Shown here: piece after piece, positions 1 through 64,000 of the stretch | Numbering within the stretch: position 1 is the first letter of the stretch | How the letters are laid out: each line of letters starts with the position of its first letter | Source: Prevotella sp. Rep29 | Lineage (GTDB): Bacteria; Bacteroidota; Bacteroidia; Bacteroidales; Bacteroidaceae | Direction: 5' to 3' | DNA: 64,000 nt | Assembly: GCF_019551475.1 (NCBI RefSeq) | Contig: NZ_CP047159.1 | Span: 1,922,001 to 1,986,000 of the forward strand | Notes under the pieces: generated by a model | Told to the model about the DNA's origin: nothing | Databases searched by the model: none | Seen by the model: the letters and a program-made list of their open reading frames with translations, nothing else | Program-made: the position numbers and the translations under genes

Positions 1-1040
1 GCAGAGCGGCAGACATCCCCCTGCAGGCAAACGACGTGCTCTTCATCCCGACCAAACAAGAGATGATGCAGGAACGCACGCTCACCATCCATGGTGAGGT
101 GCACTACCCCGGTATCTATAAATATGCAGCCAACGAGACGGTGGAAGACCTGATTCTCCAGGCAGGTGGTCTGAAAGAGACCGCTTCAACGGTGAAAGTG
201 GATATCGCCCGCCGCATAAACAATCCCAAGGCAACCAGCCCTGACAGCATTATCTCACAGACCTTCACGCTCGCACTCAAAGATGGCTTCGTCATCGACG
301 GCGAGCCGGGCTTCGTCCTGATGCCATACGACGAGATTTACGTCCGTCAAAGCCCGGGATTCAACATCCAAAAGAATGTCCGCGTGGAAGGCAACGTCAT
401 GTTTGCCGGTGTCTATACCCTCTCAAGCAAGAACGAGCGCATATCAGACATCATCAAGAAAGCAGGCGGTCTGAACGACCTCGCATATATTCGCGGAGCA
501 CGCCTTGAACGCCGCACGAACGAGGACGAGCGCTTGCGGATGCAAACCGTACTGAGGATGTTGCAGGCACAGGCAGGACAGAAAGACACCTTGAACATAG
601 CCTTGCTGGAACTGGGTGACACCTATCCCGTAGGTGTCGATTTCGAGAAAGCACTGAAGAATCCCGGTTGCGACGAGGACATCGTGCTGCGGGAAGGCGA
701 CCGCATCTTCGTTCCCGAATACAACGGTACGGTTAAGATTTCGGGCGACGTGATGTATCCGAACACCGTGACCTACGAGAAAGGCAAGCGCCCGTCATAC
801 TACATCGACCAAGCCGGTGGATGGGGTAACCGTGCGAAGAAGAGCAATACCTACATCATCTATATGAACGGCAAGGTGGCAAAAGTCGGTCATAACGCCA
901 AGGTGCAACCCGGCTGTGAAATCATAGTTCCGAGCAAGCCCAAGAACAGTGGACGCTCACTGACAGAATGGCTCACCATCGGCTCAAGCGTCAGCAGCAT
1001 CGCCGCGATGATTGCAACAATAGCAAATATTGTGAAATAG
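1..1040 (+). CDS. SLBB-repeat polysaccharide export protein (5' end outside window)
   Basis: The reading frame is open to the left edge (codons from base 3), so the N-terminus is missing and the GTG at 36 is an internal codon. The visible part has three SLBB-type repeats, each with a (I/V)xGxVxxPGxY-like strand followed by an (I/L)xxAGG(L/W) segment, at roughly residues 17-45, 115-145 and 230-258 counted from base 36. A hydrophobic stretch (WLTIGSSVSSIAAMIATIA) ends the protein. SLBB proteins of the Wza class form the outer-membrane and periplasmic channel for capsule or exopolysaccharide export. A Wzz-like gene follows 44 bases downstream, as is usual for these loci. The polysaccharide export domain that normally precedes the repeats lies outside the window. 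Confidence 0.88.
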   Translation, partial: RAADIPLQANDVLFIPTKQEMMQERTLTIHGEVHYPGIYKYAANETVEDLILQAGGLKETASTVKVDIARRINNPKATSPDSIISQTFTLALKDGFVIDGEPGFVLMPYDEIYVRQSPGFNIQKNVRVEGNVMFAGVYTLSSKNERISDIIKKAGGLNDLAYIRGARLERRTNEDERLRMQTVLRMLQAQAGQKDTLNIALLELGDTYPVGVDFEKALKNPGCDEDIVLREGDRIFVPEYNGTVKISGDVMYPNTVTYEKGKRPSYYIDQAGGWGNRAKKSNTYIIYMNGKVAKVGHNAKVQPGCEIIVPSKPKNSGRSLTEWLTIGSSVSSIAAMIATIANIVK

Positions 1041-1084
1041 GATGAAAGGATTTGGATTTTGGACATTAGCTACAATTCTCAAGT

Positions 1085-2146
1085 ATGGAAAACAATAGAC
1101 AAACCATAGATTTCGGAAAGATCTTCAAGGATCTTTGGAGCAGGAAAATGTTGTTGCTAAAAGTGTGGGTAGTAACCTTTATCCTTGCTTGTATATATAT
1201 ATTTCCTCAGCCCAGATATTATGATGCGAGCGAGGTTCTGGCGCCAGAAATAGTAGATCTTTCGTCAAGTGGCGGACTTGGGGCTTTGGCAAGTAATTTC
1301 GGTGTGAACTTAGGTATTGGCATGAGCAAGGATGCCATATACCCCGAACTGTATCCCGATCTTATTGGTTCCAAGCAATTCCTGGTTTCGCTGTTTGATG
1401 TTAAGGTCAAGACATTAGACGGCAAGGTTGAGTGTGACCTACATACCTATCTACTGAAGCACCAGAAGGATGCTTTCTACAATTATCCCAAAACATGGCT
1501 GATTGAGAAAATAAACGAATGGAAGAATTCCGACAAACCAGTAGGTAAAGCCGATGGAAAGATAGATCCGTTTATCTTGAGCGAGCAGGACATGTTGTTG
1601 ACCAAGGCATTGGAGGGCATGATACGTTGCTCGGTGAATAAAAAGACAGATGTGGTAACCATTTCGATACGTTCCCAGGACCCTCTGGTATCAGCTACTT
1701 TGGCAGATAGTGTCTGTCAGCGGTTACAGGCTGTAATAACAGACTACAGGACAAGTAAAGCGCGTATGGATGTCGAGTATTATACAAAACTTACCGAGAA
1801 GGCAAAGGCTGACTATGACCGCTCAGTTGTGAAATACAGCCATTTCTGTGATACCCATGAGAGTACGGTTCTACAGGTCTATGCATCCGAGCGCGACAAG
1901 CTGGAGAATGAGATGTCGATGTGCTTCTCTACATACCAGACCATGCAGACTCAGCTGCAGGCTGCCAAGGCTAAACTGCAGGAGCGCACTCCGGTATTTA
2001 CCATCCTACAATGCAGCACGGTTCCGATAAGACCAGCGGGACCCAGACGCATGATATTTGTCATTGCAATGCTGTTCCTGGCAACGGTATGCACTACGCT
2101 GTATGTCGGGAGGTCCGAATTCAAGAAGGCATTTGCTGCACGCTGA
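1085..2146 (+). CDS. Wzz-like polysaccharide chain-length determinant
   Basis: A 353-residue protein with the classic co-polymerase layout. A short cytoplasmic N-terminus is followed by a membrane helix at about 22-41, a long extracytoplasmic region with helical, charged segments (about 225-300), and a second helix at about 322-342 preceded by a Pro-rich motif (PIRPAGPRR). Wzz proteins control the modal length of polysaccharide made by the Wzy polymerase. No cytoplasmic tyrosine-kinase domain follows the second helix. It sits between the export protein and the flippase and is probably in one operon with them. Confidence 0.85.
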   Translation: MENNRQTIDFGKIFKDLWSRKMLLLKVWVVTFILACIYIFPQPRYYDASEVLAPEIVDLSSSGGLGALASNFGVNLGIGMSKDAIYPELYPDLIGSKQFLVSLFDVKVKTLDGKVECDLHTYLLKHQKDAFYNYPKTWLIEKINEWKNSDKPVGKADGKIDPFILSEQDMLLTKALEGMIRCSVNKKTDVVTISIRSQDPLVSATLADSVCQRLQAVITDYRTSKARMDVEYYTKLTEKAKADYDRSVVKYSHFCDTHESTVLQVYASERDKLENEMSMCFSTYQTMQTQLQAAKAKLQERTPVFTILQCSTVPIRPAGPRRMIFVIAMLFLATVCTTLYVGRSEFKKAFAAR

Positions 2147-2169
2147 CAACAAGGTGCACATGAGATACG

Positions 2170-3597
2170 ATGAGCATTAAAAGGAATTTTGCATATAGCT
2201 TTATTTTAACGGCAAGCGGATATGTCTTTCCACTGCTGACCTACCCTTACGTGTCACGCATTCTTGGGGTGAGTGGCATTGGCATATGCGACTTCGTTGA
2301 CAGTATCATCAACTATTTCATCTTATTCTCCATGATGGGTATTGCCACGTGTGGAATACGTGAAATTGCCGTGCACAAGGATGATCGGGAAAGACGCTCA
2401 AAAATATTCTACAGCATACTTTTGCTTAATATTATCAGCACTGCCATTGCATTGGTCATATTGCTGACTGCCATGTACACTGTCCCTGCATTGGCTCAAT
2501 ATCGCAAACTGCTGTATATTGGTGTCCTAAAACTGATTGCAAACATATTTCTGATAGAGTGGTTCTATACAGGAATGGAGAACTTTGCTTACATCACGAA
2601 GCGCACCATTGCTGTCAAACTAATATATGTAGTAGCAATATTTGTCTTCATTAGAAAGCCAGAGGATTATTCCACGTATTACATCCTTACGGTTGCGACA
2701 ATTGTGCTGAATGCTGGTTGGAATATGATTTATACCCGAAAATTTGTTACGTTCTCCCTAAAGGATATATCAATAAAACCGCTGCTGGCAACGTTTTTCT
2801 CAATGGGTTTATACAAAATTATCACGTCTATCTATACTACTATGAATGTGACGTGGCTGGGGTTTGTTACTGACACCGACCAAGTGGGTTACTACACATC
2901 TGCGACGAAGCTGTATACGATTATCATATCTGTGTTTACTGCTTTTACGGGCGTCATGTTACCCAGGCTGTCGGCTCTGCATGCCTTAGGCAATGAAGAG
3001 GAATTCTGGAAGAAGATAAGGCTTTCGGTCGAGGCTTTGGCTTGTTTTTCTTTCCCTGTAACGGTGTTTTCCATCATATTTGCGCCCAACATTCTGCATT
3101 TCCTGCTGGGAAATGGTTTTGAAGGGGCTTATCTGCCATTCCGCATTATTGCTCCTTTGGTATTTATTATCGGCTATGAACAGATTCTGGTTTTACAGAT
3201 TCTTATCCCTCGCAACTATGACAGGATTGTCTTGCGAAATTCCGTAATAGGTGCTTCACTGGCTGTATTGGCAAACTTTCTGATTGTAAAGATGTATGGT
3301 GCGACGGGCTCTGCCATTGTGTGGCTTTCGTCTGAATTGGCCGTTCTGACGGCAACATTGCTTTTTGTCTGCAGGAAGACCCGTTATGCATTGCCGTTAC
3401 GGACTATAGGACGCTACATGATATGCTATGCGCCTTTGGCTTTGGTTCTTTATCTGATGCGCAGGACAATGGCTACAAGTGACCTGATAATTCTGCTGAC
3501 GACAGGTTCGGTGGTGCTGTTGTTTACAATAGTGATTCAGAAATATTATATAAAGTCTCCTGTAGCGATTGGGCTTATAGAGAAGTTACGGATATAA
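2170..3597 (+). CDS. Wzx-like oligosaccharide flippase
   Basis: A 475-residue, strongly hydrophobic protein with about 12-14 predicted membrane segments. It opens with the MOP-superfamily polysaccharide pattern: a basic N-terminus, ...SFILTASGYVFPLLTYPYV, then SRILGVSGIGICDF. These proteins flip undecaprenyl-diphosphate-linked repeat units across the inner membrane. Position between Wzz-like and Wzy-like genes supports the role. The gap to the upstream gene is 23 bases and to the next gene 10 bases. Confidence 0.9.
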   Translation: MSIKRNFAYSFILTASGYVFPLLTYPYVSRILGVSGIGICDFVDSIINYFILFSMMGIATCGIREIAVHKDDRERRSKIFYSILLLNIISTAIALVILLTAMYTVPALAQYRKLLYIGVLKLIANIFLIEWFYTGMENFAYITKRTIAVKLIYVVAIFVFIRKPEDYSTYYILTVATIVLNAGWNMIYTRKFVTFSLKDISIKPLLATFFSMGLYKIITSIYTTMNVTWLGFVTDTDQVGYYTSATKLYTIIISVFTAFTGVMLPRLSALHALGNEEEFWKKIRLSVEALACFSFPVTVFSIIFAPNILHFLLGNGFEGAYLPFRIIAPLVFIIGYEQILVLQILIPRNYDRIVLRNSVIGASLAVLANFLIVKMYGATGSAIVWLSSELAVLTATLLFVCRKTRYALPLRTIGRYMICYAPLALVLYLMRRTMATSDLIILLTTGSVVLLFTIVIQKYYIKSPVAIGLIEKLRI

Positions 3598-3607
3598 CGA
3601 CAGACGT

Positions 3608-4858
3608 ATGATAACGGGTAATACGACAACAGACAGACTTGGTGTCATGATGCTTGCTAAGAATATCATGATGGTCTTGGTTGTGTTTGTATTAGCTGTG
3701 ATTCTGGGCAACGGGTTCAATCTGATTGGTTGGGCATACATTGTACAGGTGCGATATTATCTGCTGATGGGCATGGTGTGCATTGCAGTGGCGACTCTGT
3801 ATTTTATTCAGCATGTAAATCAGCCTATCACATTCAAATACTACGCTGCTTTTATTACGATATGGCCGTTTTGCATTGTTTTGTCATCGTTTTTGCAGGG
3901 TGGCATCCTGATTGAGGAGTTTTCTCAAATTCTTTCTTGGACATATGTTGGAGCATTCTTTTTCATTTTCTATCATTTCAAGTTCAGCGAAAAGATGATT
4001 TTGTGGATATTGGGGCTGTATGCATTGATAACGGTAGGAATTCAGTTAGCTCAACAGATAGATCCCTTGTTTGCCATATTCGGTGGTGACCCTGAGGATT
4101 TGCGTGATGTGGTCTTGGCTGAGAAGAGGAATGGTTTGGTACGTTTCTTTGTGGGAAGTTATCATGTCCAGATGCTTATAATGTGTTTTTTCTGGAGCAG
4201 GTTGCTGAAGACGTTTCGCCTGCACTGGGCAATACTGTCGGCGTTGCTTGTTGTTTCTTTATATCTCTATCTGACCAAGCAGATTTTGGCATCTACGTTA
4301 TTCACGTTAGGGATATCGTTCTTTATGATTAAAGGGCGGAGTGTAAAGATCCTGGCATGTTTGCTGGGTGGTGTTTGCCTTGTGGCATTAGGGATTTTCT
4401 GGGATGAGTTGTTTGGCGAGCTGATTCAAGACAGTAAGGACGACAATTTCTCGCATGCCATACGTTTTGAGTTTATCGAGTACATCATGGATTACAATCT
4501 GACGGATCCTATAGGTGTGTTATTTGGTCATGGCACCAGCAAGCCGTGGTTTTCTGAACTTCAGCATAAGTTATATCATCCTTCTGACATTGGTTTTTTC
4601 GGTGAATCGATTTATTTTGGCTGGGTGTGGGCTCTGGCTTATTTCTACGTGATTTACCGGATAATGGTTACATACAGGCACAAGATTCCGCTGTATATCA
4701 AGCTGTTTATTATCTGTTCGGGAGTGATTTCCATATTTATCTTCCCTTATAGAAACCGTATCGAGACATTCAACTGGATATGTATGATATATATATGTTC
4801 TCTGTATGTTGATGACAGGAAAGACCTTGTCATGGAGAAAGAACTTGTACAAAAATAA
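3608..4858 (+). CDS. Wzy-like polysaccharide polymerase (multipass membrane protein)
   Basis: A 416-residue protein with about ten or more hydrophobic segments and a larger hydrophilic loop around residues 265-335 (ELFGELIQDSKDDN to the LFGHG region), as in Wzy polymerases and O-antigen ligases. These families diverge too much to assign substrate, so the call rests on topology and on the neighbouring flippase and glycosyltransferases. Its stop overlaps the next start by one base (TAATG), suggesting translational coupling. Confidence 0.7.
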   Translation: MITGNTTTDRLGVMMLAKNIMMVLVVFVLAVILGNGFNLIGWAYIVQVRYYLLMGMVCIAVATLYFIQHVNQPITFKYYAAFITIWPFCIVLSSFLQGGILIEEFSQILSWTYVGAFFFIFYHFKFSEKMILWILGLYALITVGIQLAQQIDPLFAIFGGDPEDLRDVVLAEKRNGLVRFFVGSYHVQMLIMCFFWSRLLKTFRLHWAILSALLVVSLYLYLTKQILASTLFTLGISFFMIKGRSVKILACLLGGVCLVALGIFWDELFGELIQDSKDDNFSHAIRFEFIEYIMDYNLTDPIGVLFGHGTSKPWFSELQHKLYHPSDIGFFGESIYFGWVWALAYFYVIYRIMVTYRHKIPLYIKLFIICSGVISIFIFPYRNRIETFNWICMIYICSLYVDDRKDLVMEKELVQK

Positions 4859-5799
4859 TGTCGCATATGTTGTTTTCCGTAGTAATTCCATCATATAAAG
4901 GGCGTTATTTGGGTGAGGCTATTGACAGTGTCATTGCTCAGACTTGCGGTGATTGGGAGCTGATTGTGGTGAACGACTGCTCGCCGGAGGATCTGGGTGG
5001 GGTGGTTGGTCCTCGCCTGAGTGACTCCCGGATAAGGTATTTTGTGAATGAGCGCAATTTGGGTGCTGAGCATCTGTGTGAGAACTGGAATGGTTGCCTG
5101 AAGTTTTGTTCTGGTGATTATGTGATCTGTATGGGTGATGATGACAGGCTTTTGCCTTGTTGTCTGGATGAGTACAGGCGTTTGATTGAGAGGTATCCTC
5201 AGGTGGATGTTTTGCATGGCCAGACTGTGATTATTGATGAGTGTGGTGATGTGTGTGAGTTGCTGGAGCCTCGACGTGAGCACGAGTCTGCGTTGGAGCT
5301 GATTTATTATAGATGGGCTGGTATGGGTCGTCAGCAGTTTGTGGGTGATTTTTGCTATAAGAGGGTGCCGCTGATGGAGCGTGGTGGTTTTTTCGTTTTG
5401 CCTTTTGCTTGGGGCAGTGATGATATTTCTGCTGTGATGGCTGCTACGCCGTGTGGTATTGCGAATACGGAGAGGGTTTGCTTCGAGTATCGTAAGAATC
5501 GTTTTTCGATTTCGTCGGATGGTCATTTCAGGGGTAAGGCTGACGCGCTGTTGTTGCAGTGGGAGTGGTTTGAGTCTTATTTAGGTGGGTATGTGTCTGG
5601 CACGCGGCAGGAGTTGGTCACGATAGGGCTGCTGAAGGTGATGATGCCGAGGCATTTCAGGTTGCATATTAATGACATGATTCGTAAGGACTTGCGTGTG
5701 TGTAGATGTAATGTGTTGTTCTGGCTGAGAAACAGGAGGCGCTATGGTGTTACGGTTCGGGAGGTATTGATTCAATTTGTCAAGTCTTTTAAGGTTTGA
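4858..5799 (+). CDS. Glycosyltransferase family 2
   Basis: A 313-residue GT-A fold enzyme. It begins FSVVIPSYKGRYLGEAIDSV, has the nucleotide-binding VVNDCSPEDLG, and a DxD-type metal/sugar-nucleotide motif in CMGDDDRLLP. It should add one sugar to the lipid-linked repeat unit at the cytoplasmic face of the membrane. Its coding strand is unusually rich in G and T compared with the flanking genes, a bias shared only with the next gene. The stop codon lies inside the first unit of a 7-base tandem repeat. Confidence 0.88.
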   Translation: MSHMLFSVVIPSYKGRYLGEAIDSVIAQTCGDWELIVVNDCSPEDLGGVVGPRLSDSRIRYFVNERNLGAEHLCENWNGCLKFCSGDYVICMGDDDRLLPCCLDEYRRLIERYPQVDVLHGQTVIIDECGDVCELLEPRREHESALELIYYRWAGMGRQQFVGDFCYKRVPLMERGGFFVLPFAWGSDDISAVMAATPCGIANTERVCFEYRKNRFSISSDGHFRGKADALLLQWEWFESYLGGYVSGTRQELVTIGLLKVMMPRHFRLHINDMIRKDLRVCRCNVLFWLRNRRRYGVTVREVLIQFVKSFKV

Positions 5800-5826
5800 G
5801 ATTTGAGGTTTGAGATTTGAGATTTA
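5793..5826 (+). repeat. 7-base tandem repeat at the junction of two glycosyltransferase genes
   Basis: Four complete heptamers, alternating GGTTTGA and GATTTGA, are followed by a partial unit whose last base is the A of the next ATG (GATTTATG). The first unit supplies the TGA stop of the upstream gene. The same heptamer recurs at 14991, 15068 and, in the opposite orientation, 17704. Confidence 0.85.
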
Positions 5827-7007
5827 TGGTGAGGAGGATTGCTTTTATTACGGAGGGTTTCATGGGTAGTACGCTGCCTTTGATTCGTCAGTTGTGTTTA
5901 AGGGGCTACGGGGTTGATTTGTATTACTACAAGAGGGTGATACATGAGCCTGAGGCTTGCGAGCTGGACTATCGTGCGGAGCGTTATGGGGTGAATGTTG
6001 TTCCGATGGAGGTGTATGGTGGTATCAGCAGGTATGTTGGTAATGATAATCTGCGGATTTATGTGTTTTCGCAGGTTAGGCCGCTGGGTTCTGTTCCTGT
6101 GGTGCGTAGTGTTATGGGGCTGGTTATGAGGTGTCAGGCTTATGGTGCTGCGCGGGTGATAAACGGGCGGTGTTATGATGCGATTAACGTGATATGCAAC
6201 TATGACATGGGGCATATGGCTGACTTGCTTCGTTACTTGGGTGGCAATGTGGTTGTTTCGTTGCATGAGGTGTGGAATCATGGCAAGCCTTGTGTGAAGC
6301 CGTCGAGGTTGTTGGCTGAGGTGATACGCAAGGGTTGTAGGATTGTGTTGTTTTCGGATCATTCGAGGGGTGATATTGGGCGGATTGCTGGTGTTGACAT
6401 GGACTTGGTGCGTGTGAATCCTTTCGGTCTGTTTGAGTCTTTTGCTTCGTTGCCTGAATTGGAGGTGCGGGAGGGGCTTCCTGAGAGGTATTTTCTGTTT
6501 TTTGGCTACATCAGACGATATAAGGGTCTGGGTGTTTTGCATGAGGCTGTAAGGTTGATGGGTGAGGCTTTGGGTGGCTATAAGATTGTGGTCGGCGGGC
6601 AGGGTGATGATGGTGTTTTAGAGGAGATGAGGGGGGACGACCGGTATGTGTTAATTTCTCGTTTTATCCGTAATGGTGAGTTGGTTGGTTTGATTAAGCG
6701 GGCGTATGCTGTGGTTTGTCCTTACTTGAGCATGTCGCAGAGTGGTATTCCTCAGACTGCTTTTCCGTTTGGGACTCCGATTGTTGCTTCTGACCTGGAG
6801 GGCTTCAGGGAGATTATCACTCCTGATGTTGGGATGTTGTTCCCGACGGGAGATGCGCGGTCGTTGGCGCGGTGCCTCTCTGAACTGATAATGCATCCAG
6901 ACAGGCGTGAGCAGATGCGCAGGAATATTCTTTCTTTCACTCAGCGGCATCCCAGATATGACTGGGAGAATATCTGTGAGAATTATCTTGAAATCATCGG
7001 CTTATGA
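5826..7007 (+). CDS. Glycosyltransferase family 4/1
   Basis: A 393-residue GT-B fold enzyme from the ATG at 5826; an upstream TTG at 5817 lies within the heptamer repeat and is less likely. N-terminal Rossmann half: IAFITEGFMGSTLPLIRQL. C-terminal half: FFGYIRRYKGLGVLHEAV, VVGGQGDD, and the donor-binding block FGTPIVASDLEGFREII with the E-x7-E style spacing. It probably acts in assembly of the polysaccharide repeat unit. It shares the strong G/T coding-strand bias of the preceding gene. Its end overlaps the next start by four bases (ATGA). Confidence 0.87.
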   Translation: MVRRIAFITEGFMGSTLPLIRQLCLRGYGVDLYYYKRVIHEPEACELDYRAERYGVNVVPMEVYGGISRYVGNDNLRIYVFSQVRPLGSVPVVRSVMGLVMRCQAYGAARVINGRCYDAINVICNYDMGHMADLLRYLGGNVVVSLHEVWNHGKPCVKPSRLLAEVIRKGCRIVLFSDHSRGDIGRIAGVDMDLVRVNPFGLFESFASLPELEVREGLPERYFLFFGYIRRYKGLGVLHEAVRLMGEALGGYKIVVGGQGDDGVLEEMRGDDRYVLISRFIRNGELVGLIKRAYAVVCPYLSMSQSGIPQTAFPFGTPIVASDLEGFREIITPDVGMLFPTGDARSLARCLSELIMHPDRREQMRRNILSFTQRHPRYDWENICENYLEIIGL

Positions 7008-8572
7008 GAATGTGTGGAAAAATAGGCTATTGGGTTGTGTGCTTTATGGCGTGTGCCGTCTGTTCTGATGTTTATTCGCGACGGGTGATTGATGTATGGT
7101 CGCAGAGCCAGTTTGATTCTCTGACGTCGATTATCACTCGCCAACTGGAGAGTGGCGAAAGGGATATACATGTAAGACTGGCTGCTGGGAGATTTAAATT
7201 CTCGGAGAATCACATATACTTAAAGGATCTTGCTTATCCGAGGTCTTCTGTTACAATTTCCGGTGAAAGGGGTACTGTCGTCTATTCGGATGGTATGGGA
7301 TATTCGCGAGGGGACAGGTACTGTTATGCCTTTAATCATCAGAATACGTTTCTGGATGATCATTTGCAGGAATTGTCGATATGGAGCGAGAGTATGATTG
7401 CTGATGATACGATACGTGTTGTTGACCGGAGCGGCGGAAGATGTTTCATTCCATATCGAGGCTTGGAGCCTCAGTCAGGTGAGTTGTGCAGATACACTTA
7501 TGTATTGGTGACTATGTGGTTTACGAGCAGTATCTACAAGGTGTCGGCGATAACGGATGAGGGTGTCTTCTTTGAGTGTACGGACTTGAACGACGATAAC
7601 TGGCTGAAGACGTATAATGTGAACCTTGACTATGCCTATACGAAGCATTGTCGTGTCCGCATACAGATGCCACGTTTCAGGGTGTGCAATATGTTATCTG
7701 CTCCTAACTCTATCGCTGACGGGCGCATAGAGTCCGAAAAGGACAGGTTGCATGAATGTCGCAACACCACGTTTGTTTCATTGGAGGGATGCAAGTTGAG
7801 GACCTTTAATATTGATGGTATATGCTTTAACGGCAATGCGAACAATTGGAACAAGTATCTGATAGAGGCGTCGGACTGTAAGTTTACGAAGGGTTTGAAC
7901 ATCACAGGCAACTCGTTCAGATACCTAAAAAGCCTGGCTGTGTGTGTGACTGCTACGGATAATCTTACGTTCCAAGAGAACAAGGCTATATTCTGCTCGT
8001 CGGGAATTGTGCGTTCCAACAACGACTGCAAGAACAGCAACGTACTGAACAACCGTTTCGAGCAATGCGGGACGGGTATGACCAACATTCCTCTCGTCCA
8101 GACGATTGGAACTGATTTTCTGGTCAAGGGAAATGTACTGTCGGACTTTGGATATTCAGGTCTGAACAGTGGTGTGTTCTGGGGTCATGAAATGACATAT
8201 AAGTGTTCAGGCATCATAGAGGAAAATGAATTGTATTATACTGACATCACCTTGGATAACATCGAGAAACGAACGCTGATTGACAGTGGTGCCATATACG
8301 TCTCGACCCAAAATCACAAGACGGTGATTAGAAACAACTACATCCACGACTATATCGGGATATGGGATTACAGAGGGATATATATGGACGACGGTGCGAA
8401 CAACTGTCATGTATATGGCAACAAAGTGCGCAATACGCCTACCTCCTACAGCATCCAGTTCAGCAGTCAAGGAAAAGAGAGTGACCCAAATAACAAGGCG
8501 CCCTATTTCTACAGAGGGAACATGGAGGCAGACAATGACTGTGACGGTAAAATATATCTAAAACAAAAGTAA
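7004..8572 (+). CDS. Secreted right-handed parallel beta-helix protein
   Basis: A 522-residue protein with an N-terminal hydrophobic signal (IGYWVVCFMACAVCSD). Its C-terminal two thirds show repeating short strands with Asn-rich turns (ITGNSF, FQENKAIF, NVLNNRFEQC, VIRNNYIHDY, HVYGNKV), typical of pectate-lyase-like right-handed beta-helices. Such proteins in polysaccharide loci are often lyases, epimerases or acetyl-modifying enzymes acting on the exported polymer, but I see no motif that fixes the reaction. It lies within a run of glycosyltransferase genes and overlaps the one before it by four bases. Confidence 0.72.
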   Translation: MRMCGKIGYWVVCFMACAVCSDVYSRRVIDVWSQSQFDSLTSIITRQLESGERDIHVRLAAGRFKFSENHIYLKDLAYPRSSVTISGERGTVVYSDGMGYSRGDRYCYAFNHQNTFLDDHLQELSIWSESMIADDTIRVVDRSGGRCFIPYRGLEPQSGELCRYTYVLVTMWFTSSIYKVSAITDEGVFFECTDLNDDNWLKTYNVNLDYAYTKHCRVRIQMPRFRVCNMLSAPNSIADGRIESEKDRLHECRNTTFVSLEGCKLRTFNIDGICFNGNANNWNKYLIEASDCKFTKGLNITGNSFRYLKSLAVCVTATDNLTFQENKAIFCSSGIVRSNNDCKNSNVLNNRFEQCGTGMTNIPLVQTIGTDFLVKGNVLSDFGYSGLNSGVFWGHEMTYKCSGIIEENELYYTDITLDNIEKRTLIDSGAIYVSTQNHKTVIRNNYIHDYIGIWDYRGIYMDDGANNCHVYGNKVRNTPTSYSIQFSSQGKESDPNNKAPYFYRGNMEADNDCDGKIYLKQK

Positions 8573-9478
8573 ATGAAGCATATTGCTACAATTATTACGT
8601 GTCATAACCGCAAGGAGAAAACCATTTCTTCCTTACGACACTTGTATGCTGCCAAGGAACGCTACGATTCCACATCGGAAGAGAAGCTGAACATCGTGGT
8701 GTATATGACCGACGACGGCTGCACCGACGGCACATCCGAGGCTGTACGAAATGCTTTTCCCGACAAGGAAATACATATACAGCAAGGTGACGGGAACCTG
8801 TACTGGGCAGGTGGTATGAACTGTTCATGGCAGGTGGCAGCCAAAGACCGGGAATGGGACTACTATCTGCTGCTTAACGACGATACAGACATGACCGCAG
8901 ATTGTTTCAACCAACTATTCGAAGCCGAACAATATGCCAGCACACGTCATGGGAAAGAGGCTTTGGTTGCTGGAATCATTGCATCTAAGGAAAAACGCAG
9001 CGAGGTGACTTATGGAGGCGAAATCTTCCTGACAAGGTTCACTGCCAAACTGCAACGCTTGATTCCGTCGGGCAAACCACAACAGTGTGACCTGCTCAAT
9101 GCAAACATCATGTTTGTACCCAACAGCATATTCCGGAGCATAGGCGTTTTCTATCCTTACATGCACGGTTGCGCAGACTCGGACTACTCGGTAATGACAA
9201 GAAGAGCAGGATTTCCCGTTTACGTGACTTCAGGAATCTGCGGACATTGTGATTTTGACCACTGGACAAAGGCTGACGACAAGGAAAACATCGTCAAGAT
9301 GACCCTTCAGGAGCGTAAGGCATATTTCCGCCATCCGCTTCACTCCAACAAGGACTACCTGACATTGATCAGGCGCATAACACCTTGGCGCTACCCATTC
9401 GTCTGGCTGTTCAGAAACATGGCCGTATATTGTCCGTCACTCTATTACAAAATAACATTCAGAAGATATAAATCATGA
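8573..9478 (+). CDS. Glycosyltransferase family 2 (rhamnosyltransferase-like)
   Basis: A 301-residue GT-A enzyme: ATIITCHNRKEKTISSL, then MTDDGCTDGTSE, then GDGNLYWAGGMN, a segment common in rhamnosyltransferase-like GT2 proteins, then the LLNDDTDMT DxD motif. It starts directly after the beta-helix stop codon and overlaps the next gene by four bases (ATGA). Base use changes here to A/C-rich on the coding strand. Sugar and linkage cannot be read from sequence. Confidence 0.86.
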   Translation: MKHIATIITCHNRKEKTISSLRHLYAAKERYDSTSEEKLNIVVYMTDDGCTDGTSEAVRNAFPDKEIHIQQGDGNLYWAGGMNCSWQVAAKDREWDYYLLLNDDTDMTADCFNQLFEAEQYASTRHGKEALVAGIIASKEKRSEVTYGGEIFLTRFTAKLQRLIPSGKPQQCDLLNANIMFVPNSIFRSIGVFYPYMHGCADSDYSVMTRRAGFPVYVTSGICGHCDFDHWTKADDKENIVKMTLQERKAYFRHPLHSNKDYLTLIRRITPWRYPFVWLFRNMAVYCPSLYYKITFRRYKS

Positions 9479-10680
9479 ATCTCATATACATAGGATACCT
9501 GTACCCCGACACATTATTACAGGAACTCATTCACCTGAAGTCCTACATAGACTTCCCTGCCCATAACTTTCAGACAGCACTGTTAAAAGGGCTCGACAAG
9601 GAATTTCCCCAAACCAGAGTCATTTCCGCTGCACCCGTTTCAGCCTTTCCCAAGATAAAGAAATGGCATTTCAGCAAACAACCGTTCTCACACCGCGGCG
9701 ACAACACAGCAGAGGACGTATATGTGGGATTACTTAATTTCCCATTAGTCGCATTGCTGTCACGATTCCTACGTGTGCGGTCCGAAATAAGAAAATCCAT
9801 CAGGAACGGCGAGCATAACATTATCCTGTCCTATGGACTTCACACCCCGTTCCTGTTAGCAGTCCTGACCATGAGAAAACATGTAGAAAAAACCTGCATC
9901 ATAGTCCCCGACCTGCCCCAATTCATGACAGGAAAAAGCAACCCACTGTACAGATTCGCCAAAGCCATTGACCGTCGTATCATCAACCACTGCCTCAAAC
10001 GCATGGATTCATTCGTGCTGCTCAGTCCACACATGGCAGAGATGTTGCCAATAGAAGGAAAACAAGCCGTCGTCGTGGACGGCATCTATGGAGGGACCCC
10101 TCATAACATCCTTTCTACGCCAAAAGAGAAACATAAGACCGTACTATATATCGGAAAAGCCGAAGAACGTACAGGAATCTACGACCTCATTGAAGCCTTC
10201 AGGCAAATCGACGACCCGAACTACAGACTGTGGATAAGAATCTATGGAAACAAGAAAGAATACCTGAACAATGCACGTGAGCGCATAAAGGATGACCCAC
10301 GGATAACCCTTCTGCCACCAATGAGCAGAACCGAACTCCTGCAATTTGAAAGAAAAGCAACCGTACTCGTAAATCCCATACGGCCGACACAAACATTCAC
10401 ACGCTACTTCTTCCCTTCAAAAACCATGGAATATCTCGCATCAGGAACACCCACCATAATGTATCGGCTCGACTGCCTTTCCGAAGAGTATGACAAACAC
10501 ATACACTTTATTCCGGAACAGACCGTGCAATCACTGCGTGATACAATCGTAAGCGTGTGCAGTCAGTCCAACGAAGAACGCAGCGATTTTGGCAAAGCAG
10601 CCGAAAAATTCATCATGGAGAGTCGCAATCCTGATGTACAGGCAGCAAAAATTGCAGACCTCATTCGTAATAAGACATAG
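9475..10680 (+). CDS. Glycosyltransferase family 1/4
   Basis: A 401-residue GT-B enzyme. The C-terminal nucleotide-sugar domain shows VLYIGKAEERTGIYDLIEAF, ITLLPPMSRTEL and the donor-site block MEYLASGTPTIMYRLDCLSEEYD. The N-terminal half is less conserved. It is the last of the plus-strand transferase genes and is convergent with the next gene, 50 bases away. Confidence 0.85.
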   Translation: MNLIYIGYLYPDTLLQELIHLKSYIDFPAHNFQTALLKGLDKEFPQTRVISAAPVSAFPKIKKWHFSKQPFSHRGDNTAEDVYVGLLNFPLVALLSRFLRVRSEIRKSIRNGEHNIILSYGLHTPFLLAVLTMRKHVEKTCIIVPDLPQFMTGKSNPLYRFAKAIDRRIINHCLKRMDSFVLLSPHMAEMLPIEGKQAVVVDGIYGGTPHNILSTPKEKHKTVLYIGKAEERTGIYDLIEAFRQIDDPNYRLWIRIYGNKKEYLNNARERIKDDPRITLLPPMSRTELLQFERKATVLVNPIRPTQTFTRYFFPSKTMEYLASGTPTIMYRLDCLSEEYDKHIHFIPEQTVQSLRDTIVSVCSQSNEERSDFGKAAEKFIMESRNPDVQAAKIADLIRNKT

Positions 10681-10730
10681 AAAACAACCGCGCACCGACT
10701 GCCTGCAATCTTACAAAGATATTATCCTCC

Positions 10731-11489
10731 CTACAATTTAAACTCGAATATCTTATAAAGATACTTCATGCTGATCATCAACGGATTGGTATAGATACCA
10801 TTCTCACGACAGCCGCGGACATCATCCTTGATAAGTTGCATCCGGCTCCTGACATTCCTGGTACTGACACCACCCGTCCGCATGGTTACGAAATCCATAG
10901 GCAGATAGCTGGCATTAATCTTATGCACCATGAAAAGACGAACCATCATCTCGTAATCGCTGCCGATGGCATAGTCGGTCTTGTATAGTCCAGCCTTGTC
11001 ATAGACGCTACGACGGCAATAAAAGGAAGGATGAGCCGGCATGAAACCAAAGCGGAGCCAAAGGGGACGGAAAGGCTTGGAACTGTAGTAGCGCACAACC
11101 TTCTCGGGCTGCGCATCACGAATAAAATGAACATCACCATATACAGCTTCCAACTGAGGGGTACTTCTAAATGCAGACACAACACGTTGCAGGACATCAT
11201 CAGAAGTATAAAAGTCGTCACCGTTCAGAATACCCACAATATCACCCGTCGCCCTGCTTATCCCCTTATTCATCGCATCATATATTCCCCCATCCTTTTC
11301 TGAAAGCCAATACAATTTTCCTCCAAACATCGGCTCATATTCTTTTATCACATCAAGGGTATGATCCGTTGAACCGCCATCTATGATCAAATATTCAATA
11401 TCCTCGTAAGTCTGTGACAAAACAGACTTTATCGTGTCCCTCAACGTAGAGCCACAATTATAAGTAACCGTTATGACAGAAACCTTCAA
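10731..11489 (-). CDS. Glycosyltransferase family 2 (WcaA-like)
   Basis: A 252-residue GT-A enzyme: KVSVITVTYNCGSTLRDTI, LIIDGGSTDHTLDVI, KDGGIYDAMNKGI, and GILNGDDFYTSDDVL with its D-D pair. The GGIYDAMNKGI block is typical of small colanic-acid-type transferases. It is transcribed against the rest of the locus. Its start (11489) is 172 bases from the chosen start of the WecA-like gene on the other strand, so that gap holds a divergent promoter region; no clear Bacteroidota promoter was found in it. Confidence 0.87.
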   Translation of the reverse strand: MKVSVITVTYNCGSTLRDTIKSVLSQTYEDIEYLIIDGGSTDHTLDVIKEYEPMFGGKLYWLSEKDGGIYDAMNKGISRATGDIVGILNGDDFYTSDDVLQRVVSAFRSTPQLEAVYGDVHFIRDAQPEKVVRYYSSKPFRPLWLRFGFMPAHPSFYCRRSVYDKAGLYKTDYAIGSDYEMMVRLFMVHKINASYLPMDFVTMRTGGVSTRNVRSRMQLIKDDVRGCRENGIYTNPLMISMKYLYKIFEFKL

Positions 11490-11661
11490 AATACTTTTTT
11501 TTAATATAACGCATCACAACACCACATATTATATTTCATCCGAATATTTCTTTTATCAATACATACCATATACAACCACACCAATAAATCCGCCACAAAT
11601 ATTTTCACCCTTAAACAATATTCAAACAGCTTGCGAGTTATATTATAAAAAAACAAGACAC

Positions 11662-12756
11662 ATGGGCATCACTACCATCATCATCATAGCATTTGCGTTC
11701 AGCGCCGTCTGCGGATTCATCATGATTCCGCAAATACTCAACTATTGCGAGAAGAAAAACCTCTACGACATACCTAACTCACGAAAAATACACAACAACG
11801 CCATACCCAGACTCGGAGGAATCACATTCCTGCCAAGCATGATGCTCACACTCCTGCTTGCCGTCAGCGTCCACTCGTTCCTCTCCGACCAGCACATCAC
11901 ACTCAGCATGTGGACCACCATGTTCGTCATCAGTCTCATCATGATCTACGCCATCGGAATCATCGACGACCTCATAGGACTCGGAGCCGGAACGAAATTT
12001 ACCGTACAGATTCTCGCAGCATGCCTCATGCCCATCTCAAAACTCTACATCAACAACTTCTACGGACTCTTCGGCATCTACGAAATACCTTTCTGGATAG
12101 GCGCACCACTCACCGTCTTCATCATCGTATTCATCACCAATGCCATCAACCTCATCGACGGCATCGACGGGCTCGCAGCCTCACTCTCACTCATCGCACT
12201 CGGCGGATTCCTGATCTGCTTCATGCGCGAAGGAGTATGGACATACGGCATACTCATAGCCGGACTCATGGGTGTGCTCATCCCCTATCTCTACTTCAAC
12301 ATCTGGGGAGAAGAAAGCAAAAACCGAAAAATCTTCATGGGCGACTCAGGAAGCCTTACACTCGGATTCATACTCGGATTCCTCTTCGTCAAATTCACCA
12401 TGGACAACCCTAACGTCATGCCCTTCCGGAAAGACAGCCTCCTGCTATCCTACACACTCCTCATCGTGCCATGCTTCGACGTCGTCCGCGTCGTATTCAA
12501 GAGACTGCGGGAACGAAAGCCTATATTCCAAGCCGACAAAAACCACATCCACCACAAACTGCTCAGAGCCGGATGCAGTCAGCGACAGGCACTCATCACC
12601 ATCCTTCTCCTCGCCCTGTCGTTTGTCCTGCTCAACAATATACTCGACTACTTCCTGCCAACGACCTTCATCGTCCTCATCGATGTGATAGTCTATATCG
12701 CTTTCCATCTCGTCATCAACAGCTTTATAAGAGACGGAAAGCCACGCGAGGATTAA
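11662..12756 (+). CDS. WecA/MraY-family undecaprenyl-phosphate sugar-1-phosphate transferase
   Basis: A 364-residue polytopic membrane protein that would start polysaccharide synthesis by moving a sugar-1-phosphate from a UDP-sugar to undecaprenyl phosphate. Family signatures: NLYDIPNSRKIH near the N-terminus, the cytoplasmic NAINLIDGIDGLA, GDSGSLTLGFILG, and the late histidine motif DKNHIHHKLL. I chose the ATG at 11662. The frame stays open upstream to 11473, but those 63 residues are AT-rich, lack family features and overlap the divergent gene. Confidence 0.9.
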   Translation: MGITTIIIIAFAFSAVCGFIMIPQILNYCEKKNLYDIPNSRKIHNNAIPRLGGITFLPSMMLTLLLAVSVHSFLSDQHITLSMWTTMFVISLIMIYAIGIIDDLIGLGAGTKFTVQILAACLMPISKLYINNFYGLFGIYEIPFWIGAPLTVFIIVFITNAINLIDGIDGLAASLSLIALGGFLICFMREGVWTYGILIAGLMGVLIPYLYFNIWGEESKNRKIFMGDSGSLTLGFILGFLFVKFTMDNPNVMPFRKDSLLLSYTLLIVPCFDVVRVVFKRLRERKPIFQADKNHIHHKLLRAGCSQRQALITILLLALSFVLLNNILDYFLPTTFIVLIDVIVYIAFHLVINSFIRDGKPRED

Positions 12757-12780
12757 CAAAAAGACAAACTACCGAAAACT

Positions 12781-12861
12781 GAAAGCACAACTTTCAGAAA
12801 CCAAATTCACTGAATTTGATGACCAATTCAAGTGAATTTGATGAGTAAATTCACTGAAATT
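12781..12861. repeat. 22-base-period dyad array, locus A
   Basis: Four 15-base symmetric units start at 12781, 12803, 12825 and 12847, exactly 22 bases apart, separated by 7-base spacers. The unit at 12803 is a perfect dyad (AAATTCACTGAATTT). The first (GAAAG..CTTTC) and third (AATTC..GAATT) have shorter arms, and the fourth is imperfect. The array lies between the 3' ends of two convergent genes. Unit sequence differs from loci B-D, but unit length, spacer length and period are the same. Confidence 0.8.
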
Positions 12862-12889
12862 GTTTTTCAGAAGTGCCACTATGATGTTT

Positions 12890-13321
12890 CTAAAACTTAG
12901 TGAACGACAGCCGGAGCCTGTCTGTTGAGAGCACCATCTTGGAACTTGTAAGCGTCTCTACGGTGAAATGCTCTTCGAGGGCGTTGATTCCGTAGGGCGT
13001 GAGCAACTCGGTGTCGGCAAGGGGCTCGTCTCCATTCTCTCGGTCAAACCGATAGGGGTTGTTGATGACCAGCGACTTGTCGGCGTGGGAGAAGCGACAA
13101 AGACACGTGGTATTGCCGGTCAGTTCCAACAGTTTGTGCTGGAATGCCCAGAACACGTTGCTTTCTGAGAGGTCGGTGACGCCGCCCGTAGCGATGGTGT
13201 CTATCTGTTCGAGGTGCCAGAACCCGTCGAGTTTTCCGTTTCCTGATGTCTCTAATTCGCAGGATGTGACGGCGATGAGCGTCACTGCCAGGATTGCGAT
13301 ATATGCTGTTGCTTTTTTCAT
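12890..13321 (-). CDS. Lipocalin-like lipoprotein (DUF4847-type)
   Basis: A 143-residue protein with a lipoprotein signal: MKKATAYIAIL, a hydrophobic core, then a lipobox ending in Cys (VTSCE). The mature part begins with the lipocalin-like phrase GKLDGFWHLEQIDTI and continues as short alternating strands. This fits small Bacteroidota lipocalin-like lipoproteins; ligand unknown. It is followed in the transcription direction by dyad array A. Confidence 0.65.
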   Translation of the reverse strand: MKKATAYIAILAVTLIAVTSCELETSGNGKLDGFWHLEQIDTIATGGVTDLSESNVFWAFQHKLLELTGNTTCLCRFSHADKSLVINNPYRFDRENGDEPLADTELLTPYGINALEEHFTVETLTSSKMVLSTDRLRLSFTKF

Positions 13322-13370
13322 GCTGCTTGTTTGTGTTTATTTGTTGAATTTCATTCGACCATTTTCACGC

Positions 13371-13404
13371 TCGGCAGAACGAGCAAGTTCGCTCTGCTCT
13401 CACC
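13371..13404. repeat. Imperfect palindrome cluster
   Basis: Inverted segments built from CTCGGCAGA, GAGC/GCTC and CTCTGCTC lie between the DUF4847-type gene and the Wzi-like gene, touching the 3' side of the latter. The CTCGGCAGA element also appears at 18394. A terminator-like role for the minus-strand Wzi-like transcript is possible, but no clear T-run follows. Confidence 0.4.
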
Positions 13405-13409
13405 GGAAG

Positions 13410-14975
13410 CTAATGGCTCTTGAAGAGTCCTGTCTTCGAGATGGTGAGTTGGAATCCGTGGTTATGTCCGAGTATGTGTCCGAAGTCCATGGCGTAGGCT
13501 CCCCGCACGTTGAATCCGCGCAGCAGTCCTTTCTGGAAACTATAGATGCCTTCGAGCATGAAACTGACGTTGTGGTGTTTCTTGGTATAGGGTGTGGCGT
13601 ATGTACCGAACCCTTCCTGATAGGTTGCCAGAGCGCGATATTTGAACGCTTCTGACGGCGTGCCGCTGATGCCGAGGTGGAATGCCATGAAGCGGTTGTT
13701 GCGGACGTCGATGATGCCGTCATCGTTGTAGAGCGGAGAGCGATAGAGCGGGTTGCCGATGACCTGTCCCCAATGTTGCCATCCCGTGTAGATGTAATGG
13801 TTGTAGTAGTTGTCCACGCCTCCGATGTGGTCGGCTATGGTCTGCGTGTGGTCGTGATAAATCGGACCGCTCTGGTATTTGGTGTACATATATTCGAAGA
13901 CGATGTCGCGTATCCATCGGTTGTACTTGAAGTTGAGTTCCATGCCGAGCAGCATGTCCTTGAAGTCGTAAACGAGATAGCGGCGTTTCTTTTTCACCTG
14001 CCATTCTTCTCCTTCTCCGTATCCGTCATAGTCCATCAGGAAAAGGGCGGAGTGGTCTTCGAAGTATTTGTCGATGTAGAGTCCCCAGCGCCATGTGTCA
14101 CCGTCGTAGTTGAGTCGCGCCACCCAACTGCCGACTTGGTTTCCGGAGACGTTCTGATAGGTGGTCTCGCCGACGTCGGAGCCTCCGGGAATGAACGCAT
14201 TCCACATGCCTTTCAGTCCGCCTTCCCCTTTCATGGGCAGCATGGTGCCGTCGCCTTGCCGCTGATAGGCTGTTCCTCCGAAGGTGGCTGCCATCTCAAG
14301 TCCGAGTTCGAGCGACCACGGGAAGAACCGGTCTTCGTTTCCGATTTTGAGATATCCGGCTTTGCTGTGATAGAGCACGTCGTCTGCGTAGTTGTGAACC
14401 TGATTGGTGAATGTGTGCTGCCAGTTGTCGTCGGTCATCTTTCCGTATGCGATATGTCCTTTCAGCCGCAGCCAGCCGTTGGTGTATGGAATCACCCAAT
14501 ATTCGGGGAGTGAGATACGTACTTGAGGAACGGGACGGGCATTGATGCCGAGCGTCTGCGAACCGCTGCTCAACTGGTTGTTTTTGAGTTCCATCGGCTG
14601 CTCCTTGCTTCCAACGGTCAGGGCACCGTGCAGCCATCGCCCTTCAACGTATGCCTGCTGCACAACCACCTTACTCGTATAGTTGAGCGCACCCACAAGG
14701 TCAACACCGAACCCTATTCCCCAACGGTGCCCCTCATCGACGCTCAAGTCGCGGGAGATGCCGGCGCGAAGATAGCCGTTGCTTCCTTCGAAGGAAGAGA
14801 GTCCGTGCTTATTGGCTTGCAGCCACAGCGGAGTGATTTCGCTTGAAAAGGAGCCCTCCGCCTCCACTTTGTACGACAAGCCCGTCGCGAAAGACGGTTT
14901 CGCCACGTTGTCGTCCACCTGTGCAAGAGCAAGGACGGAATAACAAAACATACTGGTCAGTGTCAATATTCTCAT
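13410..14975 (-). CDS. Wzi-like capsule assembly outer-membrane protein
   Basis: A 521-residue protein with a signal peptide (MFCYSVLALAQ) and an aromatic-rich, alternating beta-barrel pattern through to the C-terminus (GFQLTISKTGLF). Segments such as WLQANKHGLSS, SLPEYWVIPYTNGWL and DRFFPWSLELGLE match the Cap_assem_Wzi family as I know it. Wzi-type barrels help anchor or assemble capsule on the outer membrane, which fits the polysaccharide locus next door, although this gene is on the opposite strand and in a separate transcription unit. Confidence 0.82.
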   Translation of the reverse strand: MRILTLTSMFCYSVLALAQVDDNVAKPSFATGLSYKVEAEGSFSSEITPLWLQANKHGLSSFEGSNGYLRAGISRDLSVDEGHRWGIGFGVDLVGALNYTSKVVVQQAYVEGRWLHGALTVGSKEQPMELKNNQLSSGSQTLGINARPVPQVRISLPEYWVIPYTNGWLRLKGHIAYGKMTDDNWQHTFTNQVHNYADDVLYHSKAGYLKIGNEDRFFPWSLELGLEMAATFGGTAYQRQGDGTMLPMKGEGGLKGMWNAFIPGGSDVGETTYQNVSGNQVGSWVARLNYDGDTWRWGLYIDKYFEDHSALFLMDYDGYGEGEEWQVKKKRRYLVYDFKDMLLGMELNFKYNRWIRDIVFEYMYTKYQSGPIYHDHTQTIADHIGGVDNYYNHYIYTGWQHWGQVIGNPLYRSPLYNDDGIIDVRNNRFMAFHLGISGTPSEAFKYRALATYQEGFGTYATPYTKKHHNVSFMLEGIYSFQKGLLRGFNVRGAYAMDFGHILGHNHGFQLTISKTGLFKSH

Positions 14976-14990
14976 ACGCGATTCATCTTT

Positions 14991-15016
14991 TTGGTTTTGA
15001 GATTTGAGGGTTGATG
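14991..15016 (-). repeat. Degenerate 7-base tandem repeat upstream of the Wzi-like gene
   Basis: About three diverged heptamers (GGTTTTGA, GATTTGA, GGGTTGA) lie 15 bases upstream of the Wzi-like start, in the gap before the GH20 gene. A clearer run of the same heptamer begins 50 bases further on, inside the GH20 gene. Confidence 0.6.
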
Positions 15017-15048
15017 TTTTTTCTATTGAAAACGTAAAAAGTTATATT

Positions 15049-17118
15049 TTATTGCTGCAGTCTTTTTGGTTTGAGGTTTGAGATTTGAGGTTTGAGGTTT
15101 GAGATTTGAGGTTTGAGATTTGAGGACGGTGCCTCGGCATGATATTCTATTCCGGGCAGAGCATCCCGCCCCGTCGTGTCGGTGATGACGAAAGTAAACA
15201 TCCACTTGTTCAGCCTGATGCCACTATCCACGTATGGCAATTTCAGGAAAACACGGTTCCACCCCTTTCGGAGGTGGATGCGCACAGGAGCCCGCCCCGT
15301 CAGATTTTCGTCCGTGAGAGGTATCTCACGGGCTAAGCGCTCACCCGCCCGATTCCAGTCGGGTCCCTCCAATTCCTTGCCGTTCAACCATATCCGGGAG
15401 CCTTTCCTGTCCCAACAGCCAGCCTCCGGAACAATGTCGTTTTCCGACCGGCTGTAGTTCTGGAACTCAATCAGTGCACCGGCATCCTGCTCTTTCGGAG
15501 AATAGACGTTCGTCCATGCGTAAGCGGTATGATTGATGCCGACATGACCGAACAAGGTGGGAACAATCTTTCCCCAAGTGTGGCGCAGATAAATTCCGGC
15601 ACCTCGCACCCGGTAGGTATCATAGCCCATATCGATGCCCGCTCCCATCCCCTTAAACTCATCATCCTCAGGGGCGAACGCGCCGTCTTTCGAACCTCCG
15701 TTCGGGAATGGCTGCGAAACCATCCAACACACATTACCCTGCCGCACGTAGGGGATGTCCGCTTCACGGAGCGACCACTGCTTGTGGTAGAGAAAACGAT
15801 TCTCCCATTCCACAAACTCTTCGAGCCCCTCGCCTTCATACGGCAACTGAGTGCCTAACTCCTCAATATAGCCGTCGCCACCGCCCGTCCATGCCCGACA
15901 GGCAGAAGCAATCACACTTGCATAGAGGTTGTTCTGGCACACAATATCCTTTTCACTCTCCAACGCATGGTCATTCCACACGGCAGCCATACTGCCCAGC
16001 ACCACTGAGTCGCCCTGCGAGCGGTAATAGACATTGCTGCGATAGATGCCAACAACGTCGGCAAACACATCAAAATGATTGATATAGTTGTAACGGCTGT
16101 CAATAGCCGGAATCCCTCCTGTCACCCTGCCTGCCGTACTCCATAGCGTAGTGAGGTCTGCTCCCTCTGGATTGCCTCCGGCAGGAATCCACAATGCTAC
16201 CTTTCGGTTGAGTTGGTGAACATGGTGTATCATCTCACTGATGAACGTTTTATCGTGTATTTGCACCTCGTCAGCTCCGATGTGGAGATAAGGAGAATAA
16301 GGAAAAGCACCAGCCAACTGGCTCAACGCCTCTTTCAGCACACTTTTCCCCGCTTCCGTCTGCATGTCGAACCCCAATGCCCGTCGGAAGGCATCACTAT
16401 GTCCGGGCATGTCAATCTCGGGCATGATGGTCACGCCGTATTTGCGTGCATACGTTGACAGCTCCAGGCATTCCTCTTGGGTGTAGTATTTCCCTTTGTC
16501 GCGCGACATAGAACTGGCGTCGGTCAATTGCGGATAGCCCTTCACTTCGAACCGCCATGCCTGATTTTCAGTCAGATGCAGGTGCAAAAGATTCACTTTG
16601 AACTGACTCAACAAGCGAATCTCACGCTTCAACTCCTCCATCGAGACAAAAGAGCGCCCCACATCGTACATCCATCCACGCACGGCAAAACTGGGATAGT
16701 CCATCATCTCAACCGACTCCAACCGTCCCCCGCCATCCATCGCCAACTGACGAAGCGACGACACCGCACGGATGACACCAACAGCACTCACCGCCTCAAT
16801 CACGATGCTGTCTTTCTCCACACGCAGCCGATACCATTCATCCGAAAGACGCTCCCTTTCTTTAGAAAGAGAAACGAGGCTGGACTTCACCACGACCCGC
16901 CGCTTCGCATCCGTCCGCACGTGTCCCCATTCCGAAACCCATTCCTGCAAGACAGCACAGCCGAAATCATCATCCACGGCAACGGCACCGCGAAGCCGGA
17001 AACCGCTCCCGTCCAGAGTCCTCACGACCTTAGGCACAGGCAACAGGTGCGCCACACGAGCCAACGCACCATCAAAGACACATGCCAACAATATAAAAGC
17101 AAACAGATAACGCTTCAT
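15049..17118 (-). CDS. GH20 beta-N-acetylhexosaminidase with repeat-derived tail
   Basis: A 689-residue protein with a signal peptide (residues 1-20), an N-terminal GH20b-like domain (about 22-140) and a GH20 catalytic barrel (about 145-460). The Asp-Glu catalytic pair is in HIGADEV (283-284), and HLHLTENQAWRFE and MPEIDMPGHS are also typical. The last third looks like a carbohydrate-binding or beta-rich domain. It should release terminal GlcNAc or GalNAc in the periplasm or at the surface. The final 25 residues (SNLKPQI repeated) come from a 7-base tandem repeat and are unlikely to be part of the ancestral enzyme. A CAAAGATA -7 box on the minus strand at 17140-17147 fits the start. Confidence 0.9.
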   Translation of the reverse strand: MKRYLFAFILLACVFDGALARVAHLLPVPKVVRTLDGSGFRLRGAVAVDDDFGCAVLQEWVSEWGHVRTDAKRRVVVKSSLVSLSKERERLSDEWYRLRVEKDSIVIEAVSAVGVIRAVSSLRQLAMDGGGRLESVEMMDYPSFAVRGWMYDVGRSFVSMEELKREIRLLSQFKVNLLHLHLTENQAWRFEVKGYPQLTDASSMSRDKGKYYTQEECLELSTYARKYGVTIMPEIDMPGHSDAFRRALGFDMQTEAGKSVLKEALSQLAGAFPYSPYLHIGADEVQIHDKTFISEMIHHVHQLNRKVALWIPAGGNPEGADLTTLWSTAGRVTGGIPAIDSRYNYINHFDVFADVVGIYRSNVYYRSQGDSVVLGSMAAVWNDHALESEKDIVCQNNLYASVIASACRAWTGGGDGYIEELGTQLPYEGEGLEEFVEWENRFLYHKQWSLREADIPYVRQGNVCWMVSQPFPNGGSKDGAFAPEDDEFKGMGAGIDMGYDTYRVRGAGIYLRHTWGKIVPTLFGHVGINHTAYAWTNVYSPKEQDAGALIEFQNYSRSENDIVPEAGCWDRKGSRIWLNGKELEGPDWNRAGERLAREIPLTDENLTGRAPVRIHLRKGWNRVFLKLPYVDSGIRLNKWMFTFVITDTTGRDALPGIEYHAEAPSSNLKPQISNLKPQISNLKPKRLQQ
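15068..15123 (-). repeat. 7-base tandem repeat inside the 3' end of the GH20 gene
   Basis: Eight heptamers (GGTTTGA or GATTTGA on the plus strand) in 56 bases. They encode the SNLKPQI-type tail of the GH20 protein. Because 7 is not a multiple of 3, each gain or loss of a unit would change the reading frame and the C-terminus. Confidence 0.9.
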
Positions 17119-17245
17119 AACTCCATCGCCAATTTACCGCAAAGATACAAAAAAAGCAAAAAAACACACAACAATCAACCTAAAAACAAAAAAAAACAAT
17201 AACTTCGCAGGCGAATAACAATAACCCTATTTACCCAACAACAAT

Positions 17246-18430
17246 ATGAAACGCATAGCACTCATCACCTATTTGTCTTTCATCATTTGTCAATTGTCAA
17301 TCAGCCAGGCGCAAACCATCAGCCTACTCACATGCGAACCAGGCAAAGAGGAAGTCTATACCCTCTTCGGACATACAGCCATCAGAGTGCAAGACCCGGA
17401 AAAGAACATCGACATCGTAGTCAACTACGGACTCTTCGACCCACACGCACCCAACTTCATCATCAACTTCATACTCGGAAAAACCGACTACTACGCAGGA
17501 GCCACAACCTACGACACATTCTGCCAAACATACCGCCACGAAGGACGCAACATACACGAACAAGTCCTACGACTCACACCCGAAGAAACAGCAAACATTA
17601 TCAATACACTCAACAACAACCTCACACCACCCAACAACACCTATCGCTACAACATATTCTATAAAAACTGCACCACACTCGCAAAAGACGCGATATGGAA
17701 CAACCTCAAACCCCAAACCTCAAACCTCAAACCTCAAACCTCAAACCTCAAACCTCAAACCCCAAACACCACCACCCGAAGCCTCATCAACCAATACACA
17801 CAACCCTATCCGTGGCTACAGTTCGGAATCAACCTCATTCTCGGAGTCAAAGCCGACAAAACACTCACTCCCGAACAACAACTCTTCCTGCCCATCGAGC
17901 TCATGAACGCAGTGCAAGACTCAAAACTCACGGCGACAACCATACAGAGACAACCGCACAGAGAGAACCACGCAGAGAGAACCACCATAATCACACCCCT
18001 CATTGCCAGCATCATCCTACTCATCATCGCCATATCCGTCAGCATCCCAACATTCAGCAAATCACGCCACTCCCGGGCTGTCGCCGTCTTTGACTCACTA
18101 CTCATCATCACCACAACCGTCGCGTCGCTCATACTCATACTGTTCGCATTCTCCGAACATCCTACCACCACGCTCAACCTCCTACTGCTCATGCTCAACC
18201 CCATACCAGCAACCATCCTCTGGCAGACCATACGAGGACGCAAAACAAAATTCGGCAAACGGATATGGACACTCTGGGCAGCAATGACCATCGCATGCCT
18301 CTGCGGAGCAGTCATACAGACATACCCCATCCCCATCTTCCTCATCGCAGCAACAATACTCGTAAGAGCACTTTGTCACACCTTTTTTTCTTACTCGGCA
18401 GAGCCGAGCGCACCCCCAAAAAAGGTGTGA
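17246..18430 (+). CDS. lnb: Lnb-type lipoprotein N-acyltransferase (DUF4105 domain)
   Basis: A 394-residue protein: signal peptide or N-terminal anchor (1-22), an extracytoplasmic DUF4105 domain (about 24-225) with a likely catalytic His in LFGHTAI (H43) and Cys in KNCTTLAKD (C142), and about four membrane helices from residue 247 on. Proteins with this DUF4105-plus-membrane layout have been assigned as the lipoprotein N-acyltransferase Lnb in Bacteroidota, adding the third acyl chain to lipoproteins; I rely on memory for that. Residues 153-174 (NLKPQTS repeated) are encoded by nine copies of a 7-base repeat inserted just after the Cys motif. A TAACTTCG box (17200-17207) is a plausible promoter element. 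The last codons form one arm of a 13-bp stem. Confidence 0.75.
   Translation: MKRIALITYLSFIICQLSISQAQTISLLTCEPGKEEVYTLFGHTAIRVQDPEKNIDIVVNYGLFDPHAPNFIINFILGKTDYYAGATTYDTFCQTYRHEGRNIHEQVLRLTPEETANIINTLNNNLTPPNNTYRYNIFYKNCTTLAKDAIWNNLKPQTSNLKPQTSNLKPQTPNTTTRSLINQYTQPYPWLQFGINLILGVKADKTLTPEQQLFLPIELMNAVQDSKLTATTIQRQPHRENHAERTTIITPLIASIILLIIAISVSIPTFSKSRHSRAVAVFDSLLIITTTVASLILILFAFSEHPTTTLNLLLLMLNPIPATILWQTIRGRKTKFGKRIWTLWAAMTIACLCGAVIQTYPIPIFLIAATILVRALCHTFFSYSAEPSAPPKKV
17704..17766 (+). repeat. Nine-copy 7-base tandem repeat inside the Lnb-type gene
   Basis: Nine heptamers (CCTCAAA, with CCCCAAA as the second and last) span exactly 63 bases, so the frame is kept with nine copies. They encode three turns of the heptapeptide NLKPQTS. 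Eight or ten copies would shift the frame before the membrane domain. Confidence 0.93.
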
Positions 18431-18474
18431 CAAGTCGGGCTGCGCCCGGCATAAAAAGAAAGCCAGCTTTCTTT
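18376..18474. repeat. Cluster of perfect palindromes after the Lnb-type gene
   Basis: An outer 13-bp perfect stem (TCACACCTTTTTT at 18376-18388 with its complement at 18418-18430) encloses a second perfect hairpin (CTCGGC AGA GCCGAG, 18394-18408). Two more follow: GTCGGGC TGC GCCCGGC (18434-18450) and AAAGAAAGC CA GCTTTCTTT (18455-18474). The first stem contains the stop codon of the Lnb-type gene. They may terminate transcription ahead of secA, or be a dispersed palindromic element. Confidence 0.75.
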
Positions 18475-18565
18475 GTTCTGCTCTCGTCTTGCACCGACTT
18501 TGTTACGTGCAACTGCTAAAAAACAACAAGACAAACTATAAATGACCTTAAAAAAACACCATCCT

Positions 18566-18598
18566 TTTGCTCACTTACCCGATTTTTTCGTAACTTTG
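18566..18598 (+). promoter_or_regulatory. Promoter of secA
   Basis: TTTG (18566-18569), a 21-base gap, then TAACTTTG (18591-18598), matching the Bacteroidota primary-sigma consensus. Transcription would start near 18605, about 45 bases before the secA ATG. Confidence 0.8.
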
Positions 18599-18649
18599 CA
18601 CGTACTTTTGGAAAGTACACGTTAAACCTATCTAAAAAACAAAAGACAT

Positions 18650-21600
18650 ATGGGAATTATCAACATACTTCAAAGCATGTTCGGAAACAAGTCCTCGAGA
18701 GACATGAAACTCATTCAGCCATACGTGGACAAAGTGAAATCAGCATACGAACAAATTGAGGAACTCGACAACGACAGCCTGCGCGCAAAAACAAAGGAAA
18801 TACAGTCTTTCGTACAGAACGCCGCAGCCAAAGAACGGGAAGAAATAGAGACCCTCAAAGCAACCATCGAGGACACACCCATCGAGCAGCGTGAGGAAAT
18901 TTTCCACCGCATAGACAAACTGGAAAAGGAAGCACTCGACAAATATGAGGATGCCCTTGACGAAGTGATGCCTGTGGCTTTTTCTATCATCAAAGAGACG
19001 GCACGCCGATTTGCTGAAAACGAACAGACGATTGTCACAGCAACTGAATTTGACCGCGAACTCGCGACAAACCCGGCAAACGACTTCATCTCGATTGAGG
19101 GCGACAAGGCTGTTTATCACAACGAGTGGACGGCTGGAGGAAACCTTCTCAAGTGGGAGATGATACACTATGACGTCCAACTGTTCGGAGGAGTCGTGCT
19201 GCATCAGGGAAAAATCGCCGAGATGGCTACAGGTGAAGGTAAGACGCTCGTAGCCACACTGCCTGTATTTCTCAATGCACTCACCGGGAACGGCGTTCAC
19301 GTGGTGACCGTCAACGACTATCTGGCAAAACGTGACTCTGAGTGGATGGGACCACTCTATATGTTCAACGGACTGTCGGTCGATTGTATCGACAAACACA
19401 AGCCCAACTCTCCGGAGAGGCGAAAAGCATATCAGGCCGACATCACTTTCGGAACGAACAACGAGTTCGGCTTCGACTATTTGAGGGACAACATGGCAAT
19501 CTCTCCTGCCGATCTTGTGCAGAGAAAACATAACTACGCCATTGTGGACGAGGTGGACTCCGTACTTATCGACGATGCGCGTACACCACTCATCATCTCA
19601 GGACCGGTTCCTAAGGGTGACGACCAAATGTTCGAAGAATACCAGCCACTTGTGGAAAGACTGGTCGGCGTACAAAGGCAACTTGCTACACAGTTGCTCG
19701 CCGAAGCTAAACAGAAAATCACTCAGGGACAACAGCAAAACGACCAGAAACTGACGGAAGAAGGATTCGTTGCGCTATACCGCTCGTTCAAAGCCTTGCC
19801 TAAGAACAAACCTCTCATCAAATACCTTTCCGAGGAAGGTATCAAAGCGGGAATGCTCAAGACTGAAGAGTTCTACATGGCAAACAATAACCGTGAAATG
19901 CCGAAAGCCATAGAACCACTCTTCTTTGTGGTCGATGAAAAACTGAATTCCTGCGACCTTACCGACAAAGGTACGGAATGGCTCGCAAAACAAGTGAACG
20001 ACAAAGAACTCTTCGTCTTGCCTGACATCACTTCACAACTTTCTGAACTGGAAGCACAAACACAAATCTCCGACCAGGAGCGTATCGACCGAAAAGACGA
20101 ACTCATGAACTACTATGCGCTGCAGTCGGAACGTGTACACACACTGCAACAACTGCTCAAGGCATACACTATGTTCAACAAGGATGACGAATATGTCGTT
20201 ATCGACGGCGAAGTGAAAATCGTTGACGAACAGACGGGTCGTATCATGGAAGGTCGCCGATGGAGCGACGGACTGCATCAGGCTGTTGAGGCAAAAGAGC
20301 ATGTCAAAGTGGAAGCAGCAACACAGACATTCGCAACCATCACACTGCAGAACTACTTCCGCATGTACCACAAACTCGCGGGAATGACGGGTACTGCATC
20401 AACCGAAGCGGGAGAATTCTGGGATATCTACAAACTGGACGTCGTTGAAATCCCGACAAACAAGCCAGTCATTCGCAACGACATGAACGACCGCGTCTAT
20501 AAAACGGCACGCGAAAAATATAATGCCGTCATCGAAGAAATCATCAGCATGAGAGAAAGCGGCAGACCGACACTCGTCGGAACGACATCCGTCGAAATAT
20601 CTGAACTCCTCTCCAGAATGCTCAAGATGAGAAACATACCGCACAACGTCCTCAACGCCAAACTCCATCAGAAAGAGGCTGACATCGTTGCCGAAGCAGG
20701 AAAATCAACCGACGGACTGGGAGCTGTCACCATCGCAACCAACATGGCTGGACGTGGTACCGACATCAAGCTCTCGCCAGAGGTGAAGGCAGCCGGAGGA
20801 CTTGCCATCATCGGCACCGAACGACACGAAAGCCGACGCGTTGACAGGCAGCTCAGAGGACGTGCAGGACGACAAGGCGACCCTGGCTCATCCGTATTCT
20901 ACGTGTCACTGGAAGACAAACTCATGCGACTCTTCGCATCCGAAAGAATCGCTGCCGTCATGGACAGACTTGGATTCAAAGAAGGGGAAAGAATCGAAGC
21001 ACCCATGATTAACAAAAGTATCGAACGGGCACAAAAGAAAGTAGAAGAAAACAACTTCGGCATCAGAAAACGCCTCCTCGAATATGACGACGTGATGAAC
21101 AAACAACGAACCGTCATCTACGAAAAACGTCACCATGCACTCATCGGAGAACGAATCGGAATGGACATCACCAACGTCATCTGGGACAGAGTCATCAACA
21201 TTATTGATAATAACGACTATCAAAATGCCAAAGAACAACTCCTCAAGACGCTCGCCATAGAGACACCGTTCACCGAAGAAGAATTCATCAACAACAAACG
21301 GGAGGAAATACAGGAAAGAACCTTCCAACAAGCCATTGAGACCTTCAGACGGAAAACCGAACGAATCAAAGATATTGCATTGCCCATCATCAAGCAGGTT
21401 TACGAAAACCAAGGACAGCAATACGAACGCATCATGGTACCTATCACCGACGGGAAAAGGGTTTACAACATTCCATGCGACCTCAAAGAAGCATACGACA
21501 CGGAATGTAAATCTGTCGTCAAACAATTCGAGAAAACCATCATGCTCCACATCATCGACGACTGCTGGAAGGAAAACCTCAGAGAACTCGACGAACTCAA

Positions 21601-21982
21601 ACACAGCGTGCAAAACGCTTCATACGAACAAAAAGACCCGCTGCTCATCTTCAAACTCGAAAGTGTCAAGATATGGGACAACATGATCGACGGCATGAAC
21701 AACCGAATCGCATCCATACTCATGAGAGGACAGATACCCGAGATGCAGCACGAAGACATCAAAGAAGCAGCACCTGAACAACGTTCACAACGATACAACG
21801 AACAGAAAGAAGAACTGCACGACCCCGCACAGCAGGCAGCTGCAGCACACGACACACGGGAAAGCGCACAACAAATCAACCGCACCCCAATCGTCAAAGA
21901 CAAGATGCCCGGCAGAAACGACCCATGCCCGTGCGGAAGCGGCAAAAAATTCAAGAACTGCCACGGAAAAGGTATCAGTTAA
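18650..21982 (+). CDS. secA: Preprotein translocase ATPase SecA
   Basis: A 1110-residue motor ATPase that drives proteins through SecYEG. Walker A is ATGEGKT (193-199). Other signatures are [18 protein letters not shown], the DEAD-type [17 protein letters not shown], and the helicase-II block [12 protein letters not shown]. The C-terminus carries the zinc-binding SecB/lipid-contact motif [14 protein letters not shown]. It is longer than the roughly 900 residues of the E. coli protein, with extra sequence in the N-terminal region and before the preprotein cross-linking domain, as is usual in Bacteroidota. A strong promoter lies just upstream. Confidence 0.98.
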
Positions 21983-22024
21983 ACAGTAACAGAACAAGGA
22001 GACTCTCCTCGCTCATAAAAGACA

Positions 22025-22744
22025 ATGCCTATGATTACTATCTCCAACCTAAAAAAGCAATACGGAGAAACAGTTGCCTGCAACATCCAGGAATTCACCA
22101 TCAACAGTGGTGAAATTCTCGGACTCGTAGGCAATAACGGAGCAGGAAAGACCACGCTATTCCGACTCATGCTCGACCTCATCAAAGCCGATCAAGGAGA
22201 AATTCTGATTTCAACGTCAACAGACATCAATCCTGCAAAGAGCGAAGAATGGAAAACCTTTACTGGAGCATACATCGACGAAGGATTCCTCATCGATTTT
22301 CTCACACCGGAGGAATATTTCACGTTCATTGCGAAAACCCATCAAATCGATGAGACACAAATGAACGAGCGTCTCCAGGAATTCAACGCATTCATGAACG
22401 GAGAAATACTCGGGCACAAAAAACTCATCAGAGACCTTTCCGCAGGAAACAAGCAAAAAGTGGGTATCATAGCGGCTATGATGCATCAACCGCAGGTTCT
22501 CATCCTCGATGAGCCCTTCAACTTCTTAGACCCATCAAGCCAAAACTCACTGAAAAAAATTCTCACCAACTACAACCAACAGACGCAGGCAACAATACTC
22601 ATTTCAAGTCATAACCTCACACATACCGTTGATATCAGCTCGCGCATCGCGCTGCTCGAACACGGAAATATTATTCGCGATATGGATAACAATCACGAGT
22701 CAGCAAGACAAGAACTGGAAGAGTATTTTACAACGAACGAATAG
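22025..22744 (+). CDS. ABC transporter ATP-binding protein (no adjacent permease)
   Basis: A 239-residue ATPase with Walker A GNNGAGKTT (about 38-46), signature LSAGNKQKVG, Walker B VLILDEPF and the switch His in SSHNLTHT. Short ATPases of this form usually pair with a separate membrane permease for export or multidrug-type transport. None lies next to it: secA precedes it by 42 bases and the next gene is convergent. Substrate unknown. An alternative start at 22031 (MITISN) would trim two residues. The 3' end overlaps the opposing gene by 17 bases. Confidence 0.88.
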   Translation: MPMITISNLKKQYGETVACNIQEFTINSGEILGLVGNNGAGKTTLFRLMLDLIKADQGEILISTSTDINPAKSEEWKTFTGAYIDEGFLIDFLTPEEYFTFIAKTHQIDETQMNERLQEFNAFMNGEILGHKKLIRDLSAGNKQKVGIIAAMMHQPQVLILDEPFNFLDPSSQNSLKKILTNYNQQTQATILISSHNLTHTVDISSRIALLEHGNIIRDMDNNHESARQELEEYFTTNE

Positions 22745-23291
22745 AAGTGTCATTACCCGTCAACACTTCATCCATCACGATATCGAAAGCGCCTGTCGGG
22801 AGTGACTCTAAAAACTGAAAACCAAAACAAACACCCAGTTTGTAGGCTGACGGAATCTTTGCAAGGAAACGGTCATAATATCCTTTTCCGCGCCCCAAAC
22901 GATTGTTTTTCATATCGAAAGCCATGCCGGGAACGACAGCAACATCAATAGAATCATAATCCTTAAAACTGTTGCCTCCCGACTCCATGATGTGAAAGGC
23001 ACCCTCATGCAACTGCTCCCGCCCCTCATACTCACAGAGTTCCATATCTTCATCGCTGACCACTGTCGGCAGGAGCACCTTCTTCCCCATCCCTATAAGC
23101 GTTTCCAAAGCATCAGCCGTGTCAACCTCATCGGGCAAAGCATGATACATAAGGACCACACGAGCCGACAAAATGCGGGGATGTACCAACAGACGCTCCA
23201 TCAACTGCCGCGACTGGGCAGCCAACTCATCCGTCGCAAACAACCGTTTCCGACGCCGAATCTCCTTTCTTATACACGATTTTTCTTCCAT
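22728..23291 (-). CDS. 5-formyltetrahydrofolate cyclo-ligase
   Basis: A 187-residue enzyme converting 5-formyl-THF to 5,10-methenyl-THF with ATP. Family marks: the basic N-terminus KEIRRRKR, VVLMYHALPDEVDT, VVPGMAFD, and the phosphate-binding GRGKGYYDRFL. Length is normal for the family. Its start overlaps the S41 protease stop by 22 bases, so the two are probably translated from one minus-strand transcript. Its 3' end overlaps the convergent ABC gene. Confidence 0.93.
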   Translation of the reverse strand: MEEKSCIRKEIRRRKRLFATDELAAQSRQLMERLLVHPRILSARVVLMYHALPDEVDTADALETLIGMGKKVLLPTVVSDEDMELCEYEGREQLHEGAFHIMESGGNSFKDYDSIDVAVVPGMAFDMKNNRLGRGKGYYDRFLAKIPSAYKLGVCFGFQFLESLPTGAFDIVMDEVLTGNDTSIRSL

Positions 23292-24955
23292 GACTTCTTG
23301 TTAGCAACTGCCACCTTCTTCCCTTTCTCCGCCTGTGGCTTCTTGGGGAAAGCCTCTTTCTTCCGCATGACTTCCAGTGCTGATTTAATCACGGGGTCGT
23401 CTTGATTGATATACTCTGCCCATGCTTCCTCATTAAGGATATTATAGACTATGCGACTTGTCAAGAAGCGGTCCAGTAAGCGATACGACTTCTGAATCAT
23501 TAGGTTGCGGCGCTGTAAACCATGTTGGTTTGCATATGTCACAAAACGCTCTACAAGCCCTTGCCGCTTCAGGTAAGCCTGCAACGAAGCCAAGCTATCA
23601 TATTCCCTCAGCAGCTGGCGGTTGTCATCCGTATATTGGAAAGCATACTGCATTACCAATCCGCTCATCACCGCCTCTTTATAGTATGATGTCATGTTCA
23701 ACGTATCCTCGGGTATAAAGATGTCTGGCGTGATGCCACCTCCTCCATAAACCGTTCGTCCGATGGAGGTATGGAATGCGGGACCTTTATGCTGAATGCT
23801 GTCCTGGGAGAAGAATTCTCCATGCAGATAGCGCTGCACCAGATCCTCTTCATAACTCTTGTCCTTGCCATCCACATAAGGCTTCTGAATACACCTGCCT
23901 GAAGGTGTGTAGTAGCGGGCTATCGTCAGACGAATCATGCTATGGTCTGAAAACTCTATCTGTTGCTGGACAAGTCCCTTACCGAACGAGCGGCGTCCGA
24001 TAATCGTTGCCCTGTCGTTGTCTTGCATTGCTCCGGCAAATATCTCCGATGCCGATGCCGAGCCCTCGTTGATAAGAACCACCAACGGAATCTTCTGATA
24101 ACTGCCGCGACCGTCACTGAGATATTCCTCGCGCTTCATCTTCCTGCCTTCGGTATAGACAATCATCCGTTTGGCTGGAAGAAACTCATTGGCTATTCTT
24201 ATCGCTGACGACATCAGACCGCCGACATTGTCGCGCAGGTCGATCACTAAATTTGAGAAACCCTCCTGAGATAATTGTGCCAGCGCCGTAAGGAATTCAT
24301 AATACGTTTTCTCCCCGAAACTTTTTATGCGTATGTACCCCACTTCCTCGTCAATCATATAAGCCGCTGCAATGCTCTTTGTTTCTATATCATCGCGTGT
24401 GACGACAAAGTTTTTCACTTCCTTCTGACCGTAGCGGAGGATGCCCAGTTTCACTTTCGTGTTCTTCGGACCTTTCAGACGACGCATGGCTTCGCTGTTC
24501 GTCACCTGCTTACCTGTAAAGTTCTTGCCATCCACCGCCACGATTTTGTCACCGGCAAGAAGTCCTGCCGACTCTGCCGGACCGCCGGCTATGACATTCT
24601 GAATATGGATTGTATCTTCACGAATCGTGAACTCAATGCCTACTCCCGAGAACGAGCCTTTCAAATCATCGGCTACTGCCTGCACGTCTTTCGCACTGAT
24701 ATAGACCGAATGGGGATCCAGTTCTGAGAGTATCTGCGGCATGGCTTTCTCCACAAGACTGTCGATATTCACCGTATCCACATACTGGTCGTCAATAATC
24801 CGCAGTAGATTATTGAGGCGGTTGCTGCCCGAATTGATAATACTGAGTCGGTTACCGGAAAAATGCTTGGTATAGAACGTGCCTATCAAGATTCCAATAA
24901 TCACGCACAATGCCAGTAATATCGGAGCAAAGCGGTTTGACTTATTCAGATTCAT
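23270..24955 (-). CDS. S41 family C-terminal processing protease (CtpA/Prc-like)
   Basis: A 561-residue protease with one N-terminal membrane anchor (about 10-28), a PDZ domain (about 85-165, with GVGIEFTIRED and GLLAGDKIVAVDG) and the S41 catalytic domain holding EGSASASEIFAGAMQ (nucleophile Ser) and SFGKGLVQ (general-base Lys). It should cleave periplasmic proteins from the C-terminus. The C-terminal tail is Lys-rich. The start overlaps the stop of the deaminase gene upstream. Confidence 0.93.
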   Translation of the reverse strand: MNLNKSNRFAPILLALCVIIGILIGTFYTKHFSGNRLSIINSGSNRLNNLLRIIDDQYVDTVNIDSLVEKAMPQILSELDPHSVYISAKDVQAVADDLKGSFSGVGIEFTIREDTIHIQNVIAGGPAESAGLLAGDKIVAVDGKNFTGKQVTNSEAMRRLKGPKNTKVKLGILRYGQKEVKNFVVTRDDIETKSIAAAYMIDEEVGYIRIKSFGEKTYYEFLTALAQLSQEGFSNLVIDLRDNVGGLMSSAIRIANEFLPAKRMIVYTEGRKMKREEYLSDGRGSYQKIPLVVLINEGSASASEIFAGAMQDNDRATIIGRRSFGKGLVQQQIEFSDHSMIRLTIARYYTPSGRCIQKPYVDGKDKSYEEDLVQRYLHGEFFSQDSIQHKGPAFHTSIGRTVYGGGGITPDIFIPEDTLNMTSYYKEAVMSGLVMQYAFQYTDDNRQLLREYDSLASLQAYLKRQGLVERFVTYANQHGLQRRNLMIQKSYRLLDRFLTSRIVYNILNEEAWAEYINQDDPVIKSALEVMRKKEAFPKKPQAEKGKKVAVANKKSWKKNRV

Positions 24956-25388
24956 GCTCTTCTACATTTATATATATCACTTCAATATTGGCTCTTTTCA
25001 GGAGATTGATGCCGTCTTCCATCCGATACTGCTCTCCATAGACCACCCGTCTGATGCCTGCCTGTATGATGAGCTTGGCACATTCGATACATGGTGAAGC
25101 CGTCACATAGAGCGTGGCACCGTCACTGTTGTTCGACGAGCGTGCCAGTTTGGTGATGGCGTTGGCTTCGGCGTGAAGCACGTAAGGCTTCGTCACATTG
25201 CCCTCGTCCTCACACACATTCTCAAAACCGCTGGGCGTACCGTTATAGCCGTCGCTGATAATCATCTTTTCCTTGACCACCAGTGCTCCCACCTTTCGAC
25301 GCTGACAATAACTGTTTTCTGCCCAGATACGCGCCATGCGCAGATAGCGCAGGTCCAGTTCCCGTTGTTTATCCTTATTATTACTCAT
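24942..25388 (-). CDS. dCMP deaminase family protein
   Basis: A 148-residue zinc enzyme, likely converting dCMP to dUMP. Zinc ligands and catalytic Glu are in HAEANAI and PCIECAK; DGYNGTPSGFENVCED is a typical dCMP deaminase substrate loop. I place the start at 25388 (MSNNKDKQ); the eight residues of the longer frame are basic, unconserved and overlap nothing useful. It sits four bases after the M3 peptidase stop codon and overlaps the S41 gene. Confidence 0.92.
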   Translation of the reverse strand: MSNNKDKQRELDLRYLRMARIWAENSYCQRRKVGALVVKEKMIISDGYNGTPSGFENVCEDEGNVTKPYVLHAEANAITKLARSSNNSDGATLYVTASPCIECAKLIIQAGIRRVVYGEQYRMEDGINLLKRANIEVIYINVEEHESE

Positions 25389-25392
25389 TGGT

Positions 25393-27486
25393 CTATGCTT
25401 TCTTTGTCGCATTTACTTTGATTCCGTTACGCTTCAGCAGGGCGTCGATAGTGGGCTCTCCACCTCGGAAACGCTTGTAGAGCGTCATGGGGTGTTCCGT
25501 CCCGCCGCGTGAGAGGACATGGTCGCGGAACCGCTGTGCGGTGCTTTCATTGAAGATGCCTTCTTTCTTGAACACGCTGAAAGCGTCTGCCTCGAGCACT
25601 TCCGCCCATTTATAGCTGTAATAGCCTGCGGCATATCCACCTGCCATGATGTGCGAGAACTGCACCGTCATGCAGGTATTCTCCAACTGTTTGGAGATGA
25701 TGGCTTTCCGCCATGCCTGTTTCTCAAACTTCAGGAGGTCTTCGTCGAAAACATCCTTCTGTGTGTAATACGCCATGTCGAGCATTCCGAAACTGACTTG
25801 GCGCAGACAAGCGGTAGCTGCCATGAAGTTGCGGCTTCTGACTATGCGGTTGATGAGTTCTTCGGGAAGCGGTTCGCCTGTCTCGTAGTGGAAAGCGAAA
25901 GTGCGAAGGAATTCCTTTTCTATCGCATAGTTTTCCATGAACTGCGACGGCAACTCCACGAAATCCCACCACACATTTGTTCCCGAAAGGCTTTCGAAGC
26001 GTGTGTTGGCAAACATGCCGTGCAGCGAATGTCCGAACTCATGGAGGAAAGTGGTCACCTCGTCCAGTGTCAGCAGTGCGGGCTTCTTGGCGGTCGGCTT
26101 GGTCAGGTTCATGACGACGCTCACGTGCGGACGCACATTTTCCCCTTTCTTGTCTATCCACTGCCCCTGGAACTCGGTCATCCACGCCCCGCCCTGCTTG
26201 CCTTTGCGCGGGTGGAAGTCGGCGTAGAACACCGCCAGATAGCTGCCGTCCTTGTCGAACACCTCGTATGCCTTCACGTCACGGTGATACACCGGAATCT
26301 TCTTATTCTCCTTGAACGTGATGCCATACAGCCGACGGGCAAGTCCGAACACGCCCTCAATCACTTTCGACAGCTCGAAATACGGGCGGAGCATCTCCGA
26401 GTCGATGTTGAATTTCTTCATTTGCAGCTTATGCGAGTAGAACGCACCGTCCCAGGGCTTCAGTTCGAAGTCTTTCCCTTCTATCTTTTTGGCAAGTCTG
26501 ATGACCTCCTCGCGCTCTTTGAGTGCGGTCGGTTTATACGCCTTGATGAGGTCGTCAAACAACTGATACACGTTCCGCTTATTGGATGCCATGCGCTTTT
26601 TCAGCACATAGTCGGCAAACGTCTTATAGCCCAGCAGCTGTGCTGTCTCGCGACGGAGGTTGATCAGTCGCTTGCAGATGTCCACGTTGTTTTCCGTATT
26701 GTCGTGTGTGCAGAGCGTGTTGTACGCCATATACATCTGTTTGCGCAATTCGCGCTGTGTGGAATGTTGCATGAACGGTCCCATGCTCGGAGCGTCGAGC
26801 GTGAAGACCCATCCTTTCAGCTTCCGTTCCTTGGCTGCCTGTGCAGCTGCCTCCACCGCCGTCTCGGGCAGTCCGCCGAGTTGGTCTTTCCTGGTGATGT
26901 GCAGTGTATAGGCTTTTCGCTCTTTCAACAGATTTTGTGAGAACTGGAGTGAGAGCATGCCCATTTCCTCTGAGAGCTTGCGCAGTTTCTCTTTGTCGGC
27001 ATCACTCAGCAGTGCACCGCTTCTCACGAAGCCCGAATAGCAGTTATCGAGCAGCATTTTCTCCTCCGGAGTCAAGCGTCGATGATGCAGGTGAACGGCT
27101 CTGACGCGCTCAAACAGGCGTTTGTCCAACTGTATGTCGTTGGCATGTTTGGTCAGCAGCGGCTGCATTTTCTGAGCCAGGGCATCCATTTCGTCGCTCG
27201 TCTCCGCTCCCATCAGGTTGAAGAATGCGGCAGACACGCGTGAGAGCAGGTCGTAGTAGCCGTCCTTGTCCTCGTCGGTATCGATGATGGTATTGTCGAA
27301 AGTCGGTTTTGCCGGATTGGTCACAATCTTCTCTATCTGCTCCTTCTCACGGCGCATGCCTTCCATGAACGCCTCCTCGTAGTCTTCCAACCGTATCAGG
27401 TTGAAAGGAATGACCTCATGGGGTGTCTGGTATTTTTCAAAAAAAGGGTTCTTGCGCAACGCCTTCCCTGTCGCTCTCTTGTTCAT
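25393..27486 (-). CDS. dcp: M3 family metallopeptidase, peptidyl-dipeptidase Dcp-like
   Basis: A 697-residue zinc peptidase. The HExxH motif is in TTFLHEFGHSLHG, with a downstream Glu-containing helix (DFVELPSQFMENY), characteristic of M3A enzymes. No signal peptide is visible from the chosen start, so it may act in the cytoplasm; some Bacteroidota relatives carry one. I choose the ATG at 27486 because a TAACTTTG -7 box lies at 27513-27520, inside the longer frame that opens at 27537. It is the first gene of a minus-strand operon with the deaminase, S41 protease and cyclo-ligase. Confidence 0.93.
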   Translation of the reverse strand: MNKRATGKALRKNPFFEKYQTPHEVIPFNLIRLEDYEEAFMEGMRREKEQIEKIVTNPAKPTFDNTIIDTDEDKDGYYDLLSRVSAAFFNLMGAETSDEMDALAQKMQPLLTKHANDIQLDKRLFERVRAVHLHHRRLTPEEKMLLDNCYSGFVRSGALLSDADKEKLRKLSEEMGMLSLQFSQNLLKERKAYTLHITRKDQLGGLPETAVEAAAQAAKERKLKGWVFTLDAPSMGPFMQHSTQRELRKQMYMAYNTLCTHDNTENNVDICKRLINLRRETAQLLGYKTFADYVLKKRMASNKRNVYQLFDDLIKAYKPTALKEREEVIRLAKKIEGKDFELKPWDGAFYSHKLQMKKFNIDSEMLRPYFELSKVIEGVFGLARRLYGITFKENKKIPVYHRDVKAYEVFDKDGSYLAVFYADFHPRKGKQGGAWMTEFQGQWIDKKGENVRPHVSVVMNLTKPTAKKPALLTLDEVTTFLHEFGHSLHGMFANTRFESLSGTNVWWDFVELPSQFMENYAIEKEFLRTFAFHYETGEPLPEELINRIVRSRNFMAATACLRQVSFGMLDMAYYTQKDVFDEDLLKFEKQAWRKAIISKQLENTCMTVQFSHIMAGGYAAGYYSYKWAEVLEADAFSVFKKEGIFNESTAQRFRDHVLSRGGTEHPMTLYKRFRGGEPTIDALLKRNGIKVNATKKA

Positions 27487-27512
27487 ACTAACGTGTCGCT
27501 TCGTTGATGTTG

Positions 27513-27735
27513 CAAAGTTACGATTAAGCGAGGACAATACAAAAAGAATCGCATTCTTTTTTATTGTCGAGCGTAAGTAATTTATGAAAAGTTACGATTA
27601 AGCGAGCGAAAAACCAAATTCTATTTGAGTTTTTTCGAGCGTGAGTAACTTGGGCGTCAGCCAAAGTTACGAATAAGTGAGAGAAATGCAAAAGAAAAGT
27701 TTGTTTTTCTTTTCATTTCCGAGAATCAAGATAAC
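27513..27735 (-). promoter_or_regulatory. Triplicated promoter module upstream of dcp
   Basis: Three units of about 74-75 bases are arranged in tandem. Read on the minus strand, each has TTTG, a 19-20 base gap containing a CTCGCTTAATCG-like sequence, and a -7 box: TAACTTTG at 27513-27520, TAACTTTT at 27587-27594 and TAACTTTG at 27662-27669. Each unit also holds its own A/T hairpin (for example AAAAAGAAT CGC ATTCTTTTT), enclosed by longer imperfect inverted arms (GTTACGATTAAGCGAG with CGAGCGTAAGTAA). The third unit has the most degraded arm. Confidence 0.75.
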
Positions 27736-27888
27736 GACCCGACTTTTCGTCGCCAAAAACAATGAAAAGAATTTTGCTGACAATGATGTTTCATCCTCAA
27801 CGGTGGAAGTGAATATTTATGCAAACGGGCAAGACGGAAAAGTGTCTTCGCAACTTATTGATATTCAAATAGTTGGAAAACCCGTTTC

Positions 27889-28020
27889 AAAAGGGGAACT
27901 TTTGCACTCTAAAAGGGGAACTTTTAGGAGCTAAAAGGGGAACTTTTGGAAGCTAAAAGTGGCACTTTTGGAAAGCGAAAGTTCTACGTGCATATTTATA
28001 CGCTTTCGCCGTATATTTAT
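27889..28020. repeat. 22-base-period dyad array, locus B
   Basis: Four 15-base units at 27889, 27911, 27933 and 27955 are separated by 7-base spacers. The first three read AAAAGGGGAACTTTT and the fourth is the perfect dyad AAAAGTGGCACTTTT. A half-unit (GAAAGTTC) follows at 27977, then two TATATTTAT-type motifs about 20 bases apart. It lies between the dcp promoter region and the terminator of the glycan operon. Confidence 0.88.
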
Positions 28021-28025
28021 TCTAC

Positions 28026-28070
28026 CGAAAAACGGGGTTGCAACCCTGCGGTCACAACCCCGTTTTTTAA
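28026..28070 (-). terminator. Terminator of the glycan-utilisation operon
   Basis: A 10-bp stem (AACGGGGTTG at 28031-28040 with CAACCCCGTT at 28055-28064) is flanked by A-runs and T-runs, so it can work in both directions. It is 22 bases past the last gene of the minus-strand operon. Confidence 0.88.
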
Positions 28071-28091
28071 TAAGTTATTCAGAATCTACGT

Positions 28092-29087
28092 TTACTCGTA
28101 AATCTTCACTTCGCCTACGTATGCATATCCTGTAGAACCGTTGGCACGGGTCTGTGGAGAGTAACGGAAGTACTTCGCTGTCACGGGCTCATAGAACTTG
28201 GCTACTGTCCAAACGCCGTTACCTGTAAGCTGTTGCAGCGTGACCGTTCCGTGTCCGGTCCATGTTTCGCCATCGTCGCTGGTCTCCACCTTGAGAGCTC
28301 CTACACCGTAGCGGTAATAAGAGGCATATTGCGGCGTGATACATGCGAAGGCGCTCACCTTACGCGGAGAGCTGAACTCGAAGGTCATCGTGCCGCCGGG
28401 AGTGCTCACCATACCATAGTTCCATGCGCTAACATCCCCGTCAGTGATTTCATTACCATAATTTGTATTTGTAGTGCTGAATGTCCAGTCGCTCTTCGGT
28501 ATCTCTGTCATGCCTTCGATGACGGCTCCTGTGTTGAGCTCGGCATAGACATTGAGCGTCTCTTTGTAGAGTTTCCAGATGTAGGTGTTATACTCTTGAG
28601 CCACTCCGGCACCGGAAGCATTCAGTACGACTGCCGCCACGGCATACTTCTCCAATGCCTCGACAGCTGCCGACTCATCGTTGATGGCAATGACAATCTC
28701 CTCGCTTGAGATGATTTGACCGGCAGGAATCGTCACTTCATCCGTCAGCAACTTTAATACGTCTGTGCTCAGCAATTCGGCAGTAGCATCATACTCCTCT
28801 GCCGCGGTATTGTCGAGTGCAACGCTGACTTTCACATCACTGCTTGCGGGGCGTGACATGCGTACATGGAAACGGAGCGTATCCTCCGGGATAACCAGTC
28901 CGGCGGGTGTGTTTACCAGTGTTGATGCCATCTCATTACCCTCTATTGTGCCATTATATACATAGACTTTCGGAGTCACATCCTCTTCTTCTACGGGATA
29001 GAGCGGTGTGCCTACGTCAGGGTCTGACTGGCAGGCTGCCAGGAAAGGCAGCATTGCCAACAAGGTTTTATTGATTATCTTTTTCAT
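28092..29087 (-). CDS. Surface lipoprotein with DUF1735 and F5/8-type C (discoidin) domains
   Basis: A 331-residue lipoprotein: signal with lipobox ending at the Cys in FLAACQ, a DUF1735 domain (about 35-170), then an F5/8 type C/discoidin-like sandwich (about 190-331; YASYYRYGVGALKVETSDDGE, VTAKYFRYSPQ). It most likely binds glycans at the cell surface for the SusC/D system. It is the last gene of the operon. Related proteins stand next to GH18 endo-glycosidases in Bacteroides N-glycan loci. Confidence 0.85.
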   Translation of the reverse strand: MKKIINKTLLAMLPFLAACQSDPDVGTPLYPVEEEDVTPKVYVYNGTIEGNEMASTLVNTPAGLVIPEDTLRFHVRMSRPASSDVKVSVALDNTAAEEYDATAELLSTDVLKLLTDEVTIPAGQIISSEEIVIAINDESAAVEALEKYAVAAVVLNASGAGVAQEYNTYIWKLYKETLNVYAELNTGAVIEGMTEIPKSDWTFSTTNTNYGNEITDGDVSAWNYGMVSTPGGTMTFEFSSPRKVSAFACITPQYASYYRYGVGALKVETSDDGETWTGHGTVTLQQLTGNGVWTVAKFYEPVTAKYFRYSPQTRANGSTGYAYVGEVKIYE

Positions 29088-29120
29088 GTTTTTTCTTTTT
29101 AAGTTTTATCATTTTCATGT

Positions 29121-30287
29121 TTACTTGCCGTCGATACGCACATCGGGTTCCCAAGTCACGTTTAATCCTGAATTGTTCAGATAAGCGTCACGACCGTGAG
29201 GAGAAGAATCCTTGAACACGTTTCCTTCGCCCTCGTCCATCTTCCAGTAGCCTTCGAGGCCGGCAGAGTTGGGATCGACGTTGTACATATTGTTGGCAAT
29301 CTCCATCTGACTGCGGGCTTTGCTCCAGAAGCGCAGCTGACACATCTTAGCTTTCTGTGCAACGAAATAACTGCCGCTGCTTATAATGCTGAAGTCAGGA
29401 CCGAGCGTCATCGGGTTATTCGGCAAATCCAAAGAGTTGTCAAGTACACCATTGAAATAGAAATAGAGGTTGCTTCCCGTGCAGACAACGGCGATGTGAT
29501 ACCATGTATTGGCATTGAAAAGCATGTTACTGTTCATCTGCGTACCCATCGTCTTCACTTGGAAGCGGTTTCCTTCAATCGGTGCATCACCGAAACGGAG
29601 GTAGATCTCACCATTACCGCCTGCATAGAAAAGAGCTTGGTTATTGTACTGTCCGATACGTGTTCCCAAGATGTCCATGTTCACACACATCTCCACGGTG
29701 TATTCCGTCAGTGTCAGCTGTGGAACGGGGAGGACAGACATGAGGTTACGGTTGAACAGCGGCACTGCCTGCTTGGGCACTTGGTCGAGCACGATGACGT
29801 ATTTGCTTCCAGAAGCGAGCACGTCCTTCTTTCCGTCCTTGCTTACGAGACGGATACCGATGGCATATTTCTGACCTGTAGCCTTCAGCTCCTCACTCAT
29901 CGGGCTTACGTCAACATTGATTGGAGAAGAGAGCGAGTTGTCTTTCTCTACCGTGATGACATCCGAAGAGAATGAGAAGAAGTCTTCCGGCAACATGCGA
30001 TAGCTGGTCACGTTCAGGTTGTTATATTCAGTCAGTACAGACTCGTCGGCAACCACCTCGAATGAGCAATCCTCAGAAGTAGGTGACGACAGGCGCACGT
30101 TGAGACTGACAGACACAGGCTCATCGTCCACGGTGAGCTTCTGCGAAGCATTGCCGTTGGTGTTAGTCTGCGCAATGTAAGCCTGATTTTCCTTGACGGA
30201 GTATTCGTGGTCGTTGCCACAAGCCGTAAGCATGGTCAATGCTACGACCATTCCGCCCAATATGAATTTGATTTGATTGCGTTTCAT
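29121..30287 (-). CDS. Surface lipoprotein with DUF1735 and LamG-like domains
   Basis: A 388-residue lipoprotein: lipobox LTACG, DUF1735 domain (about 30-165), then a concanavalin/LamG-like domain (about 190-385; NTWYHIAVVCTGSNLYFYFNG, GLEGYWKMDEGEG). It is expected to bind the target glycan or glycoprotein outside the cell. It lies 24 bases after the GH18 gene and 33 bases before the next lipoprotein gene. Confidence 0.87.
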   Translation of the reverse strand: MKRNQIKFILGGMVVALTMLTACGNDHEYSVKENQAYIAQTNTNGNASQKLTVDDEPVSVSLNVRLSSPTSEDCSFEVVADESVLTEYNNLNVTSYRMLPEDFFSFSSDVITVEKDNSLSSPINVDVSPMSEELKATGQKYAIGIRLVSKDGKKDVLASGSKYVIVLDQVPKQAVPLFNRNLMSVLPVPQLTLTEYTVEMCVNMDILGTRIGQYNNQALFYAGGNGEIYLRFGDAPIEGNRFQVKTMGTQMNSNMLFNANTWYHIAVVCTGSNLYFYFNGVLDNSLDLPNNPMTLGPDFSIISSGSYFVAQKAKMCQLRFWSKARSQMEIANNMYNVDPNSAGLEGYWKMDEGEGNVFKDSSPHGRDAYLNNSGLNVTWEPDVRIDGK

Positions 30288-30311
30288 ATTCTTATCGTTT
30301 TTAGTTTCGAT

Positions 30312-31448
30312 TTATTTAATCACAGGATTCATGATATGAATGCCCTTGCGCAGATACGGATAGGTCTCGTCAAAGCCAGAAACCTTATATTCGAGCTGCA
30401 TACGATAGGTTCCGATACCGCCCTTCTGCACGGTACGTCCGTTGATGATAGGCTGCCAGCGTGCCATTCCTTCGAGGCTCCGCATCACGTTGCCATTGCG
30501 GTCTGAGAATGTCACACCGCCAGTAGCCGCATAGCTTTCGAAGTTCTCGGTCACGATATACTTCCGGGCAATCTCCTCTGCCGTGAGATAACGGCTGGGA
30601 TAGAACGGGCTGCTGGGCGAGAGATATTTGCTGGTTCCCTCTGCCGGCTGCGTCAGGTTCGAGATGGCTGCAGCGATACGGTTGTCAAGGTTCGAAGCAC
30701 TTGTGCAAGCGTATGCCTGAACGATGAAGTAGTCGAAGCACTCGCCGAGGTCGCCGGCAATCGTCTGCGGCTCACCGTCCATTACCAGCAGCTTGTCTGT
30801 TCCTGAGAGCGGGCCTAAGCGCTTAGCCAGCGTGCGAACGAAGATGCGCTCGTACTTCTTCTGAGAGAAAGCACTCTTAGAAATGTTTCCGCTGTGTCCG
30901 AAGTTCGGCTCGTAGTCGTAGTCGAAACCGTCATAGTCGTACTTGTCAATCGTGTCGCAGATAGCATTGGCATAGTTAGCCACGCGCACGGAGTCCAAAT
31001 CGACGCCCTCGCCATACGTCTGCCCAAAGAGCCAGAAGTCAGCAGGAGTCTCACCCTCTGGAGTCAACTGTGTTCCATAGTTGTCCACGATGAAACAAAC
31101 CAGTGCACGGGTGCCTTTCACTTCTTTCACATATTTCTTGTCAGCAATGCGTGCTTCATCAAGATTCTTCCAGTTACCCCAGATGGAGACAAAGTCCACA
31201 CTGTCGGGGAGTCCGCGAAGGGAGTGCTCAAGTGAAGCACCGCTTCCTACCCATTCACCGAACCATCCGAATGCAACGGGATGGTCAGTCTTTTTATAAG
31301 CGCGCAGGTTCTCATAGTATTCTTCCGTCTTCTGCGCATCGGTCAGATTCTCGGGATCTTTAATCTCCGTTTCTGTCCAGTCGCTGCATGATGAGAACGC
31401 GATTGTCACGCCTAAGAACATCAGGAATGATTTCAATATTGTTTTCAT
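30312..31448 (-). CDS. GH18 endo-beta-N-acetylglucosaminidase-like lipoprotein
   Basis: A 378-residue lipoprotein (lipobox ending at C21, AFSSC). The GH18 catalytic signature is complete: DGFDYDYE at 173-180, with E180 the acid/base. A later VQAYA matches the conserved barrel strand. GH18 enzymes of this size in SusC/D loci cut the chitobiose core of N-glycans and leave one GlcNAc on the protein. A chitinase-type activity is the alternative, but the two DUF1735 lipoproteins next door favour an N-glycan target. Confidence 0.9.
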   Translation of the reverse strand: MKTILKSFLMFLGVTIAFSSCSDWTETEIKDPENLTDAQKTEEYYENLRAYKKTDHPVAFGWFGEWVGSGASLEHSLRGLPDSVDFVSIWGNWKNLDEARIADKKYVKEVKGTRALVCFIVDNYGTQLTPEGETPADFWLFGQTYGEGVDLDSVRVANYANAICDTIDKYDYDGFDYDYEPNFGHSGNISKSAFSQKKYERIFVRTLAKRLGPLSGTDKLLVMDGEPQTIAGDLGECFDYFIVQAYACTSASNLDNRIAAAISNLTQPAEGTSKYLSPSSPFYPSRYLTAEEIARKYIVTENFESYAATGGVTFSDRNGNVMRSLEGMARWQPIINGRTVQKGGIGTYRMQLEYKVSGFDETYPYLRKGIHIMNPVIK

Positions 31449-31483
31449 TTCTTATTGATTCTTTATGTTTAACTGCTAATTGA

Positions 31484-33028
31484 TTATCTCTGCCACCACA
31501 GTTTGGTTGTGTAATTGTCTGCACCACCGAGCAACTGAACAGCTTTCTCATAGTTGTCCTTGTTGTTGATCGGCTCTTCCGTACAGAACGGCACGCGGTT
31601 GGCTACCTTGATAGTCGTGTTTCGTGCTACGTCGAACACCTTCGGATAACCCGTGCGGCGGAGCTCTGCCCAACCTTCATCACCGTTGGGGAAGCCTGCA
31701 ATCCACTTCTGGGTAATCAGACGCTCGAGTTTCACCTCGTTAGAAGCACTTTCATCCCACTTGATGGTGATGGTGCTTGCTGCCGGCATGGGTTTTCCGA
31801 AACCGCCCTCAGCATCTACGTATGCTGCGGGAGTAGAGGTCGCGTCTTGCAGATAAGCATCTACGCCACCGGCACCCCACTGTTCGAACGACAGACGGAT
31901 AGCCTGGTTGTAGAGTTCTTCAACGCTTCCGCCCATGCCACTCCATCCTGCGAGTGCGCCTTCAGCGCGGCAGAATGTAATCTCGGCAGCAGTCATCCAC
32001 ACACCGCGTGAGTTTTGCTCGATATTGGCAGCTGAATAAACTGACATAGCGGTTGCCTTGTTACCAATAGCAGCACCAGCCAGACATCCGATGACCGCGC
32101 GGTCGCCCGCCGTCTCTGTTGCCTTGAAGTATTTCGTAATACGCGGGTCCTTATAACCGTTCATGTAGCTCTCGATATCGGCACAAGCACGGCTGTCGCC
32201 CCACTCTACTGATGTCTTGTACTGACCGTTCGGCACGTATGTAATCTCCAAGTTGTCATCGTTAGAGGTAATCACGCCACCAGCCACTGCAGCCTCACCC
32301 ACCTGACGAGCATAAGCCGGGTCGGCAAAGCGCATGCGGATAGCCATGCGAAGCTTCAACGAGTTAGCGAACTTCAACCACTTGGCAAACTTGCCGCCAT
32401 ACACATGGTCGTAGTCAGCGCTGACCGTCAGGTTCGGGTCGGCTGCCACCATCGGAGCGAGAATGTTCGTAGCTGAATCGAGGTCGAGAATGAGTTCCTT
32501 ATATACTTTCTCCTGTGAAGAGTAAGCGTTCGGATCGCTCTCTGCACCGATAGGATAAGGTCCGTAGATATCGGTCAGACGAAGGAATGCCTGTGCACGG
32601 AGAATCAGTGCCCATGCGTAGTTGATGCCTTCACCATCAGTATAATCATACACTTCCTTAAAAGCAGAAACCACCTTCGGCGTACAGTCCTTGAAAGGAT
32701 AGTTTGCCCATCCCGTAGGCGCGTTCATCATCACAAAGTTGTTGTTGGAGAAACCATTGTTGGCATACGTCATGTAACGTCCCAGATAGTTTCCAATCAG
32801 GTCCACGTTCATCTGATAGGTGTTCTCCTGCTCGGGGAATGCCTCGTTCTGCAACTGAATCATAAACGAACCTGTAGCATAGTTGTCCTTTTTAAGGTCT
32901 TCCCGACTCAGGTTTCCGTCTGGACGGTTGGCATCCTCGAAGCCTGCCGTACAAGATGCGAGAATTGTCAGCGCTGAAAAAGCGATGAGCGAAAGACCTC
33001 CCTTTATTTTATTCGTTTTCATATTCAT
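31484..33028 (-). CDS. SusD/RagB-like nutrient-binding outer-membrane lipoprotein
   Basis: A 514-residue lipoprotein (lipobox LASCTAGF, Cys about 26) of the SusD-like group, with the helical TPR-type scaffold seen in WALILRAQAFLRLTDIYGPYPIG and a C-terminal QKWIAGFPNGDEGWAELRRTGYP block. It forms the lid of the SusC channel and binds glycan for import. A second ATG at 33022 could be the true start. It starts 30 bases after SusC. Confidence 0.93.
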   Translation of the reverse strand: MNMKTNKIKGGLSLIAFSALTILASCTAGFEDANRPDGNLSREDLKKDNYATGSFMIQLQNEAFPEQENTYQMNVDLIGNYLGRYMTYANNGFSNNNFVMMNAPTGWANYPFKDCTPKVVSAFKEVYDYTDGEGINYAWALILRAQAFLRLTDIYGPYPIGAESDPNAYSSQEKVYKELILDLDSATNILAPMVAADPNLTVSADYDHVYGGKFAKWLKFANSLKLRMAIRMRFADPAYARQVGEAAVAGGVITSNDDNLEITYVPNGQYKTSVEWGDSRACADIESYMNGYKDPRITKYFKATETAGDRAVIGCLAGAAIGNKATAMSVYSAANIEQNSRGVWMTAAEITFCRAEGALAGWSGMGGSVEELYNQAIRLSFEQWGAGGVDAYLQDATSTPAAYVDAEGGFGKPMPAASTITIKWDESASNEVKLERLITQKWIAGFPNGDEGWAELRRTGYPKVFDVARNTTIKVANRVPFCTEEPINNKDNYEKAVQLLGGADNYTTKLWWQR

Positions 33029-33058
33029 ATTCCTTATATATATAAATAATGTGTAACA

Positions 33059-36000
33059 TTAGAAGTTCAGACGCACGTTGAAGCCAAGTGAACGCTGGCT
33101 GGGCTGCATGAAGAAGTCAAAGCCCTGATAGTAAGTGCCAGTAGAAGCCACTGATTCAGGATCGAACGGAGCCTTGTTGTAAATCATCCAGAGATTGTGT
33201 GCGGTCAGACCGACAGACATGGTTGCGAAACCAAGTACCTGCTTCGGCAGAGTATAACCGATATGGAGTTCCTGCAGGCGGACGTTGGTTGCGCTGTAGA
33301 TATAATCAGACCAAATCGGGTTGTTACCACCGACTACACTATAATATTTCTCTGCCTCAATCATACCGGTATTGATGGGTATGCCACCCTTGTCGCGCCA
33401 GTCGGCAGAAACCTTTGAAACGCCCCACTCGTCGAGGTAAGCCTGTGTCTGTGACAACACGATGCCTCCGAGACGTGCTGTAAGCAGGAAGCCCAAGTTG
33501 ATGCCCTTCCATGTGAAGTCGTTGGAGAATCCGAGATTTCCCTTCGGAAGAACAGAACCACGATACAGCGGGTTGGTGAGCGTCACACGCTGCACGTTAC
33601 CATTATTGTCGAGTGCGATATTGCCTTCGTTGTCGCGTTTGAAATCGGTGCTCACATAGACATCACCCATCGTGCCGCCTTTCTTCAGCATAATTGAAGC
33701 GCCATTGAAACCGCCCTTTGAGATGACCTCATCAGGATTGTCCTCATAGAGTTCGATAATCTTATTCTGGTTAGCACTCCAAGTGAAGTTGGTGCTCCAT
33801 GCGAAGTCGCCCCAGCGATGCTGGTAACCGATAGCAAGCTCGATACCGCGGTTGCGGATGTTACCTGTCTGTACATACTCTGCATTGTATCCTTCACCTG
33901 CCGTGATGGGACGGAGGAAGGTCTGTTTGCGTGTGTTGCTCTGATAGAGCGTCAGGTCGAATGTCAAATCGTTGTTGAAGAAACGTGCAGTGAGACCCAC
34001 TTCCCAAGAGTTGGTGCGCTCAGGATAGAACGTCTTCGGGAACTTATAGGTCACTGTGCTGTACGATTGCGATGCCGGGTTATAGGTGTAACGCCACGGT
34101 GTCGTGATGTTCGGCGAGATGGCAGAACCGACAGAAGCGTACGAACCGCGAACCTTCAAGTAGTTGATGAATTTCGGCAGCTCTGTCATCTGTGAGATGA
34201 TGGCAGACAAACCTACTGACGGATAGAAGAACGACTCGTTGTCGGTTCCGTCGAGTGCTGAATCCCAGTCGTTACGTCCTGTCACTGTCAAGTAGAGCAT
34301 GCTCTTCCAACCGAGTTCGACGTTGGCAAACAGCGAGTTGATGTAGTGACGTGTCAGGTTGTAGATAGGACGGTTGTCGTTGGTCGGTGTTCCATAGTCG
34401 ATAGCATTCGGAGAGAACACGTTTGCCGGAGCTTTCAGTCCGCCTTGGAAACCACCGACGTCATACTTCGTGCGCTGCATGGAAACACCAATGTTTGACG
34501 AGAGCGAGAAGTCGCCGAAGGTCTTGTTGATGTTTGCCATCAAGTCGCCGTAGAACGTACGGTCGTCAATCTTGTCGTATCCGTAGAATCCATACTGTGA
34601 GTGTGCAAACAGGTCGATGGTAGAAGCATAACGCATATCTTCCTGCTTGGTGTGTGCATCGTCGTAGCGAACACGTCCGGCGAGTTCGAGCCAGTCGAGT
34701 ACCTGATAACGGAGCGATGCGGTCACCATGTAACGGTCTTTCTTGTTGATGCGGTTCATGCGCTTGGCAATCCAGTACGGATTCTGCATGTTGAGCGCAT
34801 CACCAAAGTTCCAGTTTTGCACATAGATGCCGCGTGCAGGGTCCCAAACCTCAAAGGTACGCACAGCATCGAAGCTCTCGCCGCGCGGGAAGAGATAGAG
34901 TGCTGTCAACGGGTTGAAATACTGTCCCTGAGCCATGAGGTTCTTGTCTTTTTCCTTGATGTAGTTAAGACCGAAATCGAGGGTCATCTTGTCATCCAGG
35001 AACGATGTCGTGTTTCGGAATGTGAAGTTGTAACGGTCGTAACCGCTATTGGTAATGATACCCTTCGCATTGGTAGAACCGACAGAGAGATAGGTCTGGT
35101 TCTTGTCGGTACCCGTTGTCAACGAAACGTTGTTCTGGATATTCGTTCCGGTGTTGAAGAAGTTCTTCGGCTCATACTTGCCGTAAGCACTCTCAGCTCT
35201 CTCGCCCCAAGACATCACTTCGTTCGGACGGTTGATGTAAGAGTTCTGGAATTCAGGCATGATGAAAGCCTTTGAGAACTGCGTGCTGTTAGACACTGTC
35301 ACGCTGACTTTGCCTTCCTTACCTTTCTTCGTGGTAATCATGATGACACCCTGAGCAGCGGCTGAACCATAGAGGGCTGCAGCAGCGGGACCACTGAGCA
35401 CGGAAATCGACTCAATATCCTCAGGGTTGATGTCGGCAACGCCTTCAGTACCCGGCTGTACGGAATAGATACCATTGGTCACTTCACCAAAGCTGGTGTT
35501 TGTAATGGGCACACCGTCAACCACATAAAGGGCCTGGTTGCTCTGGTTGATTGACTTCGGACCGCGCATCACAACTTTCGTGGCACCACCGGTACCGGCT
35601 GAAGAGGCATTGATGTTCACACCAGCCACCTTACCGGCGAGTGAGTTCATGAAGTTGGCGTTCTTCACAGTCACGAGTTCGTCGCCACCCACTTTCTGCA
35701 CGTTGTAGCTCAGTGCTTTCTCTGCACGCTTGATGCCGAGAGCGGTCACCACAACTTCTTCAATGAATCTGCCTTCTTCCTTCATCGTCACATTCACGGT
35801 CTGACGACCATTCGTCACGACTTCCTGAGTAGCGAAACCAATGTAAGAGAAGACAAGTGTAGGATTAGCACCATTGACCGTGACGCGATAGTTACCGTCG
35901 ATGTCGGTTACCGCCAGTCCGCTTTCACCTTTCACTTGCACGCTGACACCAATCAGAGGTTCACCATTCTCGTCAACTACGTTACCCGTAATGACTTTTG

Positions 36001-36133
36001 ATGTCTGATCAACGGCAGCAGTCTTGCTCGCTGATAATCCTTCCGCACAGATACCCATGAAAGGTACACTCAGCAGAAGCAGAATCAACAACAGCCGATA
36101 AGCCATCGGCTTTTGTTCATGATAGTGTTTCAT
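33059..36133 (-). CDS. SusC/RagA-like TonB-dependent outer-membrane transporter
   Basis: A 1024-residue transporter with a signal peptide, a carboxypeptidase-D-like domain (about 46-130; ITGNVVDENGEPLIGVSVQVKG), a plug domain opening EEVVVTALG, and a C-terminal barrel ending in Phe (GFNVRLNF). It imports oligosaccharides released by the surface GH18, using TonB energy. It has no STN domain, so it is not the type that signals to an ECF sigma/anti-sigma pair. First gene of the operon, with a well-formed promoter upstream. Confidence 0.96.
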   Translation of the reverse strand: MKHYHEQKPMAYRLLLILLLLSVPFMGICAEGLSASKTAAVDQTSKVITGNVVDENGEPLIGVSVQVKGESGLAVTDIDGNYRVTVNGANPTLVFSYIGFATQEVVTNGRQTVNVTMKEEGRFIEEVVVTALGIKRAEKALSYNVQKVGGDELVTVKNANFMNSLAGKVAGVNINASSAGTGGATKVVMRGPKSINQSNQALYVVDGVPITNTSFGEVTNGIYSVQPGTEGVADINPEDIESISVLSGPAAAALYGSAAAQGVIMITTKKGKEGKVSVTVSNSTQFSKAFIMPEFQNSYINRPNEVMSWGERAESAYGKYEPKNFFNTGTNIQNNVSLTTGTDKNQTYLSVGSTNAKGIITNSGYDRYNFTFRNTTSFLDDKMTLDFGLNYIKEKDKNLMAQGQYFNPLTALYLFPRGESFDAVRTFEVWDPARGIYVQNWNFGDALNMQNPYWIAKRMNRINKKDRYMVTASLRYQVLDWLELAGRVRYDDAHTKQEDMRYASTIDLFAHSQYGFYGYDKIDDRTFYGDLMANINKTFGDFSLSSNIGVSMQRTKYDVGGFQGGLKAPANVFSPNAIDYGTPTNDNRPIYNLTRHYINSLFANVELGWKSMLYLTVTGRNDWDSALDGTDNESFFYPSVGLSAIISQMTELPKFINYLKVRGSYASVGSAISPNITTPWRYTYNPASQSYSTVTYKFPKTFYPERTNSWEVGLTARFFNNDLTFDLTLYQSNTRKQTFLRPITAGEGYNAEYVQTGNIRNRGIELAIGYQHRWGDFAWSTNFTWSANQNKIIELYEDNPDEVISKGGFNGASIMLKKGGTMGDVYVSTDFKRDNEGNIALDNNGNVQRVTLTNPLYRGSVLPKGNLGFSNDFTWKGINLGFLLTARLGGIVLSQTQAYLDEWGVSKVSADWRDKGGIPINTGMIEAEKYYSVVGGNNPIWSDYIYSATNVRLQELHIGYTLPKQVLGFATMSVGLTAHNLWMIYNKAPFDPESVASTGTYYQGFDFFMQPSQRSLGFNVRLNF

Positions 36134-36176
36134 ACAGTTTTTTTTTAATTATACAATCTTTTTTTGTTTTCGGGCA

Positions 36177-36207
36177 CAAAAATAGTAAAAAATAAATAAC
36201 GTACAAA
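36177..36207 (-). promoter_or_regulatory. Promoter of the SusC/SusD/GH18 operon
   Basis: Read on the minus strand: TTTG (36204-36207), 19 bases, then TATTTTTG (36177-36184), both matching the Bacteroidota consensus. The start point would be about 36170, giving a leader of about 37 bases. The IS30 element begins about 140 bases further upstream. Confidence 0.75.
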
Positions 36208-36349
36208 TAAATTTATTGTTTTTTTTGCTTCACAACAAAAGCATAAGTTCCAATAAGAAGTGCAAATGGTTTTCAATTGTAAGCCCTCAACCATGTAAAA
36301 CACTCGTGGAACGCTGTCGGCAAGGGGCAGACAGCCCCGGCGAGACATT

Positions 36350-37400
36350 GATTCACCAGTAGCAATACAAAAAAAAAGCAAAAAGGGAGACTGCTGTCTC
36401 CCAAAGATTAGTTAACTTTGTATTGTAATGATGTATCATCAACTAACCTCACAGCAAAGGTACACAATTTTCGTGTTACGGCAAAAGAATGTAGCGATAA
36501 AAGACATCGCTGATACGATAGGAGTGCATTACAGCACAGTCTATCGTGAGTTGAAACGCAACAAAGGCACACACCATTACCATTATGGTATAGCCCAGCA
36601 TAAGTGTGACGAGCGTAAGCACAGGATGAGGAGACACCGCAAGTTCTCCATAGATATGCGAAGGAGAATCGTCTCACTCCTGGTGTGTGAGCAGTGGTCG
36701 CCGGAACAAATCAAGGGATGGATGGAAAGGAATGGAGAAAAGTGCGTTTCAGTAGAAACCATCTATCAATATATCCGATTTGACCGCAAGTGCGGAGGAG
36801 AACTCTACAAACACTGCAGGCACCGCCTGAAGAACATCAGAAGGACTGCCGAAACTGCACATACTGCCATAAAGGACAGGGTAATGATAGAACAGAGGGA
36901 AGAAGAGGCTGACGGAACACGATTCGGGGATTTCGAAATGGACACCATCATCGGAAAGGACGGAAAAGGGGCAATCGTTACAATTGTCGAGAGAAGCCGG
37001 GACTTCTTCATGATGAGAAAACTCAGACACGGGAAAAACGCAAAGCAGCTGGCAAAAACCGTAGTAGCCATGATGACACCGTACATAGGAAGGATAAAAA
37101 GTATTACCACAGACAACGGAAGTGAGTTCGCTGAGCACAAATACATAGCAGAGAGACTCAAAACAAAGATCTTCTTCACACATCCATACTCATCATGGGA
37201 GAAAGGAAACATAGAAAACACCAACAAACTCATCAGGCAATATATACCAAAAGGAACTGACTTTAAACATATTTCAGAGGAACAAATAAAGAGAATACAA
37301 CATAAAATAAACCGTAGGCCAAGAAAAAAACTAAACTTTTCCACACCTACTGCTGAATTCTTCAAAAAAATAACATAACTTTGCACTTGCTACTGGAATC
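36350..37400 (+). mobile_element. IS30-family insertion sequence, apparently intact
   Basis: About 1.05 kb bounded by imperfect inverted repeats: GATTCACCAGTAGCAA at 36350-36365 and TTGCTACTGGAATC at 37387-37400. It holds one full transposase gene. A perfect 7-bp hairpin (GGGAGAC tgct GTCTCCC, 36385-36402) sits before the transposase and could block read-through transcription. A TAACTTTG box (36413-36420) lies only eight bases before the ATG. I could not see a clear target-site duplication, so the ends are uncertain by several bases. Confidence 0.8.
36428..37378 (+). CDS. IS30-family transposase
   Basis: A 316-residue DDE transposase. An N-terminal helix-turn-helix (YHQLTSQQRYTIFVLRQ, IADTIGVHYSTVYRELKRN) precedes the catalytic core with Asp in FEMDTIIG, Asp in TTDNGSEF and Glu in EKGNIENTNK. 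No frameshift or early stop is visible, so it may be active. A second ATG at 36431 is equally possible. Confidence 0.95.
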   Translation: MMYHQLTSQQRYTIFVLRQKNVAIKDIADTIGVHYSTVYRELKRNKGTHHYHYGIAQHKCDERKHRMRRHRKFSIDMRRRIVSLLVCEQWSPEQIKGWMERNGEKCVSVETIYQYIRFDRKCGGELYKHCRHRLKNIRRTAETAHTAIKDRVMIEQREEEADGTRFGDFEMDTIIGKDGKGAIVTIVERSRDFFMMRKLRHGKNAKQLAKTVVAMMTPYIGRIKSITTDNGSEFAEHKYIAERLKTKIFFTHPYSSWEKGNIENTNKLIRQYIPKGTDFKHISEEQIKRIQHKINRRPRKKLNFSTPTAEFFKKIT

Positions 37401-37409
37401 TACAAAGAA

Positions 37410-37451
37410 AACAGCCCGCAACTCTTATGACAAAAGGAGTTGCGGGCTGTT
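37410..37451 (-). terminator. Strong hairpin terminator
   Basis: A 15-bp perfect stem (AACAGCCCGCAACTC at 37410-37424, complement at 37437-37451), followed on the minus strand by TTTCTTTG. It lies 20 bases past the stop of the small membrane-protein gene and just outside the right IS end. Confidence 0.85.
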
Positions 37452-37470
37452 ACAACTGATTGAGAATCAC

Positions 37471-37863
37471 TCAATTTTCTTTACTTTTGTATTGCAGGAC
37501 ATCGTCAATATATTTCTCTATCTGCGCATCCTCAAAACGCTGCCATCGGCGTTTTTCCCTGTTCCTCAGATAAAGATAATACAAAGCCGACAACACGCCT
37601 CCTATCAGCAGCCCGTAAAGAAGTTCCATGACGTCTCTAAAGAAAAACGACATGACCGCAACCGGCACTATCAGCAGGACGCCGAAAATCGTAAACTTCC
37701 GTTTCTCATCTTCCATCGTGCCTTGCGGTGTCTGCGCATAGAAGTAGTCGTCCAACAATTCATCGCTGCCGCCATAATCCTCAAACTTGGGAAAATCCGG
37801 TTCATCGCGGTACTTGGCTATTGCCCGCCTCACCGCCAGTTCTCTTTGTTCCAAATCACTCAT
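37471..37863 (-). CDS. Small two-helix membrane protein, function unknown
   Basis: A 130-residue protein with an acidic soluble N-terminus (about 1-55), two membrane helices (about 57-75 and 82-97) and a charged C-terminal tail (RNREKRRWQRFEDAQIEKYIDD). I do not recognise the family. It is divergent from the DUF1232 gene with 134 bases between them, and has its own terminator. Confidence 0.7.
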   Translation of the reverse strand: MSDLEQRELAVRRAIAKYRDEPDFPKFEDYGGSDELLDDYFYAQTPQGTMEDEKRKFTIFGVLLIVPVAVMSFFFRDVMELLYGLLIGGVLSALYYLYLRNREKRRWQRFEDAQIEKYIDDVLQYKSKEN

Positions 37864-37918
37864 AGTTCAATTATTTTCTGCGAAAATACACTAAAAAAAG
37901 TGAACCGCCAAATTTATT

Positions 37919-37949
37919 TTTGCTATTTTGGAAATAATTTGTACATTTG
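37919..37949 (+). promoter_or_regulatory. Promoter of the DUF1232 gene
   Basis: TTTG (37919-37922), 19 bases, then TACATTTG (37942-37949). It matches the Bacteroidota consensus and leaves a leader of about 40 bases. Confidence 0.7.
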
Positions 37950-37997
37950 CACCGATTTACATTAAATGAAATTTGCTTCTCATTAGGTTAAAACACT

Positions 37998-38384
37998 ATG
38001 GAACTACCCGATTTCATGTCATACAAAGACAAATTCTCGAAGAAGAAGTTTGTTGAGAAAATTTCGCGCATCGCCAAACGAGCCGGTGCCAAATTAGTAT
38101 ATGCCGCTCTGATTCTGTATTACACACTGCAGAGCAAAAGCGTATCCATCAAGGACAAAGCCATCATTCTGGGAGCACTCGGATACTTGATAAGCCCGCT
38201 CGACGTGATGCCTGACGCCATCCCCATCGCCGGACTGACCGACGACTTGGCGGTGCTCATCTATGTGCTGAAAAAGATTTGGGTGGACGTTTCCGACGAA
38301 GTCAAGGAAAAAGCCCGCACGAAACTGAATGACTGGTTTGATGAAGACGAAATCAAAGAGATAGAAAATCTGTTTGAAGAATAG
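37998..38384 (+). CDS. DUF1232 (YkvA-family) membrane protein
   Basis: A 128-residue protein with the DUF1232 core LGYLISPLDVMPDAIPIAGLTDD (about 66-90), in which the PxDxxPD-type segment is conserved, plus an amphipathic C-terminal helix. The molecular function of the family is not established. It precedes cutC by 37 bases and may be co-transcribed with it. Confidence 0.85.
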   Translation: MELPDFMSYKDKFSKKKFVEKISRIAKRAGAKLVYAALILYYTLQSKSVSIKDKAIILGALGYLISPLDVMPDAIPIAGLTDDLAVLIYVLKKIWVDVSDEVKEKARTKLNDWFDEDEIKEIENLFEE

Positions 38385-38421
38385 CCGGTGACCTCCCGTC
38401 ACGCTTACATCAATTCTGCTT

Positions 38422-39174
38422 ATGACAAATAAGACGTTTCAGTTTGAGGTCTGCGCCAACAGCGTGGAAAGTTGTCTGGCTGCCCAAAAAGGCGGTGCCC
38501 ATCGCGTGGAACTCTGCGCCGGCATCCCGGAAGGCGGGACCACCCCGTCCTACGGCGAGATAGTGACAGCCCGCAAAGTGCTCACCACAACCCGACTGCA
38601 CGTCATCATCCGCCCACGCGGAGGAGACTTCCTCTATTCTGACCTGGAAATGGAACGCATGATTGCCGACATTGACGTGGCACGCCAAATCGGAGCAGAC
38701 GGCGTCGTCTTCGGCTGTCTCACCGAAGAGGGAGACATCGACATGAGGAAAAACCGCCTGCTGATGGAGCACTCAGAGGGACTTTCCACTACCTTCCACC
38801 GCGCTTTCGACCGTTGCAGGGACCCCAGACAGGCACTCGAACAGATTATCTCCTTAGGATTCGACCGCATTCTCACGTCGGGTGCACAACCGACTGCCGA
38901 ACAGGGTATCAGTCTCCTGAAAGAACTACACGACCAGGCGGCTGACAGAATCATCATCCTCGCCGGCTGCGGAGTAAACGAGGGAAATATTCGCAAAATT
39001 CACGAGCAGACGGGAATCCGCGAGTTCCATTTCTCTGCACGCGAAAAGGTGCTGTCCCACATGCGTTTCACCAACCCCTCCGTCTATATGGGCAGTCCCG
39101 ATGCTGAAGAAGATGTCCGCATGGAGACCACGGAGAGAAGGGTGCGTGCGACGATTGGCAGCCTCCTGACATAA
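38422..39174 (+). CDS. cutC: CutC family protein
   Basis: A 250-residue TIM-barrel protein with the family start FEVCANSVESCLAAQKGGA, then HRVELCAGIPEGGTTPSYG, RPRGGDFLYSD, FHRAFDRC, DRILTSGAQPTA and AGCGVNEGN. CutC was linked to copper tolerance in E. coli, but a direct copper role is disputed. Full length with no damage. Confidence 0.93.
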   Translation: MTNKTFQFEVCANSVESCLAAQKGGAHRVELCAGIPEGGTTPSYGEIVTARKVLTTTRLHVIIRPRGGDFLYSDLEMERMIADIDVARQIGADGVVFGCLTEEGDIDMRKNRLLMEHSEGLSTTFHRAFDRCRDPRQALEQIISLGFDRILTSGAQPTAEQGISLLKELHDQAADRIIILAGCGVNEGNIRKIHEQTGIREFHFSAREKVLSHMRFTNPSVYMGSPDAEEDVRMETTERRVRATIGSLLT

Positions 39175-39340
39175 CACCGAACGGGGTTGATGAACTTTTT
39201 CATCCCCCCAAAAACCGCATCCATTACTGACCACATTCACGTTACGTCATCTTGCCGCAAATGTATATTTATACAGACGTGGCGAGATGAAAGAGCAACT
39301 CGCAAACCGTTGTATTTCAGCGAGTTAAGAACCAGTTTCC

Positions 39341-39476
39341 AAAAGTTCAACTTTTGCACGCTAAAAGTTGAACTTTCAGGAGGTAAAAGTTGAACTTTCA
39401 GAAGCCAAAAGTTCAACTTTTGGAAAACGAAAGTTCAACTGTATATTTATACCCCTTTTGCTGTATGTTTATGCAG
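39341..39476. repeat. 22-base-period dyad array, locus C
   Basis: Four 15-base units at 39341, 39363, 39385 and 39407 have 7-base spacers. The outer two are the perfect dyad AAAAGTTCAACTTTT and the inner two are AAAAGTTGAACTTTC. They are followed by the half-unit GAAAGTTCAAC (39429), GTATATTTATAC and GTATGTTTATGCAG. A lone TGTATATTTATACAG motif also occurs near 39261-39277. The array lies between the convergent cutC and tRNA-Cys. Its tail is almost identical to the inverted tail of locus D. Confidence 0.9.
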
Positions 39477-39533
39477 GGGTGTTTTGTTGACTATTTTCGT
39501 TGAACTTGCATGAACACAACAACATTTTTCACG

Positions 39534-39572
39534 AAAAAAAGGCAGCACCCAGCGATTTGCATGGATGCTGCC
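39534..39572 (-). terminator. Terminator of tRNA-Cys
   Basis: On the minus strand: GGCAGCATCC, a loop, GGGTGCTGCC, then seven T residues (the A-run at 39534-39540). It lies 17 bases past the tRNA 3' end. Confidence 0.85.
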
Positions 39573-39588
39573 TTTTCGATTTTCAGAG

Positions 39589-39660
39589 AGGTGCCTGGCG
39601 GATTCGAACCGCCGTAGACGGTTTTGCAGACCGTTGACTAAGCCACTCATCCAAGGCACC
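39589..39660 (-). tRNA. tRNA-Cys (anticodon GCA)
   Basis: A 72-base cloverleaf: 7-bp acceptor stem GGTGCCT/AGGCACC with discriminator U, as needed by cysteinyl-tRNA synthetase; anticodon stem ACGGT/ACCGT with loop CTGCAAA (anticodon at 39625-39627); and T arm GGCGG TTCGAAT CCGCC. The CCA end is not encoded. Confidence 0.96.
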
Positions 39661-39679
39661 GTATCGTCTTTTGCGGATG

Positions 39680-39711
39680 CAAAGATACACCATTTCTTCC
39701 GTTCAGCCAAA
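39680..39711 (-). promoter_or_regulatory. Promoter of tRNA-Cys
   Basis: On the minus strand: TTTG (39708-39711), 20 bases, TATCTTTG (39680-39687). Transcription would start about 13 bases before the tRNA. The box lies just past the end of the small Feo gene. Confidence 0.75.
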
Positions 39712-39716
39712 TATTT

Positions 39717-39884
39717 TCAACATTTTTTCGCTACATCGGAATCGGAAGGACATTTTTTCGCGCCCTTTCCCTTCGAACAGCCATCGCAACCCCGGCAAGG
39801 GTCGCTCGCCTCTTTCCGGATATGCCAGACGAAGTAGGCAATGCAAAGCGACAGACAAACGATGATGATTGCATATTGTATCAT
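39717..39884 (-). CDS. FeoB-associated Cys-rich membrane protein
   Basis: A 55-residue protein with one membrane helix (about 4-20; YAIIIVCLSLCIAYFVW) and a Cys-rich C-terminus (DPCRGCDGCSKGKG, KKCPS, ending in Cys). Proteins of this design are commonly encoded after feoB and are thought to aid ferrous iron transport. Start ATG at 39884 is 12 bases after the FeoB stop, on the same transcript. Confidence 0.85.
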   Translation of the reverse strand: MIQYAIIIVCLSLCIAYFVWHIRKEASDPCRGCDGCSKGKGAKKCPSDSDVAKKC

Positions 39885-39896
39885 TCCATTCCCTTT

Positions 39897-42440
39897 CTAA
39901 AATCCCATCAGCCTTCCTACCTGATAGACCACAGCCGAGACGATCCACGCCAACCCCGTCGTATAGATGACCGTGAAGAGCGCCCACTTCCACGAACCGC
40001 TCTCGTTCTTGATTGCTGCAATGGTTGCTATACACGGGAAATACAACAGGACGAACAGAAGGAAACAGAATGCGACAAGCGGTGTGATGCCGTCGGCTGA
40101 CATCTTTTTATGAAGGTTGGCATATTTAACTGAATCAGCCTCTTCATCATCGGCAACCGTTTCATCGCCTGCATAAAGGACACCCATCGTGGATGCCACA
40201 ATCTCTTTTGCACCAACACCGGCAAGCAAACCGACATCCAGTTTCCAGTCGAAACCCTGCGCACGGAACGCGGGCTCGATGGTCTTCCCTATCCGCCCGA
40301 TATAACTCTGCTCCTGCTGCTCTTGCGGTGTCAGTTCCTCATGGTGAGGGAAATAGCCCAGCGCCCAGACAATCACGCTTGCCACGAGAATGATGCCTCC
40401 CATCTTCTTCAGATACTGCTTCCCTTTCTCCCACGTATGGCGGAACATCGCCTTTCCTGTCGGGAAGCGGTATGGCGGCAGTTCCATCACGAATGGGACG
40501 TCATCGCCTTTCACGACATACCGGCTGAAGATGCGACTCATCAGTACAGCCATCACAATGCCTATGAAATAGAGCGAAATCATAATCCATGAACGGTATT
40601 TCAGCGCAAAGAACGTACTGGTAATCATGATGTATATCGGCAAGCGTGCCGAACAGCTCATCAGTGGGAGCACCAGCATCGTAATCAGCCGTGAACGCCG
40701 ACTCTCAATCGTGCGCGTCGCCATCACTGCCGGAACATTGCAGCCGAAGCCCATAATGAGCGGAATAAACGACTTTCCATGCACGCCCATCTTGTGCATC
40801 AGCCTATCCATGATAAACGCAGCGCGCGCCATGTAGCCACTGTCTTCCATAAAGGAGATGAAAGCATAGAGTATCAATATCTGCGGAAGAAATACGATGA
40901 CCGCCCCCACACCGGCGATGATGCCATCGACAACCATGTCGCGCAGCGGACCGTCGGGCATGACCCTGCCGACCCAGTCGCCCAATGCCGCGACACCGGT
41001 ATCTATCCAATCCATCGGATATTGTCCCAGCGTGAACGTCACCCAGAACATCATGAAGATGAGCACGAAAAACAGCGGGAAGCCGAAATACTTATGCGTA
41101 ATGAAATGGTCCAAGATATGTGTCACCTGATAGGTGTCCATCTTGGTTCCCTCCTCGTATCCAGCCTCCTGCAAAGCCCCGTGGATGAAAGCATACTTGG
41201 CATTCATCACCGCCGTCTCGCTATCCTCCTTCAGCTCTTTCTGAATGTTTGCCGCAGCAGCATCTCGCACAGCCAGTATTTGTTTGCCATTCGACAGCGT
41301 GCCGACAAGTTTTTCCGCATGCGCATCCATTTCCAGCAATTTGATAGCCAGATAGCGCATGGAATACTTGTGACGCAGACTGTCCTCCCGCTGCAATTCC
41401 TCATAAAGTTTGCTGATGGCATCTTCTATATAAACTCCGTGATTCAAGTGTATGTGGCGATATACGCTTTTGTTCGGACGGGTGCCGTGCGAGTAATCCT
41501 CTTCATGGTCGCCTCCATGCTTTCCTTCATAACTCTTATGCCACTCCTGCAGGTCGCGAGCCACTTCCGGATTGATGTTGCCGTCCTTGTCGAGGAAGTC
41601 CATCCCCTCATACATATTTATAATAATGTGGAACAGCAAATCGACACCTTTCCCCGTCTTGAACACCGTCGGAATCATCGGCACGCCGAAGAGCACTCCC
41701 AGCGTTCTCAGGTCGAGCTTGTCGCCTCTCGCTTCCAACTCGTCGAACATATTGAGCGCACAAACCATGCGCAAGTTCATGTCCACTAGCTGCGTCGTCA
41801 GATACAGGTTGCGCTCGAGATTGCTCGAATCAATCACATTGATGACGAAATCGGGAGTCTTGTCGATAATCTGCCGGCGCACATACATTTCCTCAGGGCT
41901 ATATGCCGAGAGAGAATAGGTTCCCGGAAGATCCACCAGACGAAACTCATACCCTTCGAAGAATGCCGTTCCTTCCTTTGCATCCACCGTCACTCCGGAA
42001 TAGTTTCCTACCCGCTCATGGGCACCGGAGGCGAAGTTGAACAGCGAGGTCTTTCCGCAATTCGGATTGCCGACCAATGCCACATTGATAATGCGCCGTT
42101 TCTTCATCGCTGCAGCTTTCAACTGCTTGTCAGTCATCGGACGTTCCTCTGCAAGTTTACCCCTCACAGCATCCGAAGCCTGCATCAACTCTTCCTGCTG
42201 AAGTTTTTCCGCTTCTGAAACCGAAATGACCTCAATCATCTCTGCTTCCTCATGACGGAGAGATACTTCATAGCCCATGACTTTATATTTCACCGGGTCT
42301 TGGAGAGGAGCATTCAAAAGGACCTGTACCACTTTTCCTTTAATGAAACCCATCTCCACGATACGCTTCCGGAAGCCACCATGTCCAAGAACTTTTACGA
42401 TGACTCCCTTCTCTCCTGTCTTTAAGTCTGATAAACGCAT
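39897..42440 (-). CDS. feoB: FeoA-FeoB fusion, ferrous iron transporter
   Basis: An 847-residue protein. Residues 1-75 are a FeoA SH3-like domain (LSDLKTGEKGVIVKVLGHGG, KVMGYEVSLRHEEAEMIEV). The GTPase domain has GNPNCGKT (124-131), DLPGTYSLS and NMFD. The C-terminal half is the FeoB membrane core (VIVFLPQILILYAFISFMEDSGYMAR, IMGFGCNVPAVMATRTI, GVGAKEIVASTMGVLY). It imports Fe2+ across the inner membrane. I start at the ATG at 42440; a TTG at 42455 is upstream. A CAAAATTA (-7) box is at 42493-42500. Confidence 0.95.
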   Translation of the reverse strand: MRLSDLKTGEKGVIVKVLGHGGFRKRIVEMGFIKGKVVQVLLNAPLQDPVKYKVMGYEVSLRHEEAEMIEVISVSEAEKLQQEELMQASDAVRGKLAEERPMTDKQLKAAAMKKRRIINVALVGNPNCGKTSLFNFASGAHERVGNYSGVTVDAKEGTAFFEGYEFRLVDLPGTYSLSAYSPEEMYVRRQIIDKTPDFVINVIDSSNLERNLYLTTQLVDMNLRMVCALNMFDELEARGDKLDLRTLGVLFGVPMIPTVFKTGKGVDLLFHIIINMYEGMDFLDKDGNINPEVARDLQEWHKSYEGKHGGDHEEDYSHGTRPNKSVYRHIHLNHGVYIEDAISKLYEELQREDSLRHKYSMRYLAIKLLEMDAHAEKLVGTLSNGKQILAVRDAAAANIQKELKEDSETAVMNAKYAFIHGALQEAGYEEGTKMDTYQVTHILDHFITHKYFGFPLFFVLIFMMFWVTFTLGQYPMDWIDTGVAALGDWVGRVMPDGPLRDMVVDGIIAGVGAVIVFLPQILILYAFISFMEDSGYMARAAFIMDRLMHKMGVHGKSFIPLIMGFGCNVPAVMATRTIESRRSRLITMLVLPLMSCSARLPIYIMITSTFFALKYRSWIMISLYFIGIVMAVLMSRIFSRYVVKGDDVPFVMELPPYRFPTGKAMFRHTWEKGKQYLKKMGGIILVASVIVWALGYFPHHEELTPQEQQEQSYIGRIGKTIEPAFRAQGFDWKLDVGLLAGVGAKEIVASTMGVLYAGDETVADDEEADSVKYANLHKKMSADGITPLVAFCFLLFVLLYFPCIATIAAIKNESGSWKWALFTVIYTTGLAWIVSAVVYQVGRLMGF

Positions 42441-42573
42441 GTCTCTGTCTTTCAAATAGATTCTGCCTGTGCCCGAATCCTTTATTTCTATGCAAAATTA
42501 CACAATTTATCGGTAATAAAAACCTTATCACCAAAGAATTGCAGGAAAATACCTAAAAATGATGAGGCAGGCA

Positions 42574-42864
42574 TCAGAAAAAGCGGATGTCGCTAATCAC
42601 CATGCTCTCCACTTTTTCATTCAGACGGCAAACGAGCTGTGAACGCATCATGGAAAGGTCCTGCCGAAGTGCCGGATTGGAAATCTTCACAAACAACGTC
42701 TGGTTCTGTATGTATTTTTCTGTCGTATATTTGGCAACTGTCTTTCCGGCAACCTCTTCCCATGCCTCTATCAGCCGATGCTGAAGCAGGGGCGTTTCCA
42801 GCCCTTCCTCCCTCAGATAGTGCTTAAGCACGTCGGACAATATTAACGTTTTCCTTCTAAACAT
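42574..42864 (-). CDS. DUF721 (DciA-like) protein
   Basis: A 96-residue protein with the DUF721 pattern: L..YL(R/K)...L......WE.VAG..VAKYT, then ..IQNQTLFVKISNPALRQDL...R..L...LN. DciA proteins with this domain assist loading of the DnaB helicase in bacteria lacking DnaC. It lies nine bases after recF, and the pairing supports a DNA-replication role. Confidence 0.85.
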   Translation of the reverse strand: MFRRKTLILSDVLKHYLREEGLETPLLQHRLIEAWEEVAGKTVAKYTTEKYIQNQTLFVKISNPALRQDLSMMRSQLVCRLNEKVESMVISDIRFF

Positions 42865-42873
42865 AATTTTGCT

Positions 42874-43980
42874 TTAAGTATTTTGAGGCACAATGTTGCC
42901 TTTGCTGACCGTGAAAATCTTGTATTCAAAAGCTGCCGCACCGAGTATTTTGTCCAGATGCTCCCGATTGGTATCGGTGATGAATATCTGTCCGAAGTTT
43001 TCTCCGGCGACGAGCCTGACTATCTGTTCCACCCGATTGGCATCCAACTTGTCGAAGATATCATCCAAGAGCAGCAGCGGTGTGGTTTGAGTTGCCGTAC
43101 GGCGGAGGAAGTCAAACTGCGCCAGTTTCAGGGCGATGACAAACGTTTTGTTCTGTCCCTGGCTCCCTTCACGCTTCATGGGATAGCCGTCAATCAGCAT
43201 TTCGAGGTCGTCGCGATGAACGCCATGCAGCGAATAGCCCACGGCACGGTCCTTCATGCGGTCACGCTGGATGACATCCAGCAACGGACCGCGCTGGCAA
43301 TGAGACACATAGCGCAGCGACACCTGCTCGTGACCGGTAGAAATGGTCTGATAGATTTGCTGGAACATCGGTATCAATTCCTCAATGAAACGGCTGCGTT
43401 TTTCAGAAATCACCTCTCCCTCTTTCGCCATCTGCTGTTCCAAAATCTCCATGAGAGACAGGTCCGGCTCTTCTTCCATCTTCAATAGTGCATTGCGCTG
43501 CTGAAGAGCCTTGTTATAGTTCGAGAGCGACTCGATGTAAGCATAGTCATATTGGGCAATAACCACGTCCATCAGATGGCGTCGCTCATCACTCCCCCCT
43601 TCAATCAAAAGGGTATCGGAAGGCGAGACGAACACCAGCGGTATCCGACCGATATGCTGTGAAAGTCGCTTATAGCTTTTCTTGTTATGCTTGAACTGCT
43701 TTTTAGTGCCGCGCTTCATTCCACAGTAGAAGTTCTCTTCGTCACCATGGTCTGTCAGATAGTCCCCTTCAATCACGAAAAAGTCCTGTCCGTGACAAAT
43801 CAACTGCGAATCAACGGGGTTGTAGGCACTCCGGCAGAACGAGAGATAATAGACTGCATCCAGAAAATTGGTCTTCCCTTCACCGTTATGACCGATGAAA
43901 CAATTCATCTTCGACGACAAATCCAACGTTGCCGCCCGGATGTTTCGATAGTTAATGATGGATATTTTCCTTAAATGCAT
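42874..43980 (-). CDS. recF: DNA replication and repair protein RecF
   Basis: A 368-residue SMC-like ATPase with Walker A GHNGEGKT (30-37), the RecF start LRKISIINYRNIRAATLDL, LVFVSPSDTLLIEGGSDERR, the signature-like KREGSQGQNKTFVIALKLAQ and Walker B LLLLDDIFDKLD. It loads RecA at gapped DNA with RecO and RecR. A CAAAGTTA (-7) box on the minus strand at 44053-44060 is a likely promoter element. Confidence 0.96.
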   Translation of the reverse strand: MHLRKISIINYRNIRAATLDLSSKMNCFIGHNGEGKTNFLDAVYYLSFCRSAYNPVDSQLICHGQDFFVIEGDYLTDHGDEENFYCGMKRGTKKQFKHNKKSYKRLSQHIGRIPLVFVSPSDTLLIEGGSDERRHLMDVVIAQYDYAYIESLSNYNKALQQRNALLKMEEEPDLSLMEILEQQMAKEGEVISEKRSRFIEELIPMFQQIYQTISTGHEQVSLRYVSHCQRGPLLDVIQRDRMKDRAVGYSLHGVHRDDLEMLIDGYPMKREGSQGQNKTFVIALKLAQFDFLRRTATQTTPLLLLDDIFDKLDANRVEQIVRLVAGENFGQIFITDTNREHLDKILGAAAFEYKIFTVSKGNIVPQNT

Positions 43981-44170
43981 GTGCTCTCAGACAGATTTAC
44001 TTTCGTCATCTTCGCTTACTCGCCGGACAATCATCTCCGACGTAATTTTCTGCAAAGTTAGAAGATTTATGGTTGAAAAACGAAAAAAGTCGATAATAAA
44101 TTTCAATATATGGGATAAAATCTGTAATTTTGCCACGTTTTTTAGGATTAAACAATAATATAATAGATAA

Positions 44171-44905
44171 ATGGCAAAAACACAAGAAAACAAGGGCGCT
44201 CACGAACTGAATGAGGCTCTGAACAAGTCTGAGGCTTTCATCAAGAAATACAAGAAAGCACTCATCGCTGCAATCGTTGCAATCATTGTTATCGTTGCAG
44301 GAATCATTTTCTACAACAACTACCAAGCCGGCCGCTCAGTAGAGGCATCGACCGCCATCTCTACGGCTCAGGAGCTCATCGCTCAACAGCAATACGAGAA
44401 AGCGCTGAAAGGAAGCGGAGCAACTGCTCCCGGACTGATTCAGGTGGCAAGCGACTATAGCGGAACAGAGGCTGGCAATCTGGCAAACTACTATGCCGGA
44501 TTGTGCTATGCAAAGATGGACAAATGGGATGAAGCCATCAACTATCTGGAGAAATTCAGCCCGAAATCCGATTTGATTATCAGTCCGATGAGCCAAGTGG
44601 CACTCGGTGACGCATACGCCAACAAAAAACGTTACGACGACGCTATCGACGCTTATCGCAAAGGTGTGAAACTGGCTGACAAAGCATCGGAAAGCGGAGA
44701 AAACAACGCAGTGTCGCCAATGGCACTCAAGAAAGTCGGAATCATTCTCTATGAGCAGGGAAAGAAAGCTGAGGCATTGAAAGTGTTCCAGGAAATCAAG
44801 GAGAAATATGTCAACGCACCCATTGTTACAGGCGACGTGAATCAATTTACCGGACAGCCGTCAGCTCCTGAAATTGACAAATACATCGAACTCGTTTCTG
44901 AATAA
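44171..44905 (+). CDS. Membrane-anchored tetratricopeptide repeat protein
   Basis: A 244-residue protein: cytoplasmic N-terminus, one membrane helix (about 33-51), then TPR-type helices ([73 protein letters not shown]). It resembles YfgM-like ancillary proteins. The promoter-like TAATTTTG is at 44125-44132. Its stop overlaps the ribH start by one base, so the two genes are co-translated. Confidence 0.87.
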
Positions 44906-45381
44906 TGGCAACATCACTGCATAACCTTTCCGACTACGACACACAAGCCGTGCCTGACGCCAGTAACATGTGCTTCGGTATTGTCGTGTCTGAATGGAAC
45001 AAAGAGATTACCGGCGCACTGCTTGAAGGAACCGTAAACACACTCGAGAAACACGGCACGCTGCCTGAAAACATTCACGTCAAGACCGTACCGGGAAGTT
45101 TCGAGTTGGTGTATGGTGCACATCAAATGACGCTGAACGGCGGATACGACGCCATCATCATCTTGGGATGTGTCATCAGAGGGGAAACGCCACACTTCGA
45201 CTACATCTGCCAAGGTGTTACAGCCGGCATCGCCCATCTGAACGCTACGAGCGAGATTCCCGTCGTATATGGTCTCCTCACCACCGACAACCTGCAACAG
45301 GCTAAGGACAGGAGCGGAGGAACGATGGGAAACAAAGGCGATGAGTGTGCTGTCGTCGCCATTAAAATGGCAAAGTTCTAA
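44905..45381 (+). CDS. ribH: 6,7-dimethyl-8-ribityllumazine synthase
   Basis: A 158-residue riboflavin-pathway enzyme joining the ribityl-amino-uracil and dihydroxybutanone phosphate. Family marks: [47 protein letters not shown] (catalytic His) and [11 protein letters not shown]. Length is typical. A strong terminator follows 20 bases later. No FMN riboswitch is visible upstream of the two-gene unit. Confidence 0.97.
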
Positions 45382-45401
45382 TTCTCAATTGGTATCATCT
45401 T

Positions 45402-45441
45402 AAATGCACGAAAGACAACTCATACGGTCTTTCGTGCATTT
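45402..45441 (+). terminator. Terminator after ribH
   Basis: A perfect 15-bp stem (AAATGCACGAAAGAC at 45402-45416 and its complement at 45427-45441) with a 10-base loop, followed by TATTATTATAAT. Confidence 0.88.
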
Positions 45442-45513
45442 ATTATTATAATAATGTATAAGGACGCTGCTCCCTATACAAATTTATTCCTGCGGTTTCA
45501 CGCCCAATGAGCG

Positions 45514-46095
45514 TCACACGCCGTCATCGTCAGCCATTTCTCCTGCACTGTTCGGTGAAGAAGGAACTGCCCCGTCGAGTTCCGTGTCACGACTGACGTG
45601 TACCGTTCCCATGCGATTCAGTTTCATGACAAGCGGGATATATTCATCGCTCAGCGGGTCTGGAGAGCCGACACTGCCTCCGAATTTCAGGTCATCGCCC
45701 ACTGCCTCCACGAAAAGAAGTCCGAGCAAGGCACCGTTCCGACGGAAATTGTCATCGAGACAGCTGCTGAAATCGGTCTTCGAGAATGTCTTGTTGAAGA
45801 ACTCACTTCCATCCTTGCGAATCACCTTGACAGACACCCGGTTATCGTAATACTTATTTCCATACTCGTCTTCCACCATCGGAAGGCTCTCGTCCGCAAA
45901 ACGATGCACAAAGACGGTGTAGGTTGAACCAACCCAGTCCACATTCCAATTGTAATCAACATCCTCCATCTTCTCCTGCTTCTTGGGAGCCTGCGTCACT
46001 TGCTGCTTACTGACGATGATGTTCCTACTCTCCTGTTTCTTTCCGCATGCTGCGATAAGGAACGCGACCACACAGAGAAAAGCTATTCGTTTCAT
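45514..46095 (-). CDS. DUF4738-type lipoprotein
   Basis: A 193-residue lipoprotein from the ATG at 46095 (MKRIAFLCVVAFLIAAC, lipobox Cys 17). The mature part has a DUF4738-like domain: VDYNWNVDWVGSTYTVFVHRF, YYDNRVSVKVIRKDG and SGSPDPLSDEYIPLVMKL-like segments. Function unknown. A longer frame to 46212 is rejected because a CAAAGATA (-7) box at 46121-46128 lies inside it. A second ATG at 46107 is possible. Confidence 0.75.
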   Translation of the reverse strand: MKRIAFLCVVAFLIAACGKKQESRNIIVSKQQVTQAPKKQEKMEDVDYNWNVDWVGSTYTVFVHRFADESLPMVEDEYGNKYYDNRVSVKVIRKDGSEFFNKTFSKTDFSSCLDDNFRRNGALLGLLFVEAVGDDLKFGGSVGSPDPLSDEYIPLVMKLNRMGTVHVSRDTELDGAVPSSPNSAGEMADDDGV

Positions 46096-46189
46096 AAATT
46101 CGTTCATGATGATTTGCCCACAAAGATAATGTAAAATTTCGATAAATGAAAATTTTATTTTATCTTTGCATAGATAATCATGTGTGACT

Positions 46190-46855
46190 ATGAGAAAAGT
46201 CATCCTTTTCATTTGCCTCGCAGCATGCCTCTTTGCATCATGCTCGGGCGGTTCTACTGACAGTAACGACGTGAAGAACGACTCGTTGCCGCTCCTCGTG
46301 ATACAGGTACAGAAGTGTTCGCGCCTCTACACGACCGAGTTTCTCGTCCACAAAGTTGTCACACACGAAGACAAACTGAAGCTGGAGGGGTCTGTTTTCG
46401 AGAAACGATTCAGCATCAACCTCCCATTGGGAGAGCGCAAAATCGCCATTCCGATGAACGCCACACTGAAAGGATTCGTGGATTTCAGCAATTTCTCCAT
46501 TGAAAACATCAGGCAGGAAGGCGACAAGATTGAAATTATCCTGCCCGACCCGCAAGTGGCGCTGACGAGCAGCAAGATAGACCGGGAGGGGGTTAAAGAG
46601 TATGTGGCGCTGCTACGCTCCAACTTCAGCGACGAAGAACTGACCGCCTACGAACAGCAGGGACGGCAAGCCATCATCAAGACCATTCCGAAAATGGGCA
46701 TCGTCGAACGTGCACGGCAAAGTGCCGCAAACGTACTCATCCCCATTATCGAAAAGTTTGGCTATAAGAAAGAGGACATCACCATCTCTTTCAGAAAAGA
46801 CCTGACCGACAAAGATATCACCACACTATCCGAAATGCCACAGACAGGAAAATGA
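46190..46855 (+). CDS. DUF4230-domain lipoprotein (first of a pair)
   Basis: A 221-residue protein with a lipobox (AACLFASCSGG) and a DUF4230 domain: a strand series (LLVIQVQKCSRLYTTEFLVHKVV, RKIAIPMNATLKGFVDFSNF, IEIILPDPQVALTSSKID) followed by a long helix (EEELTAYEQQGRQ-like, ARQSAANVLIPIIEKFGY). Function unknown. TATCTTTG at 46161-46168 is a likely -7 box. It overlaps the next gene by four bases. Confidence 0.85.
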   Translation: MRKVILFICLAACLFASCSGGSTDSNDVKNDSLPLLVIQVQKCSRLYTTEFLVHKVVTHEDKLKLEGSVFEKRFSINLPLGERKIAIPMNATLKGFVDFSNFSIENIRQEGDKIEIILPDPQVALTSSKIDREGVKEYVALLRSNFSDEELTAYEQQGRQAIIKTIPKMGIVERARQSAANVLIPIIEKFGYKKEDITISFRKDLTDKDITTLSEMPQTGK

Positions 46856-47448
46856 TACGCAAGAGATATTACAACCTAAATGACCGAAGAATGACGATGG
46901 CGATTGGCATCGCCGTCATCGTGGTGCTCTTCGTTATCTTCAAATGCGGAGGCATGAAATTGGGAACAGCCGCCGACAAGCGAATCAACATCACACCCGT
47001 CCAAATCAAACAGATAAAGGACATCGGACAATGGGAGTTTCTCGCCATCGAAGACGAAGAACTGGTGGACACCGTCAGCAAAGGCATCTTCTCCGACGAC
47101 CAACTCATACGCATCTATTACGGCACCATCCGACTGGGCATCGACTTGAGCAAAACGAAAGACAACTGGATACAGACCGTGGAAGACACCGTCAAAGTCG
47201 TGCTCCCTCCTATCCAACTGCTCGACAAAGATTTCATCGACGAGGCACGCACGAAAGCATTCTTCGAAACGGGAAGCTGGAAACAGAAAGACCGGGAACA
47301 CCTCTACCGGAAAGCACAGCGCATGATGCTCAAACGGTGTCTCACGAAAGAAAATATCCAAACAGCACAAGAAAATGCCGTCGAAATGTTTACCAAACTC
47401 CTCAACGGCATGGGCTACGAACACGTAAACATCATCGTTGAACACTAA
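46852..47448 (+). CDS. DUF4230-domain membrane protein (second of a pair)
   Basis: A 198-residue protein with one membrane helix (about 15-31; TMAIGIAVIVVLFVIFKCG) and a DUF4230 domain. The strand-and-helix order resembles the protein before it (ELVDTVSKGIFSDDQLIRIYYGTIRLGIDLSK, VKVVLPPIQLLDKDFID, ENAVEMFTKLLNGMGY). The two probably arose by duplication and may act together; one is a lipoprotein, the other membrane-anchored. Confidence 0.83.
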   Translation: MIRKRYYNLNDRRMTMAIGIAVIVVLFVIFKCGGMKLGTAADKRINITPVQIKQIKDIGQWEFLAIEDEELVDTVSKGIFSDDQLIRIYYGTIRLGIDLSKTKDNWIQTVEDTVKVVLPPIQLLDKDFIDEARTKAFFETGSWKQKDREHLYRKAQRMMLKRCLTKENIQTAQENAVEMFTKLLNGMGYEHVNIIVEH

Positions 47449-47459
47449 TATTTACTGCC

Positions 47460-48224
47460 ATGAAGACAAAAACAATCCTCACACTGATGACCTTCCTTGC
47501 CGTCGCTGCATGCACATCGGCAAACAAGACAACAGACAAACCACAAACAACAGACAATATGGATACATTCAAGACAAAATCGGGAAAGGAAATCACATTC
47601 ACTCCCATCAAGCATGCCAGCATGGCAATCACGTTCGGCAACACGGAAATACAGGTTGATCCCGTCATCGACGCACAACCGCCGCACACCGACTACAACA
47701 AGTTTCCGAAAGCTGACTACATCCTCATCACACACGAGCACTACGACCATCTCGATGCAGAGGCTGTGAAGGCGCTCAGCAAGGAAAGCACCGTCATCGT
47801 CACCAACAAAAACTCCGCCGAGATTCTCGGAAAAGGAAAAGTCATGGCGAACGGCGACTCACTCAAACTCGCTGACGACATCATGGTCTATGCCGTACCA
47901 GCATACAACACGACGGAAGGACACCTGCAGTTCCATCCCAAAGGACGCGACAACGGGTTTATCCTCGTGCTCGACGGCACCCGCATCTACATTGCAGGCG
48001 ACACCGAAGACATCGAAGAGATGAAAGACGTGAAAGACATCGACATCGCATTCCTGCCATGCAACCAGCCATACACCATGACACCCGAACAACTCCGAAA
48101 GGCAGCCGACATGGTGAAACCGCGCGTGCTCTACCCCTATCACTTCGGCGATACCGACCGCGAAGCCATGAAAGCTGCACTTGACGGAACGGGAATCGAT
48201 GTGAGAATCCGAAACTTCGAATGA
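47460..48224 (+). CDS. Metallo-beta-lactamase-fold lipoprotein (UlaG-like)
   Basis: A 254-residue protein with a lipobox (AVAACT, Cys 18) and a metallo-beta-lactamase fold of the UlaG-like type: ITFGNTEIQVDPVID, the metal site HEHYDHLD (92-99), AVPAYN, YIAGDTE and YPYHFGDTD. It probably hydrolyses a small ester or lactone in the periplasm; substrate unknown. It follows the DUF4230 pair by 11 bases and may be in the same operon. Confidence 0.88.
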   Translation: MKTKTILTLMTFLAVAACTSANKTTDKPQTTDNMDTFKTKSGKEITFTPIKHASMAITFGNTEIQVDPVIDAQPPHTDYNKFPKADYILITHEHYDHLDAEAVKALSKESTVIVTNKNSAEILGKGKVMANGDSLKLADDIMVYAVPAYNTTEGHLQFHPKGRDNGFILVLDGTRIYIAGDTEDIEEMKDVKDIDIAFLPCNQPYTMTPEQLRKAADMVKPRVLYPYHFGDTDREAMKAALDGTGIDVRIRNFE

Positions 48225-48266
48225 AAAACGTTGACAAAACAAACGCAATTTCTCACCGAAAAAGCA

Positions 48267-48402
48267 CCTGCATAAACATACAGAAAAGGACGTATAAATA
48301 TACAGTTGAACTTTCGCTTTCCAAAAGTGCCACTTTTAGCTTGCAAAAGTGGCACTTTTAGGAGCTAAAAGGGGAACTTTTGGAGTGCAAAAGTGGCACT
48401 TT
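48267..48402. repeat. 22-base-period dyad array, locus D (inverted)
   Basis: From left to right: CTGCATAAACATAC, TATAAATATAC, the half-unit GTTGAACTTTC, then 15-base units at 48322, 48344, 48366 and 48388 with 7-base spacers. Three units are perfect dyads of the AAAAGTG-N-CACTTTT type; the third is AAAAGGGGAACTTTT. This is the arrangement of locus C in reverse orientation. It lies between convergent genes. A further GCATAAATATACAG motif follows near 48471. The rest of the gap to 48533 shows nothing else. Confidence 0.9.
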
Positions 48403-48533
48403 TGGAAAGCCCCTCCTAACATACTGAATTTCAGAAGCTTACAAAACCCGTTTTACTCGCTCCGTCTTTGCATAAATATACAGTCGCGGAAGTAAGGAAC
48501 GACATCAGTTTGTCAATATTTCTGCCGACTTAT

Positions 48534-49292
48534 TTATAGAACACACCTATACTCAAAATGCGGAATCGGTTTCAGCTTGAAGAGGTTCTTCACGTGTTTG
48601 TCGTCGATGAGCGCTTTCACCTTGGGGTCATCGCACTCACCCGTCCGGATGTAACGGTCGAGCGTGGCGTAAGTGAAGCCGAGGTTGTCCTCGTCGCTCT
48701 TGCCGCAGAGACCGTCTGAAGGAGTCTTCTCCACAAGGTCGATGGGCAGCCCGAGTTCCTTTCCGATGGCAATCACCTCGTCCACGGTCAGTCCGCCAAG
48801 CGGAGCGAAATCGCCGGCAGCATCGCCATAGCGCGTGCTGTAGCCCACCCAGTCCTCAGACAGGTTGCACGTGTTTGCCACCCGCCCGTTCATCGACTGC
48901 GACACGGCATAGAGCGTCGTCATGCGCACCCGTGGCGGCAGGTTGATGGTGGTCTGATTGCTCACCTCCGCACCGAGCGTCGCCAGTTGCTCTTTGACCG
49001 CTGCCATCAGCGTGTTGCAGGTGTCGCCGATGTTCACATTGCAGTTGCGGATGCCGAGGTGGTTGATAAGGCGCATACTGTCGGAAATGTCCTTCTGCAC
49101 GCCGTTGGGCATCGTCACGCCGATTACTCGGTCCTTACCCAAAGCCTCCACGCACAGCGCAGCCACGACACTGCTGTCCTTGCCACCCGACACGCCGAGC
49201 ACGGCATTACAGCCTTTTCCATTCTCCTCGAACCAGTCACGAATCCATTGCACAACTTGGTCTTTCACTATTTTTGCATTAAATTGTTCCAT
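48534..49292 (-). CDS. nadE: Ammonia-dependent NAD synthase
   Basis: A 252-residue enzyme making NAD from deamido-NAD, ammonia and ATP. PP-loop SGGKDSS (about 34-40), TCNLSEDWVGYSTRYGDAAGDFAPL, EKTPSDGLCGKSDEDNLGF. There is no glutaminase domain. I use the ATG at 49292; the ten extra residues of the longer frame overlap the direct repeat and lack conservation. Confidence 0.95.
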   Translation of the reverse strand: MEQFNAKIVKDQVVQWIRDWFEENGKGCNAVLGVSGGKDSSVVAALCVEALGKDRVIGVTMPNGVQKDISDSMRLINHLGIRNCNVNIGDTCNTLMAAVKEQLATLGAEVSNQTTINLPPRVRMTTLYAVSQSMNGRVANTCNLSEDWVGYSTRYGDAAGDFAPLGGLTVDEVIAIGKELGLPIDLVEKTPSDGLCGKSDEDNLGFTYATLDRYIRTGECDDPKVKALIDDKHVKNLFKLKPIPHFEYRCVL

Positions 49293-49305
49293 ATTATATA
49301 CCCTC

Positions 49306-49331
49306 ATCCGTGTCGGGCGCAACTTTTAATT
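49306..49331. repeat. Left copy of a direct repeat flanking the AbiE segment
   Basis: ATCCGTGTCGGGCGCAACTT begins this 26-base copy. The right copy, at 51795, differs at two positions and by one inserted base near the end. The pair brackets about 2.46 kb holding the LRR and AbiE genes. Confidence 0.65.
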
Positions 49332-49345
49332 GATAATTATCTTTT

Positions 49346-49987
49346 TTATATAATGAAATGATCTTTGCGTAGGTTCTCTTCCCATGTCTGAAAGATTTCA
49401 CCGCCACGCATCAAGTATAACCCGGGAAAAGGCCTGTCGAATATCCTATCAAACTTCGGTAATCTTTCACAATCATCAACGGCAGTGATATGAACCATTA
49501 CTGCCACCTCCTCATTAAAAGCCATATCTTCGATACCACTTTTTGCAAATGCGTATTCATACGCTATCACCACCATGGGACTAAATACAACCTTTGTCAA
49601 GTTCGGACATTCGAAAAAGCCATATCGGGCAACACCCTTAACAATTGTACCCTTTACCTTCGGAGGGATAACGAGTTCACCGCAAATTTTATCTTTATCA
49701 CAAGTGAGGACGCCTATCATTCCATGGGCGACAAACACTGGAACGTCTGACTTGTCAACAGACAAAACGCATAATGTATATTCCTCCTCGAAATACTCCT
49801 CTATCACCGTTGTCCATTGTGCAACATTCTCCCAGACATATTTGTCGAAACGTACAGACAGCACAATACGCAAGCGTTGCTTTCCATCAACCTCGTGCAG
49901 ATACTTATCACCAGTCTTCAGTTCTGGTCGCTGCTGGCAGTATCCGTGCTCTTCAATCTCTTCAGTGTATGTGATGATGTGTGGCAT
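49346..49987 (-). CDS. LRR_5 (BspA-like) leucine-rich repeat protein
   Basis: A 213-residue protein without a signal peptide. Residues about 110-155 contain BspA-type repeats (GTIVKGVARYGFFECPNLTKVVF, VIAYEYAFAKSGIEDMAF). The N-terminal 100 residues are acidic and unassigned. Such repeats mediate protein binding. It is transcribed away from the AbiE pair; minus-strand CAAAGATA at 50014-50021 is a likely -7 box. Whether it takes part in defence is unknown. Confidence 0.7.
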   Translation of the reverse strand: MPHIITYTEEIEEHGYCQQRPELKTGDKYLHEVDGKQRLRIVLSVRFDKYVWENVAQWTTVIEEYFEEEYTLCVLSVDKSDVPVFVAHGMIGVLTCDKDKICGELVIPPKVKGTIVKGVARYGFFECPNLTKVVFSPMVVIAYEYAFAKSGIEDMAFNEEVAVMVHITAVDDCERLPKFDRIFDRPFPGLYLMRGGEIFQTWEENLRKDHFII

Positions 49988-50155
49988 AAGAGGATTCCAT
50001 AGCTATTACAATACAAAGATACACTTTTTTATTGAAAGCAGAAAGCAATCTATAAAAATGTTGACTAAAAAAACAATTTGGTGCAAAGAAATGGCAATAC
50101 CGTTATACAACAGATTCCAAAAAATACGATTTTTCGAACAGAAAATAAACTTTTT

Positions 50156-50187
50156 CTTGGTTTTCTGTACGGGAATTAGTATATTTG
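50156..50187 (+). promoter_or_regulatory. Promoter of the AbiE operon
   Basis: CTTG (50156-50159), one base from the TTTG consensus, 20 bases, then TATATTTG (50180-50187). The ATG follows eight bases later, so the leader is extremely short or absent. Confidence 0.6.
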
Positions 50188-50195
50188 CACTCGAA

Positions 50196-50837
50196 ATGAA
50201 TGCTATTATACCATACAACGAATTAAAAATGCTGGGAAATATTCCCATTGACAGCGGAGTACTGAGAAGCCTTTACGCCGACTGCAAGTCCCCCAATATG
50301 AAAATTTCCAATCTCGAGAAAAAGGGGATTTTGATTCGGTTGAAACGTGGAATGTATGTGGTTTCGCCCGAAATAAGCGGTAAGCAGCCATCGCTTGAAC
50401 TTATCGCCAATCACATCTATGGTCCTTCGTATGTTTCCCTTCATTACGCTTTGCGCCACTATGGTCTGATTCCTGAACGAGTGTATATGCTCACATCTGT
50501 GACAACTCGCCACACCCGTCAGTTTGAAAATTCTTTGGCAACTTTTTCCTACCGAGGCGTTTCAAAAGAATATTTCCCGATTGGCATCAAGAGAGAAGAG
50601 GAAGAGGACATTTCCTATCTGATTGCCACGCCAGAAAAAGCCTTGTGCGACATGCTGATGGCAGAAAAGCACGTGCCTGACCAGTCGGTGACGAGCCTTG
50701 AAGTGTTTTTTGAAGAAGATATGAGAATCAATGTGGATGACCTTCGGCAGATGGATTTGAAAATCATACGAGCCTGCATGGAAAACGGGAACAAGAAAAA
50801 CACACTAATGAACTTACTAAAACTGATTGAACGATGA
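50196..50837 (+). CDS. AbiEi-like antitoxin (type IV toxin-antitoxin)
   Basis: A 213-residue protein with an N-terminal winged-helix region (about 10-60; KISNLEKKGILIRLKRGMYVV) and an AbiEi-type C-terminal domain (YVSLHYALRHYGLIPERVYMLTSVTT, YLIATPEKALCDML). It should bind its own promoter and counter the AbiEii nucleotidyltransferase. I start at 50196; the frame is open upstream but that part runs antisense to the LRR gene. It overlaps the toxin gene by four bases (ATGA). Confidence 0.85.
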   Translation: MNAIIPYNELKMLGNIPIDSGVLRSLYADCKSPNMKISNLEKKGILIRLKRGMYVVSPEISGKQPSLELIANHIYGPSYVSLHYALRHYGLIPERVYMLTSVTTRHTRQFENSLATFSYRGVSKEYFPIGIKREEEEDISYLIATPEKALCDMLMAEKHVPDQSVTSLEVFFEEDMRINVDDLRQMDLKIIRACMENGNKKNTLMNLLKLIER

Positions 50838-51658
50838 CAATATTCGATGAAATGGTAGCGGAGTTTCAACCGCAGAATCCCACTGAAAAGAGTAACGCCA
50901 GAAACGAAGTGATGCAACGGATAACACTGTCCGGTCTGCAACGTGGTGGTTTTTTCGAACATGCAGCTTTCTATGGTGGCACTTGCCTGAGGATTTTCCA
51001 CGGGTTGCACCGTTTTTCTGAGGACATGGATTTCACTTTGACGAAAAAAAACAGCGACATCCATCTCGAACAATATTTTCCACAGATTATCGAAGCGTTT
51101 AAGCTGACAGGCCGCGAAGTGGAAATCAAGAAAAAGGAAAAAAAAACTTTCGGCAAGGTGGAGTCTGCATTTCTCAAAGACAACACCGATGTTTATGACA
51201 TCGCTTTTCAAACCGAAAAAAACGTGAAGGTGAAGATTGAATTGGACACCAATCCACCATTGGGGTTCGACACAGAACAGAAAATTCTGTTCAAACCTTT
51301 CACTTTTATGGTACGCTGTGTCACACTTCCCGACCTATTCGCAGGAAAGATGCATGCAATAGTCTTTCGAAACTGGAAAGCCCGCGTAAAAGGGCGCGAC
51401 TGGTACGACTTTCAGTGGTATGTAGCGCACCAAATTCCTTTGAATTTCTCACATTTGCAAAACCGCATCTACGATTTCAACGGCATTCTGGTGTCGAAGG
51501 ATGATTTTATGGCTGCTTTGAGGGAACGGCTTGTCCAAACGGACATTGATCTGGTCAAGCAAGACGTCCTGCGTTTTTTGCGATCAGACCCGCACGAACT
51601 CGACATCTGGTCGAACGATTATTTCCTGCAATTGGCAGACATGATCGTGTTCAAATAA
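50834..51658 (+). CDS. AbiEii/AbiGii-family nucleotidyltransferase toxin
   Basis: A 274-residue DNA-polymerase-beta-like nucleotidyltransferase. Active-site motifs: YGGT (47-50), FSEDMDF with metal-binding D64 and D66, a further Asp in KIELDTNPP, and DLFAGKMHAI. In AbiE systems this protein blocks growth of phage-infected cells; related toxins modify tRNA. It appears complete and paired with its antitoxin, so the module may be functional. Confidence 0.9.
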   Translation: MTIFDEMVAEFQPQNPTEKSNARNEVMQRITLSGLQRGGFFEHAAFYGGTCLRIFHGLHRFSEDMDFTLTKKNSDIHLEQYFPQIIEAFKLTGREVEIKKKEKKTFGKVESAFLKDNTDVYDIAFQTEKNVKVKIELDTNPPLGFDTEQKILFKPFTFMVRCVTLPDLFAGKMHAIVFRNWKARVKGRDWYDFQWYVAHQIPLNFSHLQNRIYDFNGILVSKDDFMAALRERLVQTDIDLVKQDVLRFLRSDPHELDIWSNDYFLQLADMIVFK

Positions 51659-51745
51659 TTGCTTCCCAAGCATCAATCCTGCGAAGTTCGCATAAGTCTT
51701 ATCTTCGCATAAATCATGCAATCCTTACAAATCCTCCATAAACAA

Positions 51746-51780
51746 CAAGAGCCGGGACAACACGATTGCCTCGGCTCTTG
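51746..51780. repeat. Hairpin after the AbiE operon
   Basis: A 9-bp stem (CAAGAGCCG at 51746-51754 with CGGCTCTTG at 51772-51780). It could end AbiE transcription or the opposing minus-strand operon, but neither side has a clean T-run. Confidence 0.5.
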
Positions 51781-51794
51781 CCATCTATGACGTT

Positions 51795-51821
51795 ATCCGT
51801 GTCGGGCACAACTTCTAAATT
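51795..51821. repeat. Right copy of the direct repeat flanking the AbiE segment
   Basis: ATCCGTGTCGGGCACAACTT, then CTAAATT. It matches the left copy at 49306 in the same orientation. The following bases up to 51961 are AT-rich and show no supported gene. Confidence 0.65.
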
Positions 51822-51961
51822 CCTTTCTTACTTATTGAAAACTATTATTATTTATTCACTTATCATTAAAATTATTTGGTTGTATGTTATCACTGGTGTC
51901 CAAAAAACATTAAAAACCACACATAATATAACAAATCAGAATGATTATAAAGCATTATAGG

Positions 51962-52141
51962 CTAAGCAATGATAATTAGCCATAGTATACCAATGAAAAG
52001 TATTCCTACGCCTAATGCAATCAAGGCAACCTTAAATAGCATTCCTATATAAGAGAGATCATATTCCCCCCTTATATATTGCACAATGACATATATAACA
52101 AATAACAAAAAAAATATTGAAAAAAATATTAATCTCACCAT
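51962..52141 (-). CDS. 59-residue two-helix membrane protein
   Basis: Read directly from the minus strand: MVRLIFFSIFFLLFVIYVIV, a short polar loop (QYIRGEYDLSY), then IGMLFKVALIALGVGILFIG and more, ending IIIA. Two membrane helices (about 4-20 and 38-58). I do not recognise it. It is the last gene of the AT-rich minus-strand run, 89 bases after the next gene's stop. Too short to be certain. Confidence 0.55.
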   Translation of the reverse strand: MVRLIFFSIFFLLFVIYVIVQYIRGEYDLSYIGMLFKVALIALGVGILFIGILWLIIIA

Positions 52142-52230
52142 AATCTTTTGTTTTTAGTTTGTATCAATTCATTATCACAACTATTACAAATGTAATGGAC
52201 GAACTACCGACAAATGAATACCGTACGTTT

Positions 52231-52920
52231 TCACCCTATCGGCTTTTCTAAAAAATGATAACCAGTTCTGATGTAATTAAAACTTCCCGTATCACTAATT
52301 CCAATTGCACCTTCAATGGATAATATGGCCTCGCTTGTCCTCAGTCCGAGCACAGCTCCACGGAGATGAATCCGATATTGCCCCGAAGCCTCTTTTCCTA
52401 TTTTGCCATTTATTGGCGTCGGGGTAGAAAGTGAGACTTGGTCTATAGATTCAATTTCCCATGTATAAAATTCATTTTCGCAGATTTTTCTTATCTCCGA
52501 TCTGAAAAATGAGTCGAAGTTCGATGCTGTAATGTTGTCCAACACAGATTCAATCAAGCGATTTTGTTCCTCCTCATATAGGTTCTTCCACAATTGCCGA
52601 ACACCAGAATAGTTGCTCTGCGACAATTCCGCATTCAACTCACGGCTTTCACTTATAAAAGTGGCATAATTCTCAAAAGATTTCGAGAAAAAATCATCCA
52701 TCTTTCTATATTGAGACCTGATTTCATAAACATCATTTATTCGCGGTGCGTTTTTATTATGAAAATAGTCTATGTATTCCTGTGCAGCACTCTCTCCTTC
52801 ACGTGGCGAAGAATACCTAGTGTCTCGCAATTGCTCATACTCCAACTGAGCATCACGTTTTTCTTCACAAGAAAATGCGACAAACGCAATAGTCAAAACA
52901 ATCAGAATTATCTTTTTCAT
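52231..52920 (-). CDS. Lipoprotein, function unknown
   Basis: A 229-residue protein with a lipobox (AFVAFSCEE, Cys 18), a helical, charged first half (about 20-125) and a beta-rich second half (ENEFYTWEIESIDQVSLSTPTP, SGQYRIHLRGAVLGLRTSEAIL). No family recognised. It is six bases after the DUF4190-like gene. Confidence 0.7.
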   Translation of the reverse strand: MKKIILIVLTIAFVAFSCEEKRDAQLEYEQLRDTRYSSPREGESAAQEYIDYFHNKNAPRINDVYEIRSQYRKMDDFFSKSFENYATFISESRELNAELSQSNYSGVRQLWKNLYEEEQNRLIESVLDNITASNFDSFFRSEIRKICENEFYTWEIESIDQVSLSTPTPINGKIGKEASGQYRIHLRGAVLGLRTSEAILSIEGAIGISDTGSFNYIRTGYHFLEKPIG

Positions 52921-52926
52921 TTATCA

Positions 52927-53172
52927 TCATCTTTCTGTCATATACAAAAAACCTAGTACAGAACTAATAATTGTCGCTATTAAGAAAATAATAGACAATA
53001 CAATTCCAACCATTGCTCTCGAAGAAGAATCAGACTTGTGCCCAACTATACCAAGCACTAATCCACCAATAGTAACAGGATAACCTATCAAAGGTAATAT
53101 CCATGCGACCACACCAATCAATCCAAAGATAAGGGAAGCTGTTGATGCCCCCGAAATTTTCCTGTCATTCAT
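52927..53172 (-). CDS. DUF4190-like small membrane protein
   Basis: An 81-residue protein with two Gly-rich membrane helices (ASLIFGLIGVVAWILPLIGYPVT and AMVGIVLSIIFLIATIISSVLG) separated by GGLVLGIVGHKSD, the pattern of DUF4190-type proteins. Function unknown. Confidence 0.7.
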   Translation of the reverse strand: MNDRKISGASTASLIFGLIGVVAWILPLIGYPVTIGGLVLGIVGHKSDSSSRAMVGIVLSIIFLIATIISSVLGFLYMTER

Positions 53173-53200
53173 AATTTCCTATTTTTATAATAATTAATCT

Positions 53201-53464
53201 TCACCATTTTGAAACAGCTTTATAATATGTTCTATCATTATATTTTTCTGAACTTTCTTTTTCTTCCATTTCTTCTGTTGATTCTAAGACTCTATTTTTG
53301 AAGTTTTTATAAAAAAAGATAAGTAGCAGAATTGCAAAAAGATACATGATTAAAAGAAGAATAAACAAATTAAGACTTATAATTCCAACAAACCATTCCG
53401 CTGTGACACACACAAACGGAGAAACAAGCATTATTCCCAATATAACCTTTTGTCGCTTGCTCAT
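53201..53464 (-). CDS. Two-helix membrane protein, function unknown
   Basis: An 87-residue protein from the ATG at 53464 (MSKRQKVILGIML), with two helices (about 6-25 and 30-52) and a charged cytoplasmic tail (NRVLESTEEMEEKESSEKY). A longer frame to 53509 would overlap the patatin gene; the shorter start leaves a 5-base gap. Confidence 0.6.
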   Translation of the reverse strand: MSKRQKVILGIMLVSPFVCVTAEWFVGIISLNLFILLLIMYLFAILLLIFFYKNFKNRVLESTEEMEEKESSEKYNDRTYYKAVSKW

Positions 53465-53469
53465 GATAC

Positions 53470-54300
53470 TTATTGTTGTCTGTTTTTTATTTCTATCAAT
53501 TCGTCCCAATGTTCTTTAGCTTTATCCCTGCCTAATCGCAACATCTTTTGGCAGTTATTGCGCCCGAAACTGGCAGCGGTAAAATTGGGTAACCGTGGAT
53601 GAATACAAATATCGGCATCTTTTATGTTTTGAGAATAACGTTTAAAATCTGGACGGCTTAAAAACCAACCTGCAAGACCGCCGAGTCCCAACGATGTTCC
53701 AATATTAAAACCTCCATTCTGTTGCAAATCTATAGCAATAACTATGTCTGCACCCATATTCCTCACCACATCAACAGGGAGATTGTTGATAACTCCTCCA
53801 TCTACAAGATACTTATTACCCCATTTCACAGGTTCGTACATTTCTGGAACAGACATAGAGGCTAATATAGCTTTATAGAGAATGCCACTGGAAAGGATGA
53901 CCTCTTCAAAGGTGTTTTCTTCTGCCGTTACACATCTAAAAGGAATTTTCGTGTCCCGAAATTGTTCTACTCTACGATTTGAAAGAAGACTTTTCAGTTT
54001 AGCTTCTATCCTATAACCTTCCAGAAGATCTTGCCACTCTTGTGATAAGAACAACAACTTCAGTTCTTTTAAAGAATACCCCGAAGCATAAAGGCCACCG
54101 ATAATGGCACCGATACTGGTTCCTGCTATATAATCAATTTTTATGCCGGCATCTTCTATTACTTCCAGAACTCCAATTGTTGCTGCACCTTTCGCGCCAC
54201 CACCTCCAAGTGCAAGACCAACTTTTGGCTGACTGGCACAAAAGGGCATAGCAACAAAAAATATGCACAACAGACTATATAACCTGATAGACTTTTTCAT
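53470..54300 (-). CDS. Patatin-like phospholipase with signal peptide
   Basis: A 276-residue protein with a signal peptide (1-23) and a compact patatin domain: oxyanion loop GGGGAKG (32-38), nucleophile elbow GTSIG with S62, and the catalytic Asp in DGG (D167). It lacks the POTRA and barrel domains of larger RssA/PlpD-like proteins. It should hydrolyse lipid acyl esters in the periplasm or outside. Its place in this AT-rich cluster is notable, since patatins also serve as effectors in some defence systems, but those are usually cytosolic. Confidence 0.9.
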   Translation of the reverse strand: MKKSIRLYSLLCIFFVAMPFCASQPKVGLALGGGGAKGAATIGVLEVIEDAGIKIDYIAGTSIGAIIGGLYASGYSLKELKLLFLSQEWQDLLEGYRIEAKLKSLLSNRRVEQFRDTKIPFRCVTAEENTFEEVILSSGILYKAILASMSVPEMYEPVKWGNKYLVDGGVINNLPVDVVRNMGADIVIAIDLQQNGGFNIGTSLGLGGLAGWFLSRPDFKRYSQNIKDADICIHPRLPNFTAASFGRNNCQKMLRLGRDKAKEHWDELIEIKNRQQ

Positions 54301-54306
54301 AAAAAT

Positions 54307-54711
54307 TTAATCCGGAATAATCGTTTTCTCACAAGGTCCCTCCCAATGAGCATTGTTCTGGAATGGGTCAGAGTCATACCATCTCCAAAATCGGACTTTT
54401 ATTCCCACACTAGCAGGAATTAGCTCTGCTTTGTAATCTCTTTCTGAATATGTTTTTCTACCAAAAAACGGGACATGCTGCCCTCTGCAAGAATGAGTTC
54501 CCTTTACCTTAATCTTTCCATTAATTTCATCCACCTCTACAGATGTTACAATCAATGTTCCTTCCACATATTGCCTTGGGGCGAAGCAATTGTCATAATT
54601 CTCTACACAAAATTGTTCCAAAACTGCTTTAATCTGGGATTTAGTTTGCGCACTAGTCACATTGCTCACTACGAGCATCATGACAATCATCAAAATTTTT
54701 AATTTTTTCAT
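54307..54711 (-). CDS. Secreted protein, function unknown
   Basis: A 134-residue protein with a signal peptide (1-22, VTSAQT). The mature part has four Cys residues (FCVENYDNCF, HSCRGQ, EGPCEK) that could form disulphides, and a beta-strand pattern (GTLIVTSVEVDEINGKIKVKG). Not recognised. It is six bases before the patatin gene. Confidence 0.65.
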   Translation of the reverse strand: MKKLKILMIVMMLVVSNVTSAQTKSQIKAVLEQFCVENYDNCFAPRQYVEGTLIVTSVEVDEINGKIKVKGTHSCRGQHVPFFGRKTYSERDYKAELIPASVGIKVRFWRWYDSDPFQNNAHWEGPCEKTIIPD

Positions 54712-54752
54712 AATCTAATTGTATTTAAAGTTAATAACTATAATAAAACTTT

Positions 54753-55088
54753 TTAAAGCCAAAGAACATAGTCTTGCCAGTCGGTAACCATATGGAACAA
54801 TAGACCTATTCCGATTGGACGAAGCCACCAAGGCCAATTTAATCTTTCATATGGGAGAATACATAAAATAACATAAACACAAATGGCATAATAGGAATGA
54901 AGTGGATGAAATCCTATACTCATCCTATTTGGATCAAAGATTGGGGTTGCCAACAAATGGTCTATATCCACAGCCATCGTTGCCAGCATTATGAACAATG
55001 CCTCCCAACGCCGTTCTTTTTTAAAAAAAAGAGCAAAAATGAAAGGGGCAAAGAAGTGCAGCCCATAATGAGTAATTTCTCTATACAT
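54753..55088 (-). CDS. DUF6122-type membrane protein
   Basis: A 111-residue integral membrane protein with conserved polar residues of the family: HYGLHFFAPF, AVDIDHLLATPIFDPNRMSIGFHPLHS and HMVTDWQDY. The Asp and His residues inside helices suggest a metal site, as in YdjM-like membrane hydrolases, but no activity is established. Confidence 0.8.
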   Translation of the reverse strand: MYREITHYGLHFFAPFIFALFFKKERRWEALFIMLATMAVDIDHLLATPIFDPNRMSIGFHPLHSYYAICVYVILCILPYERLNWPWWLRPIGIGLLFHMVTDWQDYVLWL

Positions 55089-55105
55089 AACTCTCCATAC
55101 AAAAA

Positions 55106-56296
55106 TTATTTTCTACAGCCTCCAACAACTCTATCACCAATCAACAGTTCAAAAATATGCCATCGCCCACCATCCAGATATCTACTCAGATAAATTGATT
55201 TCGAATGATTTCCTTTTTCAATGTTCACATTTGAAGAACTTGATGTATTATAATAATAGTTTTCTCCCAAAGCTCTAACTTTTAAAGTAAGATTCGCATC
55301 CCTAAAACCATAATAATCAAATGATAAGTATCCTGTACTATAATCAAAAGATGTATTTTTTACAATGAATGGTGCTATTTCATTCATAGAACTTTTAAAT
55401 CCTTCAAAAGATTCTTCAATCTGCTGACGTTGCTCTCTCTCGACTTCCAAATCAGACTTAATGCTATCAATATCTTTTTTCATCATGGATATTTTTGAAT
55501 TCTTATTATCTATTGTTCGATTAGCATCAGAAAGTTCTTCTTTCGTCTCATTCAAACTTCCGTTCAACAGCAACAATCCAATACCACAGGTAATAACTGC
55601 AAAACACAAAAGAATCACATAAGTAAATTGTTTCTTTTGCTGACTGATTTTCCTATTTTTATCTATTAATTCATTATTTTCATTTTTTAATTTTTCAATT
55701 ATGCTATCTTTTGCTTTTAATGTGTGGATAAAACTTGTAACTCGCTCTATTTCAGCATCGGTTTTTACTATATATAAATTGGGGTACCGTTTCATCGCTT
55801 CCACAACTTCATCCTTCGACATTTCTAAGCTAATCTCCAAACAATCGTTTATTGATATTGAGAAATCCATCGGTGGCAAATCTTGAGAATTAGAGCCAGA
55901 GATGTTGATACGTTCAATTATCTTTGTTGTGTATTCGTTTAGAGCTACAGATTCCTCAACATAGCTTTTTATTGACCATTCCAAACTCCCATTTGTCGAC
56001 ATGTGAAGAATTTCGCCGGCATTAATCATATCTGCATAGACATCATCAAATACGGAGAACAAAAAATCCACATCATTATAAATACAATCTATACATAAAC
56101 AAATGCCAAAATAATTGTTGCTGAACTTCCTGACATATCCATAGTGGAGCAAATTGCCCTCCCGATGGATGACAATTTGCCCTTCATTTTTAGATTGTCT
56201 TAAGAACTGCTCAAAAAATGTTTTGGTATGGTCTCCTGGATAAGATGAGAATCCTCCAGGCAGTGAGCCAAAATAGTATATCTGTGGTTTCATCAC
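55106..56296 (-). CDS. Single-pass membrane protein with soluble N-domain, coiled coil and outer beta domain (GTPase cassette gene 5)
   Basis: A 396-residue protein without a signal peptide. Residues 1-185 form a cytoplasmic domain (QIYYFGSLPGGFSSYPGDHT; HYGYVRKFSNNYFGICLCID). A short charged coil (about 190-222), one membrane helix (224-246), a long coiled coil (about 247-300) and a C-terminal beta-rich domain (about 305-396; SFDYSTGYLSFDYYGF) follow. Its N-domain weakly resembles that of the protein encoded at 56845 (RxxxNYFGICL against RGSYFALSL). It may be the sensor or scaffold of the GTPase cassette. Its start overlaps the protease gene stop by four bases (ATGA). Confidence 0.7.
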   Translation of the reverse strand: MMKPQIYYFGSLPGGFSSYPGDHTKTFFEQFLRQSKNEGQIVIHREGNLLHYGYVRKFSNNYFGICLCIDCIYNDVDFLFSVFDDVYADMINAGEILHMSTNGSLEWSIKSYVEESVALNEYTTKIIERINISGSNSQDLPPMDFSISINDCLEISLEMSKDEVVEAMKRYPNLYIVKTDAEIERVTSFIHTLKAKDSIIEKLKNENNELIDKNRKISQQKKQFTYVILLCFAVITCGIGLLLLNGSLNETKEELSDANRTIDNKNSKISMMKKDIDSIKSDLEVEREQRQQIEESFEGFKSSMNEIAPFIVKNTSFDYSTGYLSFDYYGFRDANLTLKVRALGENYYYNTSSSSNVNIEKGNHSKSIYLSRYLDGGRWHIFELLIGDRVVGGCRK

Positions 56297-56841
56297 TCAA
56301 ATCGGATAACTTTTTTCCTTAAATCTACAGTGTAAGACTTCTTTGCCAAATTATCAATAACAGATGAACCTACAAGGATTGCCGCTTCCATATTAGGCTC
56401 TAATATCGCTGCAATATCCTTCAACGTATGTGGCTTCCCGTTCTTGTCCATTATTGTTACTTCCCGAAGATTGAACACCCTCTTTTGAACAATACTTCCA
56501 TCTGCCATTTGAACAGGAATAGGGGGGCGTTCATCTGAATCTCTCAACGTACCCTGTTTCATCATATCTAGTGCTTCCATAGGGGATATCAATATACCAG
56601 AACACCCTGTGTCAAAAATTGCATCGTAACTGTTCTTGCCATTAAGGTTGACATGAATTGTTTTAAGATTGCTATCCGTCTGCTTGAAATCGATTTCGAA
56701 TACGTTATTGGAAACTTCCTGCTTTTTCTTGCCTCCTTTCATTTCATATTTATAAGGATCGTATTCACTTCTCTTTGAGTTGCAGGATGCTAATAACAAG
56801 ACTGTTATCAGCATAAGTGTTGTTTTAACTAGCTTTTTCAT
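56293..56841 (-). CDS. Retropepsin-like aspartic protease lipoprotein (GTPase cassette gene 4)
   Basis: A 182-residue lipoprotein (lipobox LLASC, C20) with a retropepsin-like domain: strand HVNLNGKNSYDAIFDTGCSG with catalytic Asp in DTG (77-79), VQMADGSIVQKRVFNL as the flap-like hairpin, and ILVGSSVIDNL as the conserved late strand. As a single-domain protease it would act as a dimer at the periplasmic face, where it could cut the extracytoplasmic domains of its membrane neighbours. It is three bases after the gene at 56845. Confidence 0.82.
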   Translation of the reverse strand: MKKLVKTTLMLITVLLLASCNSKRSEYDPYKYEMKGGKKKQEVSNNVFEIDFKQTDSNLKTIHVNLNGKNSYDAIFDTGCSGILISPMEALDMMKQGTLRDSDERPPIPVQMADGSIVQKRVFNLREVTIMDKNGKPHTLKDIAAILEPNMEAAILVGSSVIDNLAKKSYTVDLRKKVIRFE

Positions 56842-56844
56842 GGT

Positions 56845-58170
56845 TTATTTTTTAGTTTTGTTATCACCTTCTGTACCCGTTTGCGGATTTTTTGTTTCAT
56901 TGACACGCTGTCTAGAACTGAAGCCTACCTGCGGATATTCTCCTCCTCTTGACCTATTTGATTTTTCTAATCTTTCTATCTTTTCATCTTTTTCTTTATT
57001 TTTTTGTTTATATGATTCTATATCTTGCTGTAGTTTAGACAACTCCCCCTGTAAATTGTGAATCTCTTCGTCTTTTTTCTGGAGTTCTTCTTTTAGTTGA
57101 TTGACAGGCACCATTTCAACCTGCCCAGTCATATCTTCGGAATCCTGGGACGATTTATTATCCCCAGAACATCCTTTCATGTTTAGAAGTAAACTCATGA
57201 CCATAAGCAATAGTAACATCGTATTTATTGCAGGCAAATAATCAGAGATTTTCTTTTTTTTCCTCTTTGTAGGAGGATAGTTGGGGGATTTTCCAACTCC
57301 ACCAAGAGATGCTACAGCTTGTGTCACTTTGCTGCGAAGATCCTCGTATTGCTGTTGTGATGCTTGGCTGCTTTGTTTAACCTGCTCATATTGATCCCTC
57401 AATGACGTTATCTCCTTTTTGAGCGCACTCAATCTCTTACCTTCATTGCGATTTGCTTCCTGCATAGTCACCTCAAGTTGCTTTGCAACACGTTCCAGTT
57501 CTGTGATTCTCAACGCCTTTGATTGGGCATCATTTTTTGCGGTTTGTGCCTCTTGGCGATACTTTATAGCCAATGCCGCAATATCATCTTTCGTATCTTC
57601 CTTCTCCGTAACGATGACACGTCCCTTGTCTTTTAGTAGTTGGACAAATGCCAAAGAGTCACAGTCATAAATACTGCAATAGGTATCTTTGGTAAATGTT
57701 GCTGTCTGGTGAAATGATCCGTCAAATGCTTTTTCCACGTTCCCCAAACTTACATAGGAAGATTGTAGTTTTGCACAGAGTTTTTCAAATGCTGCCGTAT
57801 TTTCAAAATTGGATACGACATATTGAACATTTGAGTTGAGATAGACCCCAAGAACATTTTCTTTGACGACCTTTTCTAGAAGTCTATACACATCGCTAAT
57901 TAATGCACAATATTTTTGGGGAAGAACCAGTGATAAAGCAAAGTAGCTTCCTCTACCTGCTGTATCTTTTACTTTTTCACTCAACAATAGCGTATATACG
58001 CTAGTCCAAGTTCCTTTCCAATAACGTGCTTCAACAAACAATGCTTCTGGCTCTTTAACCGGTCCAAGAGCAAAAAACTCATTTATAACTCTTCTCGCAA
58101 GTTCATAATCTATACCAGATGTGTAACGCTCACTGGCATCTAATGGTTTTCCATGAATAATAATCTCCAT
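56845..58170 (-). CDS. Membrane protein with GAP1-N-like domain and two coiled coils (GTPase cassette gene 3)
   Basis: A 441-residue protein. Residues 1-185 form a soluble domain beginning MEIIIHGKPLDASERYTSGI, with DTAGRGSYFALSLVLP; this resembles the GTPase-associated protein N-terminal domains described with TRAFAC GTPases in bacterial conflict systems, an assignment from memory. Then come a long coiled coil (about 195-285), a Lys-rich stop-transfer (TKRKKKK), one membrane helix (311-330) and a second coiled coil outside (about 352-405). It is six bases after the GTPase gene, so the two products probably interact. Confidence 0.7.
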   Translation of the reverse strand: MEIIIHGKPLDASERYTSGIDYELARRVINEFFALGPVKEPEALFVEARYWKGTWTSVYTLLLSEKVKDTAGRGSYFALSLVLPQKYCALISDVYRLLEKVVKENVLGVYLNSNVQYVVSNFENTAAFEKLCAKLQSSYVSLGNVEKAFDGSFHQTATFTKDTYCSIYDCDSLAFVQLLKDKGRVIVTEKEDTKDDIAALAIKYRQEAQTAKNDAQSKALRITELERVAKQLEVTMQEANRNEGKRLSALKKEITSLRDQYEQVKQSSQASQQQYEDLRSKVTQAVASLGGVGKSPNYPPTKRKKKKISDYLPAINTMLLLLMVMSLLLNMKGCSGDNKSSQDSEDMTGQVEMVPVNQLKEELQKKDEEIHNLQGELSKLQQDIESYKQKNKEKDEKIERLEKSNRSRGGEYPQVGFSSRQRVNETKNPQTGTEGDNKTKK

Positions 58171-58176
58171 ATCACT

Positions 58177-59121
58177 CTACCATTTATTTGTTATTTCTTT
58201 CCATAAATCACGTGGATATACATCCGCAGCAATATTGTAGGTCTTAAAAGTGTTTCCAAAATTATCTGTTTGTTTAGAAAACATGCCTGTACAAAATGTC
58301 TTAAAAGAGAAATTATCTACCGTCATCATAAATTTTGTTACTTTCATGGATGAAAACAACGACGGATAATATATTTCTGCATCTTTTCTTGCACCTTTAA
58401 GATCATTACACCCATTTATGTCTCCGAAGGGTGTCATATCAATCTTGTTATAAAGTAAGATAATCTTATCTCTATTTTTATTGATAGCTGGATAGAAATG
58501 ACCAAGAAAGCGTTGCTCATACGACTGCCGATGATAGCCGTCTACACGAAAAGATAAATCAGAGTCAAGATCAAGCAAAGCGACATAAGACTTAGGATTA
58601 TTACTTACCATAATAGCTGCCAAATATGGTTCTACCACATTATTTTTCCCTGCTCTTATCTTTGCTGGGTCTGTTGTATAAAAATCTTCACCAGGTGCTT
58701 CAAGCAGTTTGGCAACTTCCTGACCATTTTTATATACATTGACAAGCAAGAACTTTACAGTTCCTTGTAATGCCGTTGTGGTGTTAAGGCTATTTGCGAA
58801 GTCAATACAATCTTGTTGATACTGAACTGTGTTTAAGAATGTAGGATCCGTCTTTATCGTATAACCTTGGCTACGCAAAAATTTAGCTAAACGAACAAGT
58901 ATCATTGACTTTCCACTTGACGGAGGTCCTACGAACACAACTATTGGTACAGTCTGATTAACGATAGTTGGTGTTGCCACGCCACCAAGAGGTTCATCCA
59001 TTAGTGGTTGTGTGTCATTTTCACTATGTGATGTCAACACAGGATTCTCAATATTTTCTGCGGACACTTCAGGAGATGTTTGCTGTTGGAGATTATTTTC
59101 TCCAGATTCGATTATTCCCAT
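58177..59121 (-). CDS. TRAFAC-like GTPase (GTPase cassette gene 2)
   Basis: A 314-residue cytoplasmic P-loop protein. An acidic, disordered N-terminus (1-55) precedes G1 GPPSSGKS (65-72), a G3 region EAPGEDFY (141-148) in place of a standard DxxG, the strand VALLDLDSD, and G4 NKID (225-228), which favours GTP over ATP. This pattern fits the divergent double-GTPase group named in surveys of bacterial conflict systems. It probably acts as the switch of the cassette, reading or driving the membrane proteins on either side. AT-rich codon use unlike the housekeeping genes. Confidence 0.8.
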   Translation of the reverse strand: MGIIESGENNLQQQTSPEVSAENIENPVLTSHSENDTQPLMDEPLGGVATPTIVNQTVPIVVFVGPPSSGKSMILVRLAKFLRSQGYTIKTDPTFLNTVQYQQDCIDFANSLNTTTALQGTVKFLLVNVYKNGQEVAKLLEAPGEDFYTTDPAKIRAGKNNVVEPYLAAIMVSNNPKSYVALLDLDSDLSFRVDGYHRQSYEQRFLGHFYPAINKNRDKIILLYNKIDMTPFGDINGCNDLKGARKDAEIYYPSLFSSMKVTKFMMTVDNFSFKTFCTGMFSKQTDNFGNTFKTYNIAADVYPRDLWKEITNKW

Positions 59122-59148
59122 AATATTTAACTTTATTGATTAATCATT

Positions 59149-60228
59149 TTAAATCGTATCATAATTTCGAAAAAAAGCAAAAAGAAGAAAAGCAACAAGG
59201 TCGCATATCAAAGCTATGATAATCCATTGTAACATTGTCATATCGCCGAGACGCCCCTTAAAGATATCACTCCATACTGATATAGTATCAAACATGCGGT
59301 TAGAAGAATAAACTTTTGCCTTTTGTGCATATTTTGAATAATCTGATGGCATTTTTGCAATAACTTCTCCGTTTTGCTTATCGTTGTATTTATAGAATGC
59401 TGATATTGAACCATCTTTCAACACGTCAGGCAAATCGTTAATTTCAAGAAATTCTATGGTGCCAAGCATTTCGGTTAATTTATTATTTTGATTTTTTTGC
59501 CGTTCATAGTAGTTATCTATTACTGCTATCTTCTTATTTTTTTCTCCTTCCATACGGGTAATATATTTAACCTGTAAATCTTGTATGCGACTTCGCTGTG
59601 TCACACCTCTGTCACCAACATCACGTTTATCATCAAATATGATATACTCATTGTTATCTCCATACATTTTTGCATCCTTACGTAGGCTGCTTTCTGTTGA
59701 CTTTAATATACTTATACAAGCATCGCCAAAACCATAATGACCATCCATGGTGTTGACAATTTCACGTGAAAACGCCTGCTGATTAGTATTAACTACTGCT
59801 TCAATAGCCATTCGAGCTGCATTTTGTCGGTCATTTATAGCCTTAACTTCATTGGTTGTGTTATCAATAACATATTGTTTGGCACTTGCTAATTCTTTTG
59901 TAAGTATCGCATAACCATGTTTTTCTACGAAGAAATAATGTACATTTGTCGTAAAACTAAAGAGCCAAAAAATAAAGAATCCAAGAAGATTAAGCGCAAA
60001 TTTACTTCGAGATGCACCTACTCGCTTTTTCATTTCTATAATGGCGTTGGTCAGACACCACCCGGCTAAAACAGAGATAATCATAACCAATATGAAAATA
60101 AACCACATATTGGTGCCATTGAGTAAATTCAATGACAATGATGTTGCCGTAAAATAGGCACTAAGGCTTGCAAAGAGCAAATAGCCAACTAAACAAGCTA
60201 ATCTCAGAATAAGTTTTCCGTTTTTCAT
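59149..60228 (-). CDS. Four-helix membrane protein with large extracytoplasmic loop (GTPase cassette gene 1)
   Basis: A 359-residue protein. Three N-terminal helices (about 7-29, 41-63, 77-98) are followed by a 230-residue outer region rich in charged helices (about 105-330) and one C-terminal helix (335-355), which places both ends in the cytoplasm. This is a sensor-like layout, but no known ligand domain is recognised. It is the first gene of the run and starts 75 bases after the terminator of the upstream RNA. In its leader, CTTGAACT and AGTTCAAG (about 60253-60291) form an inverted repeat. Confidence 0.72.
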   Translation of the reverse strand: MKNGKLILRLACLVGYLLFASLSAYFTATSLSLNLLNGTNMWFIFILVMIISVLAGWCLTNAIIEMKKRVGASRSKFALNLLGFFIFWLFSFTTNVHYFFVEKHGYAILTKELASAKQYVIDNTTNEVKAINDRQNAARMAIEAVVNTNQQAFSREIVNTMDGHYGFGDACISILKSTESSLRKDAKMYGDNNEYIIFDDKRDVGDRGVTQRSRIQDLQVKYITRMEGEKNKKIAVIDNYYERQKNQNNKLTEMLGTIEFLEINDLPDVLKDGSISAFYKYNDKQNGEVIAKMPSDYSKYAQKAKVYSSNRMFDTISVWSDIFKGRLGDMTMLQWIIIALICDLVAFLLFAFFRNYDTI

Positions 60229-60303
60229 TTTTACTCACAGAAATTTTTGCCTCTTGAACTCCCGAATTCAGCATTAATAATTAAGTTCAAGTTTATGGAA
60301 ATG

Positions 60304-60629
60304 AAAAAAGGCATGGGAGTTTCTACTTCTCGCCCATCCCTGACCTCAGGCCTTCGCTTTGCCCCCGTACAAGGATAAGCAACGCAGCCAGCCCACGCCA
60401 AGCGATTATATTCTTATAATTCACTATACATAATAATATATAGTTAGAATATAAATCACCCACGCAGACGTTCCGTTGCATTACCTCTGTGTACGGTTTC
60501 AAAGTTGCGAAGTTTGAGGTCACAGAATAGTAACGTCCGTAAACGCCTTTTCGAGATTAGCCCTCACAATTGGTTCTTAATCTCATCCATCGATGTTTGA
60601 CCCACCTGCCCTCTAAGAGCTGGCTTCGT
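60304..60629 (-). ncRNA. Putative structured RNA of about 325 bases
   Basis: It has its own consensus promoter and ends in a hairpin with a T-run. Long-range pairs are visible on the minus strand: GCCAGC near the 5' end with GCTGGC late in the RNA; GAGATTA with TAATCTC; GACGTT with AACGTC enclosing CGTTAC/GTAATG and CTGTG/CACAG; and an AU hairpin ATATTCT/AGAATAT. It lacks the conserved cores of RNase P RNA, tmRNA and SRP RNA. The Rfam motif called Bacteroidales-1, known for a promoter and terminator at its ends, is one candidate. A 66-codon frame inside it looks accidental. Confidence 0.6.
60313..60337 (-). terminator. Terminator of the structured RNA
   Basis: ATGGG (60313-60317) pairs with CCCAT (60333-60337), with further AG/CT pairing inside. 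The A-run at 60304-60309 gives a run of T residues on the minus strand. It stands between the RNA and the GTPase cassette, so read-through here could control the cassette. Confidence 0.65.
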
Positions 60630-60635
60630 CGGTGA

Positions 60636-60667
60636 CAAAATTACGAATTTATTTTTATGCAAGCAAA
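60636..60667 (-). promoter_or_regulatory. Promoter of the structured RNA
   Basis: On the minus strand: TTTG (60664-60667), 20 bases, TAATTTTG (60636-60643). A near-perfect Bacteroidota promoter; transcription would begin about 60629. Confidence 0.78.
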
Positions 60668-60712
60668 TATTTTTTAGTCTTTTTTAATTCAACATGAATA
60701 AAACAACAAAAA

Positions 60713-60738
60713 CACGGATGTTTACTCAAACATCCGTG
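60713..60738 (-). terminator. Terminator of the thioesterase gene
   Basis: An 11-bp perfect stem (CACGGATGTTT at 60713-60723, complement at 60728-60738) with a 4-base loop. On the minus strand it is followed by TTTTTG. It lies 41 bases past the thioesterase stop. Confidence 0.88.
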
Positions 60739-60779
60739 CGCGCGTAAATAATTAATAATGTCTATTTCCTTATTACCAC

Positions 60780-61265
60780 TCAGAACGCCAGGAGTTCTTC
60801 GCCTTCGAGGTCGCAGGTGGTGAAGCCCATTTCGCGCGTTTTGTCCTCGTTCATGGCGTAATAGGTGACGTCGCCCTCTGCACAGAGTTGGCTTTGGGCG
60901 TTCTCAAGTGTGACGTGAATCGTGATAAAGTTGCGCTTGCTCTCAACGATATGCGCCCGGAGAATCAGCTGCGGGTCGGTGGTCATGACTGGTTTCTTGA
61001 ACGATACGCTCAGGCGGCTCGTCATGCCTGCCGTCTGCAACTTCCTGAAAACGACCCATCCGGCTGTCTCGTCGATGAGCGCACTGATGATGCCGCCGTG
61101 AAGGGTATCGACCCAACCTTGATAGTGCTCTTGCGGGCGCCAGAAGCTGACCACTTCGTCACCATCCTCGAAAAACTCCATGTGAAGCCCGATGGGATTG
61201 TCCGGTGAACATCCGAAGCAGTCGTATCCTTCTTTCTTGCTCCATGGATTCTTTATCTTTCTCAT
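60780..61265 (-). CDS. PaaI-family hotdog-fold thioesterase
   Basis: A 161-residue protein with the PaaI/YbgC-like core: CFGCSPDNPIGLHMEF, then QGWVDTLHGGIISALIDETAGW, where the HGG and Asp/Glu helix carry the active site, then SVSFKKPV. It should hydrolyse acyl-CoA thioesters in the cytoplasm; substrate unknown. A 23-base gap separates it from the DUF5686 gene upstream in transcription. Confidence 0.9.
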   Translation of the reverse strand: MRKIKNPWSKKEGYDCFGCSPDNPIGLHMEFFEDGDEVVSFWRPQEHYQGWVDTLHGGIISALIDETAGWVVFRKLQTAGMTSRLSVSFKKPVMTTDPQLILRAHIVESKRNFITIHVTLENAQSQLCAEGDVTYYAMNEDKTREMGFTTCDLEGEELLAF

Positions 61266-61288
61266 TGTCTTTTGTTTTTAACGATGTG

Positions 61289-63850
61289 TCAGAATGTAAA
61301 CTCAAAACCAACGCGAATGCCTTGAAGTTTGGCTGTTGGCAACTTGGTATAGCTCAAGCGGCGCACGTAGTCCACGCGGAAGAACTTGAAAATATTATAG
61401 ATGCCGACCGATATTTCCCAATAAGGTTTGTTCTTATCCATCAAGTTCGCACCTTCGGGGAATACGAACAAATTGGGATCATTTGCATTTTCTTCCAAGA
61501 AAGGATTATTCTTATCGGTCAGATGTCCTATCATTCCTTTTACTCCGATACACTCACGCCATTTGAGTTTTTTCAACAAGGGGATACGGTTGAATATTTT
61601 GCCGTTCAGGTCCCATGATATGTCAAGCATTGCAAAGCGGTCGTTGAGAAATTCCATATTGTTCATCAATGAGAATTTTCCTTCGTTGATGGTATAGGAA
61701 AGATTCGTCGGTGGCATGATAAGCAGTGGGAAAGGAACTTTATTCCATTGCGCTCCTGCTTTGATTTGCGTATTGATTCGTCCCCAACTCTTCATCCATA
61801 TTCGTTTGTAGATACTTACTTCTGTGTAATTATAACGATAGCGTCCACCAAACAGCCCATCAAAGCCCATCGTATGACTGAGTCTTAATTCCGGTGCATC
61901 GAAATTGACAGGAATACGATGTTGTTTGGTATTGACATAGGTTCGTCCTGGACAAAGTTCAAGACTCACAGTTGCTTCCGTAGTACGGATTTTATTGATG
62001 ATTTCGCCATCGCTGAGACGGTTGAATGACAGTTCTCCAGTAGGTTGATTACTTTCCGTTTTAAACTGGACAGTGGTTCGGAATCCCCAGTCTGTTTCCC
62101 AATCGAACTTGAGTTTCTGTCGATTATAAAAGTACATCTGATTCACTTTCGCCCAACGGAATGCGGTAAAGAGATTGTCTTTATCCGTATTCAGGAACAT
62201 GTCCGAAGGAGACATCACATCGTAGGTTGTTTCAAAAGAAAGGGTTCTCGAAGGAAATTCGCTCGGCTGGTATTCTTTTTTATTGAATGAGTATGTCACG
62301 AGTGAGCTATAATAGCTTTTATGTGTTTTTGTTCCATACGCATAATAGCCTTTCCAAAACCAATGTGGGTTGAGTGCCGCGGTGGTCTGTCCGCTCGCAC
62401 GAAAACGCAAGCCGTCAACGAAGTTATTAGATATGATGGTATTGACTGGTCCGATATCGAATTTACTTTTTGTATTCTTCGAACCTGTTTCTATAAAATT
62501 CTCTACCAGCGCTTTTAATCCGAAAAGGATATATTTGAAGCCTTTTGACCGTTCCATACTGTGAATAAAATCGTTCATTGACGATTCGCTTTTTGTCAGT
62601 TCCACCGTCCGGTATTTATTCCAGAAATCTTCTTTGCGCATTTTTGCGTCTGCTTCATAACGAACATCAGCTTTGCCTTTGAATAGTTTTTTCGGCAGTT
62701 CATCGAACGCATAATCGCTAAACCGTGTGGTTCTGATTACAGCAGCTTTCGTGAGAAATTTTGCCAGAGACATTTCCACCATCATATCATCCTTCGTCAG
62801 CACCCATTCCCCGTTAGCGAGTCGGGTATATTCCTGCTCCATTCGAAGGTTATCCACGAAGTTCACGACACTGCTTTTCGGTAGTGTCAGGACACATCGT
62901 TTCACATGCAACGTAGTGTCAGCAAGCACATATATTTCTCCACGGAAACCAAAATCCTGTTGATTGTTGGGCGTGAACTGCAAGTGAAAACAACGGTCTG
63001 GTCCAACATAAACCGTGTCTTCTATGTAAAAACGATAGAAATCAACCGCATCTTTTCCTATCGGACTGGTAAAAGGATACTGTAAAAAGCGGATTTGGTC
63101 ATCATACAAGTCGATATCGGTGAAGAAATCTTTCAAAATCGTGTTGAACATAACTCCTGTTTCTATCAACTGACTGACACCTGTGGATGACTGACCTTTG
63201 ATAATGTCTTTCCTGGTCTTCGGTTGTTTTCTATAAAGATGTTGTATCGCTGTCTCATCAACAGAAAGGGGTAAGATGAGTTTATCGTTGTAAGGGCATC
63301 GTTCGATATGATTGACGAGCCATTCGCGGTTTTTAAACAAATCGCTTTCCATTGTTTCGGATGTGATGTCGTTGACGGCAAGCGTTATCTTCTGATATTT
63401 GTTGTACTGGTAGAAATCATAATTCTCAAGGTCGGTCTTCTTTTTCGCAGCAATCACACGCCTCATCAGTTCTACGGCAGGATTATCTTTACGCGAATAT
63501 TTTGACTTACGTTTGGACCTCACCGTCACCTCGCCCAGTTTTCTTGCATCTGGTTGCAGTTTAAACACCTGCTTTGAAGGCGTATTTTCTTTGATTAAAA
63601 TGCGTTGTGTCTTATAACCGAGCGCACTGATGGTGAGATACCATCCGTTGTATCGTTCGATGGAGAAATAACCTGTTGAATCTCCCGACACGGCAATATG
63701 GTTGCCTTTATACGACACGCTTGGACGGGCGATGGTGTCGCCCGTCTGCGCATCAACGACAATACCTGTTATCTGGGCATTGGCTGTCTGTGCCAACGTC
63801 CAGATAAGAAGTATCATACTTATTTTAATCCATTTCTTCATCTGCTTCAT
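61289..63850 (-). CDS. DUF5686 outer-membrane protein with carboxypeptidase-like regulatory domain
   Basis: An 853-residue protein from the ATG at 63850. Signal peptide (to about residue 25), a CarboxypepD-reg-like domain (about 26-105; ITGIVVDAQTGDTIARPSVSYKG), a basic linker (RSKRKSKYSRKDNPAVELMRR), and a large DUF5686 region that ends as a beta barrel (GIRVGFEFTF). Family function unknown; an outer-membrane transport or assembly role is likely. The start overlaps the end of the preceding gene by 26 bases. Confidence 0.87.
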   Translation of the reverse strand: MKQMKKWIKISMILLIWTLAQTANAQITGIVVDAQTGDTIARPSVSYKGNHIAVSGDSTGYFSIERYNGWYLTISALGYKTQRILIKENTPSKQVFKLQPDARKLGEVTVRSKRKSKYSRKDNPAVELMRRVIAAKKKTDLENYDFYQYNKYQKITLAVNDITSETMESDLFKNREWLVNHIERCPYNDKLILPLSVDETAIQHLYRKQPKTRKDIIKGQSSTGVSQLIETGVMFNTILKDFFTDIDLYDDQIRFLQYPFTSPIGKDAVDFYRFYIEDTVYVGPDRCFHLQFTPNNQQDFGFRGEIYVLADTTLHVKRCVLTLPKSSVVNFVDNLRMEQEYTRLANGEWVLTKDDMMVEMSLAKFLTKAAVIRTTRFSDYAFDELPKKLFKGKADVRYEADAKMRKEDFWNKYRTVELTKSESSMNDFIHSMERSKGFKYILFGLKALVENFIETGSKNTKSKFDIGPVNTIISNNFVDGLRFRASGQTTAALNPHWFWKGYYAYGTKTHKSYYSSLVTYSFNKKEYQPSEFPSRTLSFETTYDVMSPSDMFLNTDKDNLFTAFRWAKVNQMYFYNRQKLKFDWETDWGFRTTVQFKTESNQPTGELSFNRLSDGEIINKIRTTEATVSLELCPGRTYVNTKQHRIPVNFDAPELRLSHTMGFDGLFGGRYRYNYTEVSIYKRIWMKSWGRINTQIKAGAQWNKVPFPLLIMPPTNLSYTINEGKFSLMNNMEFLNDRFAMLDISWDLNGKIFNRIPLLKKLKWRECIGVKGMIGHLTDKNNPFLEENANDPNLFVFPEGANLMDKNKPYWEISVGIYNIFKFFRVDYVRRLSYTKLPTAKLQGIRVGFEFTF

Positions 63851-64000
63851 AACCGCCCATCTCGCGGATTGCATTCTTCAGCATCGTGTGTTGCTGATAG
63901 AGGTTGTTCACTGCCTCCTCGCCCTTGACATAGTCGTGCATCGGACTCTTGAGATAGAAGCTCAGGAAACGTTGTATTCCGTAGCGTCCGGCACGCGCAG
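63825..64000 (-). CDS. C-terminal end of an unrecognised protein (5' end outside window)
   Basis: Only the last 57 residues are visible, ending MGGYEADEEMD before a TAA at 63825. The segment RYGIQRFLSFYLKSPMHDYV and the following helix (LYQQHTMLKNAIREMGG) look like a real coding tail. It runs open to the right edge. I cannot name the family. It is probably co-transcribed with the DUF5686 gene. Confidence 0.7.
   Translation of the reverse strand, partial: ARAGRYGIQRFLSFYLKSPMHDYVKGEEAVNNLYQQHTMLKNAIREMGGYEADEEMD

Follow-up and report, generated by a model that had tools for sequence, protein, structure and literature searches.

Analysis of the window, a stretch of 64,000 nucleotides from Prevotella sp. 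Rep29 (NZ_CP047159.1), revealed a cassette of five genes (p1 to p5) called as ORFs at window positions 55106-60228, all on the minus strand (Table 1), that is a real unit conserved beyond chance in some gut Bacteroidales. The evidence tips slightly towards these genes encoding a receptor complex that spans the envelope and works through a GTPase switch, in which a pair of longin-like domains in p3 and p5 would regulate the GTPase p2. The five packed ORFs and their spacing (27, 6, 3, and -4 bases from p1 to p5) were as originally predicted, the last gap becoming -1 if p5 begins at an alternative ATG at 56293, which yields 395 aa and coincides with a Met at the same position in the aligned relatives. 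Transcription may extend past the five genes, as a DUF6122 gene situated 17 bases downstream of p5 may be cotranscribed and is not counted as core; ORFs in the slot after p5 vary in size among relatives.

Table 1. Features of the five-gene cassette in the window (TM, transmembrane helix).
Feature	Residues or length	Window positions	Strand	Description and basis
p1	359 aa	59149-60228	minus	Four-TM helical membrane protein; ORF
p1 TM helices	near 6-25, 41-60, 75-98, 335-354			Hydropathy; third seen in relatives and model
p2	314 aa	58177-59121	minus	GTPase without family name, no TM; ORF
p2 G1		58906-58929	minus	GPPSSGKS
p2 G3		58687-58701	minus	EAPGE
p2 G4		58438-58449	minus	NKID
p3	441 aa	56845-58170	minus	Single-pass coiled-coil protein; ORF
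p3 N-domain	1-190	57601-58170	minus	Inner
p3 Arg73 codon	73	57952-57954	minus	Invariant
p3 TM	311-329	57184-57240	minus	Hydropathy and charge bias; then outer coiled coil
p4	182 aa	56293-56841	minus	Lipoprotein, predicted retropepsin-like aspartic protease; ORF, Pfam
p4 active-site DTG		56605-56613	minus
p5	396 aa from GTG	55106-56296	minus	Single-pass coiled-coil protein; ORF
p5 N-domain	1-134	55892-56293	minus	Predicted longin-like; AlphaFold2 model
p5 TM	225-243	55565-55621	minus	Hydropathy; then outer coiled coil
p5 outer domain	307-395	55109-55375	minus	Predicted beta-sandwich; model, structure matches
DUF6122 membrane protein		54753-55088	minus	PF19617, E 8.3e-36

The cassette is conserved beyond chance because 17 other loci retain the gene order to the extent that their contigs reach, and because a p2 search and a separate p5 search across 398 genomes of the genus singled out an identical set of nine. 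Co-occurrence of the genes in other genomes favors the original prediction. Three strong p2 GTPase matches besides the window's genome were identified at the order level (393 genomes) and none at the phylum level except the window's own (296 genomes). Pfam and NCBIfam held no match above the curated cut-off for four of the five proteins and no system with this gene set was present in the libraries and papers searched, in agreement with the original prediction that none had been described. The housekeeping complex raised there as an alternative identity for the GTPase and the N-domains likewise had no match among the cassette proteins in the searches made.

The p2 protein carries the G1, G3, and G4 motifs without any TM, consistent with the inner GTPase first proposed, and had 238 homologues at E <= 0.001. 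Across its alignment, the G1 residues, EAPGE (22 aligned sequences), and NK-D were invariant, while E[AGS]PGE occurred in all 18 cassette loci of a motif table covering the window and 19 loci. The Glu in EAPGE represents the conserved Walker B Glu that is a feature of DO-GTPase/GAP1 systems. The four-TM protein p1 had no Pfam family at E <= 1 and displayed three hydropathic segments in the window copy compared to four in most relatives, with a helical loop of approximately 235 residues between the third and last TM; its AlphaFold2 model was entirely helical (mean pLDDT 82.7; alignment of nine sequences).

A hydropathy scan found one TM each in p3 and p5, and because more positive charge precedes the TM than follows it (K+R 6 vs. 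2 in p3 and 5 vs. 1 in p5), the soluble N-domain lies inside and the coiled coil outside, matching the single-pass arrangement described earlier. The two N-domains are paralogous, with profile homology at E 1.5e-8 over 167 columns. The AlphaFold2 model of p5 (129 homologues at E <= 0.001; alignment of 47 sequences; mean pLDDT 83.6) displays, from residue 183, a single long helix including the TM and then the outer domain. Two of the five structure matches to its N-domain were titled longin and the other three were chains of longin-containing complexes with the subunit unnamed, while the modeled order of two strands first and two helices last is that of longin domains, an arrangement described in a portion of PMC10933270. 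The predicted model thus supports a longin topology for the p5 N-domain, and the p3 N-domain is probably longin-type following from its profile homology. Paralogy of the two domains, together with the longin likeness of the p5 one, points to direct regulation of the GTPase. Arg73 of p3 was invariant in 45/45 sequences and is a candidate arginine finger; when p3 is aligned to the modeled p5, this residue falls after beta4 and before beta5. Relatives differ in the outer end of p5, which is exchangeable. The DENN and d-DENN domains that follow the longin in longin-DENN proteins were absent from the p5 model and from the Pfam families listed for p3 and p5. The original prediction had noted neither the paralogy of the N-domains nor the longin likeness of p5.

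The lipoprotein retropepsin of the original prediction was recovered in p4, which contains a lipobox and the DTG motif and scored above the Pfam cut-offs for gag-asp_proteas (PF13975; 29.9 bits, cut-off 28.2) and Asp_protease_2 (PF13650; 29.5 bits, cut-off 24.3). D[TS]G was present in 14 of 15 aligned copies, the remaining one (locus L059) having DTA, and the profile matched in 11/11 loci tested (L008 and ten divergent loci). By motif and family profile, p4 falls within the retropepsin-like definition and is a predicted protease. RloA, a secreted bacterial retropepsin, resembles p4 as a DTG retropepsin exported from the cytosol, and PerP is a further secreted example; unlike these, p4 is a lipoprotein inside a GTPase-receptor operon.

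Comparison with known systems showed likeness to the longin GAP heterodimers FLCN-FNIP2, NPRL2-NPRL3 (GATOR1), and SMCR8-C9orf72, including two predicted longin-like domains at the N-termini that would act with a small GTPase, an invariant Arg in one of the subunits, and proposed signaling linked to the membrane. Lst4-Lst7 is another such heterodimer and the catalytic Arg in longin heterodimers is FLCN Arg164, NPRL2 Arg78, and SMCR8 Arg147. In contrast to them, the cassette is bacterial, its longin-like proteins are themselves single-pass membrane proteins without DENN, and the GTPase, retropepsin lipoprotein, and four-TM protein are encoded alongside. MglA-MglB, a Ras-like GTPase with its roadblock GAP, is similar in that a bacterial GTPase is encoded together with a regulator whose fold is of the longin/roadblock kind, although the cassette has the longin rather than the roadblock order of strands and helices and two different membrane subunits compared to a soluble homodimer. 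An MglB-type, helix-first roadblock regulator was rejected, as the p5 N-domain model has its two strands at the start and its two helices at the end.

The DO-GTPase/GAP1-N1 and GAP1-N2 systems, as portrayed in parts of PMC7159879, share with the cassette the Walker B-region Glu, adjoining partner proteins, TM segments, and outer domains that are FnIII-like or another kind of beta-sandwich. A further likeness, seen by eye, is the presence of Cys-rich stretches resembling zinc ribbons in the p3-position proteins of L058 and L059, whereas the retropepsin and p1 are extra and the cassette had no GASH match. The comparison profiles were derived from L079 and L081-L086 (seven GAP1-N1 and six each of DO-GTPase1 and DO-GTPase2 sequences). 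Assignment of p2 to DO-GTPase1 or DO-GTPase2 was rejected with no Pfam match at E <= 1, no DO-GTPase2 match in its own genome, and hhalign values (DO-GTPase2 8e-4, DO-GTPase1 6e-3) weaker than the 2e-6 that DO-GTPase2 gave with an ABC ATPase unrelated to it. No GAP1 partner occurred among the Pfam matches listed for p3 and p5, nor a GAP1-N2 match in the same genome. A likeness of the p3 N-domain to GAP1-N1 noted by eye gave E 0.31 and the p5 N-domain E 0.19, against a shallow profile of seven sequences; a fold in common is possible. Membership of the described GTPase-associated conflict systems, with which the cassette had been compared, thus found no support from Pfam, genome searches, or profile comparisons.

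A phage-defense or conflict system in which the GTPase would set off an effector once the envelope complex detects an attack, as in the DO-GTPase/GAP1 systems, is clearly unlikely, although it would fit the patchy accessory spread (9/398 genus genomes, few in the order, and no others in the phylum sample), the variable outer domains of p5, HEC-01A/B genes adjoining the L063 cassette, an AbiE pair approximately 3.4 kb from the window's cassette, and a design resembling the GAP1-N2 systems in the sections of PMC7159879 describing them. It would also fit GTPases at L060 and L061 in the same genus that belong to one family with p2 across the domain (249 columns at E 1e-48 in a single-pair hhalign comparison) and bear an N-terminal TIR domain. 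Those proteins differ in the TIR and in Asp, not Glu, at the G3 position, and profiles of p1, p4, and the p3 and p5 N-domains found nothing in the 17 and 11.5 kb fetched for the two loci. Further evidence against a conflict role is that no killing domain was recognized inside the cassette, the p2 search gave no phage or plasmid record, and PADLOC (1e-15) matched 48 families among 96 flank proteins compared to 76 among 96 control flank proteins (the flank set took proteins of 150 aa or more lying up to seven ORFs from a cassette, the window's own flanks left out), a coarse test counting families rather than members with the first 25 shown. The controls were 96 of 126 listed proteins from thioesterase loci, the 30 left out being mostly thioesterase and DUF5686 orthologues, TPR and RibH orthologues of L119/L124, and some others. 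A defense-island setting was rejected as the flanks had no enrichment in defense families over controls. For p1 to p5, PADLOC matched the p2 P-loop or mainly the p3/p5 coils (best E 1.3e-6) with none for p1 and p4, and the cassette matched no described anti-phage model. The conflict-system reading of the original prediction is weakened by the lack of flank enrichment and of a match to described systems, although TIR domains are fused to relatives of the GTPase.

A sensor that responds to glycans at the surface, to mucin, or to stress on the envelope, and that controls envelope biology with no part in conflict, is unlikely but deserves weight. BACON was the commonest family in the cassette flanks (5/96 proteins); in Pfam it is only a putative binding domain, no separate BACON gene was found in 10 of the 16 loci whose p5 is either complete or split, and the patchy distribution is unfit for a core envelope task. 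Longin likeness might instead reflect a common alpha/beta arrangement, with p3 and p5 having a Bacteroidales-specific fold that scaffolds a membrane machine; this is rather unlikely, given that both N-domain matches with domain-naming titles were longins, the other three came from longin-containing complexes, and the strand and helix order is that of longin. Regulated proteolysis as the output, with p4 cutting the outer p3/p5 stalks to free an inner domain and the GTPase only gating access, has precedents in PerP/PodJ and SpoIIGA. The p4 gene lies between p3 and p5, its profile matched in every locus tested, and secreted Pseudomonas retropepsins dimerize and cleave substrates according to a section of PMC12239564. 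This mechanism appears improbable with no evident cleavage site or released inner fragment and with the L059 copy having DTA in place of DTG.

In the favored receptor model, p3 and p5 would cross the inner membrane with longin-type N-domains on the cytosolic side, and each would carry a coiled coil and an exchangeable end on the outer side. Their longin domains would form a heterodimeric platform holding p2 and controlling its GTP state by GAP or GEF activity, with Arg73 of p3 as a putative arginine finger toward p2. This control would change when the outer domains bind a ligand or come under strain, with p1 assisting, p4 may cut or reset the outer part, and GTP-loaded p2 would relay the signal inside the cell. 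More tentatively, the cassette could represent a bacterial class of transmembrane receptor equivalent to FLCN-FNIP or NPRL2-NPRL3, with a longin heterodimer acting directly as the gate of a dedicated GTPase.

Longin domains regulate small GTPases and are known chiefly from eukaryotes. They are described as GTPase platforms of eukaryotes and of Asgard archaea, and a relationship to roadblock GAPs, or an origin from them, has been suggested (statements in parts of PMC3521125 and PMC10933270). If the receptor class is real, longin-GTPase control would extend beyond these lineages, a bacterial longin-GTPase operon would bear on the origin of longin regulation, and the GAP1-N domains found in bacterial conflict systems with a GTPase are possibly further unrecognized members. 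An operon in which one GTPase is paired with two longin-like proteins that span the membrane would be an example of GTPase-based signaling across the envelope. The system is small, with GTPase, regulators, outer sensor, and protease all encoded in one place, and could be tested in a culturable gut bacterium.

The cassette comprises a four-TM protein (p1), a GTPase (p2), two single-pass coiled-coil proteins (p3 and p5), and a lipoprotein retropepsin (p4), and the window sits inside one 2.73 Mb contig. ORF calls bore out the original prediction of five tightly spaced minus-strand genes (table), and its assignment of p4 was upheld by a match to a retropepsin-like protease, the only one among the five proteins to pass the Pfam cut-off. 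NCBIfam gave no above-cut-off match for p1-p5, and PADLOC returned only P-loop and coiled-coil background for them. The intergenic DNA 5' of p1 (~550 bases) had no Rfam match at gathering score.

Coordinates of the cassette and associated features (L-numbers, fetched relative loci)
Feature	Position	Strand	Remarks
Five-ORF cassette	window 55106-60228	minus	gaps 27, 6, 3, -4; last gap -1 counted from p5 ATG
Accessory stretch	window 45381-60780		15.4 kb between RibH-like and thioesterase-like genes
Gene pair, the second RibH-like	window 44171-44905, 44905-45381		
AbiEi and AbiEii	window ~50238-51658	plus	PADLOC E 3.6e-71 and 1.3e-108; ~3.4 kb downstream of cassette
Patatin-like phospholipase	window 53470-54300	minus	PF01734 E 1.6e-29; N-terminal hydrophobic segment
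Intergenic DNA 5' of p1	window 60229-60779		
TIR-GTPase fusions	L060:8050-9612, L061:7656-9053		TIR fused to p2's GTPase family
p3-position proteins	L058:9267-11399, L059:4276-6396		p5-like N-domain
Interrupted p5	L003:11867-13059		two ORFs
HEC-01A and HEC-01B	L063:2744-4587		candidate defence genes

Relatives were found by searching with the GTPase alone and their neighbours were inspected afterwards, giving 17 cassette loci besides the window (L002-L009, L054-L059, L062-L064). The p1 gene preceded the GTPase gene and a p3-like single-pass protein came after it in all 17, followed by p4 and p5 in 15/15 loci with a long enough contig (p4 of L008 by profile; p5 of L003 interrupted), a count that leaves out L004 and L006, whose contigs stop within p4 and after p3, respectively. 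The L004 record is titled as a Bacillus coagulans MAG yet carries a Bacteroidales cassette, and is probably mislabelled or a mixed bin. GTPase identity to the window copy dropped as low as 25% in the divergent loci. Profiles built without the ten divergent loci (L009, L054-L059, L062-L064) recovered p4 and the p5 N-domain in 10/10, p1 in 9/10 (the L064 copy was matched by phmmer), and the p3 N-domain in 7/10. The three remaining p3 assignments concern L063, made from position, and L058 and L059, where the p3-position proteins matched the p5 profile instead and one additional coiled-coil gene is inserted between p3 and p4. The latter two proteins carry Cys-rich stretches before the TM segment that are zinc-ribbon-like by eye, and the HEC-01 genes lie ~0.34 kb from the L063 cassette.

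Among 398 genus genomes, the GTPase profile matched 11 at E <1e-20, two of them through TIR fusions (G509 and G620), and the p5 profile, counted over the N-domain, matched the same nine non-TIR genomes, the window's own included; p5 matches confined to the coiled-coil and outer part in nine other genomes were excluded. Two identical sets of nine would arise with a probability of ~1.6e-18 under independent placement, a figure overstated owing to shared descent; copies merely 25-31% identical to those of the window occur within the nine genomes. The co-occurrence on which the original prediction depended was found, and together with gene order in relatives it identifies the cassette as a unit. 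Three strong GTPase matches beyond the window's own genome were obtained at order level (393 genomes), in three other families, and none at phylum level (296 genomes) except the window's own. Neither 72,556 plasmid records nor 50,697 phage records yielded a match to p2.

The p2 motifs are GPPSSGKS (G1), EAPGE (G3), and NKID (G4), with G3 conserved as E[AGS]PGE in all 18 cassette loci and G4 replaced by NKVD, NKAD, or NQVD in three. Membership of the DO-GTPases, described bacterial conflict systems (PMC7159879), was rejected as p2 had no Pfam match to these families at E 1 or better. In hhalign, p2 aligned to DO-GTPase2 at E 8e-4 (all hhalign values are single-pair E-values), but an ABC ATPase control aligned to DO-GTPase2 more strongly (2e-6); the p2 result therefore shows nothing beyond the common P-loop class. 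Profile comparison places p2 in one family with the C-terminal domains of the L060 and L061 TIR proteins (E 1e-48, 249 columns), in which TIR_2 was matched at E 1e-11 and 3e-18. A second TIR protein is encoded immediately downstream of the L061 fusion.

Upstream of p1, thioesterase-like and DUF5686-like genes (named by eye) are conserved in relatives, the former matched at 1e-20 in 36/80 genus genomes. In L118, L119, and L124 the thioesterase lies 2.9-3.7 kb from genes matching the pair at 44171-45381, of which only the second is RibH-like, compared to 15.4 kb in the window, where relative orientation also differs; the additional stretch contains the cassette, the patatin-like gene, and the AbiE pair. 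The patatin-like gene is co-directional with p5, a few genes beyond it. No ORF matched the cassette proteins at 1e-6 in 13 fetched thioesterase regions, including L126 and L130, which lack any ORF match to the window. Defence families around cassettes were not enriched over these control regions, which leaves a role in biological conflict with the TIR relatives, patchiness, and analogy as its basis.

A receptor reading draws on the longin GAP pairs. According to the accessible text of PMC8213707, SMCR8 and C9orf72 longins form the ARF1 pocket with SMCR8 Arg147 placed in the active site, and that of PMC7464330 describes interacting longin domains in NPRL2-NPRL3 and FLCN-FNIP2, with NPRL2 Arg78 and FLCN Arg164 in analogous loops. 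Like these three, the cassette combines two paralogous longin-like subunits with one GTPase. When p3 is aligned to the p5 model, its Arg73 falls between beta4 and beta5. This residue was kept in 45/45 aligned sequences, one from the window, 15 from the 17 other cassette loci, and 29 from database homologues; the L058 and L059 proteins, left out of this alignment, have Arg there by eye. We propose Arg73 as a candidate arginine finger. Arg44 of p5 was kept in 133/135 sequences. The p4 active site was D[TS]G in 14/15 aligned copies (DTA in L059); Pseudomonas secreted retropepsins dimerise and cleave substrates (PMC12239564, accessible text). Cleavage of p3 or p5 by p4 is hypothetical. Neither longin nor retropepsin occurs as a word in the accessible text of PMC7159879, the principal publication about GTPase conflict systems, and an open-access literature search, with subscription papers and most preprints outside its scope, retrieved no publication describing such an operon in bacteria. 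We propose that the cassette is a longin-GTPase platform, a known kind, in bacterial trans-envelope form.
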